Assembly (NCBI RefSeq): GCF_029392315.1
Contig: NZ_CP113939.1
Coordinates: 2,575,792 to 2,639,791 of the forward strand
DNA length: 64,000 bases
DNA from: Bifidobacterium sp. ESL0690
GTDB lineage: Bacteria > Actinomycetota > Actinomycetes > Actinomycetales > Bifidobacteriaceae
Reading direction: 5' to 3'
Under the pieces are notes generated by a model. The model searched no databases. It was not told the DNA's origin and saw only the letters and a list, made by a program, of their open reading frames with translations. This document shows, one piece after another, positions 1 through 64,000 of the stretch. Each line of letters begins with the position of its first letter. Within the stretch, counting starts at the first letter, position 1. A program made the translations under genes and the position numbers.

Positions 1-53
1 ACCCTATAACTACGAAACCAAGTACAGTACGCCACCACAGCCTACAGAACATA

Positions 54-90
54 CAAAAAGCGTGTCTCCCGATAATCAGGAGACACGCTT
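54..90 (-). terminator. Intrinsic terminator of crgA
   Basis: A perfect 12-bp inverted repeat (58-69 with 79-90, 9-nt loop) is followed on the minus strand by a T run. It lies about 85 bp beyond the crgA stop codon. Because the plus side also reads into a short T run (96-100), it may work in both directions. Confidence 0.8.
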
Positions 91-174
91 AACGGTTTTT
101 CATCGACAGTGGCCTGGCCTAGCCTCAACTGCCAGCCGCCACCGTGCGGGATTCACCCGCTACAGGAAAAGCGA

Positions 175-768
175 TTAACGCCACCACATGGTCATGATGA
201 AGCCGACCATCACGATGATGAAGCCGATGAGCAGATTCCATGCGCCGATGCCAGGAATCGGGTACTTGCTGGTGAGGTAATAGACCACAGCCCACGCAAG
301 CCCGAGAATCATCAGGAAGCAGAACAGCGGCACGAACCAGCTCGGGTTCGCCTTGGTGCCCTTGATGGTCTCCTCAACGCGCTTGCTGTTCTCAGCCTGA
401 CGCTGGGCGACGCGACGCATCTGCGGGGTCATCGACTTCTTGTCGGCGCTGGTGGCGCTCAGCAACGCATCAATCTTGTCCATCGGCAGATCGAGGTCGT
501 CGTCATCGTCGTCGTCGCTATCCGACTTGGTGTCGGCGTCCTTTTCGTCGGTGGCGCCAGCAGCGTCATCAGAATCCTTATCGGCCGGCTTTGCCTCATC
601 GTCGTCGGCGTCCTTGGCGGCGTCCTTTTCATCCGTCACTTTGACGTCACTTTCGGCAGCTTCAGCGGCATCGTCGTCCTTCTGCGTTTCCGGCTCATCC
701 CATGCCTTCTGCGCCTCATCCTTCTTAGCGGCGGCATCGGTGCCCTTGTCCAGCTCTTCGTCAGCCAT
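175..768 (-). CDS. crgA: CrgA-family cell division protein with long acidic N-terminus
   Basis: The last 60 residues match CrgA, the small actinobacterial septation protein that interacts with FtsZ and penicillin-binding proteins: a NPSW entry, two membrane helices separated by a YPIPGIGAWN loop, and a terminal MWWR. Typical CrgA has about 90 residues; this one has 197, because about 130 Asp/Glu/Ala/Lys-rich residues, including a run of seven Asp, precede the domain. I chose the ATG at 768 because GGAG lies nine bases before it; an ATG at 783 would add five residues. It is divergent from the DUF881 and sortase genes, the usual actinobacterial neighbourhood. The acidic tail should be cytoplasmic and disordered; its role is unknown. 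Confidence 0.88.
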   Translation of the reverse strand: MADEELDKGTDAAAKKDEAQKAWDEPETQKDDDAAEAAESDVKVTDEKDAAKDADDDEAKPADKDSDDAAGATDEKDADTKSDSDDDDDDDLDLPMDKIDALLSATSADKKSMTPQMRRVAQRQAENSKRVEETIKGTKANPSWFVPLFCFLMILGLAWAVVYYLTSKYPIPGIGAWNLLIGFIIVMVGFIMTMWWR

Positions 769-850
769 AAGCGTAGTCTCCATTCAATAGCCTAAACATA
801 CATTAGTGTACACTCGAAGCAAGAGATTGTAAGTCAAGGAATCTGGAACA

Positions 851-1723
851 ATGAAGGAAAATCCGGGCAGGCATAAAGCGAAACATTCGCGGCTTGGTGG
901 GATAGCCGTATTTCTGGTGGTGGCGCTTACCGGGTACCTTCTGATGACCAATATCCGCGTCAACAAAACCAGCGTTGTTTCTTCCGATACCGCGCAACTG
1001 GTGGAGCAACGCGTCGGCCAGGTCGACAAACTGCAGAAACAGGTCAAATCGCTGGGCTCGCAAGTCAATACCCTCAACAAATACGAGGGCAAAGACAGCA
1101 CAAAAACCGGCAATTCAAGCGAAGATCCGGGGGCTGGGACCATGCTTCCGGCCGTCACCGGACCTGGTATAAGCGTCACGCTCAACGATTCGCCGCTTTG
1201 GCAGCATATGGTCTCGGATTCCGCGACCGGGACGGCCACAAATATCAACGATTACGTCATCCACCAGCAGGACATCGAATCCGTGGTCAACGCGCTTTGG
1301 CGGGGCGGCGCCGAGGCGATGATGATTCAGGATCAGCGCGTGCTATACAACTCGGCGATCATCTGTAAGGGCAACATCCTGATGCTGCAGGGCAAGCAGT
1401 ATTCGCCGCCTTATACCATTTCCGCCATCGGGCCGAGCGGGAAGATGCGCGATGCACTCAACGATTCGAAGGCGATTCAGACCTATCAGGAATACGTCAG
1501 CGCATTCGGGCTGGGCTGGAAGGTCGAGGACAAAGACAACCTGAAGTTCCCCGAGGCGCCGGTGCTGCAGACACTGAAGTATGCCACCGTGATGAAAAAT
1601 GACAATAAAGAAAATGACGGCAAAACCGGCAATGAAAAATCCGGGGATGCAAAGGCCGGCGACGGCAAATCTGGCGATACCAAATCCGGCGACAGTAAAA
1701 CGGGCGCTACTAATAATAAATAA
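851..1723 (+). CDS. DUF881 family membrane-anchored protein
   Basis: This 290-residue protein has one N-terminal membrane helix (about residues 17-33), then a coiled-coil-like stretch and an extracytoplasmic DUF881 domain (about 90-240, with the ALWRGGAEAM and IGPSG motifs of the family). The tail (about 250-290) is a low-complexity repeat of Gly-Asp-(Ala/Thr/Ser)-Lys units that looks like a disordered linker. DUF881 proteins commonly sit beside crgA and class E sortases in actinobacteria and are assumed to act in envelope or division processes; no reaction is known. AAGGA lies ten bases before the ATG. The sortase gene follows 133 bp downstream in the same direction. Confidence 0.85.
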   Translation: MKENPGRHKAKHSRLGGIAVFLVVALTGYLLMTNIRVNKTSVVSSDTAQLVEQRVGQVDKLQKQVKSLGSQVNTLNKYEGKDSTKTGNSSEDPGAGTMLPAVTGPGISVTLNDSPLWQHMVSDSATGTATNINDYVIHQQDIESVVNALWRGGAEAMMIQDQRVLYNSAIICKGNILMLQGKQYSPPYTISAIGPSGKMRDALNDSKAIQTYQEYVSAFGLGWKVEDKDNLKFPEAPVLQTLKYATVMKNDNKENDGKTGNEKSGDAKAGDGKSGDTKSGDSKTGATNNK

Positions 1724-1856
1724 GGACTAAGAGCGCAAAGGGCACACAGACGGATACAATTAATGCATACTGGCCGATAAAGTAATGCGGCAATTCAAAC
1801 CCGCAACTATTGCACGGCAATGACGGATTGATGTGGTGAGTTACAAGGAACGAGAG

Positions 1857-3512
1857 ATGGATTTCATGGCTGATAACAGCGGGTTTAACGGCGGCGGGCG
1901 GCGCAAGGATGCCGTTGAACCGACAGACTTGGACAAGGCCTTCGAAGATTTCGGCGTTCCGGATCCGCCGTCGGGCGCGGGTCTGGGTTCTGATGCAAGT
2001 TCCGTTGCGGGCACAGTTCCACTTCCGAATGCCACTGCAAACGCGGCTACGAGCGCGATTCCGCTTCCAAACTCCTCCTCGGCTCCGACCCAGAATTGGG
2101 CTTCGGCTGATGGCCAGATACCTCTCCCCCGATCCGCAGCGAACCCGACTGGTGCAACCGACCAAGCTCAAACGGAAGTGTTCCAGCCTATCCAGACTGC
2201 GCAAACCGCGGAGCAAAGCGGCTTTGCGGGACAGGGGAACTTTGCTGGGCAGGCCGGGTATATGGCACAAAACATCGGCGGCAATGGCAACGCAGGTAAT
2301 ACTGGAAATATCGGTAACGCAGGCAATATAGCCAATGCCAGCCAAGCAGGCCATGGTCGGCATTCCGGCCACAATGCGGGCAGCAACGGGAGCAATGGCG
2401 GAAATGGCAACGCCAGGGCACCGCGCTCGAAATCGAAGCGCCTGTGGATAGTGCTGGGAATCTTCGCCGAAATCCTCTTCACGGTAGCCGCGATTTGTGC
2501 GCTATACATCGTTTGGCAGATGTGGTGGACCGGCGTGCAATCCGAACATACGCAATACAATCAACGCCAATCGGTCTCGTGGAGCGACCCGAGCAAAGCT
2601 GCGGGCTCGTCCAAGGGTGTCAGCATCGCGAAAGCCCAGAACGGCGCTCCCCCAGTCCAGCCGCAATCGGCCGATACCGGCGACATCGTCGCGCAGATCT
2701 ATATTCCACGTTTCGGCGACCAGTGGCAGCGCAACATCGTGCAGGGCACCGATATGACCTCGCTCAACAAGCACGGCATGGGGCATTATACCGATTCCCA
2801 GATGCCCGGGCAGATCGGCAATTTCGCCGCGGCAGGCCATCGCAACGGTTACGGGCAGCCGCTGGGCGACGTCGACAAGCTCAAGGCCGGCGATGCGATT
2901 GTGCTGCGCACGAAGGATTACTGGTATGTCTATACCTACACCAGCTACAAAATCGTGACGCCGGACCATGTAGAAGTCGTCGCGCCGAACCCTGACGATC
3001 CCACGGCCCCGGCCACGCAACGCATGCTCACGCTGACGACCTGCGAGCCGAAATACTCCACCCCGACGCACCGCTGGATTACTTACGGCAAGTTCAAGTA
3101 TTGGGCGAAGGTCTCGGACGGCGTGCCGCAGGAACTCACCCACGTCGGGCAGAACGGCAAGGTCCAGTTCATCAACAACCAGCAGGAATCGGTGTTCGCC
3201 AAACTTCCTTCGCTGGTTCCGATCATCACCGCGCTGCTCGTTATCTATGTCGTGTTGTTCATCGCCGCCGCGCTCGCTTGGCGTTGGCCGCTTCGCCGCG
3301 CCATTCGCAACGGTGAGGTCAAGAAGCCGGACCCGAGCATTTACGGAGGCCTGACGAGGCTCCAGCCTGGCATCAAAGGGATTCGCATACTGCTGGTGCT
3401 CTTGCTGCTGGTTACGGTGGCGCTTGCCATCATGCAATGGGCCTGCCCGTGGGCGGCGAGCAATATCCCGATTCTGCATCAGATGTCGAACTACGTCGCG
3501 GTGAATAACTGA
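1857..3512 (+). CDS. Class E sortase
   Basis: This is a transpeptidase that cleaves LPXTG-like motifs and attaches surface proteins to the cell wall. The catalytic triad is visible: His328 (AAGHRN), Cys396 in TLTTCEP and Arg406 in THRWITYG. The first 190 residues are a Pro/Ala/Asn/Gly-rich cytoplasmic region, followed by a membrane helix (about 200-225), the sortase domain (about 275-425) and two more helices near the C-terminus. I chose the ATG at 1857 because AAGGA ends seven bases before it; a GTG at 1833 is also open. It is a plausible anchor enzyme for the seven LPLTGG proteins in this window, though that pairing is inference: class E enzymes often prefer LAXTG. Confidence 0.87.
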   Translation: MDFMADNSGFNGGGRRKDAVEPTDLDKAFEDFGVPDPPSGAGLGSDASSVAGTVPLPNATANAATSAIPLPNSSSAPTQNWASADGQIPLPRSAANPTGATDQAQTEVFQPIQTAQTAEQSGFAGQGNFAGQAGYMAQNIGGNGNAGNTGNIGNAGNIANASQAGHGRHSGHNAGSNGSNGGNGNARAPRSKSKRLWIVLGIFAEILFTVAAICALYIVWQMWWTGVQSEHTQYNQRQSVSWSDPSKAAGSSKGVSIAKAQNGAPPVQPQSADTGDIVAQIYIPRFGDQWQRNIVQGTDMTSLNKHGMGHYTDSQMPGQIGNFAAAGHRNGYGQPLGDVDKLKAGDAIVLRTKDYWYVYTYTSYKIVTPDHVEVVAPNPDDPTAPATQRMLTLTTCEPKYSTPTHRWITYGKFKYWAKVSDGVPQELTHVGQNGKVQFINNQQESVFAKLPSLVPIITALLVIYVVLFIAAALAWRWPLRRAIRNGEVKKPDPSIYGGLTRLQPGIKGIRILLVLLLLVTVALAIMQWACPWAASNIPILHQMSNYVAVNN

Positions 3513-3577
3513 CGGCAACTGCCAACAGCTGACGGCAACTGATGGCAACTAACAACAACTAACGGCAATTGCGGTTG
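3510..3577 (+). repeat. Short imperfect tandem repeat after the sortase gene
   Basis: Four to five decayed copies of a 12-14 base unit resembling CTGACGGCAACT follow the stop codon. No clear hairpin and T run accompanies them, and no function is evident. Confidence 0.5.
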
Positions 3578-3677
3578 CTGATAGGTTGATTGCGGCCTGT
3601 AACGCGATTTTCCGCCCTAAAATCAATGGACGCGGCGTAAGGTTTCCATAAACCCGCTACGATGTTAGAGTGATTTT

Positions 3678-4796
3678 ATGACTCAAGAAAACGCACAGCA
3701 GATCAACCTTTTGAACTTTGCGGGAAGTAACGCCATAAATATCTCTGGCAGCAACGCGCAGAATACCGGAAACGGCGCTCAACAAAGCAATGACGGAAAC
3801 AGCCCACAGAACGATACTCAGGGCAGCAATAACACGAACACCCAGAATAACGTACGCGACGTCATCATCGTCGGTTCCGGGCCTGCGGGCTACACCGCGG
3901 CCATCTACCTCGGCCGTGCGGGTTACAAGCCGCTCGTCATCGCGGGAGCCCTGACCCCTGGCGGTCAGCTCGTCAACACCACAGAGGTGGAGAACTACCC
4001 CGGCTTCCCCGACGGCGTGATGGGCCCCGACCTCATGGACAGCATGCAGAAGCAGGCCGAAAAGTTCGGTGCGGAAATCGTCTTCGACGATGTGGTGTCG
4101 GTCGACTTCGGCGACGGTTCGGATGCAGGCGCCATGAAAAGCGTCACCTGCGACCAGGGCGACGTCTTTAAGGCTCCGGCCATCGTGGTGACCACTGGTT
4201 CCAACGTGCGCAAGCTCGGCGTGCCCGGCGAGAAGGAATACTCCGGCAAGGGCGTCTCCTACTGCGCCACTTGCGACGGTTTCTTCTTCCGCGACAAGCC
4301 GATTGTGGTGGTCGGCGGCGGCGACAGCGCCTTCACCGACGCCGAGTTCCTGACCCGTTTTGGTTCTTCGGTAACTCTGATTCACCGTCGCGACGAATTC
4401 CGCGCTGCCAAGATTCTTGTGGACCGCGCCAAGGCGAATGACAAGATGTCGTTCATCCTCGATTCGGTGGTCGACAAGGTCAACGGCGAAGACGGCAGCG
4501 CCACATCCGTCACTGTTCGCAACGTTAAAACCGGAGAGACCACCGAGGTGCCGGCTTCTGGCGTCTTCGTGGCCATCGGCAACACCCCTGCCACCGGATT
4601 CCTTGGCGGGGCACTGAAACTCGACGAGAAGGGCTATATCAGCGTCGACGGCGCCTCCACCCGCACTTCCCTGCCGGGAGTCTTTGCCGCAGGAGATGTG
4701 GTCGACAGCGTTTACCGCCAAGCTGTTTCCGCCGCTGGTATGGGCTGCCGTGCCGCCCTCGATGCTCAGGATTATCTGGACAGCCTGGACAACTAA
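3678..4796 (+). CDS. trxB: Thioredoxin reductase with Asn/Gln-rich N-terminal extension
   Basis: This NADPH-dependent FAD enzyme reduces thioredoxin. The FAD motif GSGPAG is at residues 66-71, the redox pair CATC at Cys196-Cys199, the NADPH motif GGGDSA at 213-218, and the C-terminal FAD contact GDVVDSVYRQA near 340. Bacterial TrxB usually starts a few residues before the FAD motif. Here about 58 residues precede it, very rich in Asn, Gln, Ser and Gly, and no later start codon with a ribosome site is visible. The extension is therefore probably translated. In other actinobacteria trxB lies beside trxA near the origin; no trxA is present here. Convergent with parB. Confidence 0.92.
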   Translation: MTQENAQQINLLNFAGSNAINISGSNAQNTGNGAQQSNDGNSPQNDTQGSNNTNTQNNVRDVIIVGSGPAGYTAAIYLGRAGYKPLVIAGALTPGGQLVNTTEVENYPGFPDGVMGPDLMDSMQKQAEKFGAEIVFDDVVSVDFGDGSDAGAMKSVTCDQGDVFKAPAIVVTTGSNVRKLGVPGEKEYSGKGVSYCATCDGFFFRDKPIVVVGGGDSAFTDAEFLTRFGSSVTLIHRRDEFRAAKILVDRAKANDKMSFILDSVVDKVNGEDGSATSVTVRNVKTGETTEVPASGVFVAIGNTPATGFLGGALKLDEKGYISVDGASTRTSLPGVFAAGDVVDSVYRQAVSAAGMGCRAALDAQDYLDSLDN

Positions 4797-4855
4797 GACG
4801 GCCTCAAGTAAATTTGCTTTTTGTCTTGAATGCAACCAGGACATTCCAAAACGAT

Positions 4856-4899
4856 GCCTTCCGATTTCGATTTCAATCGAATCGGGAGGCTTTAATTTT
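4856..4899 (+). terminator. Intrinsic terminator of trxB
   Basis: An imperfect 14-bp stem (4856-4870 with 4877-4890) is followed by TTTAATTTT, 60 bases after the trxB stop. Confidence 0.7.
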
Positions 4900-4916
4900 G
4901 CATGTTCGTAATTGAG

Positions 4917-5065
4917 GCATTGCCTTTCAAAAGCAGTGGAAGGCTTTTATTTTTAAATGGTTCTCAGCTGAGAAATTAACTTTCAAAAGTACAGGAAGGT
5001 TTTATTTTTATCGTTCTAAGCTACGACATTAACTTTCCAAAAATTATGTAATACTCTTATTTTTG
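4917..5065 (+). repeat. Degenerate tandem repeat, period about 57 bp
   Basis: Three decayed copies of an AT-rich unit (around 4917-4955, 4975-5010 and 5031-5065) each contain CTTTC(C)AAAA, and two carry GGAAGG followed by a TTTTATTTT run. The trxB terminator at 4856-4899 looks like the least decayed version, so the array may be duplicated terminator modules between two convergent genes. No gene is seen between 4797 and 5220. Confidence 0.5.
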
Positions 5066-5135
5066 TATAATTTCAATACAGCAATTCACCGATTCTTGGC
5101 TGACCTTGTTGACAAGAATCGAACTCAAATAAACG

Positions 5136-5190
5136 AAATCCTGCTGAGTAATTTGGCCTTTATACCATATGTTACTCGGCAGGATTTTTG
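5136..5190. terminator. Bidirectional terminator between trxB and parB
   Basis: A 16-bp stem with one mismatch (5136-5151 with 5172-5187) is flanked by T-rich sequence on both strands, 30 bases beyond the parB stop. It should end parAB transcription and stop read-through from trxB. Confidence 0.8.
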
Positions 5191-5220
5191 TTACGTTGCT
5201 TTAATATTTTACGAACCTGT

Positions 5221-6741
5221 TTACACCCAGCCGTTTTGTTTCTTTTCGCTTTGCTGCGGGACCAACAGTTTCATGATGCGATCCATGTCTTCCTGCGACG
5301 AGAAGACGATTTCGATACGTCCACGATTTTTGCTGCCTTTAATCGCAACCTTCGTGTCGAAATGGTTTTCCAATGTGTGCTGGATTGGCGACTGTGCCCA
5401 TGGATTGTTTTGCTGAGACTTCTGCTTTTTGCCACCGTCTTTGCCGTTGGTTTTCATCGCCACAATCTCTTCAGTGCTGCGCACCGAGAGACCTTCGGCG
5501 ATAATGCGGTTCGCCAGCTTCTCCATTTCCTCCTCGTTGGGAAGACCAAGCAAGGCCCTGGCATGGCCAGCGGAAAGCACACCAGCCGCGACCTTCTTCT
5601 GCACGGAAGGCGGAAGATTGAGCAGGCGAAGAGTGTTGGCAATCTGTGAACGTGACTTCGAAACCGACTTCGAAAGCTGCTCCTGAGTGAGGCCGAAGTC
5701 CTCCATCATCTGCTGATAGGCAGCAGATTCTTCCAAAGGATTCAATGCCACACGATGCAGATTCTCAAGCAAGGCATCGCGAAGCATTTGGTTATCGCTG
5801 GTCGTCTTTACGATTGCAGGAATTGATTTCAACCCCGCAAGATGGGCAGCGCGCCAGCGCCTCTCCCCCATGATCAGCTCATACTCGCTGTTCATGTTCT
5901 GCTGCGGATGCCTGTTAATGACGCTGCTGTCAGACTCGGCCGAATTTGAGACTTTCTGATTCGCCGGGCGCTTTCGAACCACAACGGGCTGCAGAACTCC
6001 AACTTCCTTTAATGAAGCCGCAAGCTCTTTCAACTCGTCTTCATCAAAGATCGTTCTTGGCTGATTGGCGTTCGGTCCTATCTTGTCGAGATCCAGCTCG
6101 ACCAAGTATCCGCCCTCGACAGGTTTCAGTTCACTGGTATTCGATTGCCCTGTTTTCTTATCCTTGGCAACTTCCTTGACCGAAGACTCGACTCCCTTGT
6201 TCTCGCCTTTAGCCGCCTTAATACGATTCGGCTTGTTCTCTGTAACTGATTTATCTGCTGTATTGGTTTTTTTATTTCCTACAGTGCTGCCAAAGAACAA
6301 ATCACTGGGATGCGCTACTCCTTCTTTCAACGATGGCATGGCCAAGCGCCTTCTCGAAGAAGGTGACGATGTTTCACGTGAAACATTCTTTTTCACGGTT
6401 TTGTTCTTCGGCTGAACGCTACTTTTCACAGCGGTGGTTTTGGATGGAGTTTTTGCAGACTTTACTGTTCCGGCGACTTTCTTATTCGGTGTTTCACGTG
6501 AAACTTTCTTCGGCTCATTGCTGGTTACTTTTGCAGAAGAATCACTTGCAGTTTTGCCCGTTGCTGACTTTCGATCTTTAGCGGTTGTTTCACGTGAAAC
6601 ATTTCGTGACGGTTCCTTCTTTATCGGTTCCTCCGCAACTGCGGAAACAGCATTGGCATCCGGACTCGCCTTTTCAGATTCTCCAGGCAAAGCAGGGAAT
6701 AGAGCACCAAGGCCTTTTCCTAAACGTGACTTCGATGCCAT
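5221..6741 (-). CDS. parB: Chromosome partitioning protein ParB
   Basis: ParB loads at parS, spreads as a CTP-dependent clamp and works with ParA to segregate origins. The start MASKSRLGKGLGALFP is the conserved ParA-interacting end. A long Lys/Ser-rich linker (about 25-215) follows, then the ParB/Srx domain with GERRWRAA at 292-299 and a KorB-like helix-turn-helix region (about 345-410), and a C-terminal dimer domain. At 506 residues it is much longer than the usual 300-350. The linker carries VSRET three times (48-52, 80-84, 120-124), each encoded by a parS site. An insert of about 20 residues lies just before the GERR motif. AGGAG precedes the start by eight bases; parA ends one base upstream. 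Confidence 0.95.
   Translation of the reverse strand: MASKSRLGKGLGALFPALPGESEKASPDANAVSAVAEEPIKKEPSRNVSRETTAKDRKSATGKTASDSSAKVTSNEPKKVSRETPNKKVAGTVKSAKTPSKTTAVKSSVQPKNKTVKKNVSRETSSPSSRRRLAMPSLKEGVAHPSDLFFGSTVGNKKTNTADKSVTENKPNRIKAAKGENKGVESSVKEVAKDKKTGQSNTSELKPVEGGYLVELDLDKIGPNANQPRTIFDEDELKELAASLKEVGVLQPVVVRKRPANQKVSNSAESDSSVINRHPQQNMNSEYELIMGERRWRAAHLAGLKSIPAIVKTTSDNQMLRDALLENLHRVALNPLEESAAYQQMMEDFGLTQEQLSKSVSKSRSQIANTLRLLNLPPSVQKKVAAGVLSAGHARALLGLPNEEEMEKLANRIIAEGLSVRSTEEIVAMKTNGKDGGKKQKSQQNNPWAQSPIQHTLENHFDTKVAIKGSKNRGRIEIVFSSQEDMDRIMKLLVPQQSEKKQNGWV
6370..6385. promoter_or_regulatory. parS site inside parB
   Basis: A perfect 16-bp TGTTTCACGTGAAACA, the classical ParB-binding palindrome, encoding VSRET 120-124 of ParB. 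Confidence 0.93.
6490..6505. promoter_or_regulatory. parS site inside parB (15/16)
   Basis: The parS palindrome with one mismatch in the last base, encoding VSRET 80-84 of ParB. Confidence 0.88.
6586..6601. promoter_or_regulatory. parS site inside parB
   Basis: A perfect parS palindrome encoding VSRET 48-52 of ParB. Confidence 0.93.
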
Positions 6742-6742
6742 A

Positions 6743-7690
6743 TCAGTTACTCCTCTGCTTTCTTTCTTCTAATGTCTTCAAAACCTGAGGCGACTTTCTT
6801 GCGATTTCCAGCGCGGCTTCTCGGTACGACACAGCCCCAGTACCACGAGGATCGTATTCGATGACTGTTTTGCTAAAACTCGGTGCCTCTGAAATCTTTA
6901 CCGACCTGGGAATTGTTGTCTGCAAAACGATATTGGGATAATGCCCCTTAACCTGATCAAAGACCTCTTTGCTCAGCAATGTACGTTTGTCGAACATCGT
7001 GACAATCATCGTCGAAACCAAAAGTGTGGGGTTGTAGTGTTCCTGAACCAAGCCGATTGTCTGAATAAGCTGGCCAAGACCTTCAAGTGCATAATACTCA
7101 GCTTGTATCGGAATCAACACCTCATTGACGGCACACATCGCATTGATGACCAAAAGACCCAAGCTTGGCGGGCAATCAATGATGACAAAGTCATAATGTT
7201 TTCTCGAAGTCAATGCAAAACGTTCCAGCGCTTCTTTGAGCAAATCATTCCTATTGCTCAGATCCGCTACCTCAAGTTCAGCACCACTTAGATCAATCGA
7301 CGAAGGAATAACATCCAAGGTCGGGAAAGAAGCAGAAGTCTTCTTCACGTCATCTATGGACTTACGACCTTCGAGAATGTCGTAGATGGAGGGTTCACCG
7401 GTATTGTGCTTGACACCCAGCGCGGTTGAAGCGTTTCCCTGAGGATCCATGTCAATAACAAGTACCTGCTCATGGGCAAGAGCTAAAGCAGCAGAGAGAT
7501 TGACTGTTGTGGTCGTCTTCCCTACTCCACCTTTTTGATTGGCTACAGCGATGTAGCGTGTTTTTTTAGGCTTCGGAAAACGAACCTTATTCAATGCCTC
7601 ATATCGTGACGAAACTTCAGCCATCTCTGAGCCTAGAGAATTGCTTTTACCGCCGAAGATACGTCTGATTGTTTCCGAGGCAGATTCCAT
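6743..7690 (-). CDS. parA: Chromosome partitioning ATPase ParA
   Basis: A Walker-type ATPase that moves ParB-bound origins. The deviant Walker A KGGVGKTT is at 53-60, DMDPQGNAS follows at about 82-90, and VIIDCPPSLG lies around 155. The 315-residue length is normal. I chose the ATG at 7690 because AGGGAG sits nine bases upstream; a TTG at 7699 would add three residues. It forms an operon with parB, with a one-base gap between the genes. The upstream region holds DnaA boxes and several parS sites, so expression may respond to DnaA or ParB. Confidence 0.95.
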   Translation of the reverse strand: MESASETIRRIFGGKSNSLGSEMAEVSSRYEALNKVRFPKPKKTRYIAVANQKGGVGKTTTTVNLSAALALAHEQVLVIDMDPQGNASTALGVKHNTGEPSIYDILEGRKSIDDVKKTSASFPTLDVIPSSIDLSGAELEVADLSNRNDLLKEALERFALTSRKHYDFVIIDCPPSLGLLVINAMCAVNEVLIPIQAEYYALEGLGQLIQTIGLVQEHYNPTLLVSTMIVTMFDKRTLLSKEVFDQVKGHYPNIVLQTTIPRSVKISEAPSFSKTVIEYDPRGTGAVSYREAALEIARKSPQVLKTLEERKQRSN

Positions 7691-7810
7691 ATCAATCAAC
7701 TCCCTACGACGATCCGCCGTGAATCACAGACTGTGGGATCAGCACAGCATATTATTGTTCTATTTCTTCTAGTTTCGTCATTCGTATGGACAGATTTCAC
7801 ATTTACTCAC

Positions 7811-7971
7811 TTATCCACATCCTTGTGGATAAGTGTGCGTAACTTTTGTGCACAAGTTCAAAGTTGGAAAAATAGAGTCGGATAATCGTTGGAATTCGAG
7901 GCTTTCTGAAAACTTTGTGAAATACAACTAAAAATGTGGATAACTTTTCGAGTTGTGGAAAATGTGGATAA
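7811..7971. promoter_or_regulatory. DnaA-box cluster upstream of parA
   Basis: Four perfect TTATCCACA/TGTGGATAA boxes: 7811-7819 and 7824-7832 as an inverted pair four bases apart, then 7935-7943 and 7963-7971, plus a one-mismatch box near 7954. They are followed by AT-rich DNA. This could be an origin sub-region or a DnaA-controlled parA promoter. Confidence 0.85.
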
Positions 7972-8088
7972 GTCGGTTTATAGCTACAACTTACCTTACA
8001 TAATCTGCATATAGAAATCACAGAACTGCAAGGTCAGATATATAACAGGAACAGAATTCTTCAATAACAAATAAAGTTCGCATCAAAA

Positions 8089-8104
8089 TGTTTCACGTGA
8101 AACA
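8089..8104. promoter_or_regulatory. parS site
   Basis: A perfect 16-bp parS palindrome in the parA-rsmG intergenic region. Confidence 0.93.
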
Positions 8105-8195
8105 ATAGACGACCAGTTATAAATCGACGTCGTCAATAATAAAAACGATAAAACGAAAGAACTGCAACAAATTACAAATGATATAACCCGAAAAA

Positions 8196-8211
8196 TGTTT
8201 CACGTGAAACA
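8196..8211. promoter_or_regulatory. parS site
   Basis: A perfect 16-bp parS palindrome in the parA-rsmG intergenic region, 107 bp from the previous one. Confidence 0.93.
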
Positions 8212-8292
8212 ACCGACCCATAGTAAAAAATCCAAATCTTCAAAAACGGAAACAAAAAAAGCAGTATCAGCAACAAATTGAAATCATATAAC

Positions 8293-8324
8293 CTGTCAAT
8301 TGTTTCACGTGAAACAATTGACAG
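8293..8324. promoter_or_regulatory. parS site in a 32-bp perfect palindrome
   Basis: The parS core at 8301-8316 is perfect, and the eight bases on each side (CTGTCAAT and ATTGACAG) extend the palindrome to 32 bp without a mismatch. Confidence 0.92.
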
Positions 8325-8401
8325 TCACCTTATTATTCAAAGTCTTGTCATTTAAACGATATAAAGAAGTGTTAAAACTGATTCTTTTCTAGATTTTAAG
8401 A

Positions 8402-8417
8402 ATTTTCACGTGAAACA
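8402..8417. promoter_or_regulatory. Degenerate parS site (14/16)
   Basis: It matches parS except in the first two bases. It keeps the central TTCACGTGAA and the 100-bp spacing of its neighbours. Confidence 0.65.
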
Positions 8418-8502
8418 ATGCGTAATGGATTCTCAGGTAACTTAAAAACAAAAAACAATCATAGAGAACATTATCTGCAGAAAACTGAAGGAGGAAACAT
8501 AA

Positions 8503-8532
8503 TGAGGAATGTTTCACGTGAAACATTCCTCA
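8503..8532. promoter_or_regulatory. parS site in a 30-bp perfect palindrome after rsmG
   Basis: The parS core at 8510-8525 is perfect, and flanks extend the palindrome to 30 bp. It lies 20 bases beyond the rsmG stop, so the RNA hairpin may also help end that transcript, although no T run follows. Confidence 0.9.
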
Positions 8533-8551
8533 AAACGATGAAAACAAACAG

Positions 8552-9238
8552 TCACTTCTTGTCGACTATGACGACATGAGTTGGTTCGAAACCGTCAGCA
8601 ATGGGAGCTTCTAGAACTTGTGGGTTGCGTCCACCGTTCTTCTGAATCTCTTTAGCGGCTTTACGAACTTCAGCAGAAGCTGAACGACCTTTAAGAGCAA
8701 TAAGTTGGCCTCCATGCTTCAGAAGGGGAAATGTCCAACCGCTAAGCTTGGTCATCGGCGCGACAGCTCTACTGGTGACTACGGCGAAAGGATGCAAGCT
8801 TCGATCGCGCTTCAATGCTTTGATATACTCCTCCGCCCTAGCACGAACAACTTGTACATTGCCAAGCTCAAGCTCGTCGACACATTCGTCGAGCCATTCT
8901 ACGCGTCGCTCCATAGGCTCGATAAGTGTAACTTCGTGATCTGGCAAGCAAGCCGCAACTACAATACCGGGGAACCCGCCGCCAGTACCAACGTCAGCAA
9001 CTGTCTTAAATCGCTCACCATCAGTGGAAGACTCAATAAATGGAACAATAGCGGCCGAATTGAGGATATGACGCTCCCAGATAATGTCTACATCGCGAGG
9101 ACCTATAATACCCCGCTCTTCGCCTTCTTTGGCAAGCTTCTCTTTAAAGACTTTCATCTTCGGAAATACGTCACCAAATATATCCTGCAGTAGCGTAGAC
9201 TGCTCAAGCGCTTCGTCTGTATGTATCTCTGTGTCCAT
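8552..9238 (-). CDS. rsmG: 16S rRNA (guanine527-N7)-methyltransferase RsmG
   Basis: RsmG (GidB) uses S-adenosylmethionine to methylate G527 of 16S rRNA. The 228-residue protein has the family entry motif [10 protein letters not shown] (about 52-62), the SAM-binding VGTGGGFPG (83-91), [11 protein letters not shown] after the third strand and the TSRAVAPM motif near 155. I chose the ATG at 9238, which has AGGG five bases upstream; a TTG at 9262 would add eight residues. It lies between jag and parA as in most actinobacteria. Both its ends are bordered by regulatory DNA, with a terminator separating it from jag. Confidence 0.94.
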
Positions 9239-9390
9239 CTCTACCCTATCTATTAAGAACAACTACCCAATCTACCAGAGACTTTGCACATGTGACGTTA
9301 AAACAAAAACAGCCATATCAGCACATTGATAAAAGAAACAGTACGAAGGGCAGAAATGTTCGGACTTAAGAATGATTAAGAGCGAAACTA

Positions 9391-9432
9391 ACAAAAATGA
9401 AGAGGTCACAGCAATAAAACTGTGGCCTCTTC
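9391..9432 (-). terminator. Terminator of the rpmH-jag operon
   Basis: A stem of about 12 bp (9399-9411 with 9421-9432, nine-base loop) is followed on the minus strand by CATTTTTGTT, 45 bases after the jag stop. Confidence 0.82.
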
Positions 9433-9477
9433 ATCGCACAACATCAAATGAATTATGCGAAAACGACAGAAACCGAA

Positions 9478-10107
9478 TCAGCGTTCTTCGTCCGGATCGG
9501 CTTCGTTGATATCATCAGAATCACGAACATCGTCATCTACGATTGTTTCACGTGAAACATTCTCAGGAACATCCTCATCCAAATCGTCATCATCGTCAAG
9601 ATCGTCTTCAGCAGCACGAGCCTTCAAATAAATGGTGACATAACGATGCGGTTCCTCACCATGAGAGCGAGACTTGAGCCCTTCTTCACGTACGAGGTCA
9701 TGAACAACCTTGCGTTCAAAGGAATTCATCGGGTCAAGATTAGCCGGTTCACCTGTCTCACGCACTTCGTCAATAACATCCAGCGCCAAGTCGCGCAGGT
9801 GCTGACGACGCTTCTTGAGGTAACCGTCAACATCAAGAATCAGTCGCGACCGGTCCCCTGTCTTCTGCTGTACAGCCAAGCGAGTCAGCAATTGTAATGC
9901 ATCAACAACCTCGCCTTTGTGCCCGATCAAGTTCTTGATGTCCTCGTCGTCATCAGCAACAATCTGAACGGTTGGGCGCCCATTGCGCACACCCATCTCG
10001 ATATCACCCTCGTAATCGGCGATATCCAATAGCCCTTCAAGATAGTCGGCGGCAATGTCAGCTTCGTCATTGAGCTGCTCAACCGTCTTTTCTTCATCAC
10101 GTGACAT
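9478..10107 (-). CDS. jag: KhpB/Jag RNA-binding protein (KH + R3H)
   Basis: A single-stranded nucleic-acid-binding protein linked to cell-wall growth and division. The KH domain has GxxG as GHKG (62-65), and an R3H domain lies at about 125-162 (NSFERKVVHDLV). The acidic C-terminal tail contains VSRET at 184-188, encoded by a parS site. I chose the ATG at 10107 because AAGGAG lies six bases upstream; a longer frame to 10182 is open but has no ribosome site. It sits after yidC with a 97-bp gap and is the last gene before a terminator, so it belongs to the rpmH-rnpA-yidD-yidC operon. Confidence 0.94.
   Translation of the reverse strand: MSRDEEKTVEQLNDEADIAADYLEGLLDIADYEGDIEMGVRNGRPTVQIVADDDEDIKNLIGHKGEVVDALQLLTRLAVQQKTGDRSRLILDVDGYLKKRRQHLRDLALDVIDEVRETGEPANLDPMNSFERKVVHDLVREEGLKSRSHGEEPHRYVTIYLKARAAEDDLDDDDDLDEDVPENVSRETIVDDDVRDSDDINEADPDEER
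9544..9559. promoter_or_regulatory. parS site inside jag
   Basis: A perfect 16-bp parS palindrome read in the same frame as those in parB, encoding VSRET in the acidic tail of Jag. Confidence 0.93.
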
Positions 10108-10204
10108 ATTCAACTCCTTAACCCGACGTATTGTCCTTAAGTTTAAACCATACCCGACCCCAAAAGTAATATAATACATCACCTAACGGGGCCGAGTCAA
10201 AGCC

Positions 10205-11227
10205 TTACTTCTTTTTCTTGCGCTTGCGCTTCGGCTGCTCACGCTGGAAGCCGTGCTCTTCGCGCAATTTCGCTTCCTCTTGGGCCTTCTGCAAGGCCTC
10301 TTCCTCGAGCGATATCTGGCCGGCCTTCTCACGACGCCTGTTCTCGTTGGTGTGGTCGCGCTTCTTCTTCTCGTCGTCAGCGCGGGAACCCGGCGTCGGG
10401 AACTCACGGACCTGCCAGAGCGAACGCAGCATGTTGCAGATGTTGTTGGTCAGCCAGTAAACGAGCACCGCGAACGGCATGGAAATGGCGGAGAAGATGT
10501 ACATCAGCGGGAAGACCCAGGTCATCGCCTGCTGCATCTTGTACTGCGAGCCTTCCATTTGGGCCGGCGGCAGGTTCTTGCGCATGTTATTGAACTGCAT
10601 ATACCACATCGCCAGGCACATCAGCACGGTAAAGATGCCAATAACGACTTTGCCGGAAGCGTTGGCCATGCCAAAGGTGTTCGAAATCTTGAGCCCGAAA
10701 AGGTAGGTGTCGGCAAATTCCGAGGCCGTCGCTTTGTCGAAGGCGCCGAGCGTTCCGCGCGAGCCGTGCGCGATATACGGTATAGCGGAAAGCATATAGA
10801 ACATACACATGAACACGGGGCCCTGAATGACCATAGGCAGGCAGGAACCCATCGGGTTGACCTTATTATCTTGGTAAAGCTTCATGGTCTCGCGGCTCAT
10901 GGCCTCTTTGCTGGCCTGGTCCGTTTTGCCCTTGTACTTCTTCTGGATGTGCATCATCTTGGGCTGCAACGCCTGCATCCGGGCCATGGCCTTCATCTGC
11001 TTGACGTACATCGGCAAGATGATGGCGTGCACGACGAGCACGAGGAAGACGATGGCGAGAATCCACGAAAGCCCGCGCGACGGCAGGCCAATGAGGGTCA
11101 TGAGCTTGTGGAACCAGTACATGATCTCGCTCATGAGCCATTCGATAGGCGTCAGGATCTTGTAGACCCAGCCGAACACGCCACTATCCAAAAGGAAGTG
11201 GTTGTAATCAGGATTGGTAAAGTTCAT
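10205..11227 (-). CDS. yidC: Membrane protein insertase YidC
   Basis: A YidC/Oxa1-family insertase that places proteins in the cytoplasmic membrane, alone or with SecYEG. It has 340 residues, an N-terminal helix region and the conserved core helices: YVKQMKAMARMQALQPKM loop, NPMGSCLPMVIQGPVF, a tryptophan-rich third helix and YWLTNNICNMLRSL near the end. The tail is strongly basic (KRKRKKKK), as in many actinobacterial forms, probably to bind ribosomes. The start has AAGGAG nearby and overlaps the yidD stop by one base (TAATG), suggesting translational coupling. Confidence 0.95.
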   Translation of the reverse strand: MNFTNPDYNHFLLDSGVFGWVYKILTPIEWLMSEIMYWFHKLMTLIGLPSRGLSWILAIVFLVLVVHAIILPMYVKQMKAMARMQALQPKMMHIQKKYKGKTDQASKEAMSRETMKLYQDNKVNPMGSCLPMVIQGPVFMCMFYMLSAIPYIAHGSRGTLGAFDKATASEFADTYLFGLKISNTFGMANASGKVVIGIFTVLMCLAMWYMQFNNMRKNLPPAQMEGSQYKMQQAMTWVFPLMYIFSAISMPFAVLVYWLTNNICNMLRSLWQVREFPTPGSRADDEKKKRDHTNENRRREKAGQISLEEEALQKAQEEAKLREEHGFQREQPKRKRKKKK

Positions 11228-11640
11228 TAGGCCGTCTCCTTCACGTCTGAGGCCAATGGGGTCAGTCGCGGCTCTTCGTGAGCTTTGGACCAGGAAAATC
11301 TATAGAAAATCGAATAGTGTTGGGGCACGTCGTCGATGCCGCCGTTGCTCCACGGCCGGCAGCGCAGCAGCCGCAACAGCGCAAGCAGCCCTCCGCGTGC
11401 GGCGCCGTAACGGCTCACCGCCTGGATTGCATAGTTGGAGCAGGACGGATAATACTTGCAGCAAGGCGGGTTTCCGGCGGAAATATGGACCTGATACCAG
11501 CGTACGGCGGCAAGCATCGCGTGCGCGAAAACGGAACGGGAGGACTTAGAACGGGAGGACTTACCGGATTGAGAAGCCGGCACCCTCGTTCCTGCGATAA
11601 CAGCGATATTCGTCGCTTTCGACACGCTTTCGGCAGTCAT
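11227..11640 (-). CDS. yidD: Membrane protein insertion efficiency factor YidD
   Basis: A small protein that assists YidC. The signature [11 protein letters not shown] is at residues 61-71, followed by the [14 protein letters not shown] motif. At 137 residues it is longer than usual (about 70-110), with about 38 extra Ser/Lys/Arg-rich residues at the N-terminus. Its ATG overlaps the rnpA stop by four bases (ATGA), and its stop overlaps the yidC start, so the three genes are translationally linked. Confidence 0.92.
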
Positions 11641-12185
11641 GATCGGTCACCCTGGCGGCTGCCGGTTTTGGGGCTTATACCATCGTTCATGCCATCACGA
11701 TTTGCGCGGCTCTTGCGCCCCTGCCCCGCCGCCTTTCGGCTTACTGCGGCGAACAGCTCCCCTACTTGGGTATCCAAGGATGAGAAATCGGCCCGTGCGG
11801 CGCTCGGCTTGGCGCGCATGACGATATCGCAATGCTCCGGCAAACGGTCTTCATATGCGCGGGCCAAAACGCGAAAACGCCGCTTGACGTGATTGCGCGC
11901 AACGGCGTTACCGACGTTTTTGGACACAGCAAGCCCAAGGCGTCGCTCCGACATCTTCTGCCGGATCGCGTCTGCGGATACGGAACCACTCGTAGCTTCC
12001 TTAGCCATAGCTTCCATAGCCTTGCCGGTCGATTCTGCCTGTGCTGCGGCGGCGTGACGGCCATCGGCGTCAATGCAACAAGAATCGTCGTACACCAAAA
12101 AATGCACGACGATATCCTTTTCAGTGACTTTTCTGCGACGCTTCAGCACCCGGACAAAATCACGATGGCTTTTCAGCCGATCCAT
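11637..12185 (-). CDS. rnpA: Ribonuclease P protein component
   Basis: The protein subunit of RNase P, which removes 5' leaders from tRNA precursors. The family motif [20 protein letters not shown] is at about 82-101, and [10 protein letters not shown] is a standard start. About 40 Ala/Glu/Ser-rich residues (about 38-78) are inserted between the second strand and the RNR motif, and the tail is long; the protein has 182 residues against a usual 115-125. It lies 18 bases after rpmH. Confidence 0.93.
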
Positions 12186-12203
12186 GCCCTTGCCGCCGAT
12201 TGA

Positions 12204-12338
12204 TCAGACAGCCAGGTTCTTGCGGCCCTTGGCGCGACGGCGGTTCAGCACCGCGCGGCCGGCACGAGTGCGCATGCGAGCGCGGAATCCGTGCTTCATG
12301 TGGCGACGGCGGTTATTCGGTTGGAATGTCCTCTTCAT
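12204..12338 (-). CDS. rpmH: 50S ribosomal protein L34
   Basis: A 44-residue, very basic protein beginning [19 protein letters not shown] and ending KGRKNLAV, a clear L34. GGAG lies six bases before the ATG. First gene of the rpmH-rnpA-yidD-yidC-jag operon, with DnaA boxes upstream, marking one edge of the normal dnaA-rpmH origin region. Confidence 0.96.
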
Positions 12339-12470
12339 AATATGCTCCCGGTTTTCTTTTCAGCCATGCAAAAGCACGGCTCCTCATGAGTCAAGCTCTA
12401 CCAAGTTACTCCTACCCCTAGTCTCAAGTCAAAACGACCGCCGAAACCGAGGCAACGCAAGGCAGCAACC

Positions 12471-12520
12471 ATCCACATTTATTGTGGATAACTTTTGCGA
12501 CACGCCCGGAATGTGCATAA
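12471..12520. promoter_or_regulatory. DnaA boxes upstream of rpmH
   Basis: A perfect box at 12483-12491 forms an inverted pair with a degenerate one ending near 12478, and a one-mismatch box lies at 12512-12520. They sit about 140 bp before the rpmH start, where actinobacterial oriC usually begins. Confidence 0.75.
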
Positions 12521-12637
12521 CCCCAAGCGTTCGACCACAGTGCCCTGTTTTCCCGCGCTAATCGCGCTTTTTCGTGTTCACTGGATAGCAACAGACATCA
12601 ACAGCGAAGTTAAAGAGTGATTTGGAATCGAGGTCAA

Positions 12638-12916
12638 ATGGTGTTACCTTGGAACGTTCGGCCGAAGGGAGTGACCTTCACCCATTCGGCCGGCAAACAC
12701 GGATACAGCTTGGATGACGTAACCTATGCATGCACACACATGACAAAATACGACGAATTCCAGCGCCATGGCGAATCGTATATGAAACTTACCGGCGAAT
12801 ATCATGGCGATTCGCTTGTCCAAACCATCGAAGTAATGATGAGAATAGCGCGGAACGGTAGGCTCATTATATTCCACGTTAATGCAGAACAAGGCAATTT
12901 CTGGGCTAAAGACTGA
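12638..12916 (+). CDS. Small BrnT-like protein, possible toxin
   Basis: A 92-residue protein with the pattern SAGKHGYSLDDV near the start, a central G(E/D)YHGDSL strand and a final RLIIFHVNA strand. This order resembles BrnT/DUF4258-type small RNase toxins, but similarity is weak by eye and catalytic residues cannot be assigned. I chose the ATG at 12638, with GAGG four bases upstream, over a GTG at 12617. A pair of related small genes follows 13 bp later, which fits a toxin-antitoxin layout. First gene of the accessory block. Confidence 0.45.
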   Translation: MVLPWNVRPKGVTFTHSAGKHGYSLDDVTYACTHMTKYDEFQRHGESYMKLTGEYHGDSLVQTIEVMMRIARNGRLIIFHVNAEQGNFWAKD

Positions 12917-12929
12917 AACGGAGACAGAA

Positions 12930-13202
12930 GTGTTCAAAAGAATCAAGGAACGTCACAATGACGAGAAATGGCACTGGGACGACAGCAAAGCCGTCGAATA
13001 CACCGGCGAAGAAGGACAAAAGCACGTCGACGAAATGCTGATGAGGGTCACTGGCACCACGAACGTGGACGCCGCGGTGCAAACGATTCTGGAGGCCCCA
13101 GAGGAGGGTCCGAAGAAACTCGGCCATCATAGCAAGCAAATGCAATTTAAGCTACCGACTTGGCTACGCACACGCCTTGCCAAACCGAATCCTTCGGCAT
13201 AG
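12930..13202 (+). CDS. Small hypothetical protein, first of two tandem paralogues
   Basis: A 90-residue protein of unknown family starting at GTG 12930, with GGAG six bases upstream. Its first half (FKRIKERHNDEKWHWDDS, KAVEYTGEEGQK) is nearly repeated in the next gene. The protein is charged, has no membrane segment and ends in a basic Pro/Leu-rich tail. Directly behind the BrnT-like gene it could be the matching antitoxin; this rests on position only. Confidence 0.55.
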   Translation: MFKRIKERHNDEKWHWDDSKAVEYTGEEGQKHVDEMLMRVTGTTNVDAAVQTILEAPEEGPKKLGHHSKQMQFKLPTWLRTRLAKPNPSA

Positions 13203-13233
13203 AAACCCAGCCTGAGAAGACCTGAGAAGAAAA

Positions 13234-13599
13234 ATGTTCGAACGAATCAAGAAATACAAAAAGGACCGAGAATGGCACTGGGACGATAGCAAAGCCGTCA
13301 TGTACACCGGCGAAGAAGCACAAAAGCAAGCCAACGCAGTGCTGATGTATATCACCGGTGCTCCTGACGCGGACACCGCGGTACAGATGCTGTTGGAAGA
13401 GGATGGCCAAAAGCCGAGCAAACGCCCCAAAAGACCACAGCTCAAAATTTCCAACACATTGCGACATATTTTGAGTCCCGATCTCCGCTACAGCGTGGAG
13501 CAGGACGATGATATTCGTAAAAACCAAACCGCAAGGGTGCGGCAGAAGCGGTGTCCAAGTTTTCCACCGCAAGCTTTTGTTATCAAGGACATAAAATGA
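13234..13599 (+). CDS. Small hypothetical protein, second of two tandem paralogues
   Basis: A 121-residue protein starting MFERIKKYKKDREWHWDDSK, clearly homologous to the gene 31 bp upstream over its first 60 residues (shared WHWDDSKAV, YTGEEAQK, TAVQ and LEE). The last 45 residues are unrelated and basic. GAGAAG precedes the ATG. The pair looks like an in-place duplication whose C-termini have since diverged. Confidence 0.55.
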   Translation: MFERIKKYKKDREWHWDDSKAVMYTGEEAQKQANAVLMYITGAPDADTAVQMLLEEDGQKPSKRPKRPQLKISNTLRHILSPDLRYSVEQDDDIRKNQTARVRQKRCPSFPPQAFVIKDIK

Positions 13600-13725
13600 G
13601 TTCAAATAAGGAAATATCCCTTATATTTCCTTATTTTACTATTTACGCTACAATTTCTGGCAGGTTGATTATCAGATTTTGCAGTGTACACATAATGAAT
13701 ACCGGTAATTTGCAGGAAAGAACAA

Positions 13726-13911
13726 ATGTCAAATAGCCTGATGTTGGACGCAAGCGAGACGGGTCTCAATGACCCACGCTTCAAAAACAAGTCGGCTGAT
13801 ATCGATGACCTTATACATTTCATAGATGGAAAAATCTCTGACTTGCAAAAAAGTTCAAAGCATAAGCCGCGTGTCTTTGACCCCATGAACTCAGGTTCAG
13901 ACCGCAATTGA
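13726..13911 (+). CDS. Possible small hypothetical protein
   Basis: A 61-residue frame with AGGAAAG five bases before its ATG. It contains DDLIHFIDGKISDLQKS, which may be a helix, and resembles no family I recognise. It lies in an otherwise featureless, AT-richer stretch (13600-14032) between the paralogue pair and the first adhesin leader. It may be the remains of a longer gene. Confidence 0.35.
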   Translation: MSNSLMLDASETGLNDPRFKNKSADIDDLIHFIDGKISDLQKSSKHKPRVFDPMNSGSDRN

Positions 13912-14032
13912 CGGTATCGTGTAGCATCGCACGATCCGACTATTCAAATCGCTCGGTCATTGGTGATGTGTGCGCTAATCAATCTACCAAGCGGTCACAA
14001 AAAGGTAAAAACTGTAAGCCTGCGGCCAGAAT

Positions 14033-14311
14033 GCGACACGCCGATGAAGTGACGAATTCACTGGGTTTTGAGGACGCGTCAAATCCTTCCAAATGGTCAT
14101 GAAATGTAAGGCAAAGTAGGACGGCAAACGTTCCACTTAGCTTCCGGAAACGGCGTCGGGCAACCTGATTCGCCATACGACCTTGGGTTGAATTTGGGCG
14201 TAAGACACCCTAATGTTTAATCAATAGTTTAGGTGTTGTGTGAAATCGCGGCGTAATACGAAGTCGCGTCTAGAAGAGTTTGAAGTTTTGAAGTAAAAGG
14301 GTGGGTTCCTT
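14033..14311 (+). promoter_or_regulatory. Shared adhesin promoter/leader repeat, copy 1
   Basis: First of five similar leaders that begin with GCGACACGCCGA and run into the adhesin start. It carries a candidate promoter (TTGAAT 14188-14193, 17-bp spacer, TAATGT 14211-14216), an untranslated leader of about 90 bases and AAGGGTGGG before the ATG. Only genes with the C10 tract have it. Confidence 0.7.
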
Positions 14312-17300
14312 ATGAGTGTCATTCACAGTCTAGTTGCACTGACATTGTGCATAGCCACGGGAATCGTACCCCCCCCCCGCAAAATGAACCGTCACTAAAT
14401 AATCCGAATAATTCCAGCCCGGTCGCCGCTTCCAGCCAGGCTGCCACGGCCTCGGCTGCATCATCAACCTCGGCCATCGTCCCGGCCCACGGCCCCTCAA
14501 CATCTTCCACAACTACTTCTTCGATCTCAGCCACCTCCGCAGGCACCACAGCATCTTCGACTTCCGCTGATGCCACCCAAAACAGCAACAGCCAAACTGG
14601 CAACGCCGCCAGCAACCCTGCCACCAATCAGGCCCAAAGCAGCGTCAACGCGCAAGCATCCAACAAGCCCACAGCCGGCCTCACCCACACCAACGCCGCC
14701 GCCACCCCCACAGCCAAACCCAAAACCCTAAGCGCCCTCACAGCAAAAGACTTCTCCAACGCGTCTAAGACCCTCGCCACATTCCAGCAAAGAATGAAGC
14801 AACCGAGCCGCCACAACGCCAACGACAGTCACCAGACCACACCAACCGCCGCCACCGAATCTAAGTCATCGGCAACCGGCACCCTGCCGCACGCCACAGC
14901 CACGCTGACCGCCAGGCAGAGCCCGGTCTCCCCGAAAGCCACCTCCCCACTGACACGTGAAACATCCGCAGTCGGCCCGCAAGACGAACCCATGGTCGGC
15001 CCGCAGTCCGAGAACCCGCGTCTCACCCGTCTCTACGCCGACCCAAACGATGACGGGCATCTCCAAATCAGCGGCGAAGCCGATCAGGTCTACTACCCGA
15101 ACAACTGGGTCCACGTGGTCATATGTCCCACCGGGCTTATCGGTAACCCCTTCACCCAACCCGGCCCCGTCACAGGAAATGGCGACGTGCCTGCGGCTTG
15201 CAGCAACATCGAAACCTACACCGACGGGCACGCTGGCGGCTATACGGGCGGAGGCACGTTCACCTGGAGTGGCGACGAGGGACGTGGCAACTCCACCTGG
15301 ACCACCCAAGACAGCGACTTCAAAGCAGGACCGGGCTATTACGACATCTGGGCCTACAACAGGAGCTGGGCCTGGAACTCCTATCAAAGTAACATCATCC
15401 GTTATGCCTACACCTGCAACCGCGCGTCAGCCACGAAGGTCACGCTCATCTACGACATGTCAAGCATGCCGGGAGCATCCACGCCATCCAGCGTGACGGT
15501 GAACACAAGCGCAAGACAGGCCAGAGGCCAACTCGCCTACGAGCCAGACCACCCTTCATGGCAGGTATTCGACGGCTGGACCTTCAACGGCGCCAACTAC
15601 AACGCCGGACAAATCGTGACCTTCGACTGGCGTGCCAACGCCACATACACCGTCACTCCCCGCTGGCACCAGCCCACCACCGCGACGTTCAACTACAACC
15701 TCAACGGCATGTCCGGCAGCACACCCGGCTCCCTGCAGTTCAACACCACCTATTACGGCGGCTCGTTCACCCTCCCGAATCCACCCTCGCACCCCGACTG
15801 GCAGATCTTCGACGGCTGGAGCATCGACGGCTCCAGCTACAACCCCGGCCAGACCTACACCTACGCCGCACACGACAACGGGACCCACACCGTCACCGCA
15901 CGCTGGCACACCCGCTACGACACCGTCACCATCCATTACGACATGGGCGCCACCGGCTGCAACAAGCCGCCGGACCAGTCCGTCGACAGCACCTACTACA
16001 CCAACACCAGCCTCGCAGGAACCCCCTCCACCTGCCCCGCACACACCGCCTTCGACGGATGGACCATCAACGGATACAACTACAACCCCGGCGGCATCTT
16101 CACCTACCCCCAGCACTACACCGCCACCTACACCGCAACAGCCCGCACCCATACCGTCCAGGCACCGACCGGCCTGACCGCCGCCTACCACATCGCCGGC
16201 ACCGTCACCCTGTCCGGCACCAGCAACGTCCAGTCCGGCGACAAGATCACCGCCTGCATGACCGAAGGCACCGGCGACACCGCCTGCCAGCCAGCCATCA
16301 CCGCACCCGCCAACAACAGCGCATGGCAGTGGACCATCACCTTCCCGGCCGGCGACTACACCACCCGCTACGGCATCGGCCGCCAGCACCACTTCACCGC
16401 CAAACTCACCAGCAAAAACATCGACAGCACCCAAGCCGACCTGCAGGGCACGCTCCCATGGATGACCGTCAGCTACAAGCACGGCGAAGGCGCCACCGGC
16501 ACTATACCCGACACCAACGCGCTGACCGACACGGCCACCGGCAAGGCCACATTCACCCTGCCCGACAAAGGCACCATGACACCGCCCGCGCACGCGTTCC
16601 CCGACTTCACCGGATGGACCGACGGCACCACCCTCTGGCAGCCCGGCAGCAGGGACATCCCCACCAACACCACCGGCGCATCCACCGACGCAAACGGGCA
16701 CACCACCCTCACCCTCACCGCCCAATGGCACACCGTCACCGCACCCACCGGCGTGACGGTCACATGGAAGCATGACATACGCTACGGCAATCCCGGGGTT
16801 GTGTTCACGGCCTCGGGCCTGCCGACAGCGGCGACCGGCTGGCAAATCCGTTACAAGCCCAAGAGCAGCCAGTCCTGGTGGACCTCGCCCAGCGACAAGA
16901 TGGCACCCACCGACACTTACGAGACGGAGAACTTCGACTTCACTCCCGGAAGCACGTGGACCGTCCAACTGCGCGACGTGGCCAAGGACGGCAACGGCAA
17001 CACCGTCACCAGCGACTGGAGTCCTGAGATCACCGGGATCCTGCCCTGGATGGATGTGACCCTGCTGCCGGGCGGCCAGCAGCCCGGCGACACCACGGTT
17101 GGCCATGCCAAGGGCTTGGTCGACCAGGTCGAGCATAAGGGGTACGTGACCTTGCCGGCCGGCGTAGGGACCGTGCCTGCCGGCATGGCGTTCCAATCAA
17201 CCGGCGGGTGGACCACCCGCCCGGACGGTTCGGGCAGCGCCTACGACATAGGCGCCGCCGACATTCCCACCAGCATGGGCGCGGCCGGAAGCGACGGCAC

Positions 17301-19815
17301 GGTCTTGCTGACCCTGTACGCCCGGTGGAGGATGGCGACGCAGGCGCCCGCGCGCGGCCAACCGTGTGCGAGTGTGGCGGGTTGGGCGCAGTGGGGCACA
17401 TCGGCCGGCGCGATAGCGGGCGTGGGCGACGCGGCCCACCCGCAGGACACGGGCGCGGTCTGCTATGCCATTGAGGGCACGACCCTGCGCCTGACCGGCG
17501 GCACCAGCCCGGCCTACGAAGACCCCGACGGTGTTCCCTGGGCGTCTCGAAAGGCCCTCATCACTAAGATCAGCGTCGAGGGCGACCTCACCCTTGACGG
17601 AAACAGGATAGTCTATGCCGGGGCGCCATTCCGTCGCATGACGCTCCTCAGCGACTTCACGATCATCCCAGCAGGAAGACTCCGCCTGACCGGTCAGGCG
17701 GCCGGTAGTCTTTTCGATAGCGATGGGGCGCTGCTTTCCCTCGATGTGACCCGTTTCGACATTGCCGCCGCCCAAACGCTGGACTACATGTTCTCCAGGT
17801 GCGCCAGCTTGGAATCAATCACGGGACTGGAGTCATGGAAGACGGACAACATCACCAACATGTCGTCCATGTTCAACGGCGACGGCCAACTGACGGACGT
17901 GTCGGGCACCGCCGGCTGGAACACCGCCAAAGTGGATTCCATGAAATACATGTTCTCCGGCTGTGACAGTCTGGTCGACCTGGACATGAGCCAATGGGTG
18001 ACCAGCCAGATGGACGGGTACGGCCTGTCCCAGCTGATGCCAAAGAACCTCAAACGCCTGCGACTCGGGCCCAACACAAGAATCGCCCGCTCGACAGGCT
18101 ACGACGACGCATGGGTCTACATATCGGCCACCCACACCTGGCACCGATGGGACTGGCCCAAAGACCACCACCCCGTCGACGGCGGCGCCGTCACCGACCC
18201 TGCGGGAACAGCCACCAACGGCACGCTGGACGCGTTCGAGTCGCGCGCCGCCTCCTCGGACCCGGCCGGCACCTACATCCGCGACGACGTCACCCCCACC
18301 TGGACCGACCTCACCTACAACCTCAACGGCGGCGCCGGAGACGCCAGCCTGCCCACCGCCGTCAGCACCACCGATAGCACTGGCCTCGCCATCGACACCA
18401 CCTTCAAGGACGGCGAATACGCCACCGCCAGCCCCACCCACATCACCGGCAACAAACCCCACCAACTCTTCCAAGGCTGGGCCATCGACACCACCAACAT
18501 GACCGGCGGCACCGCCACCATCAACAACCACACCATCACCGCGGCCAAGGGAGCCGGCGGCGTGGCAACCGTCACCGCCCAATGGACCCCGGCCCCCCAG
18601 GCCATGCCTGGCACACTGGCCGTGTCCGTCACCCCGAACACCACCGACCAGGGCGGCGTCAGCGTAAGCGTCACCGCCACGCTCGATACGGCCATGCCCG
18701 CCATCGACGCCGCCAACGGCGACCCGGCCAAACCCGCCGTAGACGCCGGCGGCACGGTCAAGGTCTGCGCCAAACCCAGCAGCCAGAACGACGACTACTA
18801 CAGCGTGCAATGCCAGGCCAAGGCCAGCACCACCGCGGGAAGCCAGACCATCACCCCCGACCCGCTGCAACTGCCCGGCACCGCCCAACTCGATGGCAAC
18901 ACGGTCTCCTTCCCCGCACCCGGAGAGCAATACACGCTGGCTGCCACCTACACGCTCACCGACCCCCAGACCCGCAACCAAATCGACTCCACCGCCACAC
19001 AAGCCGGAGGCGGCTCCGTGACCGGCACCCTGCCCTGGGCCGACACCTCCTTCGACACCAACGACTCACACGGCGGCACCGGCACCGCACCCGACGACGC
19101 CAAGTCGTTCGTCGACACCGCCAGCGGCAAGGCCTGGGCCTCCCTGCCCAACGCCACCAACACCATGACCCCCGAACACACATTGTTCGCCGGATGGTCC
19201 GCCACCGCGAGCGCCGCCAACCCAGACACCGGCATGGGCGACCCCGCCAACCGCAACATCCAGCTGCCCGCAACCACGGGAGCCACCGAGACCCAGACCA
19301 CGTTGTATGCAATCTGGCACAAGCTCACCGCACCCGACGTCTCCGTCATCAAGCGCAACACCCTGACCAACACCGTCACCATCCAAGGCACCGCCATGCC
19401 ATGGCAGGCCGGCGAGACCGTCAGCATCAAAATCGTCCCCCTCGACGGTCAAAACGACGGCACCATCCTCGACAACCAATGGCACACCACCGACATGGAC
19501 CCCGTCGGTCTCAACAACGGCAGCTACCAACACCCCTGGAGCATCACCCTCACCGAGGACCAGCTACCCGTTCGCGGACGCTACCGCATCGACACCAGAC
19601 TCAACGGAGAAGACACCCCATGGCGCGCCGCACCACACACCGTCTACGCCGAAAGCTCCTCCTCACCCATCACCCTCACCGGCCTCTACAGCCACGCACT
19701 CCCCCTGACCGGCGGGCAACGCACCATGCTGATCGTCGCCCTCGCCCTCCTGTGCGTACTGCTCACCGCAGGCAGCCAGCTCGCCCGCAACCGCAGACGC
19801 TGGCACCACCAATAA
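14312..19815 (+). CDS. Giant LPXTG surface protein 1, C10 tract, out of frame
   Basis: The ATG at 14312 encodes a hydrophobic leader (MSVIHSLVALTLCIATGIV), then a run of ten C at 14369-14378 shifts the frame and translation stops at 14398. The body is open from 14347 in another frame; 11 or 8 C would join them into about 1,834 residues. Numbered from 14347: Ser/Thr/Ala stalk (10-200), a family-specific domain (225-350), InlB-type repeats (362-440, 445-521, 525-602), Ig-like (604-705), another InlB-like repeat (706-795), FN3-like (797-902), DUF285/BspA block (about 1007-1273), further InlB and Ig modules, then LPLTGG at 1785-1790, a helix and an RRRWHHQ tail. Expected role: cell-wall adhesin; ligand unknown. 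Confidence 0.85.
14369..14378 (+). repeat. C10 homopolymer switch, adhesin 1
   Basis: Ten cytosines directly after GGAATCGTA and before GCAAAATGAACC. As sequenced the upstream signal-peptide frame ends at the TAA at 14396-14398. Confidence 0.95.
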
Positions 19816-19819
19816 TCAA

Positions 19820-19924
19820 AGACTTCCCGCCCGGCCGTACCCAACCAACCGGCCAAGGACGGGAACCCAACCGGGTGCCGGCACGGGACCAACACACCAA
19901 CAACCAACCCCGCGCCGGCACCCA
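19820..19924 (+). terminator. Shared two-hairpin 3' tail, copy 1
   Basis: Two GC-rich hairpins follow the stop: an imperfect one (19826-19837 with 19849-19863) and a perfect 10-bp stem (19873-19882 with 19914-19923) whose 31-base loop is rich in CCAACA. No T run is present. The same tail follows five other adhesins, so I take it as a terminator or mRNA-protecting element. Confidence 0.65.
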
Positions 19925-20010
19925 CCCAACACAACCAACGAGCAAAACAATCGCAGCCAATCACGTCACAAGCCACGCCAAGCGATTATCCCAATCCCCC
20001 CGCTCCGGCA

Positions 20011-20187
20011 TCATTGCCGCAGCAAAGCCGAGTTCTCCACAATGCCTTCCACCGTCCGAGTGATGATGCCGTCCCGGTCCATGGCCGAATACCGCTCGGC
20101 CACCTGTGGCAGCGCGCCCCGCAAGCCGTCAACAACGTCGTTGACGATGCCCTCGCCCCGTTGGGCCGGGATACCCAGACGAGACCT
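20011..20187 (-). pseudogene. HipA C-terminal remnant
   Basis: Directly after the hipB stop, in the same frame, 58 codons read SRLGIPAQRGEGIVNDVV and continue to VEGIVENSALLRQ before a stop. This looks like the last part of a HipA-type kinase (the LGIP entry and an alternating helix end). The roughly 350-residue kinase body with its active site is absent, so the toxin is gone. The assignment rests on pattern and on its position behind hipB. Confidence 0.5.
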
Positions 20188-20448
20188 TTATCCGACCTCC
20201 TTGGCACCGCGGGCAAACCGGCGAGGTTCCACCGTTTGCGGCTCACGTTCCGCGTCCAGCCGCAGCCCCAGCGCCGAGAACACCTGCAGCACCTTATACA
20301 TGTCAAAGGAGGGCTTGCCCGTCTCGACCTGGGCGATCCAGCTACGCGAAACCGCCGAGCGATCCGCGAGCTGCTGCTGGGTGAGCCCCAGGCCCTCGCG
20401 CCCCTCCTTAATCGCCATACCTACGTCAAGCATTGTCCGGATTTGCAT
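20188..20448 (-). CDS. HipB-like XRE-family antitoxin/repressor
   Basis: An 86-residue helix-turn-helix protein (LTQQQLADRSAVSRSWIAQVE at about 21-41) with the FDMYKVLQVFSALGL segment usual in HipB. HipB binds its own operator and neutralises HipA kinase. I chose the ATG at 20448, with AAAGGTGG eight bases upstream. An earlier ATG at 20490 lies inside the operator-like dyad at 20470-20503 and is less likely. The gene is on the opposite strand to the adhesins and lies between adhesins 1 and 2. With the kinase deleted, it may persist as an orphan repressor. Confidence 0.75.
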   Translation of the reverse strand: MQIRTMLDVGMAIKEGREGLGLTQQQLADRSAVSRSWIAQVETGKPSFDMYKVLQVFSALGLRLDAEREPQTVEPRRFARGAKEVG

Positions 20449-20469
20449 GCTTTCAGCCACCTTTTGTCC

Positions 20470-20503
20470 ACGAACGTAAACAATACGCATTGTACACGTT
20501 CGT
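20470..20503 (-). promoter_or_regulatory. Operator-like dyad upstream of hipB
   Basis: Arms ACGAACGT (20470-20477) and ACGTTCGT (20496-20503) enclose inner arms CAAT/ATTG. On the minus strand TTGACG (20506-20501) fits a -35 box, so HipB bound here would block its own promoter. Confidence 0.6.
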
Positions 20504-20666
20504 CAACAAGTAGGCAATCTGAAAGCAAGATGAACCGGGCGAACTCCACCGATTGAGCACGATGCAGACAAAGACCACGGAACAACCATTGCAAGACCAC
20601 GACTCGGGATGGCCAGCCCCAAACCTATGCCCGCGCCAGCACCTACACACCACCCACACCTAATCC

Positions 20667-20680
20667 GCGACACGCCGAAG
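20667..20680 (+). repeat. Truncated remnant of the adhesin leader repeat
   Basis: The first 14 bases of the shared leader (GCGACACGCCGAAG) occur here, 266 bp before adhesin 2, but the rest of the leader and its promoter are missing. Confidence 0.5.
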
Positions 20681-20879
20681 CAAGACACAGAAAAAGCGGG
20701 TTTTCATATCTTTTAAATCATCCCGAAACTTTCCAAGAAACCAACAAAACGCAGTACAAAAGCAATGACAAACCTATGACCGGTGTCGCATTTCTCAATC
20801 AATAGAATTCATCCATTCCGAACAAACAAGATGAATTTGTACAACAAATTGCATATAGTAATACTTGGTGTGTTGGTTA

Positions 20880-20920
20880 GATCACAGTTCTGTGATGTGT
20901 TGGATCACGGAGTTGTGATC
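20880..20920 (+). promoter_or_regulatory. Tandem operator-like dyads upstream of adhesin 2
   Basis: Two dyads of the form GATCAC-N6-GTGAT(C/G) lie at 20880-20897 and 20903-20920, centres 23 bp apart, about two helical turns. They sit 27-67 bp before the adhesin 2 start, so a dimeric regulator probably controls this copy. The regulator is not identified. Confidence 0.6.
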
Positions 20921-20946
20921 AGAGAAATAGAAAAGTTGGTTGGGAA

Positions 20947-23900
20947 ATGGGTGTTATTAACGGTTTTGTCGCTTCATTGCTATGTATAGCCATGACAATC
21001 ATGGCTCCGATGTCTTCTGGAGCGTCCAATGACCCGGTGGGGCCGTCCACCCAGACGACATCCAGCCAGGCCGCATCGGCCACTTCCGCCTCAGTATCTT
21101 CCACGATTCAGACTTCTGCGTCTTCGGCTCCTTCCGCTTCCGCTAGCACTACCTCCGCTGGCTCCACCCAAGCCAGCAACGGTCAAACCGGCAACACCGC
21201 CGGCAACTCTGCCGGCAACTCTGCCGCCAATCAGACCCAAAGCACCGTCAACGCGCAGGCATCCAACAAGCCCACGCAACAGCCGAATACCAACCAACCT
21301 GCAAACCAACCCCAAAACGCCCAAAACGGAACACGTACACCAGGCAAAGATGCCAAGCACACCTCCGCCGCCGGCCTCACCCACACCAACGCCGCCGGCA
21401 CCCCCACGGCCAAACCCAAAACGCTCGGCGCTCTCGCAACAAAAGACTTCTCCAACGCATCCAAGACCCTGGCCACATTCCTGCAGCGGATAAAGCAACC
21501 GGACCACCAGGCCAGATTAGCAAGCATCACAAGCACACAATCATCGGCATCCGGCACCTTGCCACGCGCCACAGCCACCTTGCCCGCCAGCCAGAGCCCA
21601 GTCTCCTCGAAAGCCACCTCCCCGATGGCACACGAAGCGCCCGAGGCAAGCCCGCAGGACGAACCGGTTGTCGGCCCGCAGGGCAATCCAGTGGTTGGCC
21701 CCCAGGGTTCAGGCCAAGTCCGCGTCTCGTCGTGGAGCGTCGACTCGGACGGCGTGGTCCACGCGTCCGGCACCGCCGACACAATCGGCGGGCAGACCAC
21801 ATGGATCGCCCTGCGCGCCTGCCCCGTCGGCACCCCCTTCCCCAACCTCCCCAACGGCTCAAGGCCCGAGGGCTGCATGGACCAGGAGATGCTCACCGAC
21901 GGCCACAGCGGCGGATACGACGGGCCCGACAACTTCCCATGGGGCGGCTTCTATGCCGGCAGCCACAAGATGTTCGTAAGCGGGGCGGGCTACTACAACA
22001 TCTGGGTCTTCTCCCAAACCGCGTGGGGCAACACGAGGGTGGGCCCCTTCACCGTGGCATCAAACTACTACGCCAACGGCACACAGGTCACCGGCACGAA
22101 GGTGACGCTGTCGTATGGCATGCCGTCAGGCTGGTCAACGCCGTCCACGCAGACCATGGACACGACCCGCGCCGCAGCCGGCGTGTATCTGCCGGGCGAG
22201 CCGAACCACCCGTCCTGGGCCGTGTTCGACGGATGGACGCTCAACGGCACGAACTATTCAGCCAACCAGTACGTCGAGTTCCCCAAGAGCACCAACGCCT
22301 CGTACACTGTCACCGCACGATGGCATGCACTGCCCACGAGCGTCAGGTTCAACTACAACCTCAACGGCATGTCCGGCAGCACACCCAGCTCCCAGGAAAT
22401 CAACACCACATATTACGGCGGCTCGATCACCCTGGTCTCCCCGCCCTCACATCCCGCCTGGCAGGTCTTCGACGGCTGGCAGGTCGACGGCCGGGACAAC
22501 GTAAACCCCGGCAAGACTTACACATATCCCGCCCATGACGAAAGCACCCACACCGTCACCGCACGCTGGCACATCAACTACACGGGCCTGAGCGTCTACT
22601 ACAACCTCAACGGCATGCCCGCCACACAACCCGGCAGCCAATACGCCGACACCACCTACAACTCCGCAAGCCTCACCGTCGGCGGCGCCCCTTCGGGCAT
22701 ACCCTCCTGGGCCGCGTTCGACGGCTGGTACACCAACACCAGCGGCACCGGCACCGACTACCAAGGCCGCACCCTCAGTCTCGGCTACCAGTCAAACGCG
22801 AGCTACACCCTCTACGCCAAATGGCACGCCCTGCCCACCAACATCACCATCACCTACGACATGGGCACCACCGGATGCGACAAGCCCGCCGACCAGCATC
22901 CCGACAGCACCGGCAAGACCGGCACCGCCACCACCACACTCGCCGGCACACCCGCCACCTGCCCCGCCCACACCCACTTCGACGGCTGGACCATCAACGG
23001 CACCGACTACGCCCCCGGCGGCACCTTCACCTACCCCAGACACTCCACCGACACCTACACCGCCACCGCGCGAACACACACCGTCCAAGCGCCCACCAAC
23101 CTCACCGCCGCCTACCACATCACCGGCACCGTCACCCTGTCCGGCACCAGCAGCGTCCAATCCGGCGACAAGATCACCGCCTGCATGACCGAAGGCACCG
23201 GCGACACCAGCTGCCATCCAGCACTCACCGCCACCGCCAACAACAGCGCCTGGAACTGGACCGTCACCTTCCCAGCCGCCGACTACACCACCAAATACGG
23301 CTACGGACACCAACACCACTTCACCGCCAAACTCACCAGCAAAAACACCGACAGCGCCACCGCCGACCTCAAGGGCACCCTTCCCTGGACCACCCTCAGC
23401 TTCGACAAGGGCGCCAGCGGCGGCACCGCGCCCGGCAGCAAGGACGCATTGACCGACACGACCGCCAACAAGGCCACGTTCACCCTGCCCGGCAAAGGCA
23501 CCATGACCGCACCCGCCAACGCGTTCCCCGACTTCACCGGCTGGAGCGACGGCACCAACCTCTGGCAGCCCGGCGGCAGGGACATCCCCACCAACGCCAG
23601 CGGCGCGTCGACCGACACGAACGGGCACACCACACTCACCCTCACCGCCCAATGGCACACCGTCCCAGCACCCACCGGCGTCACCGCCACATGGTCACAC
23701 ACCACAGGCTGGATCTCGTTCAAGGCGTCAGGCCTGCCGACGGGGACGACCAGCTGGCAGATACGCTACAAGCCCAATAGCAGCCAGTCCTGGTGGACCT
23801 CGCCCAACGACACGATGACACCCACCGACACCTACCATACGTATTACTCTGATTTCACGCCCGGCGACACATGGACCGCACAGGTGCGCGCCACCGCCAA

Positions 23901-26760
23901 CGACGGCTCCGGCCACACCGTCACCAGCGACTGGAGCCAGGAGATCACCGGCATCCTGCCCTACATGGACGTCATCCTCAAACCAGGCGAAGGCACCGGA
24001 CCCGTCACCGACCCCCACGTCAAGGGCCTGGTCGACCCGGACGACCACAACGCCCACCTCACCCTGCCCAACGCAACCGACAAAGGCATCAGCGGGCCCG
24101 ACGGCAGGATCTTCGCCAACCAATGGAACACCAGCAGCGACGGGTCCGGCACCAACCACGCCTCGGGAACCGACCAGCCCATCCCCGCCAGCGAGGGCAC
24201 GCCCGACGGGCAGGCCACCAGGCTCACCCTCTACGCCCAATGGAAACCCCAATCACCCGCCCCAGCGGCCGGCCACTGCACCGACGGGGCTGCCGGCGCA
24301 GCCGGCTGGGCGCAATGGGGCACTCCCGCAGGGCCCGTCTCCGGGCTGGCCGGGCAGAACACCGCGGCCGCCTGCTGGGTCATCGACGGCACCGTCCTGC
24401 GCCTGTCCGGCGGCACCAGCCCCGACTACCAATCCAGCTCGGACATCCCCTGGGCCAGCCAGTCCAACAGGATCACCAAGGTCTCCATCGAGGGCGACCT
24501 CACCCTCAACAAGACCAACGACAGCTACAGCGGCCTGTTCGGCTACGGCCACTACTACGGCAAATTCACCACGCTCACCACCCGCGACGGCGGCAAGCTG
24601 CGCATCGCCAACCAGGCCGGCAGAAACCTCTTCGTCTACGCCTACAACTTGTCGGACATCGACCCGTCCGGCTGGGACGTCAGCCAGGCCACCACCTTCG
24701 AGAGTATGTTCAACACCACAGCCACCTCCTTGGACCTGTCCGGATGGAAGACCGGCAACGTCACCACCATGGAACGCATGTTCGAGGGGGCCAGCAACCT
24801 GACCAGCCTCGACCTGTCCGGCTGGGACACCCGCAAACTCCACAATACCTCCGCCATGTTCTCCTCGAACAACAACCTCGCCGATATCGACCTATCCGGC
24901 TGGGACACCACACACCTCAACACGCTCGACGCCAACGCCATGTTCCCTAAAGGCCTCAAACGCCTCCGCCTCGGACCCAAGACCCGCCTGCCCGACCCCG
25001 TCGACAGCTGGTACGACCCCTTCAAAAATGTGGACGCCGCCCACACCTGGCACGAATGGGACTGGGTTAAAGGCCACCACCCCGCCGACAACGGGCCCGT
25101 CGGCACCACACCGCTCACCGCCGGCGACGGCACGACAGACACCCTCAGAAAACGCTGCGAATCCGCCACACCCCAAGGCGTCTACATCCGCGATGACGTC
25201 AACCCCACCTGGACCGACCTCACCTACAACCTCAACGGCGGCACCGCAGACAACACACTGCCCACCCAGATAGGCGCGGCGGCCACCGGGTCCACGCCCA
25301 AGCGCGACGGGCTCGCCATCGACACCACCTTCAAGGACGGGCAATACACCACCGCCACCCCCACCCACATCACCGGCAACAAGCCCCACCAACTGTTCAA
25401 CGGCTGGACCATCGACACCACCAACGTCACCGGCGGAACAGCCACCGTCAGCAACCACACCATCACCGCGCCAAAGGGCGCCGGCGGCACGGCCGCCATC
25501 ACCGCCCAATGGAGCCCGACACCCCAGGCCACACCCGGCACGCCAGCGGTGACAGTCACCCCGCGCACCACCGACCAGGGATCCGCCGGCGTGAGCGTGA
25601 CCGCCACGCTTGATGCGGCCATGCCGGCCATCGACGCCACCGGCGACGACCCGGCCAAACCCGCCGTAGACGCCGGCGGCACCGTCAAGATCTGCGCCAA
25701 ACCCAGCAGCCAGAACGACGACTACACCAGCGGCCAATGCCAATCCAAGACCAGCACCACCGCCGGCAGCCAGACCATCACCCCCGACCCGTTTGCTTTA
25801 CCCGGTTCCCTGACCGGAGGACAAGCCACCACCTTCCCCGCCCCCGGCGAGGAGTACACGCTGAGCGCCATGTACACGCTCACCGACCCACAGACCCGCA
25901 ACCAAGTCGACTCCACCGCCACCCAAGCCGGAGGCGGCCTCACCACCGGCACCCTGCCCTGGGCCGACACCACCTTCGACACCAACGACTCCCACGGCGG
26001 CACCGGAACCCCGCCAACCGAAGCCAAATCGTTCGTCGACACGGCCAGCAACAAGGCCTGGGCCTCCCTGCCCAACGCCACAGCCACCATGAAACCCGAA
26101 CACTTCGTGTTCGCCGGATGGACCGCCACCGCGAGCGCCACCAACCCCGACCAAGGCATGGGCGACCCCGCCAGCCGCATCATCCAACTCGACGCCACCG
26201 GCGCCACGGAGACCCGGACAACCCTCTACGCGGTCTGGCACAAGCTCGCCACACCAACAACCGTCACCGGCATCACACGCGACCACATGACCAACACGGT
26301 CACCATCACCGGCACCGCCACACCCTGGACCAGCGAGGACGACATCACCCTCGACCTCGTGCCCCTCGACGGGCAGGACGGCCTCACCCCCGCAGGCGCG
26401 CGGCATGCGACCATCAGCCCCACCGATGGGCACGGCGCCACACTCGCCTACGACGGGCACACCGAACACCCGTGGACCATCACGCTGACCCCCAGCGACC
26501 TGCAATCGGGCGGCAGGTACCGCACCGTCGCCAAACTCGAGGCCCACGACCACGCCTGGCGCGACACCAACGCCGACCTCCACGTCTACAGCGAACCCGA
26601 TGAACAGGCACAGCCCGCCATCGACGGCTACTTCCACCACGCCCTGCCCCTCACCGGCGGGCAACGCACCATGCTCATCATCGCCCTCACCCTGCTCGGA
26701 GTCATCCTCACCGCAGGCAGCCAACTCGCCCGCAACCGCAGACGCTGGCACCACCAATAG
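20947..26760 (+). CDS. Giant LPXTG surface protein 2, no C tract
   Basis: Intact frame of 1,937 residues with a leader MGVINGFVASLLCIAMTIM related to, but different from, the C10 genes, directly continuous with the body. After the stalk (about 25-170), with the conserved SNASKTLATFLQRIKQP segment, and VVGPQ repeats come a family-specific domain (about 250-380), four or more InlB-type repeats each ending TARWH/YAKWH, Ig-like and FN3-like modules, a DUF285 block (about 1120-1390, with TTFESMFN and TTMERMFE units), further InlB/Ig modules and LPLTGG at 1900-1905. It lacks the shared leader promoter and the common 3' tail; a different hairpin follows. Likely a constitutive or regulated adhesin rather than a switched one. 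Confidence 0.9.
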   Translation: MGVINGFVASLLCIAMTIMAPMSSGASNDPVGPSTQTTSSQAASATSASVSSTIQTSASSAPSASASTTSAGSTQASNGQTGNTAGNSAGNSAANQTQSTVNAQASNKPTQQPNTNQPANQPQNAQNGTRTPGKDAKHTSAAGLTHTNAAGTPTAKPKTLGALATKDFSNASKTLATFLQRIKQPDHQARLASITSTQSSASGTLPRATATLPASQSPVSSKATSPMAHEAPEASPQDEPVVGPQGNPVVGPQGSGQVRVSSWSVDSDGVVHASGTADTIGGQTTWIALRACPVGTPFPNLPNGSRPEGCMDQEMLTDGHSGGYDGPDNFPWGGFYAGSHKMFVSGAGYYNIWVFSQTAWGNTRVGPFTVASNYYANGTQVTGTKVTLSYGMPSGWSTPSTQTMDTTRAAAGVYLPGEPNHPSWAVFDGWTLNGTNYSANQYVEFPKSTNASYTVTARWHALPTSVRFNYNLNGMSGSTPSSQEINTTYYGGSITLVSPPSHPAWQVFDGWQVDGRDNVNPGKTYTYPAHDESTHTVTARWHINYTGLSVYYNLNGMPATQPGSQYADTTYNSASLTVGGAPSGIPSWAAFDGWYTNTSGTGTDYQGRTLSLGYQSNASYTLYAKWHALPTNITITYDMGTTGCDKPADQHPDSTGKTGTATTTLAGTPATCPAHTHFDGWTINGTDYAPGGTFTYPRHSTDTYTATARTHTVQAPTNLTAAYHITGTVTLSGTSSVQSGDKITACMTEGTGDTSCHPALTATANNSAWNWTVTFPAADYTTKYGYGHQHHFTAKLTSKNTDSATADLKGTLPWTTLSFDKGASGGTAPGSKDALTDTTANKATFTLPGKGTMTAPANAFPDFTGWSDGTNLWQPGGRDIPTNASGASTDTNGHTTLTLTAQWHTVPAPTGVTATWSHTTGWISFKASGLPTGTTSWQIRYKPNSSQSWWTSPNDTMTPTDTYHTYYSDFTPGDTWTAQVRATANDGSGHTVTSDWSQEITGILPYMDVILKPGEGTGPVTDPHVKGLVDPDDHNAHLTLPNATDKGISGPDGRIFANQWNTSSDGSGTNHASGTDQPIPASEGTPDGQATRLTLYAQWKPQSPAPAAGHCTDGAAGAAGWAQWGTPAGPVSGLAGQNTAAACWVIDGTVLRLSGGTSPDYQSSSDIPWASQSNRITKVSIEGDLTLNKTNDSYSGLFGYGHYYGKFTTLTTRDGGKLRIANQAGRNLFVYAYNLSDIDPSGWDVSQATTFESMFNTTATSLDLSGWKTGNVTTMERMFEGASNLTSLDLSGWDTRKLHNTSAMFSSNNNLADIDLSGWDTTHLNTLDANAMFPKGLKRLRLGPKTRLPDPVDSWYDPFKNVDAAHTWHEWDWVKGHHPADNGPVGTTPLTAGDGTTDTLRKRCESATPQGVYIRDDVNPTWTDLTYNLNGGTADNTLPTQIGAAATGSTPKRDGLAIDTTFKDGQYTTATPTHITGNKPHQLFNGWTIDTTNVTGGTATVSNHTITAPKGAGGTAAITAQWSPTPQATPGTPAVTVTPRTTDQGSAGVSVTATLDAAMPAIDATGDDPAKPAVDAGGTVKICAKPSSQNDDYTSGQCQSKTSTTAGSQTITPDPFALPGSLTGGQATTFPAPGEEYTLSAMYTLTDPQTRNQVDSTATQAGGGLTTGTLPWADTTFDTNDSHGGTGTPPTEAKSFVDTASNKAWASLPNATATMKPEHFVFAGWTATASATNPDQGMGDPASRIIQLDATGATETRTTLYAVWHKLATPTTVTGITRDHMTNTVTITGTATPWTSEDDITLDLVPLDGQDGLTPAGARHATISPTDGHGATLAYDGHTEHPWTITLTPSDLQSGGRYRTVAKLEAHDHAWRDTNADLHVYSEPDEQAQPAIDGYFHHALPLTGGQRTMLIIALTLLGVILTAGSQLARNRRRWHHQ

Positions 26761-26780
26761 GCGATAATTAAATAACAACA

Positions 26781-26828
26781 ACTGTGTCCTGTGACGCCGT
26801 ATCAACACGGTGCGCCACAGGACACAGT
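26781..26828 (+). terminator. Strong hairpin after adhesin 2
   Basis: A perfect 13-bp stem (26781-26793 with 26816-26828) with a smaller stem inside its loop, 20 bases after the stop, followed by AT-rich DNA. It replaces the two-hairpin tail found after most other family members. Confidence 0.75.
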
Positions 26829-26908
26829 GCTATAAAACGCTATAAAATCGGCAACACTGCCAACATATTTCCGAGTTTCGCAAACGAACCGGCACACCCA
26901 ACAAATCA

Positions 26909-26952
26909 CGGGTTATTGGCCAAAAAGCGTGTCAATTCTGGCCAATAACCCG
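26909..26952. promoter_or_regulatory. Long inverted repeat between adhesins 2 and 3
   Basis: Perfect 13-bp arms (26909-26921 with 26940-26952) flank an 18-base loop. Each arm contains ATTGGCC. It lies 54 bp before a good promoter, with no T run, so it may be an operator pair rather than a terminator. Confidence 0.5.
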
Positions 26953-27005
26953 AAACCACAATCAACCAGTCGCATTAAACCTGCCAGAAACGCGCAACAA
27001 GTAAT

Positions 27006-27033
27006 TTGCACAAAATGTAATATATTGTATAAT
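27006..27033 (+). promoter_or_regulatory. Promoter of adhesin 3
   Basis: TTGCAC (27006-27011), a 16-bp spacer and a perfect TATAAT (27028-27033), about 84 bp before the start. It is not related to the shared leader promoter. Confidence 0.65.
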
Positions 27034-27116
27034 TACTTCGTCATTTGACTGGTGGCCCCATGTCACAGCATGCCATGGGTTTTGGGGGAAATAGTCTATA
27101 AAAGGTCCGTTGGGGA

Positions 27117-30100
27117 ATGAGTGTCATTAATGTTCTTGTCTCATTTACATTATGTATTACTTTATCGTTCATTGCCCCTGCAGGCACAGCACGCGAAAAA
27201 TCGGCTGCCCCAACCGACACCGCAACCGCAAGCAGCCTCCCTACCCAGACAATCCGTTCAGCAAACCTGCCGGGAAAGACCTCGCCAACACAAGCCATAC
27301 CAACCAAGCCATCGCAAATCGCAACGGCAAAAGTAAACGCCGCCAAGGCTGCCAACACCAGCCTCACCCATGCCAGCACGATTAGTGCACCCAAGCTTGG
27401 CACCCGCACCAACACCAGCGCCGCTGAGTCAGGCCTCACCCATACCAATTCCAGCGTGGCCAAGTCAGGCCTCACCCATACCAACGCCGCTGGCACACCC
27501 GCAGCCATGCCAGAAACGCTGAGCGACTTCATTCGAAAGATAAAGTCACCCGGCCATCGAAACCATAGGGGCCATAAAACAGCCAACAAACGCCATGGCA
27601 CACATCGCATGCTTAGGACGGTTGGCGGCATCACAACTGATGCTCCACAAACTACGCAGTCCACACGGTCTCTAAAAGCCAAGAAATCACCAAAATACAG
27701 GCAACCTCGGCAATCCGCACGATCCACGCAATCCAAGCACCCCTTGCTATCAACCCCCACCCGTACATTGCTCGCCAAAGCCGCTCTGCCGGCAATCCAG
27801 AGCCCGGTCAGCGCTCAAGCCGCCCCTCCCCTGACACGCGAAACACCCGCCGTGGCCCCTCAGGACGAGCCCACGGTCGGCCCGCAATACTACACAAACA
27901 GCGACCCCTCAGGCCACATCAGAAACGTGCAATTCACCACAGACAGCGCCGGCAACATCAACATCACCGGCACCGCCGACGACACCGACAAGCCCTTCGG
28001 CTACGACAGCACGTGGATCATGGCACGTCTCTGCCCCACCAGCACCGGCACCCCGCACATCTCCGGAACAACCATCCCCTCAGAATGCAGCGACGTCGAA
28101 CTCTACACCAACGGCCACGCCAGCGGCGAAACAGGCACGTTCACATTCGGCCCCGGCCGTTGGGGCATCTTCTACAGCGCCGCCGGATCGGCCGCCAACA
28201 CCTCCATCGACCATTCGCACTCCATCACCCCAAACGACTTCAAGGAGGGACCCGGCTCCTACAACATCTGGCTGTTCAGACGCGACCGCTTCTACCAGAA
28301 CCTCACTACCCCCGTCGCGGCAATCACCGACTACTACCCTCCATTCGCCCCAAGCAGCGTCACCCTCAGATACGACATGTCAGGCATGCCGGGCGCATCC
28401 ACGCCAGGCAACGCAACAGTGGACACGACCTACGGGGCGGGAAGCACCACCCTCGCGGGCGAACCAAGTCACCTCTACTGGCAGATTTTCGACGGCTGGT
28501 ACCTCAACTATTCCAGCTACAACGCCGGCCAGAGCGTATCCTTCGCCAAGGGCACCAACGCCACATACACCGTCACACCGCGCTGGCACACCCGCTCCGA
28601 CACCGTCACCATCCACTATCAGGACAACGGCTCCGGCTGCACCATGCCCGGCAACCAGACCGCCGACAGCGCCAACTACAGCAGTCTGATCCTCGCCGGC
28701 ACGCCATCATGCCCCGCCCACACCGCCTTCGACGGATGGACCATCAACTACGCCAACTACGACCCCTACGGCACCTTCAACTTCACCCAGCACGTCACCG
28801 CCACCTACACCGCCACCGCACGCACCCACACCGTCCAAGCGCCGACCAGCCTGACGGCCGCCTACCACATCACCGGCACCGTCACCCTTTCCGGCACCAG
28901 CAACGTGGTCTCCGGCGACAAGATCACCGCCTGCATGACCGAAGGCACCGGCGATACCGCCTGCCAGTCCTCATCCGCCGCACCCGCCAACAACAGCGCT
29001 TGGAACTGGACCGTCACCTTCCCATCCACCGACTACACCACCAGATACGGCTACGGACACCAGCACCACTTCACCACCAAACTCACCAGCAAAGGCGTAG
29101 ACAGCACCACCGCCGACCTGAAAGGCACCTTGCCCTGGATGACCGTCACCTATGACAAAGGCACCGGCACCGGCACCGCACCCACCGATGAAGACGCCCT
29201 CGTCGATACCGCCGCCGGCAAAGCCACGATCGCCGTCCCAGCCCAAAGCGACATGACCGCGCCCACCGGCTCATGGTTCGAAGGCTGGAAGAACCCGGAC
29301 GGCACCCTCACCTGGCAGGCCGGCTCCGCCGCCATCCCAACCAACGCCAGCGGCGCGACGACCGACGCAAACGGGCACACCACACTCACACTCACCGCCC
29401 GATGGCACACCGTCCCCGCACCCACCGGCGTCACCGCCCGCTACAGCCACGCGGACGGCTACGTCTACCTGACCGCCACCGGCCTGCAAGCCGGGGTCAC
29501 CGGCTGGCAAATACAGGTCAAGCCCAACACGGACAACCACTACTACCAGGCCGCATACAACACGTCCACAACCGGCCAGTCCTACTATTACGGTTCATCT
29601 TTCAGGCCCGGCGCCACATGGACGGCCCAGGCCCGAGCCACCTATACCGATGCCTCCGGCAACAGCGTGACCAGCGACTGGAGCAGCGAGTATACCGGGA
29701 TCCTGCCCTACATGGACGTCACCCTCAAACCCGGCAGCCAGCAGACGCCCGGCGGCGACACCCACGCCAAGGGACTCACCGACCTCACCGAGCGGAAGGC
29801 CTATGTCACACTGCCCACCGGCGTGGGCGCAAAACCTGCTGGCATGGACTTTGAAAAGTGGACCACCAACCCCGACGGCACCGGCGACACCTACCAAGTC
29901 GACACCGACATACCCATACCCACCGCTTCGGGCAACCCTGGAAGCGAACCCGGCCAGACCCTGTACACCCTCTACGCCCGCTGGACCTACACCGGCCAGC
30001 CCCCGCAGCCAGGCCACTGCGCGGACTCACCGGGCTGGAGCCAATGGGGTACCGCAGCCACCCAACCCGCCATACCCGGCATCGACGGCCAGGTCACCGG

Positions 30101-32537
30101 CAGCCCCTGCTACGCCATCGTCGACAACGGCACGACCCTGCGCCTCACCGGAGGCACCAGCCCCGACTTCTCTTCTGCTGCCGACATCCCCTGGAACGGA
30201 CAGAAGACCAACTTCACCAAGATCAGCATCGAGGGCGACCTCACCCTCACCAGCAGCACGCCAAGGCCGTATTACACTTCTCCGATCTCCGGTCCATTCA
30301 ACAACGCATACTATCTGACAAGCTTCGAGACCAACGGCCACAAATTCGTCCTCGACCGTTCTGCGGGCAACGGACTCTTCACACAGGACAACCGCCTCCC
30401 CTCCATCGATGTGTCCAACTGGGACGTTCACACAGCCGTCAACATGGACAAGATATTCAGCTTCGATTCTGGGCTCGAACAAATAAAAGGCATCAACAAA
30501 TGGCGTACCAGCAACGTGACCACGATGTACGAGATGTTCTATTATTGCACACACCTGACAAGCGTGGACCCTTCCAATTGGGACACCGGCAAACTTGAAG
30601 ACGCAATGGCCGCGTTCCGCGGCGACGACCAGTTAGCCGACTTGGACCTCTCCAGCTGGAACACCACAAAAACATGGGGAGACGGCGAACTGCTGCCCGG
30701 CAACCTGCAACGCCTCCGCCTCGGACCACAAACCAAGTTCGACAGCAGCGCGTTCAGCGAAATCGGCGACAGCCACCCCGACGCCCACTGGAACGAATGG
30801 GACTGGCCCAAAGACCACTACCCCAGCGACCTCGGCCCCGTGGGAGCCACGGCCGGAACATCCGGCGACGGTACCCTCAACACCCTCAAAACCCGAGCCG
30901 CCTCCGCACACCCCGAAGGCGTGTATATTCGCGATGACGTCACCCCCACCTGGACCGACCTCACCTACGACCTCAACGGCGGCACAGGCGATGCGAGCCT
31001 GTTCACCCAGCCCGGCGCGGCGGCCGCGGGCTCCACACCCAAGCGCGACGGCCTCGCCATCGACACCACCTTCAAGGACGGCGAATACACCATCCCGGAC
31101 GGCACAACCGACACCGGAAACGCGGCCCACCACATCACCGGCAACAAGCCACAGAACCTCTTCCAAGGCTGGACCATCGACACCGGCAACGTCACCGCGA
31201 ACGCGTCCGGCGGTACAGCAACGGTTAGCAACCACACCATCACCGCATCCAAGGGTGCCGGCGGCACCGCGACCATCACCGCCCAATGGACCCCGGCCCC
31301 CCAGGCCATGCCCGGCACACCGGCGGTGAGTGTCACCCCGAACACCACCGACCAAGGCGGCGTCAGCGTAAGCGTCTCCGCCACGCTCGACCAAGCCATG
31401 CCCGCCATCGAAGCCGGCAACGGCGACCCGGCCAAGCCAGCCGTAAGCGCCGGCGGTACGGTCAAGATCTGCGCCAAGCCCGCAAGCCAGTCCTACGACT
31501 ACGGCGGCGTGCAGTGCCGTTCCAAGGCCAGCACCAGCGGCGGCAGCCAGACCATCACCCCCGAGGCGCTCGAACTGCCCGGCAGCGCCCGGCTGCACTC
31601 CAACATGGCCTCCTTCCCGACTTTCGGCCAGCAGTACACCATGGCTGCCACCTACACGCTCACCGACCCCGTCACCCGCAACCAGATCGAAGCCCCGACC
31701 ACACAGTCCGGCGGCGGGTCCGTGAACGGCACCCTGGCCTGGCTCAACGCCTCGTTCGACACCAACGATGCCCACGGCGGCAACGGCACCGCGCCCGCAA
31801 GCCTCAGCTCCTTCGTCGACACCGCCAGCAACAAGGCATGGATCGCCCTGCCCAACGCCACCAACACCATGAAACCCAGCCACTTCGTCTTCGCCGGCTG
31901 GTCCGCCACCGCGAGCGCCATCCAGCCCGACACCGGCATGGGCGACCCCGCCAACCGCAACGTCCAGCTGCCCGCCACCACGGGAGCCACCGAGACCCAG
32001 ACCGTCCTCTACGCCGTCTGGCACAAGCTCACCGTCCCCACCGTCACCAGCCTCAAACGCGACGTCTTCCACAACAGGGTCATCATCACCGGCACCGCCG
32101 CCCCCTGGACCAGGGATGATGACATGTACGTTGAGATCAACCCTCTCGACGGACAGGCCGGGTTCACCCCGGGCTACTTAAACACCCGCATCAGCGTCGC
32201 GGACGGGCAAGGCCACGCGCTGCCCTACGACGGGCACACCGCGCACCCATGGCAAGCCATAATCCCCGAAGACCAGATGCCCGCAGGCGGCAGGTTCCGC
32301 ACCCGCACCATGCTCAGGGCCCTCGACCACGCCTGGCGCGACACCCACGCCGGCACCTACGTCTACAGCGATTGGGAACTGCGCGCCAATCCGCCCATCG
32401 CCGGCCACTACCAGCACTCCCTGCCGCTCACCGGCGGGCAACGCACGCAGCTGATCGTCGCCCTCGTTCTGGTCGGCGTCATGCTCATCGCCGGCAGCCA
32501 GTTCGTCCGCAACCGCAGACGCTGGCACCACCAGTAA
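27117..32537 (+). CDS. Giant LPXTG surface protein 3, no C tract
   Basis: Intact frame of 1,806 residues. The leader MSVINVLVSFTLCITLSFIAPAGTA ends in a plausible AxA-type signal-peptidase site. The stalk is more Lys/Arg-rich than in its relatives and carries GLTHTNAAGTPAAMPETL and FIRKIKSP, a shortened form of the family N-terminal segment. Then VGPQ, a family-specific domain (about 265-405), two InlB-type repeats, Ig-like, InlB-like and FN3-like modules, a DUF285 block with VTTMYEMFYYCTHLTSV, InlB and Ig modules, and LPLTGG at 1769-1774. It has its own promoter and a diverged version of the common 3' tail. Confidence 0.9.
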   Translation: MSVINVLVSFTLCITLSFIAPAGTAREKSAAPTDTATASSLPTQTIRSANLPGKTSPTQAIPTKPSQIATAKVNAAKAANTSLTHASTISAPKLGTRTNTSAAESGLTHTNSSVAKSGLTHTNAAGTPAAMPETLSDFIRKIKSPGHRNHRGHKTANKRHGTHRMLRTVGGITTDAPQTTQSTRSLKAKKSPKYRQPRQSARSTQSKHPLLSTPTRTLLAKAALPAIQSPVSAQAAPPLTRETPAVAPQDEPTVGPQYYTNSDPSGHIRNVQFTTDSAGNINITGTADDTDKPFGYDSTWIMARLCPTSTGTPHISGTTIPSECSDVELYTNGHASGETGTFTFGPGRWGIFYSAAGSAANTSIDHSHSITPNDFKEGPGSYNIWLFRRDRFYQNLTTPVAAITDYYPPFAPSSVTLRYDMSGMPGASTPGNATVDTTYGAGSTTLAGEPSHLYWQIFDGWYLNYSSYNAGQSVSFAKGTNATYTVTPRWHTRSDTVTIHYQDNGSGCTMPGNQTADSANYSSLILAGTPSCPAHTAFDGWTINYANYDPYGTFNFTQHVTATYTATARTHTVQAPTSLTAAYHITGTVTLSGTSNVVSGDKITACMTEGTGDTACQSSSAAPANNSAWNWTVTFPSTDYTTRYGYGHQHHFTTKLTSKGVDSTTADLKGTLPWMTVTYDKGTGTGTAPTDEDALVDTAAGKATIAVPAQSDMTAPTGSWFEGWKNPDGTLTWQAGSAAIPTNASGATTDANGHTTLTLTARWHTVPAPTGVTARYSHADGYVYLTATGLQAGVTGWQIQVKPNTDNHYYQAAYNTSTTGQSYYYGSSFRPGATWTAQARATYTDASGNSVTSDWSSEYTGILPYMDVTLKPGSQQTPGGDTHAKGLTDLTERKAYVTLPTGVGAKPAGMDFEKWTTNPDGTGDTYQVDTDIPIPTASGNPGSEPGQTLYTLYARWTYTGQPPQPGHCADSPGWSQWGTAATQPAIPGIDGQVTGSPCYAIVDNGTTLRLTGGTSPDFSSAADIPWNGQKTNFTKISIEGDLTLTSSTPRPYYTSPISGPFNNAYYLTSFETNGHKFVLDRSAGNGLFTQDNRLPSIDVSNWDVHTAVNMDKIFSFDSGLEQIKGINKWRTSNVTTMYEMFYYCTHLTSVDPSNWDTGKLEDAMAAFRGDDQLADLDLSSWNTTKTWGDGELLPGNLQRLRLGPQTKFDSSAFSEIGDSHPDAHWNEWDWPKDHYPSDLGPVGATAGTSGDGTLNTLKTRAASAHPEGVYIRDDVTPTWTDLTYDLNGGTGDASLFTQPGAAAAGSTPKRDGLAIDTTFKDGEYTIPDGTTDTGNAAHHITGNKPQNLFQGWTIDTGNVTANASGGTATVSNHTITASKGAGGTATITAQWTPAPQAMPGTPAVSVTPNTTDQGGVSVSVSATLDQAMPAIEAGNGDPAKPAVSAGGTVKICAKPASQSYDYGGVQCRSKASTSGGSQTITPEALELPGSARLHSNMASFPTFGQQYTMAATYTLTDPVTRNQIEAPTTQSGGGSVNGTLAWLNASFDTNDAHGGNGTAPASLSSFVDTASNKAWIALPNATNTMKPSHFVFAGWSATASAIQPDTGMGDPANRNVQLPATTGATETQTVLYAVWHKLTVPTVTSLKRDVFHNRVIITGTAAPWTRDDDMYVEINPLDGQAGFTPGYLNTRISVADGQGHALPYDGHTAHPWQAIIPEDQMPAGGRFRTRTMLRALDHAWRDTHAGTYVYSDWELRANPPIAGHYQHSLPLTGGQRTQLIVALVLVGVMLIAGSQFVRNRRRWHHQ

Positions 32538-32635
32538 AGACTTCCTGCCCTGCGCCCCACCCGGCCGGGCAGGAAACAATCGGGTGCCGGTGCGGACTCA
32601 AACAACACCAAACCAACCCCGCGCCGGCATCCACC
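32538..32635 (+). terminator. Shared two-hairpin 3' tail, diverged copy (adhesin 3)
   Basis: Same layout as the other tails but with changed bases: CCTGCCC pairs with GGGCAGG (32544-32573), then GGGTGCCGG pairs imperfectly with CCGGCATCC (32582-32633). The paired changes keep the first stem, which argues for a functional hairpin. I see nothing else between here and the next leader at 32933. Confidence 0.55.
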
Positions 32636-32932
32636 CACACAACCAACAGCAACGCAACGATGCGCACCGACCACACCAGCCGCCAACCAGCACTTGGCTG
32701 AAAGGAGACACCAGACAGCACTACTCCCTTGCAACTCAGCCTCTTACGCCCGGTAACCATCACAACCACACCCGCACGCAAACCGGTGAGATACGACACC
32801 GAACCGACAGCACCATCAAGACACAGCCAACCCAGCGGACAGAGGCGAAACTGCATCAACAATCCGGCCATTGATTACCAGCTTTATCAGGACAGCGCAC
32901 AGAGACGCTCCGAGTATGAACCGCGACACGCC

Positions 32933-33206
32933 GATAAATGGGGCGGTTTCACTATGTTTTAAAGCAGCGTCAAATCCTTCCATCGCCCTACAAAATGTAA
33001 GGCAAAGTAAGACGGCAAACGTTCCACTTAATTTCTGACAACGACGCCAGGAACCCCGATTTGCCATACAATCTCGGATTGAGTTTGGGCGTAAGGGCCC
33101 CTAATGTTTAATAGATAGTTGCGGTGTTGTATAGAAATCGTGATGCATTACACGACGTCGCGTTTTGAAGTTTAGAAGAGTCTGAAGTAAAAAGGGTGGG
33201 TTCCTT
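32933..33206 (+). promoter_or_regulatory. Shared adhesin promoter/leader repeat, copy 2
   Basis: Same layout as the leader at 14033: GCGACACGCCGA start, TTGAGT (33079-33084), 17-bp spacer, TAATGT (33102-33107), then about 95 untranslated bases and GGGTGGG before the ATG. Confidence 0.7.
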
Positions 33207-36200
33207 ATGAGTGTTATCAACAGTCTCATCGCACTGACATTGTGCATAGCCACGGGAATCGTACCCCCCCCCCGCAAAATGAACCGTCACTAAATCAGTC
33301 AAACAATTCAAATTCGGTTGCGGCTTCCAGCCAGGCCGTCACCAGTTCGGCTGTATCCCGTCCCCAAGCCAAGTCCACCACCAAGCACACCACCCAATCA
33401 GCTGTGGCGCATTCTGCCTTATCAACAAACCCCGGTGCCACACACCCCAAGACTCAACCCGCAAGCCAAACCAAACCCCAAACCCAGAACAAGTCGCAAC
33501 AACCTCAAGTGGGCCCGCAGAGTACGTGCACGCCCAGCGGCACACATACTTGGGGCACTGCCTACAACGGCCCCGGCGTCAGTGGCATATACGGCCGCGA
33601 CACCAGAGACGTCACGTGGTCCGTCGACAGCTCCTGCACCCTCTATCTCTCCGGCGGCACCAGCCCCGACTATTACTACACCGGCTACGATGACAAGCCT
33701 TGGTACACATATGCAAATGACGACGGGCAAAATCTTATAACCCGTATTCAAATTGACGGCAATCTCACGCTTTACACCGATAACGACAGTGCATATTACA
33801 AAGGCATATTCGAGGATATGTCCAACCTCGCTACGGTGAACGGCAACACGCTACACCTAGCTGGGAAGGCTGCCGAGGCACTGTTCGAAGGCGATCACAA
33901 CCTTTCTTCCATCTCTGGCATCTACGGTTGGGATACCAGCAAAGTTACTGACTTGAGTCGAATGTTCTATTTTTGCGATGGCCTCACCTCACTGGACCTG
34001 TCCAGCTTCAACACCATAAACGTCATCAGCATGCTGCATATGTTCGACGAATGCAGCAACCTCACCTCACTCAATGTATCCAACTTCAACACCACCAACG
34101 TCACCGACATGGGTGGCATGTTCGACGGATGCAGCAACCTCACCTCACTCAATGTATCCAACTTCAACACCACCAACGTCACCGACATGGGCGAGATGTT
34201 CCGTAGCTGCAGCAAACTCACCTCACTCAATGTATCCAACTTCAACACCACCAACGTCACCAGCATGGGTGGCATGTTCGACTGGTGCAGCAACCTCACC
34301 TCACTGAACCTGTCCAACTTCAACACCACCAACGTCACCGACATGGGCGAGATGTTCCGTAGCTGCAGCAACCTCACCTCACTGAACCTGTCCAACTTCA
34401 ACACCACCAACGTCACCAGCATGTGGCATATGTTCGATTCTTGCGATAGTCTCACCTCACTGAACCTGTCCAACTTCAACACTGCCAACGTCATCTACAT
34501 GGGTAGCATGTTTATGTATTGCAGTAACCTCACCTCACTGAATATATCCAACTTCAACACTGCTAACGTCACCGGGATGTACGACATGTTCAACGGCTGC
34601 AATGACCTCACCTCACTGAATATATCCAACTTCAACACCACCAACGTCACTCTTATGAACGGAATGTTCGAAAATTGCGGTACGCTCGCCACACTGGACC
34701 TGTCCAGCTTCAACACCACCAACGTCACCGACATGCACGATATGTTCAGTGGCTGCAGCAACCTCACCACACTTGATGTATCCCACTTCGCTACAAGTAA
34801 CGTCACCAACATGAGCAGCATGTTCCTGTACTGCTACAAAGTGGTCTTGCTGGATTTGAACGGCTTCGACACCAGCAAAGCCACGCTCCCCAACACGGCA
34901 TTGGATTACCTACCGTCTGGATTACGGATGCTGCGGCTAGGCTCGGCCACACGCCTGAACACGAACGTCTTCACGGACATCAATGTAGGAATTTGGGTCA
35001 GAACCTCCAGCTTCGACACCAATGAGCTTCCCCTTTCCACCATCGGCGGGAACCAATCTCTAGCCGCCATCGCCAGCTCTGCTAACCCCGCCGGCTACTA
35101 CATCGATAACAAGCTCATGGTCCCGAACTTCACCATCACCGTAGACCCGGGCCCCGGGGCGACCACCAGCGTCCACTCCTACAGGGTCGACACCAGCTCC
35201 TCCGACCAGACCATCACGATCCCGTCAAACATTCTGACTAACCCCGCCGGCAAAATCTTCGACGGATGGAGCTCACCCCACCCCAACGAATGCAGACCCG
35301 CCGCTGCCACAAACTCTTGGTTTTACCCCAAAAACGTAAGAGGCAAGGTGACCATTACCGCCAAATGGAAGGCGGTACCCGCGGCGTCGCTGTCCTTCAT
35401 CAACAACTCTTGGTCGCTGGAGCCTGAAGACAGCCCGGCGGGACCGGTCAAGTTCACGATTCAGGAGGGTGCGAAAACCGCCAACAGCGAAAGGATAGAT
35501 GTCACGACCGGGCACGGGGGATCGGGCTCATGCTCGCTTTCCACCTCCACGGGAAACTGCGACGTTACCATCTCGGCCTCCAGCCTGGAACCTACACCCG
35601 GCGTGCAGTACTCGGCCACGGCCACGGCCGCCATACACGACCCATACACCGGACAATGGGTCACGAGAGATACCAGCACCACCCAACGCGGCTACCTGGC
35701 CTACGAACACCTGATCTTCTCAAGGGGGACGGGCACCGGTACCCCGCCACAGGACATCAAAGCCCCGTTGTACGTCGACAGGTCCAGCACGCGCACCAAG
35801 GCATCCGTGAACATACCAGGCCAACAAGGACTCACCGGACCGGGCGGGGACACATACCTCAATTACTGGACGTACACCGACAATATAATAGGCGTCCGGA
35901 CGATCGCCCCAGGGCGAACCGACTACACGATAGGCAACGAAGTCAGCCGTGGAGTACTACAGGCCACACTGACGCCACACTGGACGCAAATAGGCACTCC
36001 GTCCTACTACACTAACGCAGTACACGCGAGACAGGGGACACCGACGACCGTCGACTTCGAATACGCGGACCCCATGGACACCGGAGACACCGGAGCTTTG
36101 CTCAGCGGGCTCTCGGTTAAAATGGACATTGACACCCACCGGACCAACGGAACTGACGGATGCACCTTATCGATATCGACCAGAAGCTGCAAGGCGACAG

Positions 36201-38809
36201 GCTGGGCGGCCGACAGGCTTACTGACACTACTCGCGGTGCGGCCGATCGCTACCAGTACCACGTCTCATTGACACTGACGGTCACCAACCCCACCACTGG
36301 CCAGCGTATGACAAGGATCACCGACAAGACCGGCACCCTAGCCTCAATGAGGGCCACGTTCGCCCGGGGCACGACCCCGGCTGGATCGGTGACCGGCGAC
36401 GAGCCTGCCACAACTGACGACGTGCTGGTCGACACGCTATACCAAACTGCTGCAATCCCCGTCCCTACACGTGGAAACTTGCGTGGCCCGAACGCTTGGT
36501 TCGCCGGGTGGGCCGGCCCGTCCACCACTTACCAGCCCGGGGCGCAGGATCTGCCCATTTCGGAGGCCACTAGCCTGGATGGCAATGTTCACTACACACT
36601 CGCCCTAGCCGCCAAGTGGACCACCATGGACAACCCGTCGCTCGACGACCCCATCGTACATGCACCTGCGGGCGCGGCATCAACCTTTTCCGTGACCCCC
36701 TACAAGGGCCGGAACACGCCCGAAGGCTGGTCGATAAGCGTGACATCCGCCACCACCGGCACTACTTTGGTCTCCTGCACGGAATCCACCGCCAGCCCAT
36801 CCGGGTACTGCATCGCCCTCTTCCATCCAATCTCTGACCTGACCAGCCCCACGCCCGGCAGCACCTACACGATAACTGCCACTGTCACCGCGCCCAACCC
36901 CGACGACCCCTCCGACACCGTCACCGCCACAACCACCAAAAACGGCATTCTGCCCTATATCACCCTTCGGTACGCCAAGGGCGGCGGCACCGGCACACTT
37001 CCTGCGGGCGCCCAGGCCCTCATCGACAACAGCGGTGGCTTCAACGCCAGCAAGGCCTACTTTGACATCGCCAGCCCCACTGGGCTGACTGGCCCGGGCG
37101 GGGCCGCGTTCACCGGCTGGCAGGCCGGAGGACGACCCTGGCAGGTCGGTCCTGCGCAAGCCATCTCCAAGACTGCTGGCACCGCTGGCGGGACCGGCGA
37201 AACCATCGTCACCCTCACCGCCACCTGGAGCACCGTCGCCAAACCCAGCATTCTCACCGCCACCTACCATCACACCGGCAACACCGTGACCCTGATGGGC
37301 ACAGCCATGGGCGTGGGCGGCGACACCGTCACCGCCTGCATGACGGACGGTGACGGTGAAACCGACACCTGCCGAACCTCAGCCGCCAACTCCCGTCCCG
37401 CACCCGAGCCAGCACCCGGTAGCGCGTTCACACCCATCACTACCGGTAACCCCCGCGTGGACACCTTCACAGTCGATCCCAACGACGTGGGCAGCATCGC
37501 CATCACCGGCCACGTCGACCGCGACACCACATTCACCGGCCCCAACGCCACCACGGCCCACGTGCGCGTCTGTCCTGCGGGCACACCTGCACCCACCGCT
37601 GGAGCCGTGCCCGCCGACTGCAGCGAGATCAGCACCTTCGCTGGTGGGAAATTCATAATCGGCGCCAACGACACCGTCGTCTGGAACGGCCACGCTAGGC
37701 CCGCACCCACAGACAACGACCACACGACCAAGGACACCGATTTCAAAAACGGCGACGGCTACTACGATATCTGGGCCTACACCGCCTTCTCGATGAACAC
37801 CACCAGCATCCGCCAAATGGGCACACCGGTCAAGATCTATAGCCGCTACCACTACACCGCCACCCCGCCGGCCGCACCGACTACGGCCAGCTGGGACTGG
37901 AGCGTCACCTTCCCCGCTAGCGATTACACCAGCCGCTACGGCGCCAACGGCCAACACCACTTCACTGCCCACCAGACCAGCCAAGGCGCCAACGGCGGCG
38001 CCCAGGATCTGCAAGGCACGTTGCCCTGGCTCAAGACCACCTACGACACGAACATGCCCGGCGGAACCACTGCCACCGCGCCCGACCCCGGCAAAAGCCT
38101 CATCGACACCACCGACAGCAGCCGGCTAAGCGACATCACCCTCGCCCGGCCCACCGATTCGATGGAACCCGCCGACAGCGTCTTCCTCGGCTGGTCCGCC
38201 AGCGCAAGCGCCACTACACCCGACACCGGCATGGGCGACCCCTCATCCAGAACCGTCACCCTGAGCGCGCCCGCCGGCTCGCCCGAGGCCGACACCACGC
38301 TGCACGCCGTATGGCGCAAGCTCAACAAGCCCACCATAGACGCCAAAGGCAAACGTGACCCCTCCAGCAAGGACGCCACGCTAACGGGCAACACGACCCC
38401 ATGGACCAACGACGAACCCGTCGAAGTCCTCATTCATGCCATGAACGGGCAGACCGGCAGCGCCCTGGACACCCCGCAAACACCGACTGTCAGCACATCC
38501 GGCGACTACGACGGCGCCACCCAACACGGCTGGACGCTCACCCTGCCCTATGCCAGCCTCCCCGACAAAGGCCACTACCAGGTGTCCGCCAGCGCGGTCG
38601 GCGACGACGGTGCATGGCGAGGCGTCGCCCACCGCTACGTCAAGGCTACGGCCACGCAGGATGTCACCATCGACGACAACCTCGTGCACGCACTCCCCCT
38701 GACCGGCGGGCAACGCACCATATTGATCATCGCCCTGACCCTCCTGGGAGTGTTCCTCATCGGCATGAGCCAGCTCGCACGCAACCGCCGACGCTGGCAC
38801 CACCAATAA
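33207..38809 (+). CDS. Giant LPXTG surface protein 4, BspA-rich, C10 tract, out of frame
   Basis: The leader MSVINSLIALTLCIATGIV from 33207 is cut off by the C10 run at 33264-33273; the body is open from 33242. It is the most divergent member: a short stalk (about 10-95) leads straight into the TWGTAYNGPG/LYLSGGTSPDYY entry of the DUF285 domain, then 12 BspA-like repeats of 26 residues (about 231-542). The second half has InlB-like and Ig-like modules with much altered sequence before rejoining the family end: LPLTGG at 1818-1823, a helix and RRRWHHQ. It lacks the conserved stalk helix and the family-specific N-terminal domain. BspA repeats are known in bacterial and protozoan surface proteins that bind host matrix. 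Confidence 0.85.
33264..33273 (+). repeat. C10 homopolymer switch, adhesin 4
   Basis: Ten cytosines in the same sequence context and reading phase as in the other four switch genes. Confidence 0.95.
33932..34867 (+). repeat. Twelve 78-bp tandem repeats (BspA/DUF285 units)
   Basis: Units of 26 codons with the pattern N-T-x-N-V-T-x-M-x-x-M-F-x-x-C-x-x-L-T-S. Repeats 3-7 are nearly identical at DNA level, so the array can expand or contract by recombination. Later units drift. Confidence 0.92.
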
Positions 38810-38810
38810 A

Positions 38811-38914
38811 AGACTTCCCGTCCGGCCGTACCCAACCAACCGGCCGGACGGGAACAATAAACCGGGTGCCGGCACGGGACCAACACACCAACAACCAACC
38901 CCGCGCCGGCACCC
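38811..38914 (+). terminator. Shared two-hairpin 3' tail (adhesin 4)
   Basis: Stem one pairs 38817-38828 with 38840-38852 and stem two pairs GGGTGCCGGC (38864-38873) with GCCGGCACCC (38905-38914). The DNA from here to 39196 holds only low-complexity CA-rich sequence that is partly repeated before adhesin 7. Confidence 0.65.
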
Positions 38915-39196
38915 ACACCCACCAACAAACAACACCAAACCAACCACTTCATTAAAGGAGACGCCAGAAAAGCAGAAGCCCACCAAACACCTCACAACCA
39001 ACACCAACCACCCCATGAAAGGAACCGCCAGGCAGCAAACCCCACAACTCCGCAAAGGCCGGCCGCACCAGCCGTCACCACAGCCCGCATCAACGGACGA
39101 ACGGACAGCGGCACCAACCGTCCCGACCACCGGACCGTCACGCGCAATCCAACCCCCTAACACAGGCACACGGGGCCAGTCCTTCACGCCCAAATC

Positions 39197-39472
39197 GCGA
39201 CACGCCGAAGGACACCGCTGTTTCACTACGTTCCGAACTAGCGTCAAATCCTTCCAAAAGCCCACGAATTGTAAGGCAAAACAGGACGGCAAACGTTCCA
39301 CACGACTCCCGGCAACGACGCCGCAAACCTCCATCCGCCATACATCTCCGTGTTGAATTTGTGCGTAAGACACCCTAATGTTTAATCAATAGTTTAGGTG
39401 TTGTGTGGAAACGCGGCGTATTACACAGAGCCGCGTCTAGAAGAGTCTGAAGTAATAAAGGGTGGGTACCTT
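39197..39472 (+). promoter_or_regulatory. Shared adhesin promoter/leader repeat, copy 3
   Basis: TTGAAT (39353-39358), 17-bp spacer, TAATGT (39376-39381), then the common untranslated leader and GGGTGGG before the ATG. Confidence 0.7.
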
Positions 39473-42400
39473 ATGAGCGTCATCAACAGTCTCGTTGCAC
39501 TTGTGTTGTGCATAGCCACGGGAATCGTACCCCCCCCCCGCAAAATGAACCGTCACTAAACAACCCGGCCAATCCCGGCACAGCCGCCTCCAGCCAGACT
39601 GTCGCCTCCAACTCGTCGGTCGCCCCCACTTCCACTTCCGTCTCCGCATCATCGACGATCCAGACCCAGGCTTCTTTAGCATCTTCATCTTCAACTGTCA
39701 CCACCCAGCCCAATAACAGTAATACAAAAAATACCGGCCGCCGCATTGACAAAGACGCCAAGACCATGCCCACCGCCAGCCTCACCCACACCAACGCCGC
39801 CGCCACCCCCACAGCCAAACCCAAAACCCTCAGCACCCTCGCAACAAAAGACTTCTCCGACGCATCCAAGACCCTCGCCACATTCCTGCAACAAATAAAA
39901 CAACCGAGCCGCCACGGCATCAGCAGCCACCGGACCAAGCCGGCCGCCACCATCGAATCCCGATCATCGACGACCGCCACCCTGCCACGCGCCACAGCCA
40001 CCCTGCCCTCCAGTCAAAGCCCGGTCGGCATCAAACCGGTCTTCCCGCTGACACGCGAAGCCCCCAAAGCAACCCCGCAGGACGAACCCACGGTCGGCCC
40101 GCAGGGTGGTGGCGGCGCGATACGTCTCTCCACCTTCCGAGTCGACCCCTACGACGACGGACATATCCAACTCGCCGGCACCGCCGACACCATCTATGGC
40201 ATGGAAACATGGGTCAATATCGCCGTCTGCCCTGCAGGCACCTCCAATCCCAACTTCACCGAAAACGGACCCAGCGCGCCCGGCTGTAGCAACATCGAAG
40301 CCATCAGAGACGGCGGGGGGCAGGACAACTTCAGCTGGTACGGCAACGAATTCATCAGAGACCCGAACTGGACCACTCGCGACAGCAGCTTCATGAACGG
40401 GCCCGGCTATTACGACATCTGGGCCGCCACTCGCACCTCCGGCTTCGGCATCAGCATACCGGTCATCGTCCACTCCAACTACTACTGCTCGCGGGGGCAA
40501 ACTTACGTCACCCTCAAATACGACATGTCAAGCATGACGGGCGCCTCCACGCCAGACAGCGTGACAGTGAACACGACCGACGAAGCGAAAAGCATCACCC
40601 TCGCCGGCGCACCGAGCCACTCCCCATGGCAGGTTTTCGACGGATGGTACGTCAACTATTCCAGCTACAACGCCGGCCAGAGCGTAACCTTCGGTCATCA
40701 AGCCAATGGCACGTACACCGTCACCCCCCGATGGCACATCCATTACACGGGTCTGAGCGTCTACTACAACCTCAACGGCATGCCCGCCACACAACCCGGC
40801 AGCCAATACGCCGACACCACCTACAACTCCGCAAGCCTCACCGTCGGAGGAACCCCGTCCAACATCTCCTCCTGGGCCGCGTTCGACGGCTGGTACCTCA
40901 ACACCGACGGCACCGGCACCAACTACCAGGGCCGCTCTCTAAGCGGCGGCTACCAGTACGACACCAATTACACCCTCTACGCCAAATGGCACGCCCTGCC
41001 CACCAACATCACCATCACCTACGACATGGGCGAAACCGGCTGCAACAAACCCGCCGACCAGCACCCCGACAGCACCGGCAAGACCGGCACCGCCACCACC
41101 ACACTCGCCGACACACCATCCAGCTGCCCCGCGCACACCGCCTTCGACGGCTGGACCATCAACGGCACCGACTACGCTCCAGGCGGCACCTTCACCTACC
41201 CCAGACACTCCACCGACACCTACACCGCCACAGCCCGCACCCACACCGTCCAGGCACCAACCAACCTCACCGCCACCTACCACATCACCGGCACCGTCAC
41301 CCTCACCGGCACCGCCAACGTACAGGCCGGCGACAAGATCACCGCCTGCATGACCGAAGGCACCGGCGACACCGCCTGCCAACCGGCCATCACCGCCACC
41401 GCCAACAACAGCGCCTGGAACTGGACCATAACCTTCCCCGCCACCGACTACACCACCAAATACGGCTACGGCTACCAACATCACTTCACCGCCAAACTCA
41501 CCCAAAACAACGCCGACAGCATCCCCGCCGATCTCAAGGGCACCCTTCCTTGGACCACCCTCAGCTTCGACAAGGGCACCAGCGGCGGCACCGCACCCGG
41601 CCCCAAGGACGCATTGACCGACACGGCCAGTGGCAAGGCCACGTTCACCCTACCAGGTCAAGGTTCCATGACTGTCCCCGAATACGCCTGGCCCGACTTC
41701 ACCGGGTGGACGAACGGTACCACCCTCTGGCAGCCCGGCAGCAGGGACATCCCTACCAACACTACCGGCACATCCACCGACGCAAACGGGCACACCACTC
41801 TCACCCTCACCGCTCAATGGCACACCGTCACCGCACCAACCGGCGTCACCGTCCACTACAGCCACGCGAACAACTACATCTACCTGACGGCCACCGGCCT
41901 CCAGGCCGGCGTCACCGACTGGCAGATACTGGTCAAACCCACCGCCACCAGCAGCTACCAGCCCACGTCAAAAACGTCCACGACCGGTCAGTCCTACTAC
42001 TACAACTACGACGGCGCGTTCACGCCCGGCGCCACATGGACGGCCCGGGCCCGCGCCATCTATACCAATCCCTCCGGCGTCAGTGTGACCAGCGACTGGA
42101 GCGCCGAGTTCACCGGAATCCTGCCCTACATGGACGCCACGCTGAAACCCGGGACGGGCACCGGCACCGACGCACACGCCAAGGGCCTCGTCGACCCAAA
42201 TGACCACAACGCCTACCTGACCCTGCCCACAGCGATCGACAAGTCCATGGCTCCGCCGTCCGCCACCATGAACTTCGACCGGTGGGACACCCGGCCCGAC
42301 GGCACCGGAACCCCCTACCCCATAGGACAGGCCGTCATCCCCACCAGCCTCGGCACACCCGACGGGCCCGCCACCGACGTGACCCTCTACGCCCAATGGA

Positions 42401-44919
42401 AACAAAGCACCCCCACCGCCACACCCGGCAACTGCGAGGCCGGAGGATGGAACACCTGGGGCACACCCGCCGCCGACACCGGGGGACTGGCCCCGCCCGA
42501 TTCCCGCGCCGTGTGCTGGACCATCGACAACGGCACCGTCCTGCGCCTCTCCGGCGGCACCGCCCCCGACTACAAGCACAACACCGACATCCCATGGAAC
42601 GGCCAGAAGAACACCATCACCGCCATCAGCATCGAAGGCGACCTCACCCTGGCCGGCAAGAACAGCATGATGATCTCCCCGTTCAACACGATGGGGGCCC
42701 TGACCACCCTCACCAACGGCCGCCACACCGTCAGCCTGGCACGCTGGGCCGGCAACGACCTCTTCGACGGCGACGAAGCCCTCACCGGCCTCGACCTGAG
42801 CGGATGGGACGTCAGCCACAACACCAACATGAACACGATGTTCAGCCGCTGCAAGAACATGAAGACCCTGACCGGCATAGCCGGCTGGCAGACCGGCAAC
42901 GTCACCAACATGTCCCAGATGTTCGACACCTGCCAGAAACTGGCCACACTCGACCTGAGCGGATGGGACACCCACAGCGTCACCAGCATGCGTTACACCT
43001 TTGGCGGGTGCGACAAGCTCGTCGACCTCGACCTGAGCGGCTGGGACACCCGCAACGTACCCGGCGGCTACTTCACCATCAATTACATGCTGCCAGCCAA
43101 CCTGCAACGACTCCGCCTAGGCCCGAACACCCAACTGCACAACACCGACCCGAGCTCCCAATACGGCAACGGCGACCCCTTCGCATCCCTCAACGCCACC
43201 CACGCCTGGCACGAATGGGACTGGCCCAAAGGCCACCACCCCGCCGACCTCGGACTGGTAGGAGCCACGTCAGGGACACCCGGCGACGGCACCCTCAACA
43301 CCCTCAGGGACCGCGCCGCCTCCGCCACACCACAGGGCACCTACATCCGCGACGACGTCAACCCCACCTGGACCGACCTCACCTACAACCTCAACGGCGG
43401 CACCGGCGACAACGCGTTACCCACCCAGATAGGCCAGGCGGCCACGGGGTCCACGCCCAAACGCGACGGGCTGGCCATCGACACCACCTTCAAGGACGGC
43501 CAATACACCACCGCGAGCGCCACCCACATCACGGGCAACAAGCCACACAGCCTGTTCAACGGCTGGACCATCGACACCGGCAACGTCACCGGCGGCACGG
43601 CCACCGTCAGCAACCACACCATCACCGCGCCCAAAGGTGCCGGCGGCACGGCCGCCATCACCGCCCAATGGAACCCGGCCCCCCAGGCCATCCCCGGCAC
43701 GCCGACGGTCTCCGTCGCACCGCGCACCACAGACCAAGGCGGCGTCAACGTGAGCGTCACCGCCACGCTTGGCCAGGCCCTGCCGGCCATCACCGGCAAC
43801 GGCAACGACCCGGCCAAACCCGCCGTAGACGCCGGCGGCACGGTCAAAATCTGCGCCAAACCCAGCAGCCAGAACGACGACTACACACCCGGCCAATGCC
43901 AGTCCAAAGCCAGCACCACCGCTGGCAGCCAAACCATCACCCCCGACCCGTTCACCCTGCCCGGCTCCCTGACCGGAGGACAGGCCACCACCTTCCCCAC
44001 CCCCGGCGAAGCCTACACCATGACCGCCATGTACACGCTCACCGACCCACAGACCCGCAACCAGATCGACTCTTCAGCCACCCAAGCCGGAGGCGGCTCG
44101 GTGACTAGCACCCTGCCATGGGTTGACACCACCTTCGACACCAACGACTCCCACGGCGGCACCGGCACCCCACCAACCGACGCCAAATCGTTCGTCGACA
44201 CCGCCAGTGGGAAAGCATGGATCGCTCTGCCCAACGCCACCGGCACCATGAAACCCGAACACTTCGCGTTCGCCGGATGGACCACCATACCCGCCAACGA
44301 GCAACCCGACCAAGGCATGAACGACCCCTCCAATCGCGACATCCAACTAGACGCCACCGGCACCACGGAGACGCAGACCACCCTCTACGCGGTCTGGCAC
44401 AAGCTCGCCACGCCGACCACCGTCACCGGCATTACACGCGACCATATGACCAACACCGTGACCGTCACCGGCACCAGCACACCCTGGACCAGCGAAGACG
44501 ACGTCACCGTCGACCTCGTCCCCCTCGACGGGCAGGACGGCCTCACCCCCGCGGGTGCGCGGCACGCGACCATCAGCCCCACCGACCAGCACGGCGCCAC
44601 ACTCGCCTACGACGGGCACACCGCACACCCATGGAGCATCACACTGACCCCCAGCGATCTGGCATCCGGCGGCCGATACCGCACCACCGCCAAACTCGAG
44701 GCCCACGACCACGCCTGGCGCGACACCAACGCCGACCTCCACGTCTACAGCGAGCCCGACCAGCAGAACCAGCCCGCCATCGACGGCTACTTCCACCACG
44801 CCCTGCCCCTCACCGGCGGGCAACGCACCATGCTCATCATCGCCCTGACCCTCTTGGGAGTGTTCCTCATCGGCATGAGCCAGCTGACACGCAACCGCCG
44901 ACGCTGGCACCACCAATAA
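39473..44919 (+). CDS. Giant LPXTG surface protein 5, C10 tract, out of frame
   Basis: The leader MSVINSLVALVLCIATGIV is separated from its body by the C10 run at 39530-39539; the body is open from 39508 and would give about 1,815 residues if joined. Order: stalk with LTHTNAAATPTAKPKTL and DASKTLATFLQQIKQP, VGPQ, family-specific domain, three or more InlB-type repeats, Ig-like, InlB-like, FN3-like, a DUF285 block (GNVTNMSQMFDTC, SVTSMRYTFGGC), InlB and Ig modules, LPLTGG at 1766-1771 from 39508. Long DNA stretches of the middle and the last 1.5 kb are almost identical to adhesins 2 and 7, which suggests recent gene conversion or shuffling. Confidence 0.85.
39530..39539 (+). repeat. C10 homopolymer switch, adhesin 5
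   Basis: Ten cytosines in the same context and phase as the other switch genes. Confidence 0.95.
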
Positions 44920-44920
44920 A

Positions 44921-45024
44921 ACACTTCCCGCCCGGCCGTACCCAACCAACCGGCCGGACGGGAACAACAACCGGGTGCCGGCACGGGACCAACACACCAA
45001 CAACCAACCCCGCGCCGGCACCCA
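44921..45024 (+). terminator. Shared two-hairpin 3' tail (adhesin 5)
   Basis: Both stems of the family tail are intact, starting three bases after the stop codon. Confidence 0.65.
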
Positions 45025-45084
45025 CACCCACCCAACCAATGCCGCAAACATCCAAGTATCCTTTGCGAAACCTCCAACACCGGC

Positions 45085-45118
45085 AATGTCAAAGCCCGTG
45101 CCGATGACGAAGATAAAC
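45085..45118 (+). promoter_or_regulatory. Dispersed operator-like motif upstream of the AAA ATPase gene
   Basis: ATGTC followed ten bases later by CCGATGACGAAGATAAA. The CGATGACGAAGATAA core also occurs three times around the AlbA_2 gene promoter and once inside the fragment at 63284. Confidence 0.5.
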
Positions 45119-45157
45119 ACCAAAATATGAGAGCCGTCATCCATAGCCGAATTTCAG

Positions 45158-45230
45158 AACTTCGGTACGAAGAAGTTCGGTATACCGAAGTTCGGTATGA
45201 GTAAGCTTGGTATATCAAAGTTGCTATAAT
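45158..45230 (+). promoter_or_regulatory. ACTTCGGTA repeats and promoter of the AAA ATPase gene
   Basis: Four copies of a TTCGGTA-like unit in both directions include a perfect 14-bp palindrome TTCGGTATACCGAA at 45176-45189. An extended -10 box TGCTATAAT ends at 45230. The arrangement suggests a repressor array over a promoter, with a leader of about 225 bases before the gene start. Confidence 0.6.
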
Positions 45231-45461
45231 CAAGATGGAAACTCGTCCGTCACCGAACGCTTGTCACTGAACGCACGTCCCCGAACGCACAGAACTGCGG
45301 CACAAAACGGCAACGCAGAACCGTCGGCCTCAAAAACGCGACGCGGAACCGTAGCGCATAAGCAACAACACCGCAAAACGGCGACGCCGACCCCGGCAGC
45401 GCAACCAAAAGCACAAACAGGCACGCAACCCAAAAAGCGCAAACCAAAAAGGAGGCACGCG

Positions 45462-46892
45462 ATGTTCGTAGGACGCACGGAAGAACTCGAGGCCCTGGAA
45501 GACATGTATAGCAGCGGCCGGTTCGAGATGATGGTGCTCTATGGCCGTCGCCGCGTGGGCAAGACGTCGCTGATCGACGAGTTCTCCAAAGACAAGCGGA
45601 CCTTCTATTTCACCGCCTCGCAAAAGAGCACCAAGCTGAACCTCGAGGTCTTCTCGCGGCAGATGTCCAGCTTTTTCGACATGCCGGAATTGCCCGCGTT
45701 CACGGACTGGCGTAGCGCATTTGAATTTTTCGTCGGCCTGACGCGCAACAGCCAAAGCGCCGGCAACGGGCATTTCGTGTTCGTCTTCGATGAATTCCCG
45801 TACGCCGCCCAGGCCGACCCGACGCTGCCCTCGACCTTGCAGACGGCCATCGACCACGGCTTCAAAGACACCAGCGTCATGATGATCCTGTCCGGCAGCA
45901 ATCAGGGATTCATGGAAAGCGAGGTGCTGGGCGGCAAAAGCCCGCTGTACGGCAGGAGGACCGGGCAGATCAGGCTCGAGCCGTTCGATTACTACGACGC
46001 CGCGAAATTCCTCCCGAACGTCTCCAACGAGGAACGCGTGCAATATTACGCGACGTTCGGCGGGACGCCGTACTATCTGGCGCGGTTGCGGCCCTCACGG
46101 GGATTCAAGCGCAACGTGGCAGACCTGATGTTCCGCAAGTCCGGACTGCTGTATGAAGAGCCGATGATGCTCCTGCGCGAGGAGACGCGCGAGCCGGCCT
46201 CGTACTTTTCCGTGCTGCAGGCCGTGGCGAACGGCAGCTCCACGCCGAAGCGCATCGCCGAACACGCGGGCGTCGAGGCCTCGAGCGTCGCCAGATACCT
46301 CAACTCGCTCGTCGACCTGGGGCTGGTGGAGCGCAAGCTTCCGTTCGGCGACAACCCGCAGAAATCGCATAAAGGCATGTACGTCATCGCGGACCCCTTC
46401 TTCGCCTTCTGGTTCCGCTTCGTGGGCACGAATGTGGACGTGATCGAAAACGGAAAGGGCCCCGAAACGGCGGAGGAGACGACTTCCGGCGAGGCGTTCG
46501 CGACGTATGTGGGCCAGCAGTTCGAAAACATCTGCCTGCAGTGGGTGGCGAGGCACAGCGGGACCCTCGACCTGCCGTTCCGCGCAACGAGATTCGGCAA
46601 ATGGTGGGGCAACAACCCCGTCGCGCGCGAGCAGACCGACATCGACGTGGTGGCGGCCAACGGGCGCGGGCAGCTTCTGATCGGCGAATGCAAATGGCGC
46701 AACACCTTCGACGTCACCGAGGCGATCGACAAACTGCAGGGACGGGTCGGCCTGGTGCCCGGGTTCAAGCCCGCATCGACGCGTCTGGCGCTGTTCAGCA
46801 AGAGGCCCGTCGCGAAAACCGTCCGCGCGAAAATCGGAAGGGACGCCCCCGGCCTGCTGTTCTTCTCAACGGATGATTTATATCGCAAATAA
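45462..46892 (+). CDS. AAA ATPase with DUF234 and nuclease-like C-terminus
   Basis: A 476-residue protein of the ATPase_2 (AAA_14-like) type: P-loop GRRRVGKT (28-35), Walker B VFDEFP (108-113), sensor-like ILSGSNQ (about 142-148), a winged-helix segment (about 257-290) and the DUF234 pattern ADPFFAFWFRFV (310-321). Near the end DID (393-395) and ECK (409-411) fit the spacing of a PD-(D/E)XK-like nuclease fold; activity is unproven. AAGGAGG lies six bases before the ATG at 45462; the longer open frame to 45207 overlaps the promoter. Such stand-alone ATPases are common in accessory DNA and their job is unknown. It sits between adhesins 5 and 6. Confidence 0.82.
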   Translation: MFVGRTEELEALEDMYSSGRFEMMVLYGRRRVGKTSLIDEFSKDKRTFYFTASQKSTKLNLEVFSRQMSSFFDMPELPAFTDWRSAFEFFVGLTRNSQSAGNGHFVFVFDEFPYAAQADPTLPSTLQTAIDHGFKDTSVMMILSGSNQGFMESEVLGGKSPLYGRRTGQIRLEPFDYYDAAKFLPNVSNEERVQYYATFGGTPYYLARLRPSRGFKRNVADLMFRKSGLLYEEPMMLLREETREPASYFSVLQAVANGSSTPKRIAEHAGVEASSVARYLNSLVDLGLVERKLPFGDNPQKSHKGMYVIADPFFAFWFRFVGTNVDVIENGKGPETAEETTSGEAFATYVGQQFENICLQWVARHSGTLDLPFRATRFGKWWGNNPVAREQTDIDVVAANGRGQLLIGECKWRNTFDVTEAIDKLQGRVGLVPGFKPASTRLALFSKRPVAKTVRAKIGRDAPGLLFFSTDDLYRK

Positions 46893-46995
46893 CGGGGCCG
46901 GAAATAACAGGACTATAAGCAAAGAAAGCACCGAACAACGGCAAATCCGATGCCTCCGAATCAGCACATGCGGATGGAAGACTGCGCACGAATCG

Positions 46996-47276
46996 CGACA
47001 CGCCGAAGGATGGTGCGGTTTCGCTGTGTTTTGAGGCCGCGTCAAATCCTTCCACAGGCCCATAAAATGTAAGGCAAAGTAGGACGGCAAACGTTCCACA
47101 CGACCACCGGCAACAACGCCAGAAGGCACGATTCGCCATACAACCTCGGTTTGAATTTGGTCGGAAGTGCCCCTAATGTTTAATCAATAGTTTAGGTGTT
47201 GTGTGAAACTGCGACGTATTACACAGAGTCGCGTTTAGAAGAGTCAGAAGTTTTGAAGTAAAAGGGTGGGTACCTT
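46996..47276 (+). promoter_or_regulatory. Shared adhesin promoter/leader repeat, copy 4
   Basis: TTGAAT (47151-47156), 17-bp spacer, TAATGT (47174-47179). It begins about 100 bp after the ATPase gene stop. Confidence 0.7.
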
Positions 47277-50200
47277 ATGAGTGTCGTTCACAGTCTCGTT
47301 GCACTCGCGTTGTGCATAGCCACGGGAATCGTACCCCCCCCCCGCAAAATGAACCGTCACTAAATAATCCGAACAATTCCACCCCGGCCGCCGCCTCCAG
47401 CCAAATCGCGCCGTCCGTCCCCGCTTCCGTATCGACTCCGTCCACCGTCCAGGCCCACGGCCCCTCCGTATCTGCTTCCACAGCTCTCTCCACTCCCGCG
47501 ACTACCACTTCCACCACTTCTTCGATTTCAGCTCCTTCACCCGTCGCGCCCACAGCACCTTCCGCCCCGGCCGCCAACGGCCAAACCGGCAACGCCGCCG
47601 GCCATACCCCAGGCACCCCCAACACAACCGCAGACCAACTCAAAAACACCCAAAACAGTAAGCGCACCACAGGCAAAGACGCAAAAACCACACCCGCGAC
47701 CGCCCTCACCCGCACCAACGCCGCCGCCACCCCCACAGCCAAACCCAAGACCTTAAGCACCTTCACAGCAGAAGACTTCACCAACGCGCCCAATACCCTC
47801 GCCACGTTCCTGCAAAGAATGAAATCGACATCTCACGCCACCGACAACAATCAAACCACACCGGCCACCGCCATCGAACCCAAGTCATCAACGAACGGCA
47901 CCCTGCCTCACGCCACAGCCACACTGACCGCCAAGCAGAGCCCGGTCGGTCCCCAAACTGCGTACTCACTGACACGCGAAGCACCATCAGTGAGTACGCA
48001 GGACGAACCCATGGTCGGACCGCAATCCAACAACCCACGCCTCACCCGCCTCTACGCCGATCCATACGACGACGGGCATCTCCAGATCAGCGGCACCGCC
48101 GACCAAGTCTACTATCCCTGGAACTGGGTCCACGTAGTCATCTGCCCCACTAGCGTATCCACTCCCGTCACCTACCCGGGCAACACCAACGCACTCTGCA
48201 GCAACATCGAAACCTGGACCAACGGCAGTAGCGGCGGCGATACGGGCGGCTCGCCTTTCTCTTGGGCCGGCGACGAGAACCGTGGCAACTCCACCACTTG
48301 GACCACTAGGGACAGCGATTTCAGAGCCGGGCCCGGCTATTATAACATTTGGGCCTACAACAGAAACTATGACTGGAACCAATTCCAAGGCAACATCATC
48401 TACTCCAACTACTACTGCAGCCGCGCAGGAGACACAACAATCACACTCACCTATTACATGTCAAGCATGCCAGGCGCGTCCACGCCAGGCAACGCGATAG
48501 TGGACACAACCAACGAAGCGAAAAGCATTACCCTCGCTGGCGAACCCAGCCACCCCTTCTGGCAAATCTTCGATGGCTGGTATCTCAACGGCACCAACTA
48601 CAACGCCGGCCAAAGCGTATCTTTCCCCCAACACGCCGACATCTTCTACCCCGTCACACCCCGCTGGCACACCAAGCCCACCAGCGTCAGGTTCAACTAC
48701 AATCTCAACGGCATGTCCGGCAGCTGGGCCGGCTACCAGGAAATTAGCACCGCCTACTCTGGTGGCTCGATCACCCTGCCCTATCCGCCCTCGCACCCCG
48801 ACTGGCAGGTCTTCGAAGGATGGACCGTCGACGGCGCGCACTACGTGGACCCCGGCCAAACCTACACGTATCCTGCCCACGCCAACGAAAAACACTCCGT
48901 CACCGCACGATGGCACACCCGCCCCGACACCGCCACCATCCACTACGACATGGGCGCCACCGGATGCGCCAAACCCGACGACCAGACCATCAGCAGCGCC
49001 TACTACAGCAGTGTCTCCCTCGCTGGCACACCTGCCACCTGCCCCGCACACACCGCCTTCGACGGCTGGACCATCAACGGATACAACTACAACCCCGGCG
49101 GCACCTTCAGCTTCGCCCAACACGTCACCGCCACCTACACCGCCACCGCACGAACACACACCGTCCAGACGCCCACAGGACTGACGGCCGCCTACCACAT
49201 CACCGGCACCGTCACCCTGTCCGGCACCAGCAACGTCCAGTCCGGCGACAAGGTCACCGCCTGCATGACCGAAGGCACCGGAGCCACCGCCTGCCAACCC
49301 TCATCCGCCGCACCAAACGCCAACAGCGCATGGAACTGGACCATAACCTTCCCCACCACCGACTACATCACCCGCTACGGATACGGCAACCAACACCACT
49401 TCACCGCCAAACTCACCAGCAAAGGTGTGGACAGCACCCAGGCCGACCTGAAGGGTACATTGCCCTGGACCACCGTCACCTTCGACAAGGGTGCCAGCGG
49501 CGGCACCGCACCAGGCAACAAAGTCGCCCTGACCGACACCACCTCCCACAAGGCCACATTCACCCTGCCCGGCCAAGGCTCCATGACCGCACCCGCCAAT
49601 GCGTTCCCCGACTTCACCGGCTGGAGCGACGGTACCACACTCTGGCAGCCCGGCAGCAGGGACATACCCACCAACACCACCGGCGCATCCACCGACGCAA
49701 ACGGGCACACCACCCTCACCCTCACCGCCCAATGGCACACCGTGCAAGCACCCACCGGCGTCACCGCCCGCTACAACCACACGGACGGCTACGTCTACCT
49801 GACCGCCACCGGCCTCCAGGCCGGCGCCACCGACTGGGAGATACAGGTCAAACCCACCGCCAGCAGCGGCTACTGGTCCACGTCGAACACGTCCACGACC
49901 GGCCAGTCCTCCTACAACAACTACAACGGCGCCTTCACGCCCGGCGACACGTGGACGGCCAAGGCCCGCATCACCTACACCGACAGCTCCGGCCACACCG
50001 TCACCAGCGACTGGAGCACCGAGTTCACCGGCATCCTGCCCTACATGACCGTGACCCTCGACCCCGGGCAGGCCACCGGCGAGGCCACCACCATCAAAGC
50101 CCTCGTCGACACCGGAGAGGGTAAAGCCCACCTGACCCTGCCCGCAGGCATCGGCACTCCTCCCGCCGGCATGGCCTTCCAAGCCACCGGCGGGTGGGCC

Positions 50201-52855
50201 AGCAACCCCAACGGCACCGGCAACACCTACAACGCCGGAGACACTGCCATCCCCACCACCACGGGCACACCCGGAAGCACCGGCGAGACACTGGTCACCC
50301 TCTACGCCCAATGGAAGATGCGCACCCAAGCCCCTGCGCGCGGCACACCCTGCACCAGCGTGGCCGGCTGGCAGCAATGGAAAAATAGCGCCGGCGTTAT
50401 CCACGGCATCACGGGACAGGACACCGGAGCCGTGTGCTGGGCCATCGAGGGATCCACCCTGCGCCTGACCGGCGGCACCAGCCCTTCCTACACAGGAAGC
50501 GCCGCCGACATCCCCTGGAACGGGCAGAAAAGCGCCATCACCAAGATCAGCATCGAAGGCGACCTCACCCTCACCTTCGCCAGCCAGAACGGCACCATCA
50601 ACACCCCCTTCGACCAGATGGCGAACCTGACCGCCTTCGCCCACAACAGCAACACCATCAACCTCGACAAATTCGCCGGCATGGACCTCTTCTACAACGA
50701 CACCGGCCTGAAGAGCCTCGACCTGCCCACCATGCGCTTCGCCACCGCCGAAGGGCTAGACAGCATGTTCTTCCACTGCGACCAGTTGGAGACGCTGACC
50801 GGCATCAGCCACTGGGACCTGCACACCGTATGGAAGATAAGCCAAATGTTCGGCTCCTGTCGCAAGCTGACCGGCCTGGACCTGTCCGCCTGGAACACCA
50901 GCAAAGTCATGGAAATGCAATCTGTGTTCGACGCTGACTACGCCCTGGTCGACCTGGACCTCAGCGGCTGGGACACCAGCCGAGTCAACACCTCTTCCAA
51001 CGGCTGGTACATGAGCGACCTGCTGCCGGGCGGGCTGCAGCGCCTGCGCCTCGGCCCCAAGACCAAACTCATGGACCGCGCCTTCCGAGGCATATCCGCA
51101 TCCCACACCTGGCACGAATGGGACTGGCCCCAAAACCACCACCCCGCCGACCTCGGCCCCGTAGGAGCCACGGCCGGCGCCAGCGGCGACGGCACCCTCA
51201 CCACCCTCAAAACCCGCGCCGCCTCCGCACACCCCGAAGGCACCTACATCCGCGACGACGTCACCCCCACCTGGACCGACCTCACCTACGACCTCAACGG
51301 CGGAACAGGCGACGCGAGCCTGCCCGCCCAGATAGGCCAGGCGGCCACCGGCGGACAGCCCAAGCGCGACGGGCTCGCCATCGACACCACCTTCAAGGAC
51401 GGCGAATACACGATCCCCGACGGCACCGGAGACACCGGCAACGCCGCCCACCACATCACCGCCAACAAACCACACAGCCTGTTCAACGGATGGACCATCG
51501 ACACCGACAACGTCACCGCCAACGCGTCCGGCGGCACCGCCACCGTCAGCAACCACACCATCACCGCAGCCAAGGGAGCCGGCGGCACCGCCACCATCAC
51601 CGCCCAATGGACCTCGACACCCGAGGCCACGCCCGGCACGCCCCAAGTCACCGTCACCCCGCACACCACGGACCAAGGAGGTGCCAGCGTAAGCGTCAGC
51701 GCCACGCTCGATGCAGCCATGCCCGCCATCGAGGGCGGCAACGGCGACCCGGCCAAGCCCGCCGTAAGCGCCGGCGGCACGGTCAAGGTCTGCGCCAAAC
51801 CCAGCAGCCAGAACGCCGACTTCTACCCGGTGCAGTGCACCTCCAAGACCAGCACCACAGGAGGCAGCCAGACGCTCACCCCCGAAGCGCTCGAACTGCC
51901 CGGCAGCGCCCGGCAGCACTCCAACACCGCCTCCTTCCCCGACCCCGGCGAACAGTACACGCTGGCCGCCATGTACACGCTCACCGACCCACAGACCCGC
52001 AACCAGATCGACTCTTCGGCCACCCAAGCCGGAGGCGGCCTCACCACCGGCACCCTGCCCTGGGCCGACACCACCTTCGACACCAACGACTCCCACGGCG
52101 GAACAGGCACCCCACCCGACGACGCCAAGTCCTTCGTCGACACCGCCAGTGGCAAGGCCTGGGCCTCCCTGCCCAACGCGACCGCCACCATGAAACCCGA
52201 ACACGCTGTCTTCGCCGGATGGACCGCCACCGCGAGCGCCACCAACCCCGACCAAGGCATGGGCGACCCGGCCAGCCGCATCATCCAGCTCGACGCCGGC
52301 GGCGCCACCGAGACGCAGACCACCCTGTATGCCGTCTGGCACAAGCTCGCCGCCCCCACCGTCACCAGCATCAAACGCGATACGCTCACCAACACCGTCA
52401 CGGTGACCGGCACCGCCACCCCCTGGACCACGCAGGAAGGCGTCGGCCTCGACCTCACCCCGCTGGACGGCCAGGGCGGCCTCACCCCCGCCGGCACGAG
52501 GTACGCCACCATCAGCCCCACCGACGAGCACGGCAACTCGCTGGCCTACGACGGGCACACCGCGCACCCCTGGACCCTGACCCTCACCGCAAACGACCTA
52601 TCCACAGGCGGTCGATACCGCGCCGACGCCAAGATCCGAGCCATGGACCAAGCCTGGCGCGACACCAACGCCGGCTTCTACGTCTACAGCGCCGCCGCCA
52701 GCAGCCCGACCAACCTACCCGGCTACTTCCAGCACAGCCTCCCTCTGACCGGCGGGCAACGAACCATGCTGATCATCGCCCTCACCCTGCTGGGAGTGTT
52801 CCTCATCGGCATGAGCCAGCTCGCCCGCAACCGCCGACGCTGGCACCACCAATAG
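47277..52855 (+). CDS. Giant LPXTG surface protein 6, C10 tract, out of frame
   Basis: The leader MSVVHSLVALALCIATGIV is cut off by the C10 run at 47334-47343; the body is open from 47312, giving about 1,859 residues if joined. The family-specific domain (NPRLTRLYADPYDDGHLQIS) is close to that of adhesin 1, so these two form a subgroup. Then InlB-type repeats, Ig-like, InlB-like, FN3-like, a DUF285 block (AEGLDSMFFHC, VWKISQMFGSC), InlB and Ig modules, LPLTGG at 1810-1815 from 47312. After the stop the family tail does not begin at once: about 155 bp of other DNA intervene. Confidence 0.85.
47334..47343 (+). repeat. C10 homopolymer switch, adhesin 6
   Basis: Ten cytosines in the same context and phase as the other switch genes. 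Confidence 0.95.
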
Positions 52856-52978
52856 GAAGGCAGCAGACCAATGCACAGCCACGAACGAGCACACACATAA
52901 CCCAACCCGCGCGGACTAGCGCCAGCACCAACAGCACAGCCCACACGAACAAAGACGAAAGCACGCGCAACCCCACCA

Positions 52979-53007
52979 CGCGGACCGGCAACAACACACG
53001 GTCCGCG
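52979..53007 (+). terminator. Extra hairpin after adhesin 6
   Basis: A perfect 9-bp stem CGCGGACCG/CGGTCCGCG with an 11-base loop, inside the 155-bp segment that separates this gene from its family tail. Confidence 0.55.
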
Positions 53008-53016
53008 CCAATCAAT

Positions 53017-53124
53017 AAGACTTCCCGCCCTCGGCCGCATCCAACCAACCGGCCGAGGCGGGAACAACAACCGGGTGCCGGCACGGGACCAACACACCAA
53101 CAACCAACCCCGCGCCGGCACCCA
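53017..53124 (+). terminator. Shared two-hairpin 3' tail, displaced (adhesin 6)
   Basis: The family tail starts here rather than directly after the stop at 52855. CAATAAGACTTCC just before it resembles the end of the coding sequence plus tail in other copies, so the 155 bp look inserted or exchanged. From 53125 to 53447 there is only CA-rich sequence similar to that before adhesin 5. Confidence 0.6.
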
Positions 53125-53447
53125 CACCCACCAACAACCAACACCAGACAACAACACGAAAGGAACCGCCAAACAGCAAACCCCACAACTCCGCGAAAGC
53201 CGGTCGCACCCAGCCGTCACCACAGCCCACATCATCGGACGAACGGAAAACGGCACCTACTCAAAGCCTGCACCACAAACCCGCGCACGCCCAGCCAAAG
53301 GACAGCGGTACCCACCCGACGGCCAGCACCGCCAACCCGCACGCACCCGACCGACGGACGGCACCAACCGTCCCGGCCACCGGACCGTCATGCACAGACC
53401 CAAACCCCTAATACAGGCACACGGGGCCAGCCTTCTATGCCCAAATC

Positions 53448-53731
53448 GCGACACGCCGAAGGACACCGCGGTTTCACTGTGTTTTGAAACCGCGTCAAAT
53501 CCTTCCAAAAGCCCACGAATTGTAAGGCAAAGTAGGACGGCAAACGTTCCACGCGGTTCCCGGCAAAGACGCCAGGAAGCACGATTCGCCGTACAGCCCC
53601 GGATTGAATTTGGGCGTAAGACACCCTAATGTTTAATCAATAGTTTCGGTGTTGTGTGGAAACGCGACGTATTACACAGAGTCGCGTTTTGAAATTTAGA
53701 AGAGTCTGAAGTAATAAAGGGTGGGTACCTT
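53448..53731 (+). promoter_or_regulatory. Shared adhesin promoter/leader repeat, copy 5
   Basis: TTGAAT (53604-53609), 17-bp spacer, TAATGT (53627-53632). In this copy a 9-bp stem CGCGGTTTC/GAAACCGCG (about 53468-53494) near the left end is perfect. Confidence 0.7.
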
Positions 53732-56700
53732 ATGAGCGTCATCAACAGTCTCATCGCACTGACAATGTGCATAGCCACGGGAATCGTACCCCCCCCCCGC
53801 AAAATGAACCGTCACTAAACAACCCGGTCAATTCCGGCACAGCCGCCTCCAGCCAGACCGCCGCCTCCAACTCGTCGGTCGCCCCCACTTCCACTTCCGT
53901 CTCCGCATCATCGTCGATCCAGACCAACGGCTCCCCCGCATCCTCATCCACAACACTCTCCACTTCCACTACCACCGCTCCCACCGGCAACGCCGCCAGT
54001 CAGACCCCAGGCACCACCAACATTCAGGCATCCAACAAACCCGTACAACCGTCGAACGCCAACCAGTCAAAGAACGCCAGCCAAACCCAAGGTTCCGCCC
54101 AACCAACAAAACAACTTAGAAACACCAAGAACACCGCGCTCGACACCACCAAGACCGGCCTCACCCACACCAACGCCGCCGCCACCCCCACAGCCAAACC
54201 CAAAACCCTAGGCACCCTCGCAGCAAAAGACTTCTCCGACGCGTCCAAGACCCTCGCCACATTCCTGCAACGAATGAAATCGGCGTCCCATACCACCGGC
54301 AATAACTACCGAACCACACCGGCCGCCACTCTGCCACACGCCACGGCCACACTGCCCGCCGCGCCCAGCCGAGTCGCTTCCCCGAACCTTGCGTACACCG
54401 GTGCCCCCTCACCCCTCCTGTCACGAAGCGCGCCCAGGGTGAGCATGCGCTCGGGCGGCGGCGTGCGCGTCACCAACTGGGGCATCAGCCCGGACGGGAA
54501 GCTCAGCGGCTACGGCTTCGCCGACCGCATCGACGGGGAAGACACATGGGTCCACATGCGCCTCTGCCCCGCCGGCGTCGACCCCGGTGCCGGCACCAAC
54601 AACATACCCGCCCAATGCTCCGACACGGAGATGCTCACCGATGGCCACACGGGCGGCGTCTACGACCACGACAACTTCGCATGGGGCGGCATCTACAAGC
54701 AATGGGGCCACACGGGACCCGATGGGTCAGACTTCACCAGCGGACATGGCGACTACATCGTCTACGTCTACACCCAAACCTGGGGCGGCTTGAAGACCTC
54801 CGACCCTTACACCGACGACTGCTACACCAACTACTTTGGCGCCAGAACGTATGTCACGATCACCTACAACATGACCGACATGACAGGCGCGTCGAAACCA
54901 GCAGACCAAAGAGTAGAAACCACCAATGGCGAAGGCAGCATCACCCTCGCCGGCGAACCAAGCCACCCCTCATGGCAGATCTTCGACGGATGGTGGTTAG
55001 ACTACTGGAGCGCCTATGACGCCGGACACACTCTGACCTACCCCCAGCGCACCGACGCCACGCACACCGCCACCCCCCACTGGCACACCAGAACCACCAA
55101 AGTCACATTCAACTACAACCTCAACGGCATGCCCGGCGGCACACCCGGATCCCAAGAAATCAACACCACCAACAACGGCGGCTCAATCGCCCTCCAGAAT
55201 CCGCCCTCGCACCCCGACTGGCAGGTCTTCGACGGCTGGACCGTCGACGGCTGGAACAACATGAACGCCGGCCAGACCTACAGCGTCAACGTCCACGACG
55301 AGGGCACCCACACCGTCACCGCACGATGGCACGTCCGCCCCGACACCGTCACCATCAACTACAACGCCAACGGCTCCGGCTGCAGCATGCCCGGCCAGCA
55401 GACCGCCGACAGCGCCAACTACAGCAGCCTGACCCTCGCCGGCACCCCATCATGCCCCGCCCACATCCGCTTCGACGGCTGGACCATCAACTACAACAAC
55501 TACAGCGCCTACAGCACCTTCAACTTCACCCAGCACGCCACCGCCACCTACACCGCCACCGCCCGCACCCACATCAACTACACCACAGCCACCCTGGCCT
55601 ACAACCTCAACGGCCTGCCCGCCACACAACCCGGCAACCAGACCGCCGACACCACCTACGCCGCGGCCAGCATACCCGTCAACGGCGCCCCATCGGGCAT
55701 ACCCGCCTGGGCAGTCTTCGACGGCTGGTACACCAACAACAGCGGCACCGGCACCAACTACGCCAACGCAAGCTACCCCGTAGGCCAGCAGGACGCCGGC
55801 ACCCACACCCTCTACGCCAAATGGCACGCCCTGCCCACCAACGTCACCATCACCTACGACATGGGCACCACAGGATGCGCCAAACCGGCAGACCAGCACC
55901 CCGACAGCACCGGCAAGACCGGCACCGCCACCACCACACTCGCCAACACACCAGCCACCTGCCCCGCCCACACCCACTTCGACGGCTGGACCATCAACCA
56001 CACCGACTACGCCCCCGGCGCCACCTTCACCTACCCCAGGCACTCCACCGACACCTACACCGCCACAGCCAGAGCACACACCATCACCGCACCCACGGGG
56101 CTCGCCGCTACCTACCGGCACAGCGACGACAAGATCGTCCTCACCGGCACCGCAGACGTCCAGTCCGGCGACAAGGTCACCGCCTGCATGACCGAAGGCA
56201 CCGGCGACACCAGCTGCCAACCAGCTGTCACCGCCACCGCCGCCAGCAACGCATGGCAGTGGACCATCACCTTCCCAACCACCGACTACACCGACAGATA
56301 CGGCATCGGACACTCTCACCACTTCACCGCCACCCGCACCAGCCAAGGCACCGACAGCGCCGCCACCGACCTGAAAGGCACCCTGCCCTGGATGACAGTC
56401 AGCTTCGACAAAGGCGACGCCACCGGCACAGCCCCCGGCGACAAGAACGCACTGGTCGACACATCCACCAACAAGGCCTCGCTCACCATCCCCGGCCAAG
56501 GCTCCATGAACGCACCAGCCAACTCATGGTTCAATGGATGGAAATCCGGAACCGTTACCTGGCAGCCCGGCCCCGCCAACATCCCCACCAACACCGCTGG
56601 CGCCACCACCACCGACGGGCACACCACACTCACCCTCACCGCCCAATGGCACACCGTCCAGGCACCCACAGGACTAACCGCCGCCTACCACATCACCGGC

Positions 56701-59700
56701 ACCGTCACCCTCACCGGCACCGCCAACGTCCAGTCGGGCGACAAGGTCACCGCCTGCATGACCGAAGGCACCGGCGACACCGCCTGCCAACCCGCCATCA
56801 CCGCCACCGCCAACAACAGCGGATGGAACTGGACCGTCACCTTCCCGGCCACCGACTACACCACCCGCTACGGATACGGACATCAGCACCACTTCACCGC
56901 CAAACTCACCGAAAACAACGCCGACAGCGCCACCACCGACCTGCAAGGCACCCTGCCCTGGACCACCCTCAGCTTCGACAAGGGCGCCAGCGGCGGCACC
57001 GCACCAGACGCCAAGGACGCCCTGACCGACACCACCGCCAACAAGGCCACATTCACCCTGCCCGACAAAGGCACCATGACCCCGCCCGCGCACGCGTTCC
57101 CCGACTTCACCGGATGGAGCGACGGCACCAGCCTCTGGCAGCCCGGCCCCCGGGACATCCCCACCAACACCACCGGCGCCACCACAACCAACGGGCACAC
57201 CACCCTCACTCTCACCGCACAATGGCACACCGTCCCGGCACCAACCGGCGTCACCGCCCGCTACAGCCACGCGGAGAACCGCGTCTATCTGACCGCCACC
57301 GGCCTCCAGACCGGCGTCACCGACTGGCAGATCCAGGTCAAACCCACCACCGCCACCAGCCACTACCAGTCCACGTCGAACACGTCCACGACCGGTCAGT
57401 CCTCCTACTACGCCAGCTATTTCACGCCCGGGGCCACGTGGACGGCCCAGGCCTGCGCCACCTACACCGACGGTTCCGGCCACAGCGTGACCAGCGACTG
57501 GAGCACCGAGTTCACCGGCGTCCTGCCCTGGATGGATGTCATCCTCAAGCCCGGAGCCGGCACCGGCGCGGACAACGAGGCCAAAAGCCTGGTCGACACC
57601 ACCGCCGGCATGGGCTACCCCACCCTGCCCGGCGCCACCGGCATGACCGCCCCTGCCGGCACCGCGTTCGCCAACCTGTGGACCGCCGACCCGGGCGGGG
57701 CCGGCGACGGCTACATGGGCACCGCCGCCATACCCACCAGCAAGGGAACGCCCGACGGGGCCGCCACCCGCGTCACCCTCTACGCCAAATGGGGGCCGCG
57801 CACCCAGACCCCCGCCTCCGGCGCCTGCGCGGCCGCCGGATGGCGGACATGGGGAACCTCCGCCGGCCGCATAGCCGGCATCGACAGCCAGGGCGACCTC
57901 GGCGACGTCTGCTGGACCGTGGAAGACAGCGTCCTGCGCCTTTCCGGCGGCACCAGCCCCAATGACGATTACACCGACGATGACGATATCCCCTGGAACA
58001 CCGTCAAAAGCAGCATCACCAAGGTCAGCATCGAAGGCGACCTGACCATCACCGGTGATGTCTACAACGACTGCAGCCTCTTCGGCGACATGCCCCAGAT
58101 GACCTCCTTCACCAACAACCACCACCCCGTCACCCTCGACCGCAACACCGGCAACCTGCTCTTCGCAAGCGACAGCAAGCTGGAAAGACTCGACCTGTCC
58201 GGCTGGCACACCGGCACCGAGACCAACCTGCGCCTCGCCTTCTCCGGCCTTAGCAAACTCAAAAACCTGAACCTCGACGGCTGGGACACCGGCAAGATCA
58301 CCAGCATGATCAGGACCTTCTCCGGCAACCCCGCCCTGACCGACCTCGACGTCGCCGACCTGAACACAGGCAACGTCGAAGACATGTACCTCACGTTCGA
58401 CGGCGACACCGCCCTGACCGACCTCGACCTCAGCGGCTGGGACACCGGCAAAACAAGCAGGTTCGGAGGCTGGGCCGGCGGCATGCTACCCAGGGGCCTG
58501 CAACGCCTCCGCCTCGGCCCCGACACCAAACTGGGCGACTACGCCTTCGGCAGCATATCCGCATCCACCACCTGGCACGAGTGGGACTGGCCCAAAGGCC
58601 ACCACCCCAGCGACCTCGGCCTAGTAGGAGCCACGGCCGGGACACCCGGTGACGGCACCCTCTCCACCCTCAAGACACGCGCCGCCTCCGCACACCCCGC
58701 CGGCGTCTACATCCGCGCGGACATCACCCCCACCTGGACCGATCTCACCTACAACCTCAACGGCGGAACCGGCGACACCAGCCTACCCACCCAGATCGGT
58801 GCGGCGGCCACCAGCGCTACGCCCAAGCGCGATGGGCTCGCCATCGACACCACCTTCAAAGTCGGCACCTACACCACTGCCACCCCCACCCACATCACCG
58901 GCAACAAACCACACCAGCTCTTCAACGGCTGGACCATCGACACCGGCAACGTCACCGGCGGCGCGGCCACGGTCAGCAACCACACCATCACCGCGGCCAA
59001 GGGAGCCGGCGGCACCGCCACCGTCACCGCGCAGTGGACCTCGACACCCCAGGCCATGCCCGGCACACCGGCGGTGGCAGTCACCCCGCACACCACGGAC
59101 CAAGGCGGCGTCAATGTGAGCGTGACCGCCAACCTCGATGCGGCCATGCCCGCCATCGGCGCCACCGGCAACGACCCGGCCAAGCCTGCCGTATCCGCCG
59201 GAGGCACGGTCAAGGTCTGCGCCAAACCCAGCAACCAGAACGACGACTTCTACCCGGTGCAGTGCACCTCCAAGACCAGCACCACCGCCGGCAGCCAGAC
59301 CATCACCCCCGACCCGTTCGCCCTGCCCGGCTCACTGACCGGAGGCCAGGCCACCACCTTCCCAGCCCCCGGAGAGGCCTACACGCTGGCGGCCATGTAC
59401 ACGATCACCGACCCCCAGACCCGCAACCAGATCGACTCCACCGCCACCCAGACAGGCGGCGGCCTCGTGAACGGCACCCTGCCCTGGCTCAATGTCGCGT
59501 TCGACACCAACGACTCCCACGGCGGCACCGGCACACCGCCAACCGGCCTCAAGTCGTTCGTCGACACCGCCAGCGGCAAGGCCTGGACCACCCTGCCCAA
59601 CGCGACCGGCACCATGAAACCCGACCACTTCGTCTTCGCCGGATGGACCACCACACCCGCCAACGAGCAACCCGACCAAGACATGAACGACCCCTCCAAT

Positions 59701-60285
59701 CGGAACATCCAACTGCCCGCCACTGTGGGAGTCACGGAGACGCAGACCACCCTGTACGCCGTCTGGCACAAGCTCGCCACACCCACGGTCACCGGCATCA
59801 CACGCGACCATATGACCAACACCGTGACTGTCACCGGCACCGCCACACCATGGACCAGCGAGGACGCCATCACACTCGACCTCACACCGTTGGACGGCCA
59901 GACCGGCCTCACACCCGCCGGAACACGGGTTGTGACCATCAGCCCCACCGACCAGCACGGCGCCATGCTCGCCTACGACGGACACACCGAACACCCATGG
60001 ACGCTGACCCTCACCGCAGATGAACTGCCCAGAGGAGGCAGGTACCGCACCGTCGCTAAGCTGAAAGCCCACGATTACCAATGGCGCGACACCAACGCCG
60101 ACCTCCACGTCTACAGCGAGCCCGACCAGCAGAACCAGCCCGCCATCGACGGCTACTTCCACCACGCGCTCCCCCTGACCGGCGGGCAACGAACCATGCT
60201 GATCATCGCCCTGACCCTCTTGGGAGTGTTCCTCATCGGCATGAGCCAATTGGCCCGCAACCGCCGACGCTGGCACCACCAATAA
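53732..60285 (+). CDS. Giant LPXTG surface protein 7, largest, C10 tract, out of frame
   Basis: The leader MSVINSLIALTMCIATGIV is cut off by the C10 run at 53789-53798; the body is open from 53767 and would give about 2,184 residues if joined. It is longer than its relatives by extra modules: at least five consecutive InlB-type repeats, and the Ig-like block with SGDKVTACMTEGTGDT is present twice. The family-specific domain (RVTNWGISPDGKLSGYGFAD) resembles that of adhesin 2. A DUF285 block with the SMIRTFSGNPALTDL unit, InlB and Ig modules follow, and LPLTGG lies at 60169-60186. The C-terminal third is nearly identical in DNA to adhesin 5. Confidence 0.85.
53789..53798 (+). repeat. C10 homopolymer switch, adhesin 7
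   Basis: Ten cytosines in the same context and phase as the other switch genes. Confidence 0.95.
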
Positions 60286-60286
60286 A

Positions 60287-60388
60287 AGACTTCCCGCCCG
60301 GCCGCATCCAACCAACCGGCCGAGGACGGGAACCAACAGGGTGCCGGCACGGGACCAACACACCAACAACCAACCCCGCGCCGGCACC
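60287..60388 (+). terminator. Shared two-hairpin 3' tail (adhesin 7)
   Basis: Both stems of the family tail are present; the second is again GGGTGCCGGC/GCCGGCACCC. Confidence 0.65.
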
Positions 60389-60501
60389 CACACCCACCAA
60401 CACCAAACAACAAACCCAACCAACGCCAAAGCGCCAACGCACGATCAAACCACGTCCTAGCGCACCGACGCCCGTTTCACAACGCCCAAAATGCCGACTT
60501 C

Positions 60502-60672
60502 ACATCGACATTATCTTCGTCATCGACAAAACTAAAATGTCGAAGATACCTAATATCTATCGCTCAAAACAGCCGTAAATCGTTGCGCCATCAGCAATGT
60601 CGAAGATAATGTCGATGACGAAGATAAATGTCTATGATACAATGTCGATGACGAAGATAAATGTCGAAGAAG
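60502..60672 (+). promoter_or_regulatory. Operator-like repeat array before the AlbA_2 gene
   Basis: The unit ATGTCGATGACGAAGATAA occurs twice on the plus strand (about 60610-60628 and 60643-60661) and once on the minus strand (about 60506-60526). Shorter ATGTCGAAGATA forms lie near 60537 and 60597, and another partial copy overlaps the gene start. The array suggests autoregulation by the encoded protein. Confidence 0.65.
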
Positions 60673-60678
60673 GCGACG

Positions 60679-62397
60679 ATGACGATTCTGAACGAGCCCT
60701 TGGCCAAGGCGATCCAACGGCTGAGATCGCAGCGGACCGACGACGCGGACTACGAGGCGAAAGCCTGCGCGCACGGCCTGAGCGCCAGCGTGTGGGACAC
60801 CGTGAGCTCGTTCGCCAATTCATTCGGCGGCATCCTGCTGCTCGGGTTGGATGAATCAAGCGGGTTCGCGCCGGCGCAAGGCTTCGATATCAACAAAGTC
60901 CGCGACCAGTTCGTCGAAGGCATGGGAGATGGCGGCAGTGACGGAATCAGACTCACCAACCCGCCCACCTATCGTATGCGTCGCGAAACCGTCGACGGCC
61001 GGCAAATTCTCGTGGTAACCATCTTCGCCAACGATATCGGCAAGAAGCCCTGCTACGTGACGGCAAAAGGTGTCGAGAACGGCAGTTACAAACGCGTTGA
61101 CGACAAAGACATCCGCCTTTCGTCCGCCGAGATATACGAGTATCGGCACCAGCTCACGCCAAGCTATGCCGACATGGAGGTCGTGCCCGGCTGTGACGCC
61201 ACCGATCTGGACGATCAGCAGTTACGGCTCATCTTTGCCGCGAAGAAGAACTCCCGGGCGCTTTACGGGGCGAAAACGAAACAGCAGAAACTCGCCAGAC
61301 TCGACATCACCGACAAAAAAGGCGAGGTTCTGCTCGGCGGTCTGCTCGCGACGGGGCAATTCCCGCAGCAGTTCTTCCCGCGGCTCATCATCGACGTAGC
61401 GGCCCACCCTGGCGATACCAAATCCGAGCCGGGCAAGTTGCGTTTCCTCGACCGCGCGCAATGCGACGGACCAATCCCGGTCATGCTCGACACGGCTCTG
61501 CAGGCGGTGCGCCGCAACCTGCGGACATACTCATTCGTCCAGGGCATCGGACGCACCGACGAACTCGAAATACCCGAGGAAGTGCTGCGCGAGGTGCTCG
61601 CCAACGCCGTGGTGCACCGCGAATACCACCAATATTTCCGCGGCCAGCCGGTCAGCGTCGACATCTACCCGAACCGTGTCGAGGTAAGCAACCCCGGCGG
61701 GCTTTGGGGCGGGGCAACCACGGAAAACCTTGCGGACGGCACCTCACGCTGCCGCAACGCCGCGCTCATCGTCCTGGTACGCGACGCCCCGATTCCCGGG
61801 GAAGGCACGGCGACGACCGTAGAGGGGCAAGGCTCCGGCATCCCCTTCGTGCTGCGCCAATTGGAGCAACGAGGCCTGCCCAAACCCACGTTCCGCGCCA
61901 CCGCCGACCAGTTCACCGTCATTCTGTGGCGCGCAGACCCAGCGTTGCCGCCCTTACTCTTAGGATACTCAGGGCCCTCAGGACAATCCGCGAGCGCAGG
62001 TTCTGCGGACCTTTCAGTCTCTTCAAGCTCTGCGGACCCTGCGGCCTCTTCAGCCTCTTCAGTTTCCACCGCCCACACAAGCCAAGAACCGCACGCCGGC
62101 TCTTCACCGACGAGCAAACCAAGCGGAAACCCCCGAATTTTCAAGGCCCGCACAGCTCACAAGGCTCGCACGAACGGAAGAGGCCCGGCAAGCCAAGTCA
62201 AGGAAGAGACTCTGGCAGCCATCTACGAGGCCATGCCGTCGGGCGCCGCGATCACCGCCCGTGAGCTCGCACAACGAACCAGAAAATCCTCCAAGACCGT
62301 GCAGCGCGCGCTCAAGACACTCATCGCCGCGGGGCAGGTGCAAGCCATCGGAAAGCCAAAAAGCCGCACAAGGGCATATATAAAGACCGAACGGTAA
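60679..62397 (+). CDS. AlbA_2 / COG2865-type transcriptional regulator
   Basis: A 572-residue putative regulator. The AlbA_2 DNA-binding domain is seen early (EAKACAHGLSASVWDTVSSFANSFGGILLLG), and an ATP-binding (HATPase_c_4-like) segment follows at about 290-420 with EVLANAVVHREY and RVEVSNPGGLWGG. After a Ser/Ala-rich linker, a winged-helix domain (about 520-560, TARELAQRTRKSSKTVQRALKTL in outline) ends the protein. I chose the ATG at 60679, with AGAAGG five bases upstream; an ATG at 60661 is inside the operator array. Proteins of this type are often autoregulators near toxin-antitoxin or defence genes. It stands alone after adhesin 7. Confidence 0.82.
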   Translation: MTILNEPLAKAIQRLRSQRTDDADYEAKACAHGLSASVWDTVSSFANSFGGILLLGLDESSGFAPAQGFDINKVRDQFVEGMGDGGSDGIRLTNPPTYRMRRETVDGRQILVVTIFANDIGKKPCYVTAKGVENGSYKRVDDKDIRLSSAEIYEYRHQLTPSYADMEVVPGCDATDLDDQQLRLIFAAKKNSRALYGAKTKQQKLARLDITDKKGEVLLGGLLATGQFPQQFFPRLIIDVAAHPGDTKSEPGKLRFLDRAQCDGPIPVMLDTALQAVRRNLRTYSFVQGIGRTDELEIPEEVLREVLANAVVHREYHQYFRGQPVSVDIYPNRVEVSNPGGLWGGATTENLADGTSRCRNAALIVLVRDAPIPGEGTATTVEGQGSGIPFVLRQLEQRGLPKPTFRATADQFTVILWRADPALPPLLLGYSGPSGQSASAGSADLSVSSSSADPAASSASSVSTAHTSQEPHAGSSPTSKPSGNPRIFKARTAHKARTNGRGPASQVKEETLAAIYEAMPSGAAITARELAQRTRKSSKTVQRALKTLIAAGQVQAIGKPKSRTRAYIKTER

Positions 62398-62490
62398 AGA
62401 AGATACAGACCAGAACCAAACAGATACAATCAGACCGACTGAAAACAGTGGTGTCACGCTTCTAACTTGAACTCAGGAAATCACATAAAC

Positions 62491-62508
62491 TGTATTTTGT
62501 ATGATACA
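62491..62508 (+). promoter_or_regulatory. Operator/promoter of higBA
   Basis: TGTAT and ATACA arms enclose a candidate -10 TATGAT (62500-62505). Transcription from it would start only a few bases before the ATG at 62517, so the message may be nearly leaderless. No ribosome site precedes the ATG. Confidence 0.5.
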
Positions 62509-62516
62509 CTTCTTAC

Positions 62517-62834
62517 ATGAACGTCATCACGACCGACACCTTTGACACATGGCTTGACAAGCTTCCAAACCAACGCGCCAAAGATAAAATCTATTTCTGG
62601 ATCCAACGTATCCAGTACAACGGTGCAATCACCGGAGACACCAAGAGCGTGAAAGACGGCGTAAACGAATGTCGTTTCCACACAGGTGCAGGCTACCGTG
62701 TCTACTATGCCAAACAAGGTTCAGAGATAATTTTGCTCCTAGCCGGCGGCGACAAAAGCACGCAGCGACGTGACATCGAAAAGGCCAAGGCAATGCAAAA
62801 GGAATGGAGCCGGAAAACACAACACCGCAAATAG
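62517..62834 (+). CDS. HigB-type RelE/ParE-family toxin
   Basis: A 105-residue protein with the layout of the Gp49/HigB-like addiction module killer proteins: TFDTWLDKLPNQRAKDKI, then GVNECRFHTGAGYRVYYA and IILLLAGGDKSTQRRDIEKA. Members of this group cleave mRNA at the ribosome. The conserved R-x-Y-Y-A strand and the GGDKSTQ loop are present and the length is normal. It precedes its antitoxin, the usual higBA order, with 84 bp between them. Confidence 0.85.
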   Translation: MNVITTDTFDTWLDKLPNQRAKDKIYFWIQRIQYNGAITGDTKSVKDGVNECRFHTGAGYRVYYAKQGSEIILLLAGGDKSTQRRDIEKAKAMQKEWSRKTQHRK

Positions 62835-62918
62835 ACGTCCATAAGTGAAAACGACCATCGCAAACCGTTACACCCATTTAAAACATATCCACAAGTAACA
62901 ACCGATTCGGGAAAGACC

Positions 62919-63239
62919 ATGACTAACTTCAAGCAATTCGACATCTCAGACCACCTCAAAACACAAGAGGACATCGACCACTACATCAACGACGCTTTCG
63001 AGGAAATCGACAACGTCGAGGACGACAAGGAGGCAACGGGTCTGGTACTCGAGACCCTTCGGACTGCCGCCACGGCCGAACGAAAGATGAGTGCGATCGC
63101 ACGCCGCGCAGACGTCGGTCGGGAAAGTCTCTACCACTCATTGAACAAGGACGCGAACCCCTCGTTCCGTACCATCCTGAGCGCCATCAGGGAACTCGGC
63201 GGAAACCTCAGGATAACACCGCGGAAGGCAGTGGCATAG
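62919..63239 (+). CDS. HigA-type antitoxin (addiction module antidote)
   Basis: A 106-residue protein with the antidote-family start (DISDHLKTQEDIDHYINDAFEE) and a helix-turn-helix (MSAIARRADVGRESLYHSLNKD, about 55-77), ending in SFRTILSAIRELGGNL. It should bind the toxin and repress the operon through the dyad upstream of higB. GGAAAG precedes the ATG by a few bases. Confidence 0.85.
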   Translation: MTNFKQFDISDHLKTQEDIDHYINDAFEEIDNVEDDKEATGLVLETLRTAATAERKMSAIARRADVGRESLYHSLNKDANPSFRTILSAIRELGGNLRITPRKAVA

Positions 63240-63283
63240 ATTCACTATCCAAGCAAACGATAAAAGTAGCTCACCAACAAATC

Positions 63284-63640
63284 TTGACTCCCAACCACAT
63301 CGCAGACGTCGCCCACATCGACATTTATCTTCGTCATCGACTGCAATACGGGCGAGATATCTCGCTGCACGAGCTCATCGAAAAATCGCATGATCCCAAA
63401 GGGCCATGGTCCAAGTTCCACGACAAAAACAAGCGCCACGTCGTCATTCCGCAAAAAGATATGAGGGACTATGCCAGCAAGACGCCTATTCTGAAGTCCA
63501 CGAGCTACGGCATTCCGATGCAGGACGACGCCGAATACACGCCAGAAGGCATACCGATTCTCGAACGTCAGTACGACGATTACGAAAAGGGGCCGGACAT
63601 CGATCCCATCACGTTGAAACCCATCGTCAACGAGAAATAA
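63284..63640 (+). pseudogene. Gene fragment, possibly of a Panacea (DUF4065/SocA-like) protein
   Basis: An open frame of 118 codons without a good ATG or ribosome site; its first possible start is a TTG. The part from ISLHELIEKSHDPKGPWSKF onward recalls the C-terminal half of Panacea-domain antitoxins (a H-x4-PW pattern and a later Ile-rich helix), then a Pro/Asp-rich tail. The first residues (AHIDIYLRHR) are encoded by a minus-strand copy of the AlbA_2-associated operator motif. It may be the end of a gene whose start was replaced. Confidence 0.35.
63316..63344 (-). promoter_or_regulatory. Minus-strand copy of the AlbA_2-associated motif
   Basis: On the minus strand this reads GTCGATGACGAAGATAAATG and on into TCGATG, matching the units at 60610-60661 over about 25 bases. 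Confidence 0.6.
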
Positions 63641-63710
63641 CAGATCAATAAAATAGCCGGGCCACTTAAAAGTTATCGAGGTTCTGGCGACCGTGCCCTC
63701 ATAAGCAAAA

Positions 63711-63865
63711 TGTGGATAACCTGTCGAAGACGTTCACAATTCATATCTGCTTATTCACTGCCTGCAAAAGGCCGTGACAGCGCGGTTTTACGCACCGAAG
63801 TTATCCACAAATTACATTGATGTTATTCACATTTCGCTGTTTCCAACACGCAAGACTGTGGATAA
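63711..63865. promoter_or_regulatory. DnaA-box cluster at the right end, probable dnaA-side part of oriC
   Basis: Three perfect boxes (63711-63719, 63801-63809, 63857-63865) and two variants (TTATTCACT 63751-63759, TTATTCACA 63823-63831). No gene is seen from 63641 to 64000. The last bases contain GAGGAAAGGG, which could be the ribosome site of dnaA just outside the window. Confidence 0.82.
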
Positions 63866-64000
63866 CTTCGGGGCGTAGGAGTACATATAGGATATTGCAT
63901 CGCGAAGTCGAAAATGCTGTGCCCACAACAAGACGGCACGATGGTGAAGGCGACGATGCCGGAAACGTAAGAAAACGTAAGAAACAATTGAGGAAAGGGC

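Follow-up and report, generated by a model that had tools for sequence, protein, structure and literature searches.

In five of seven tandem paralogues in the window (the whole 64,000-nucleotide stretch of the Bifidobacterium sp. ESL0690 chromosome analysed here, contig NZ_CP113939.1, positions 2,575,792 to 2,639,791), a run of ten C residues puts a signal-peptide leader out of frame with the body of a giant, sortase-anchored surface protein, and when this genome is taken together with four relatives such C or G tracts are found at 52 signal leaders, in 47 of which the body lies in one and the same register, -1, relative to the leader. Given the same offset in dozens of related genes, the data suggest that a chance defect is a less apt description than a shared device, whether this is an on/off switch or a recoding element. 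In our analysis the best reading of the tract genes is a slipped-strand expression switch, to which we would give slightly better than even credence.

Anatomy of the first gene

An earlier note on this DNA had picked out a single gene, here called gene A, as a leader cut off from its body by a run of ten C, and the anatomy that it described is exact to the base in the sequence. The leader ORF (14312-14398, plus strand) opens, counted from its ATG at 14312, with 19 codons of hydrophobic leader, MSVIHSLVALTLCIATGIV, after which come the C10 run at 14369-14378 and a TAA in the leader frame at 14396-14398. The claim that a giant ORF lies in a different frame from the leader also stands: the body (14377-19815, plus strand) is in register -1 relative to the leader, remains open until 19815 (1,812 codons counted from the end of the tract) and contains DUF285/PARCEL repeats; its end is formed by LPLTGG, then a hydrophobic stretch, then a basic tail. 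The body frame is also open 5' of the tract, as far back as 14284, where inspection by eye found no signal-like hydrophobic core and, in agreement with the same note, no ribosome site upstream of the tract; among the ORFs listed for this gene the longest starts at GTG 14347. ARAGORN places a tRNA-Ala at 18662-18750 on the minus strand, within the body of gene A, a call that is probably spurious.

One practical consequence of this arrangement is that gene callers must start the body downstream of the leader ATG, i.e. without a signal peptide, and because the called start lacks it dozens of giant surface proteins may be mistaken for cytoplasmic or disrupted ones.

The tandem array

Gene A opens a tandem array of seven paralogues, A to G, which occupies 14.3-60.3 kb of the window, with every gene on the plus strand. 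The same C10 run is present in five of them (A, D, E, F and G), with tract starts at 14369, 33264, 39530, 47334 and 53789, always at the identical position and within an identical 54-bp block, and these five have in common an upstream region (14102-14311 in gene A) that by alignment is unlike that of B or C. In gene D the leader ORF is 33207-33293 (C10 at 33264-33273) and the body 33272-38809; the corresponding coordinates are 39473-39559 (39530-39539) and 39538-44919 for gene E, 47277-47363 (47334-47343) and 47342-52855 for gene F, and 53732-53818 (53789-53798) and 53797-60285 for gene G. Genes B (20947-26760, 1,937 aa) and C (27117-32537, 1,806 aa) have no run, and their leaders are in frame with their bodies. 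The difference between the upstream regions of B and C and those of the tract genes suggests, as far as can be judged from sequence, that these two tract-free genes may be regulated separately.

Five C10 runs in the window compare with an expectation of 0.82, but the count alone is only mildly surprising, because three out of 100 dinucleotide shuffles reach at least five; the strong point against chance is the single tract position within the identical 54-bp block of five paralogues.

All seven proteins end in LPLTGG followed by a hydrophobic stretch and an arginine-rich tail. DUF285 was found in each of the six that were scanned for it (A, B, C, D, F and G; the scan did not include E) and PARCEL surface repeats in each of the three scanned (A, B and D), a combination of repeats and LPXTG-type C-terminus that identifies them as sortase-anchored surface proteins of the BspA/PARCEL kind. 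In every one of the five tract genes the signal-peptide ORF and the LPXTG ORF are out of frame and meet at the C run. The bodies do not look decayed, since they are open for up to 2,162 codons (the length reached in gene G). Similarity between modules is uneven across the array; the most divergent body is that of gene D (four DUF285 and twelve PARCEL stretches), which is only 28% identical to that of gene A, yet its 5' cassette is common to both.

The minus strand carries parB, parA, rsmG, jag, yidC and rnpA between 5.2 and 12.2 kb (NCBIfam assignments, with parA and jag below the curated cut-offs), and 3.7 kb of the single contig remain beyond the end of the array. Because this neighbourhood and the position near the contig end both fit, it is plausible that the array sits next to the replication origin. 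In the part of the window's ORFs that was scanned, a class E sortase gene was found at 1833-3512 on the plus strand, about 10.8 kb ahead of the array.

Leader tracts in related genomes

The earlier note had treated gene A as a single case; the gene is real, but the phenomenon is wider, extending to five genes in the window, nine of the 13 C or G runs of at least eight in the ESL0690 genome, and 52 tracts over five genomes. All nine leader tracts of ESL0690 are at -1: besides the five in the window they comprise L097, at a related leader elsewhere in the genome, and L098, L100 and L101, which represent a second type. Of the other four runs, assigned partly by eye, one falls within a transposase-like ORF, one precedes a small gene, one is in a region where no gene is evident, and one belongs to a 16S gene.

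Several side observations may be recorded here. In the second tract type, found in other long genes, a G10 run separates the basic part of the signal peptide from the hydrophobic part; its six members are L098, L100 and L101 together with L105-L107 of strain ESL0769, five of them at -1 and one in frame, and the L100 gene contains a List_Bact repeat. The run before the small gene (L099, at about 3474 in the ESL0690 genome) is a G9 run that by eye directly precedes an ATG; it may form a ribosome-binding site, with its length tuning initiation. As to the 16S genes (including L103, G000:C1:168573), the lengths of the G run in the two copies of each genome are 8/6, 7/6, 6/7 and 6/7, and agree only in ESL0682 (5/5); the differences may reflect homopolymer miscalls or real variation between copies.

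Over the five genomes, one of the 52 leader tracts is at +1 and four are in frame, the remainder being those at -1. The run is 8-11 long in 51 of them, so that a run of at least eight near the start of coding sets the frame, while the one other run is a C7. Within the -1 set the length of the run varies from 7 to 10 and its start falls at all three codon positions, and the body offset is nonetheless constant. At a 50% identity cut the leaders form seven families, each with at least one member at -1; at 40% they fall into two clusters and at 35% they chain into one. Binomial chances were computed for the 47 out of 52 at -1, but because the leader copies are related no significance value is quoted.

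Strain ESL0769 has a seven-gene array in the same order, with tracts C10, C10, C7, C10 and C10, all at -1, and with tract-free, in-frame orthologues of B and C. The only one of its nine leaders that is in frame (L107) has a longer run and has also, apparently, lost a base beside it. In ESL0775 the array comprises four genes with C9 at -1 and one tract-free gene in frame, and eight further leaders beyond it are at -1; tract-free paralogues are thus in frame throughout, two in the window, two in ESL0769 and one in ESL0775. Of the 19 leader tracts in ESL0790, 18 are at -1 and the remaining one is at +1. Two pairs of copies there are informative: L168 and L170 differ by A or C beside the run (C9 as against C10), which alters the run length and leaves the offset unmoved, whereas L169 and L171 differ as C9 and C8, L171 now being at +1. 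Finally, all three leader tracts of ESL0682 are in frame, at C8, C8 and C11. In-frame and out-of-frame alleles of related leaders therefore both exist, with the proviso that three of the four in-frame alleles come from one genome.

It was also observed that the ESL0790 tracts (L166, L168-L182) fall into five leader families and that 17 of the 19 runs are 9 long. In ESL0682 one in-frame gene (L114, G015:C1:1239234-1242533) ends about 850 codons past the tract, with no LPXTG-like end in the residues printed, while another member of the family has an internal TGA.

Some points of scope affect these counts. Short tracts are undercounted, because C7 leaders were noted only inside stretches that had already been fetched, and the survey of ESL0790 was restricted to runs of at least eight followed by GC. 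Four rows whose start is 82-90 codons away (L150, L160, L163 and L183) were excluded from the 52, as was an ESL0790 run that is not in a leader (L167). A pattern search with a looser filter over 15 further genomes, picked by relatedness of the bodies, covered 50 places (two at contig ends of genome G083 being left out) and gave two credible leader rows, which stand outside the 52: L152 (genome G008, C10, -1) and L164 (genome G104, G10, in frame).

Across the genus, exact G10 runs are present in 98 of 112 genomes. Ninety such loci among those listed were examined (30 and 60 regions, some places occurring twice), and a signal-leader filter left four rows, L214 and L250 in frame, L252 at +1 and L219 at -1, the last of which does not by eye resemble a signal peptide. 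The registers are thus mixed, but four rows are too few to serve as a baseline; a search started from L252 brought up no genome among the 112 other than its own. The largest number of exact G10 runs tabulated for any of the 112 genomes, 44, is that of the 2.1 Mb genome G008, and none of the 20 G10 regions fetched from it passed the signal-leader filter.

Conservation and selection

Comparison of the ESL0690 and ESL0769 arrays, which come from two species, shows the exact C10 kept in four of the five pairs of orthologues, the fifth (gene E) being C7 in ESL0769, and an equal register in all five. The 19 bases before the tract show no differences in any pair. Protein identity between the bodies is 39-74%, and in the chromosome just before the array identity is 87% over one long aligned piece (8.3 kb) and 91% over a second (4.1 kb), with shorter pieces at 70-96%. 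Recent copying or gene conversion between paralogues does not explain the equality of the tracts, because the leaders keep gene-specific substitutions which, by eye, the members of each orthologue pair have in common. Traceable length changes are few in all, amounting to the C10/C7 and C9/C8 pairs, the A/C difference and the base loss in L107 already mentioned. No second strain of the species studied appeared among the 12 proteins of a first query (ten of them from ESL0690 or ESL0769 themselves) or among the best 120 of 226 and best 120 of 4283 matches of later ones, and a search of the plasmid collection gave no match.

For ten leaders from these two genomes (eight of them distinct), pN/pS is 0.29 in the ATG frame, as against 1.00 and 1.96 in the other two, and because the ratio is low in that frame only, the leader looks to be translated from its own ATG. 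Over the 48 bases 3' of the tract the frames do not separate (0.51 in the body frame, 0.46 in the leader frame). The leaders of ESL0775 show four differences in total, all nonsynonymous in the ATG frame, which are too few to tell.

A MutS_I domain was found in none of the five genomes by a search that was positive in 11 of 14 controls, and since it went undetected in all five, homopolymer runs such as these should be unstable.

Interpretation of the fixed register

On the preferred reading, the C tract would be the control point for a family of sortase-anchored surface proteins of the DUF285/PARCEL type. Translation would begin at the leader ATG, and signal peptide and body would be joined or not according to how long the C or G run that closes the leader is. 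In the genotype that was assembled, presumably that of the majority, leader and body are one frame apart, and ribosomes would be expected to stop just past the tract, leaving the protein undisplayed. Replication slippage within the run, escaping correction by MutS, would then generate a minority of in-frame cells, and as each locus would switch independently the set of giant proteins on display would vary within the population; genes B and C, having no tract, would need no switch. We infer that run length changes in living cells as the main route to expression, and that the products are adhesins. DNA switching with an out-of-frame majority is our first choice because the anatomy equals that of the measured pilin case in B. 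breve, the closest documented mechanism in the genus, and the in-frame alleles of related leaders (all three in ESL0682, one of nine in ESL0769) support it. However, the register, fixed in so large a proportion of the tracts, is unlike the legacy of a switch that flips often and freely, since free drift among the states should leave each of the three registers represented in a population; run length is mostly equal between two species despite the divergence of the bodies; and the sole in-frame allele of ESL0769 has apparently also lost a base beside its run. A ratchet, in which slippage prone to insertion is combined with selection against in-frame majorities, could heap loci at -1, although the in-run changes C10/C7 and C9/C8 are losses if the commoner lengths are ancestral.

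The constant register fits recoding better, because a backward slip of one base on a homopolymer joins exactly these two frames. The -1 register would then itself be the functional state, in which ribosomes slip back one base or RNA polymerase adds one, and every cell would make a small fixed amount of giant protein from unchanged DNA, with run length setting the dose; we regard this as a serious competitor, although as less likely than DNA switching. In its favour are the single offset seen in seven leader families despite differing run length and phase, the ESL0790 copies in which a changed base beside the run left the offset unmoved, the occurrence of the same offset with C-sense and G-sense runs alike, and an X_XXX_XXX heptamer in the leader frame in 46 of the 47 -1 tracts, though this last is largely a consequence of the run lengths; moreover, frameshift expression of interrupted B. 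breve pilus genes has been proposed before (PMC5009743, in the part available). Against it, the four in-frame alleles and the one +1 allele exist, and none of the five window genes has, in the 100 nt from the tract, a structure clearly better than shuffled sequence (simple folds, z from -1.29 to +0.66). No stem-loop of the kind associated with programmed frameshifting emerged downstream of these five tracts, no Rfam family reached the gathering threshold in the window, and 14200-14420 contains only three 6-nt inverted repeats. In addition, the available portion of the paper on RNA polymerase slippage concerns A/T runs (PMC6260861), the available portion of the B. breve study reports slippage at the DNA level (PMC9187656), and a fixed tract length is not unique to recoding or to the present family, because the second (1889-type) B. 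breve locus in that study has a tract of 10 in all three strains given. A mixed recoding and switching device is also possible: a two-tier arrangement in which a -1 recoding cassette gives each cell a low dose and rare DNA slippage adds cells that are fully on seems to us less likely than not, but if true it would mean a large giant-adhesin repertoire, spread over seven leader families, for which the out-of-frame genotype is the normal working state.

Two less probable explanations dispense with a device altogether. If the true runs were one base longer and the base caller had undercounted them, the leaders would simply be in frame. Four of the five genomes are of ESL strains with neighbouring taxids, where one common technology may bias all; the two 16S copies differ in their G run in four of the five genomes; and it is warned, in the accessible text of PMC9187656, that annotated tract lengths can be wrong. 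However, ESL0682, from the same strain series, is in frame at its three tracts, C7 and G7 runs within three giant ESL0775 ORFs are in frame, and the G10 run in the transposase-like ORF of ESL0690 is in frame, each of the six aligned homologues matching the ORF before the run (20-28 of 43-63 aligned positions) as well as after it (17-22 of 42-45). That last control is weak, because a run would be in frame one time in three by chance and because the ORF has 136 codons as against 450-610 in the homologues, so that decay of this ORF is itself a possibility. We nevertheless consider an artefact in the form of a uniform undercount of homopolymers improbable. More improbable still is that the leaders are dead, the tract genes having gone out of use and persisting solely as a store of sequence with which the in-frame genes B and C can recombine; the tandem arrangement, the uneven similarity of modules and the divergent body behind the common 5' cassette of gene D would suit such a store, but the five bodies are all uninterrupted as far as a terminal LPLTGG, the leaders show purifying selection and the upstream region is conserved.

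If the tracts do work, one strain could present many combinations of giant adhesins, which bears on how symbionts hold their niche; the ESL series presumably consists of bee-gut strains. The fixed -1 register also turns into a testable question whether interrupted bifidobacterial surface genes are switched by DNA slippage or read by frameshifting.

Comparison with known systems

The earlier note took a switch inside the signal peptide of giant InlB/BspA-type adhesins next to oriC to be undescribed. A switch at the signal peptide is in itself not new, since a tract between the Sec signal and an LPXTG body has been described for the pilins of B. breve (Penno et al. 2022, PMC9187656). According to the parts of that paper available, in strain UCC2003 the Sec and LPXTG ORFs of two pilins, bbr_0113 and bbr_1889, are split by G11 and G10 respectively; as here, the Sec-signal ORF has its own initiation site and leads into a homopolymer tract, the LPXTG ORF lies in another frame without initiation signals, and the annotated state is out of frame. 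The same parts report that one culture contained G10, G11 and G12 at 3, 37 and 59% at one locus and G9 and G10 at 6.5 and 93.4% at the other, that pili were seen on strains in which the two ORFs had been put in frame, and that the productive form increased tenfold and twofold at the two loci in mice. The strain table there gives G tracts of 8-13 in Bifidobacterium, with one B. breve locus at 11, 11, 11, 10, 9 and 9 over six strains. The B. breve target, as described there, stands first in a pilin operon that has a sortase of its own, whereas the targets here are tandem giant DUF285/PARCEL proteins, for which one sortase, that of class E well before the array, was identified. Here too, unlike in B. 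breve, there are up to 19 loci per genome, mostly with C-sense runs, and a single common -1 register with near-fixed lengths between two species.

Gardnerella belongs, like Bifidobacterium, to the Bifidobacteriaceae. In the available text of PMC11287997, runs of at least eight are reported in that genus at genes that include some with InlB repeats and LPXTG sites, a likeness to the present surface-protein genes, and Sanger sequencing is reported to show 9/10 variation between colonies in one gene; however, about 70% of the G/C tracts there lie upstream of ORFs, while those described here end a signal leader. The RCC1-repeat LPxTG proteins of honeybee bifidobacteria, as far as the accessible part of PMC4449606 describes them, resemble the present proteins in being tandem and highly diverse, with Flg_new repeats and an LPxTG anchor, but have RCC1 in place of DUF285/PARCEL, and the word frameshift does not occur in the text of that paper; nor did such tracts in bee bifidobacteria figure in the titles or abstract openings of the matches listed from the open-licence PMC literature. 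Programmed -1 ribosomal frameshifting offers the likeness of a conserved -1 offset over a homopolymeric slippery run and differs in that the window genes have no downstream structure better than chance. Taken together, the window genes appear to be a variant of the homopolymer leader switch of bifidobacteria, set apart by a fixed register that calls for explanation, wider than the earlier note reported and found in related species.
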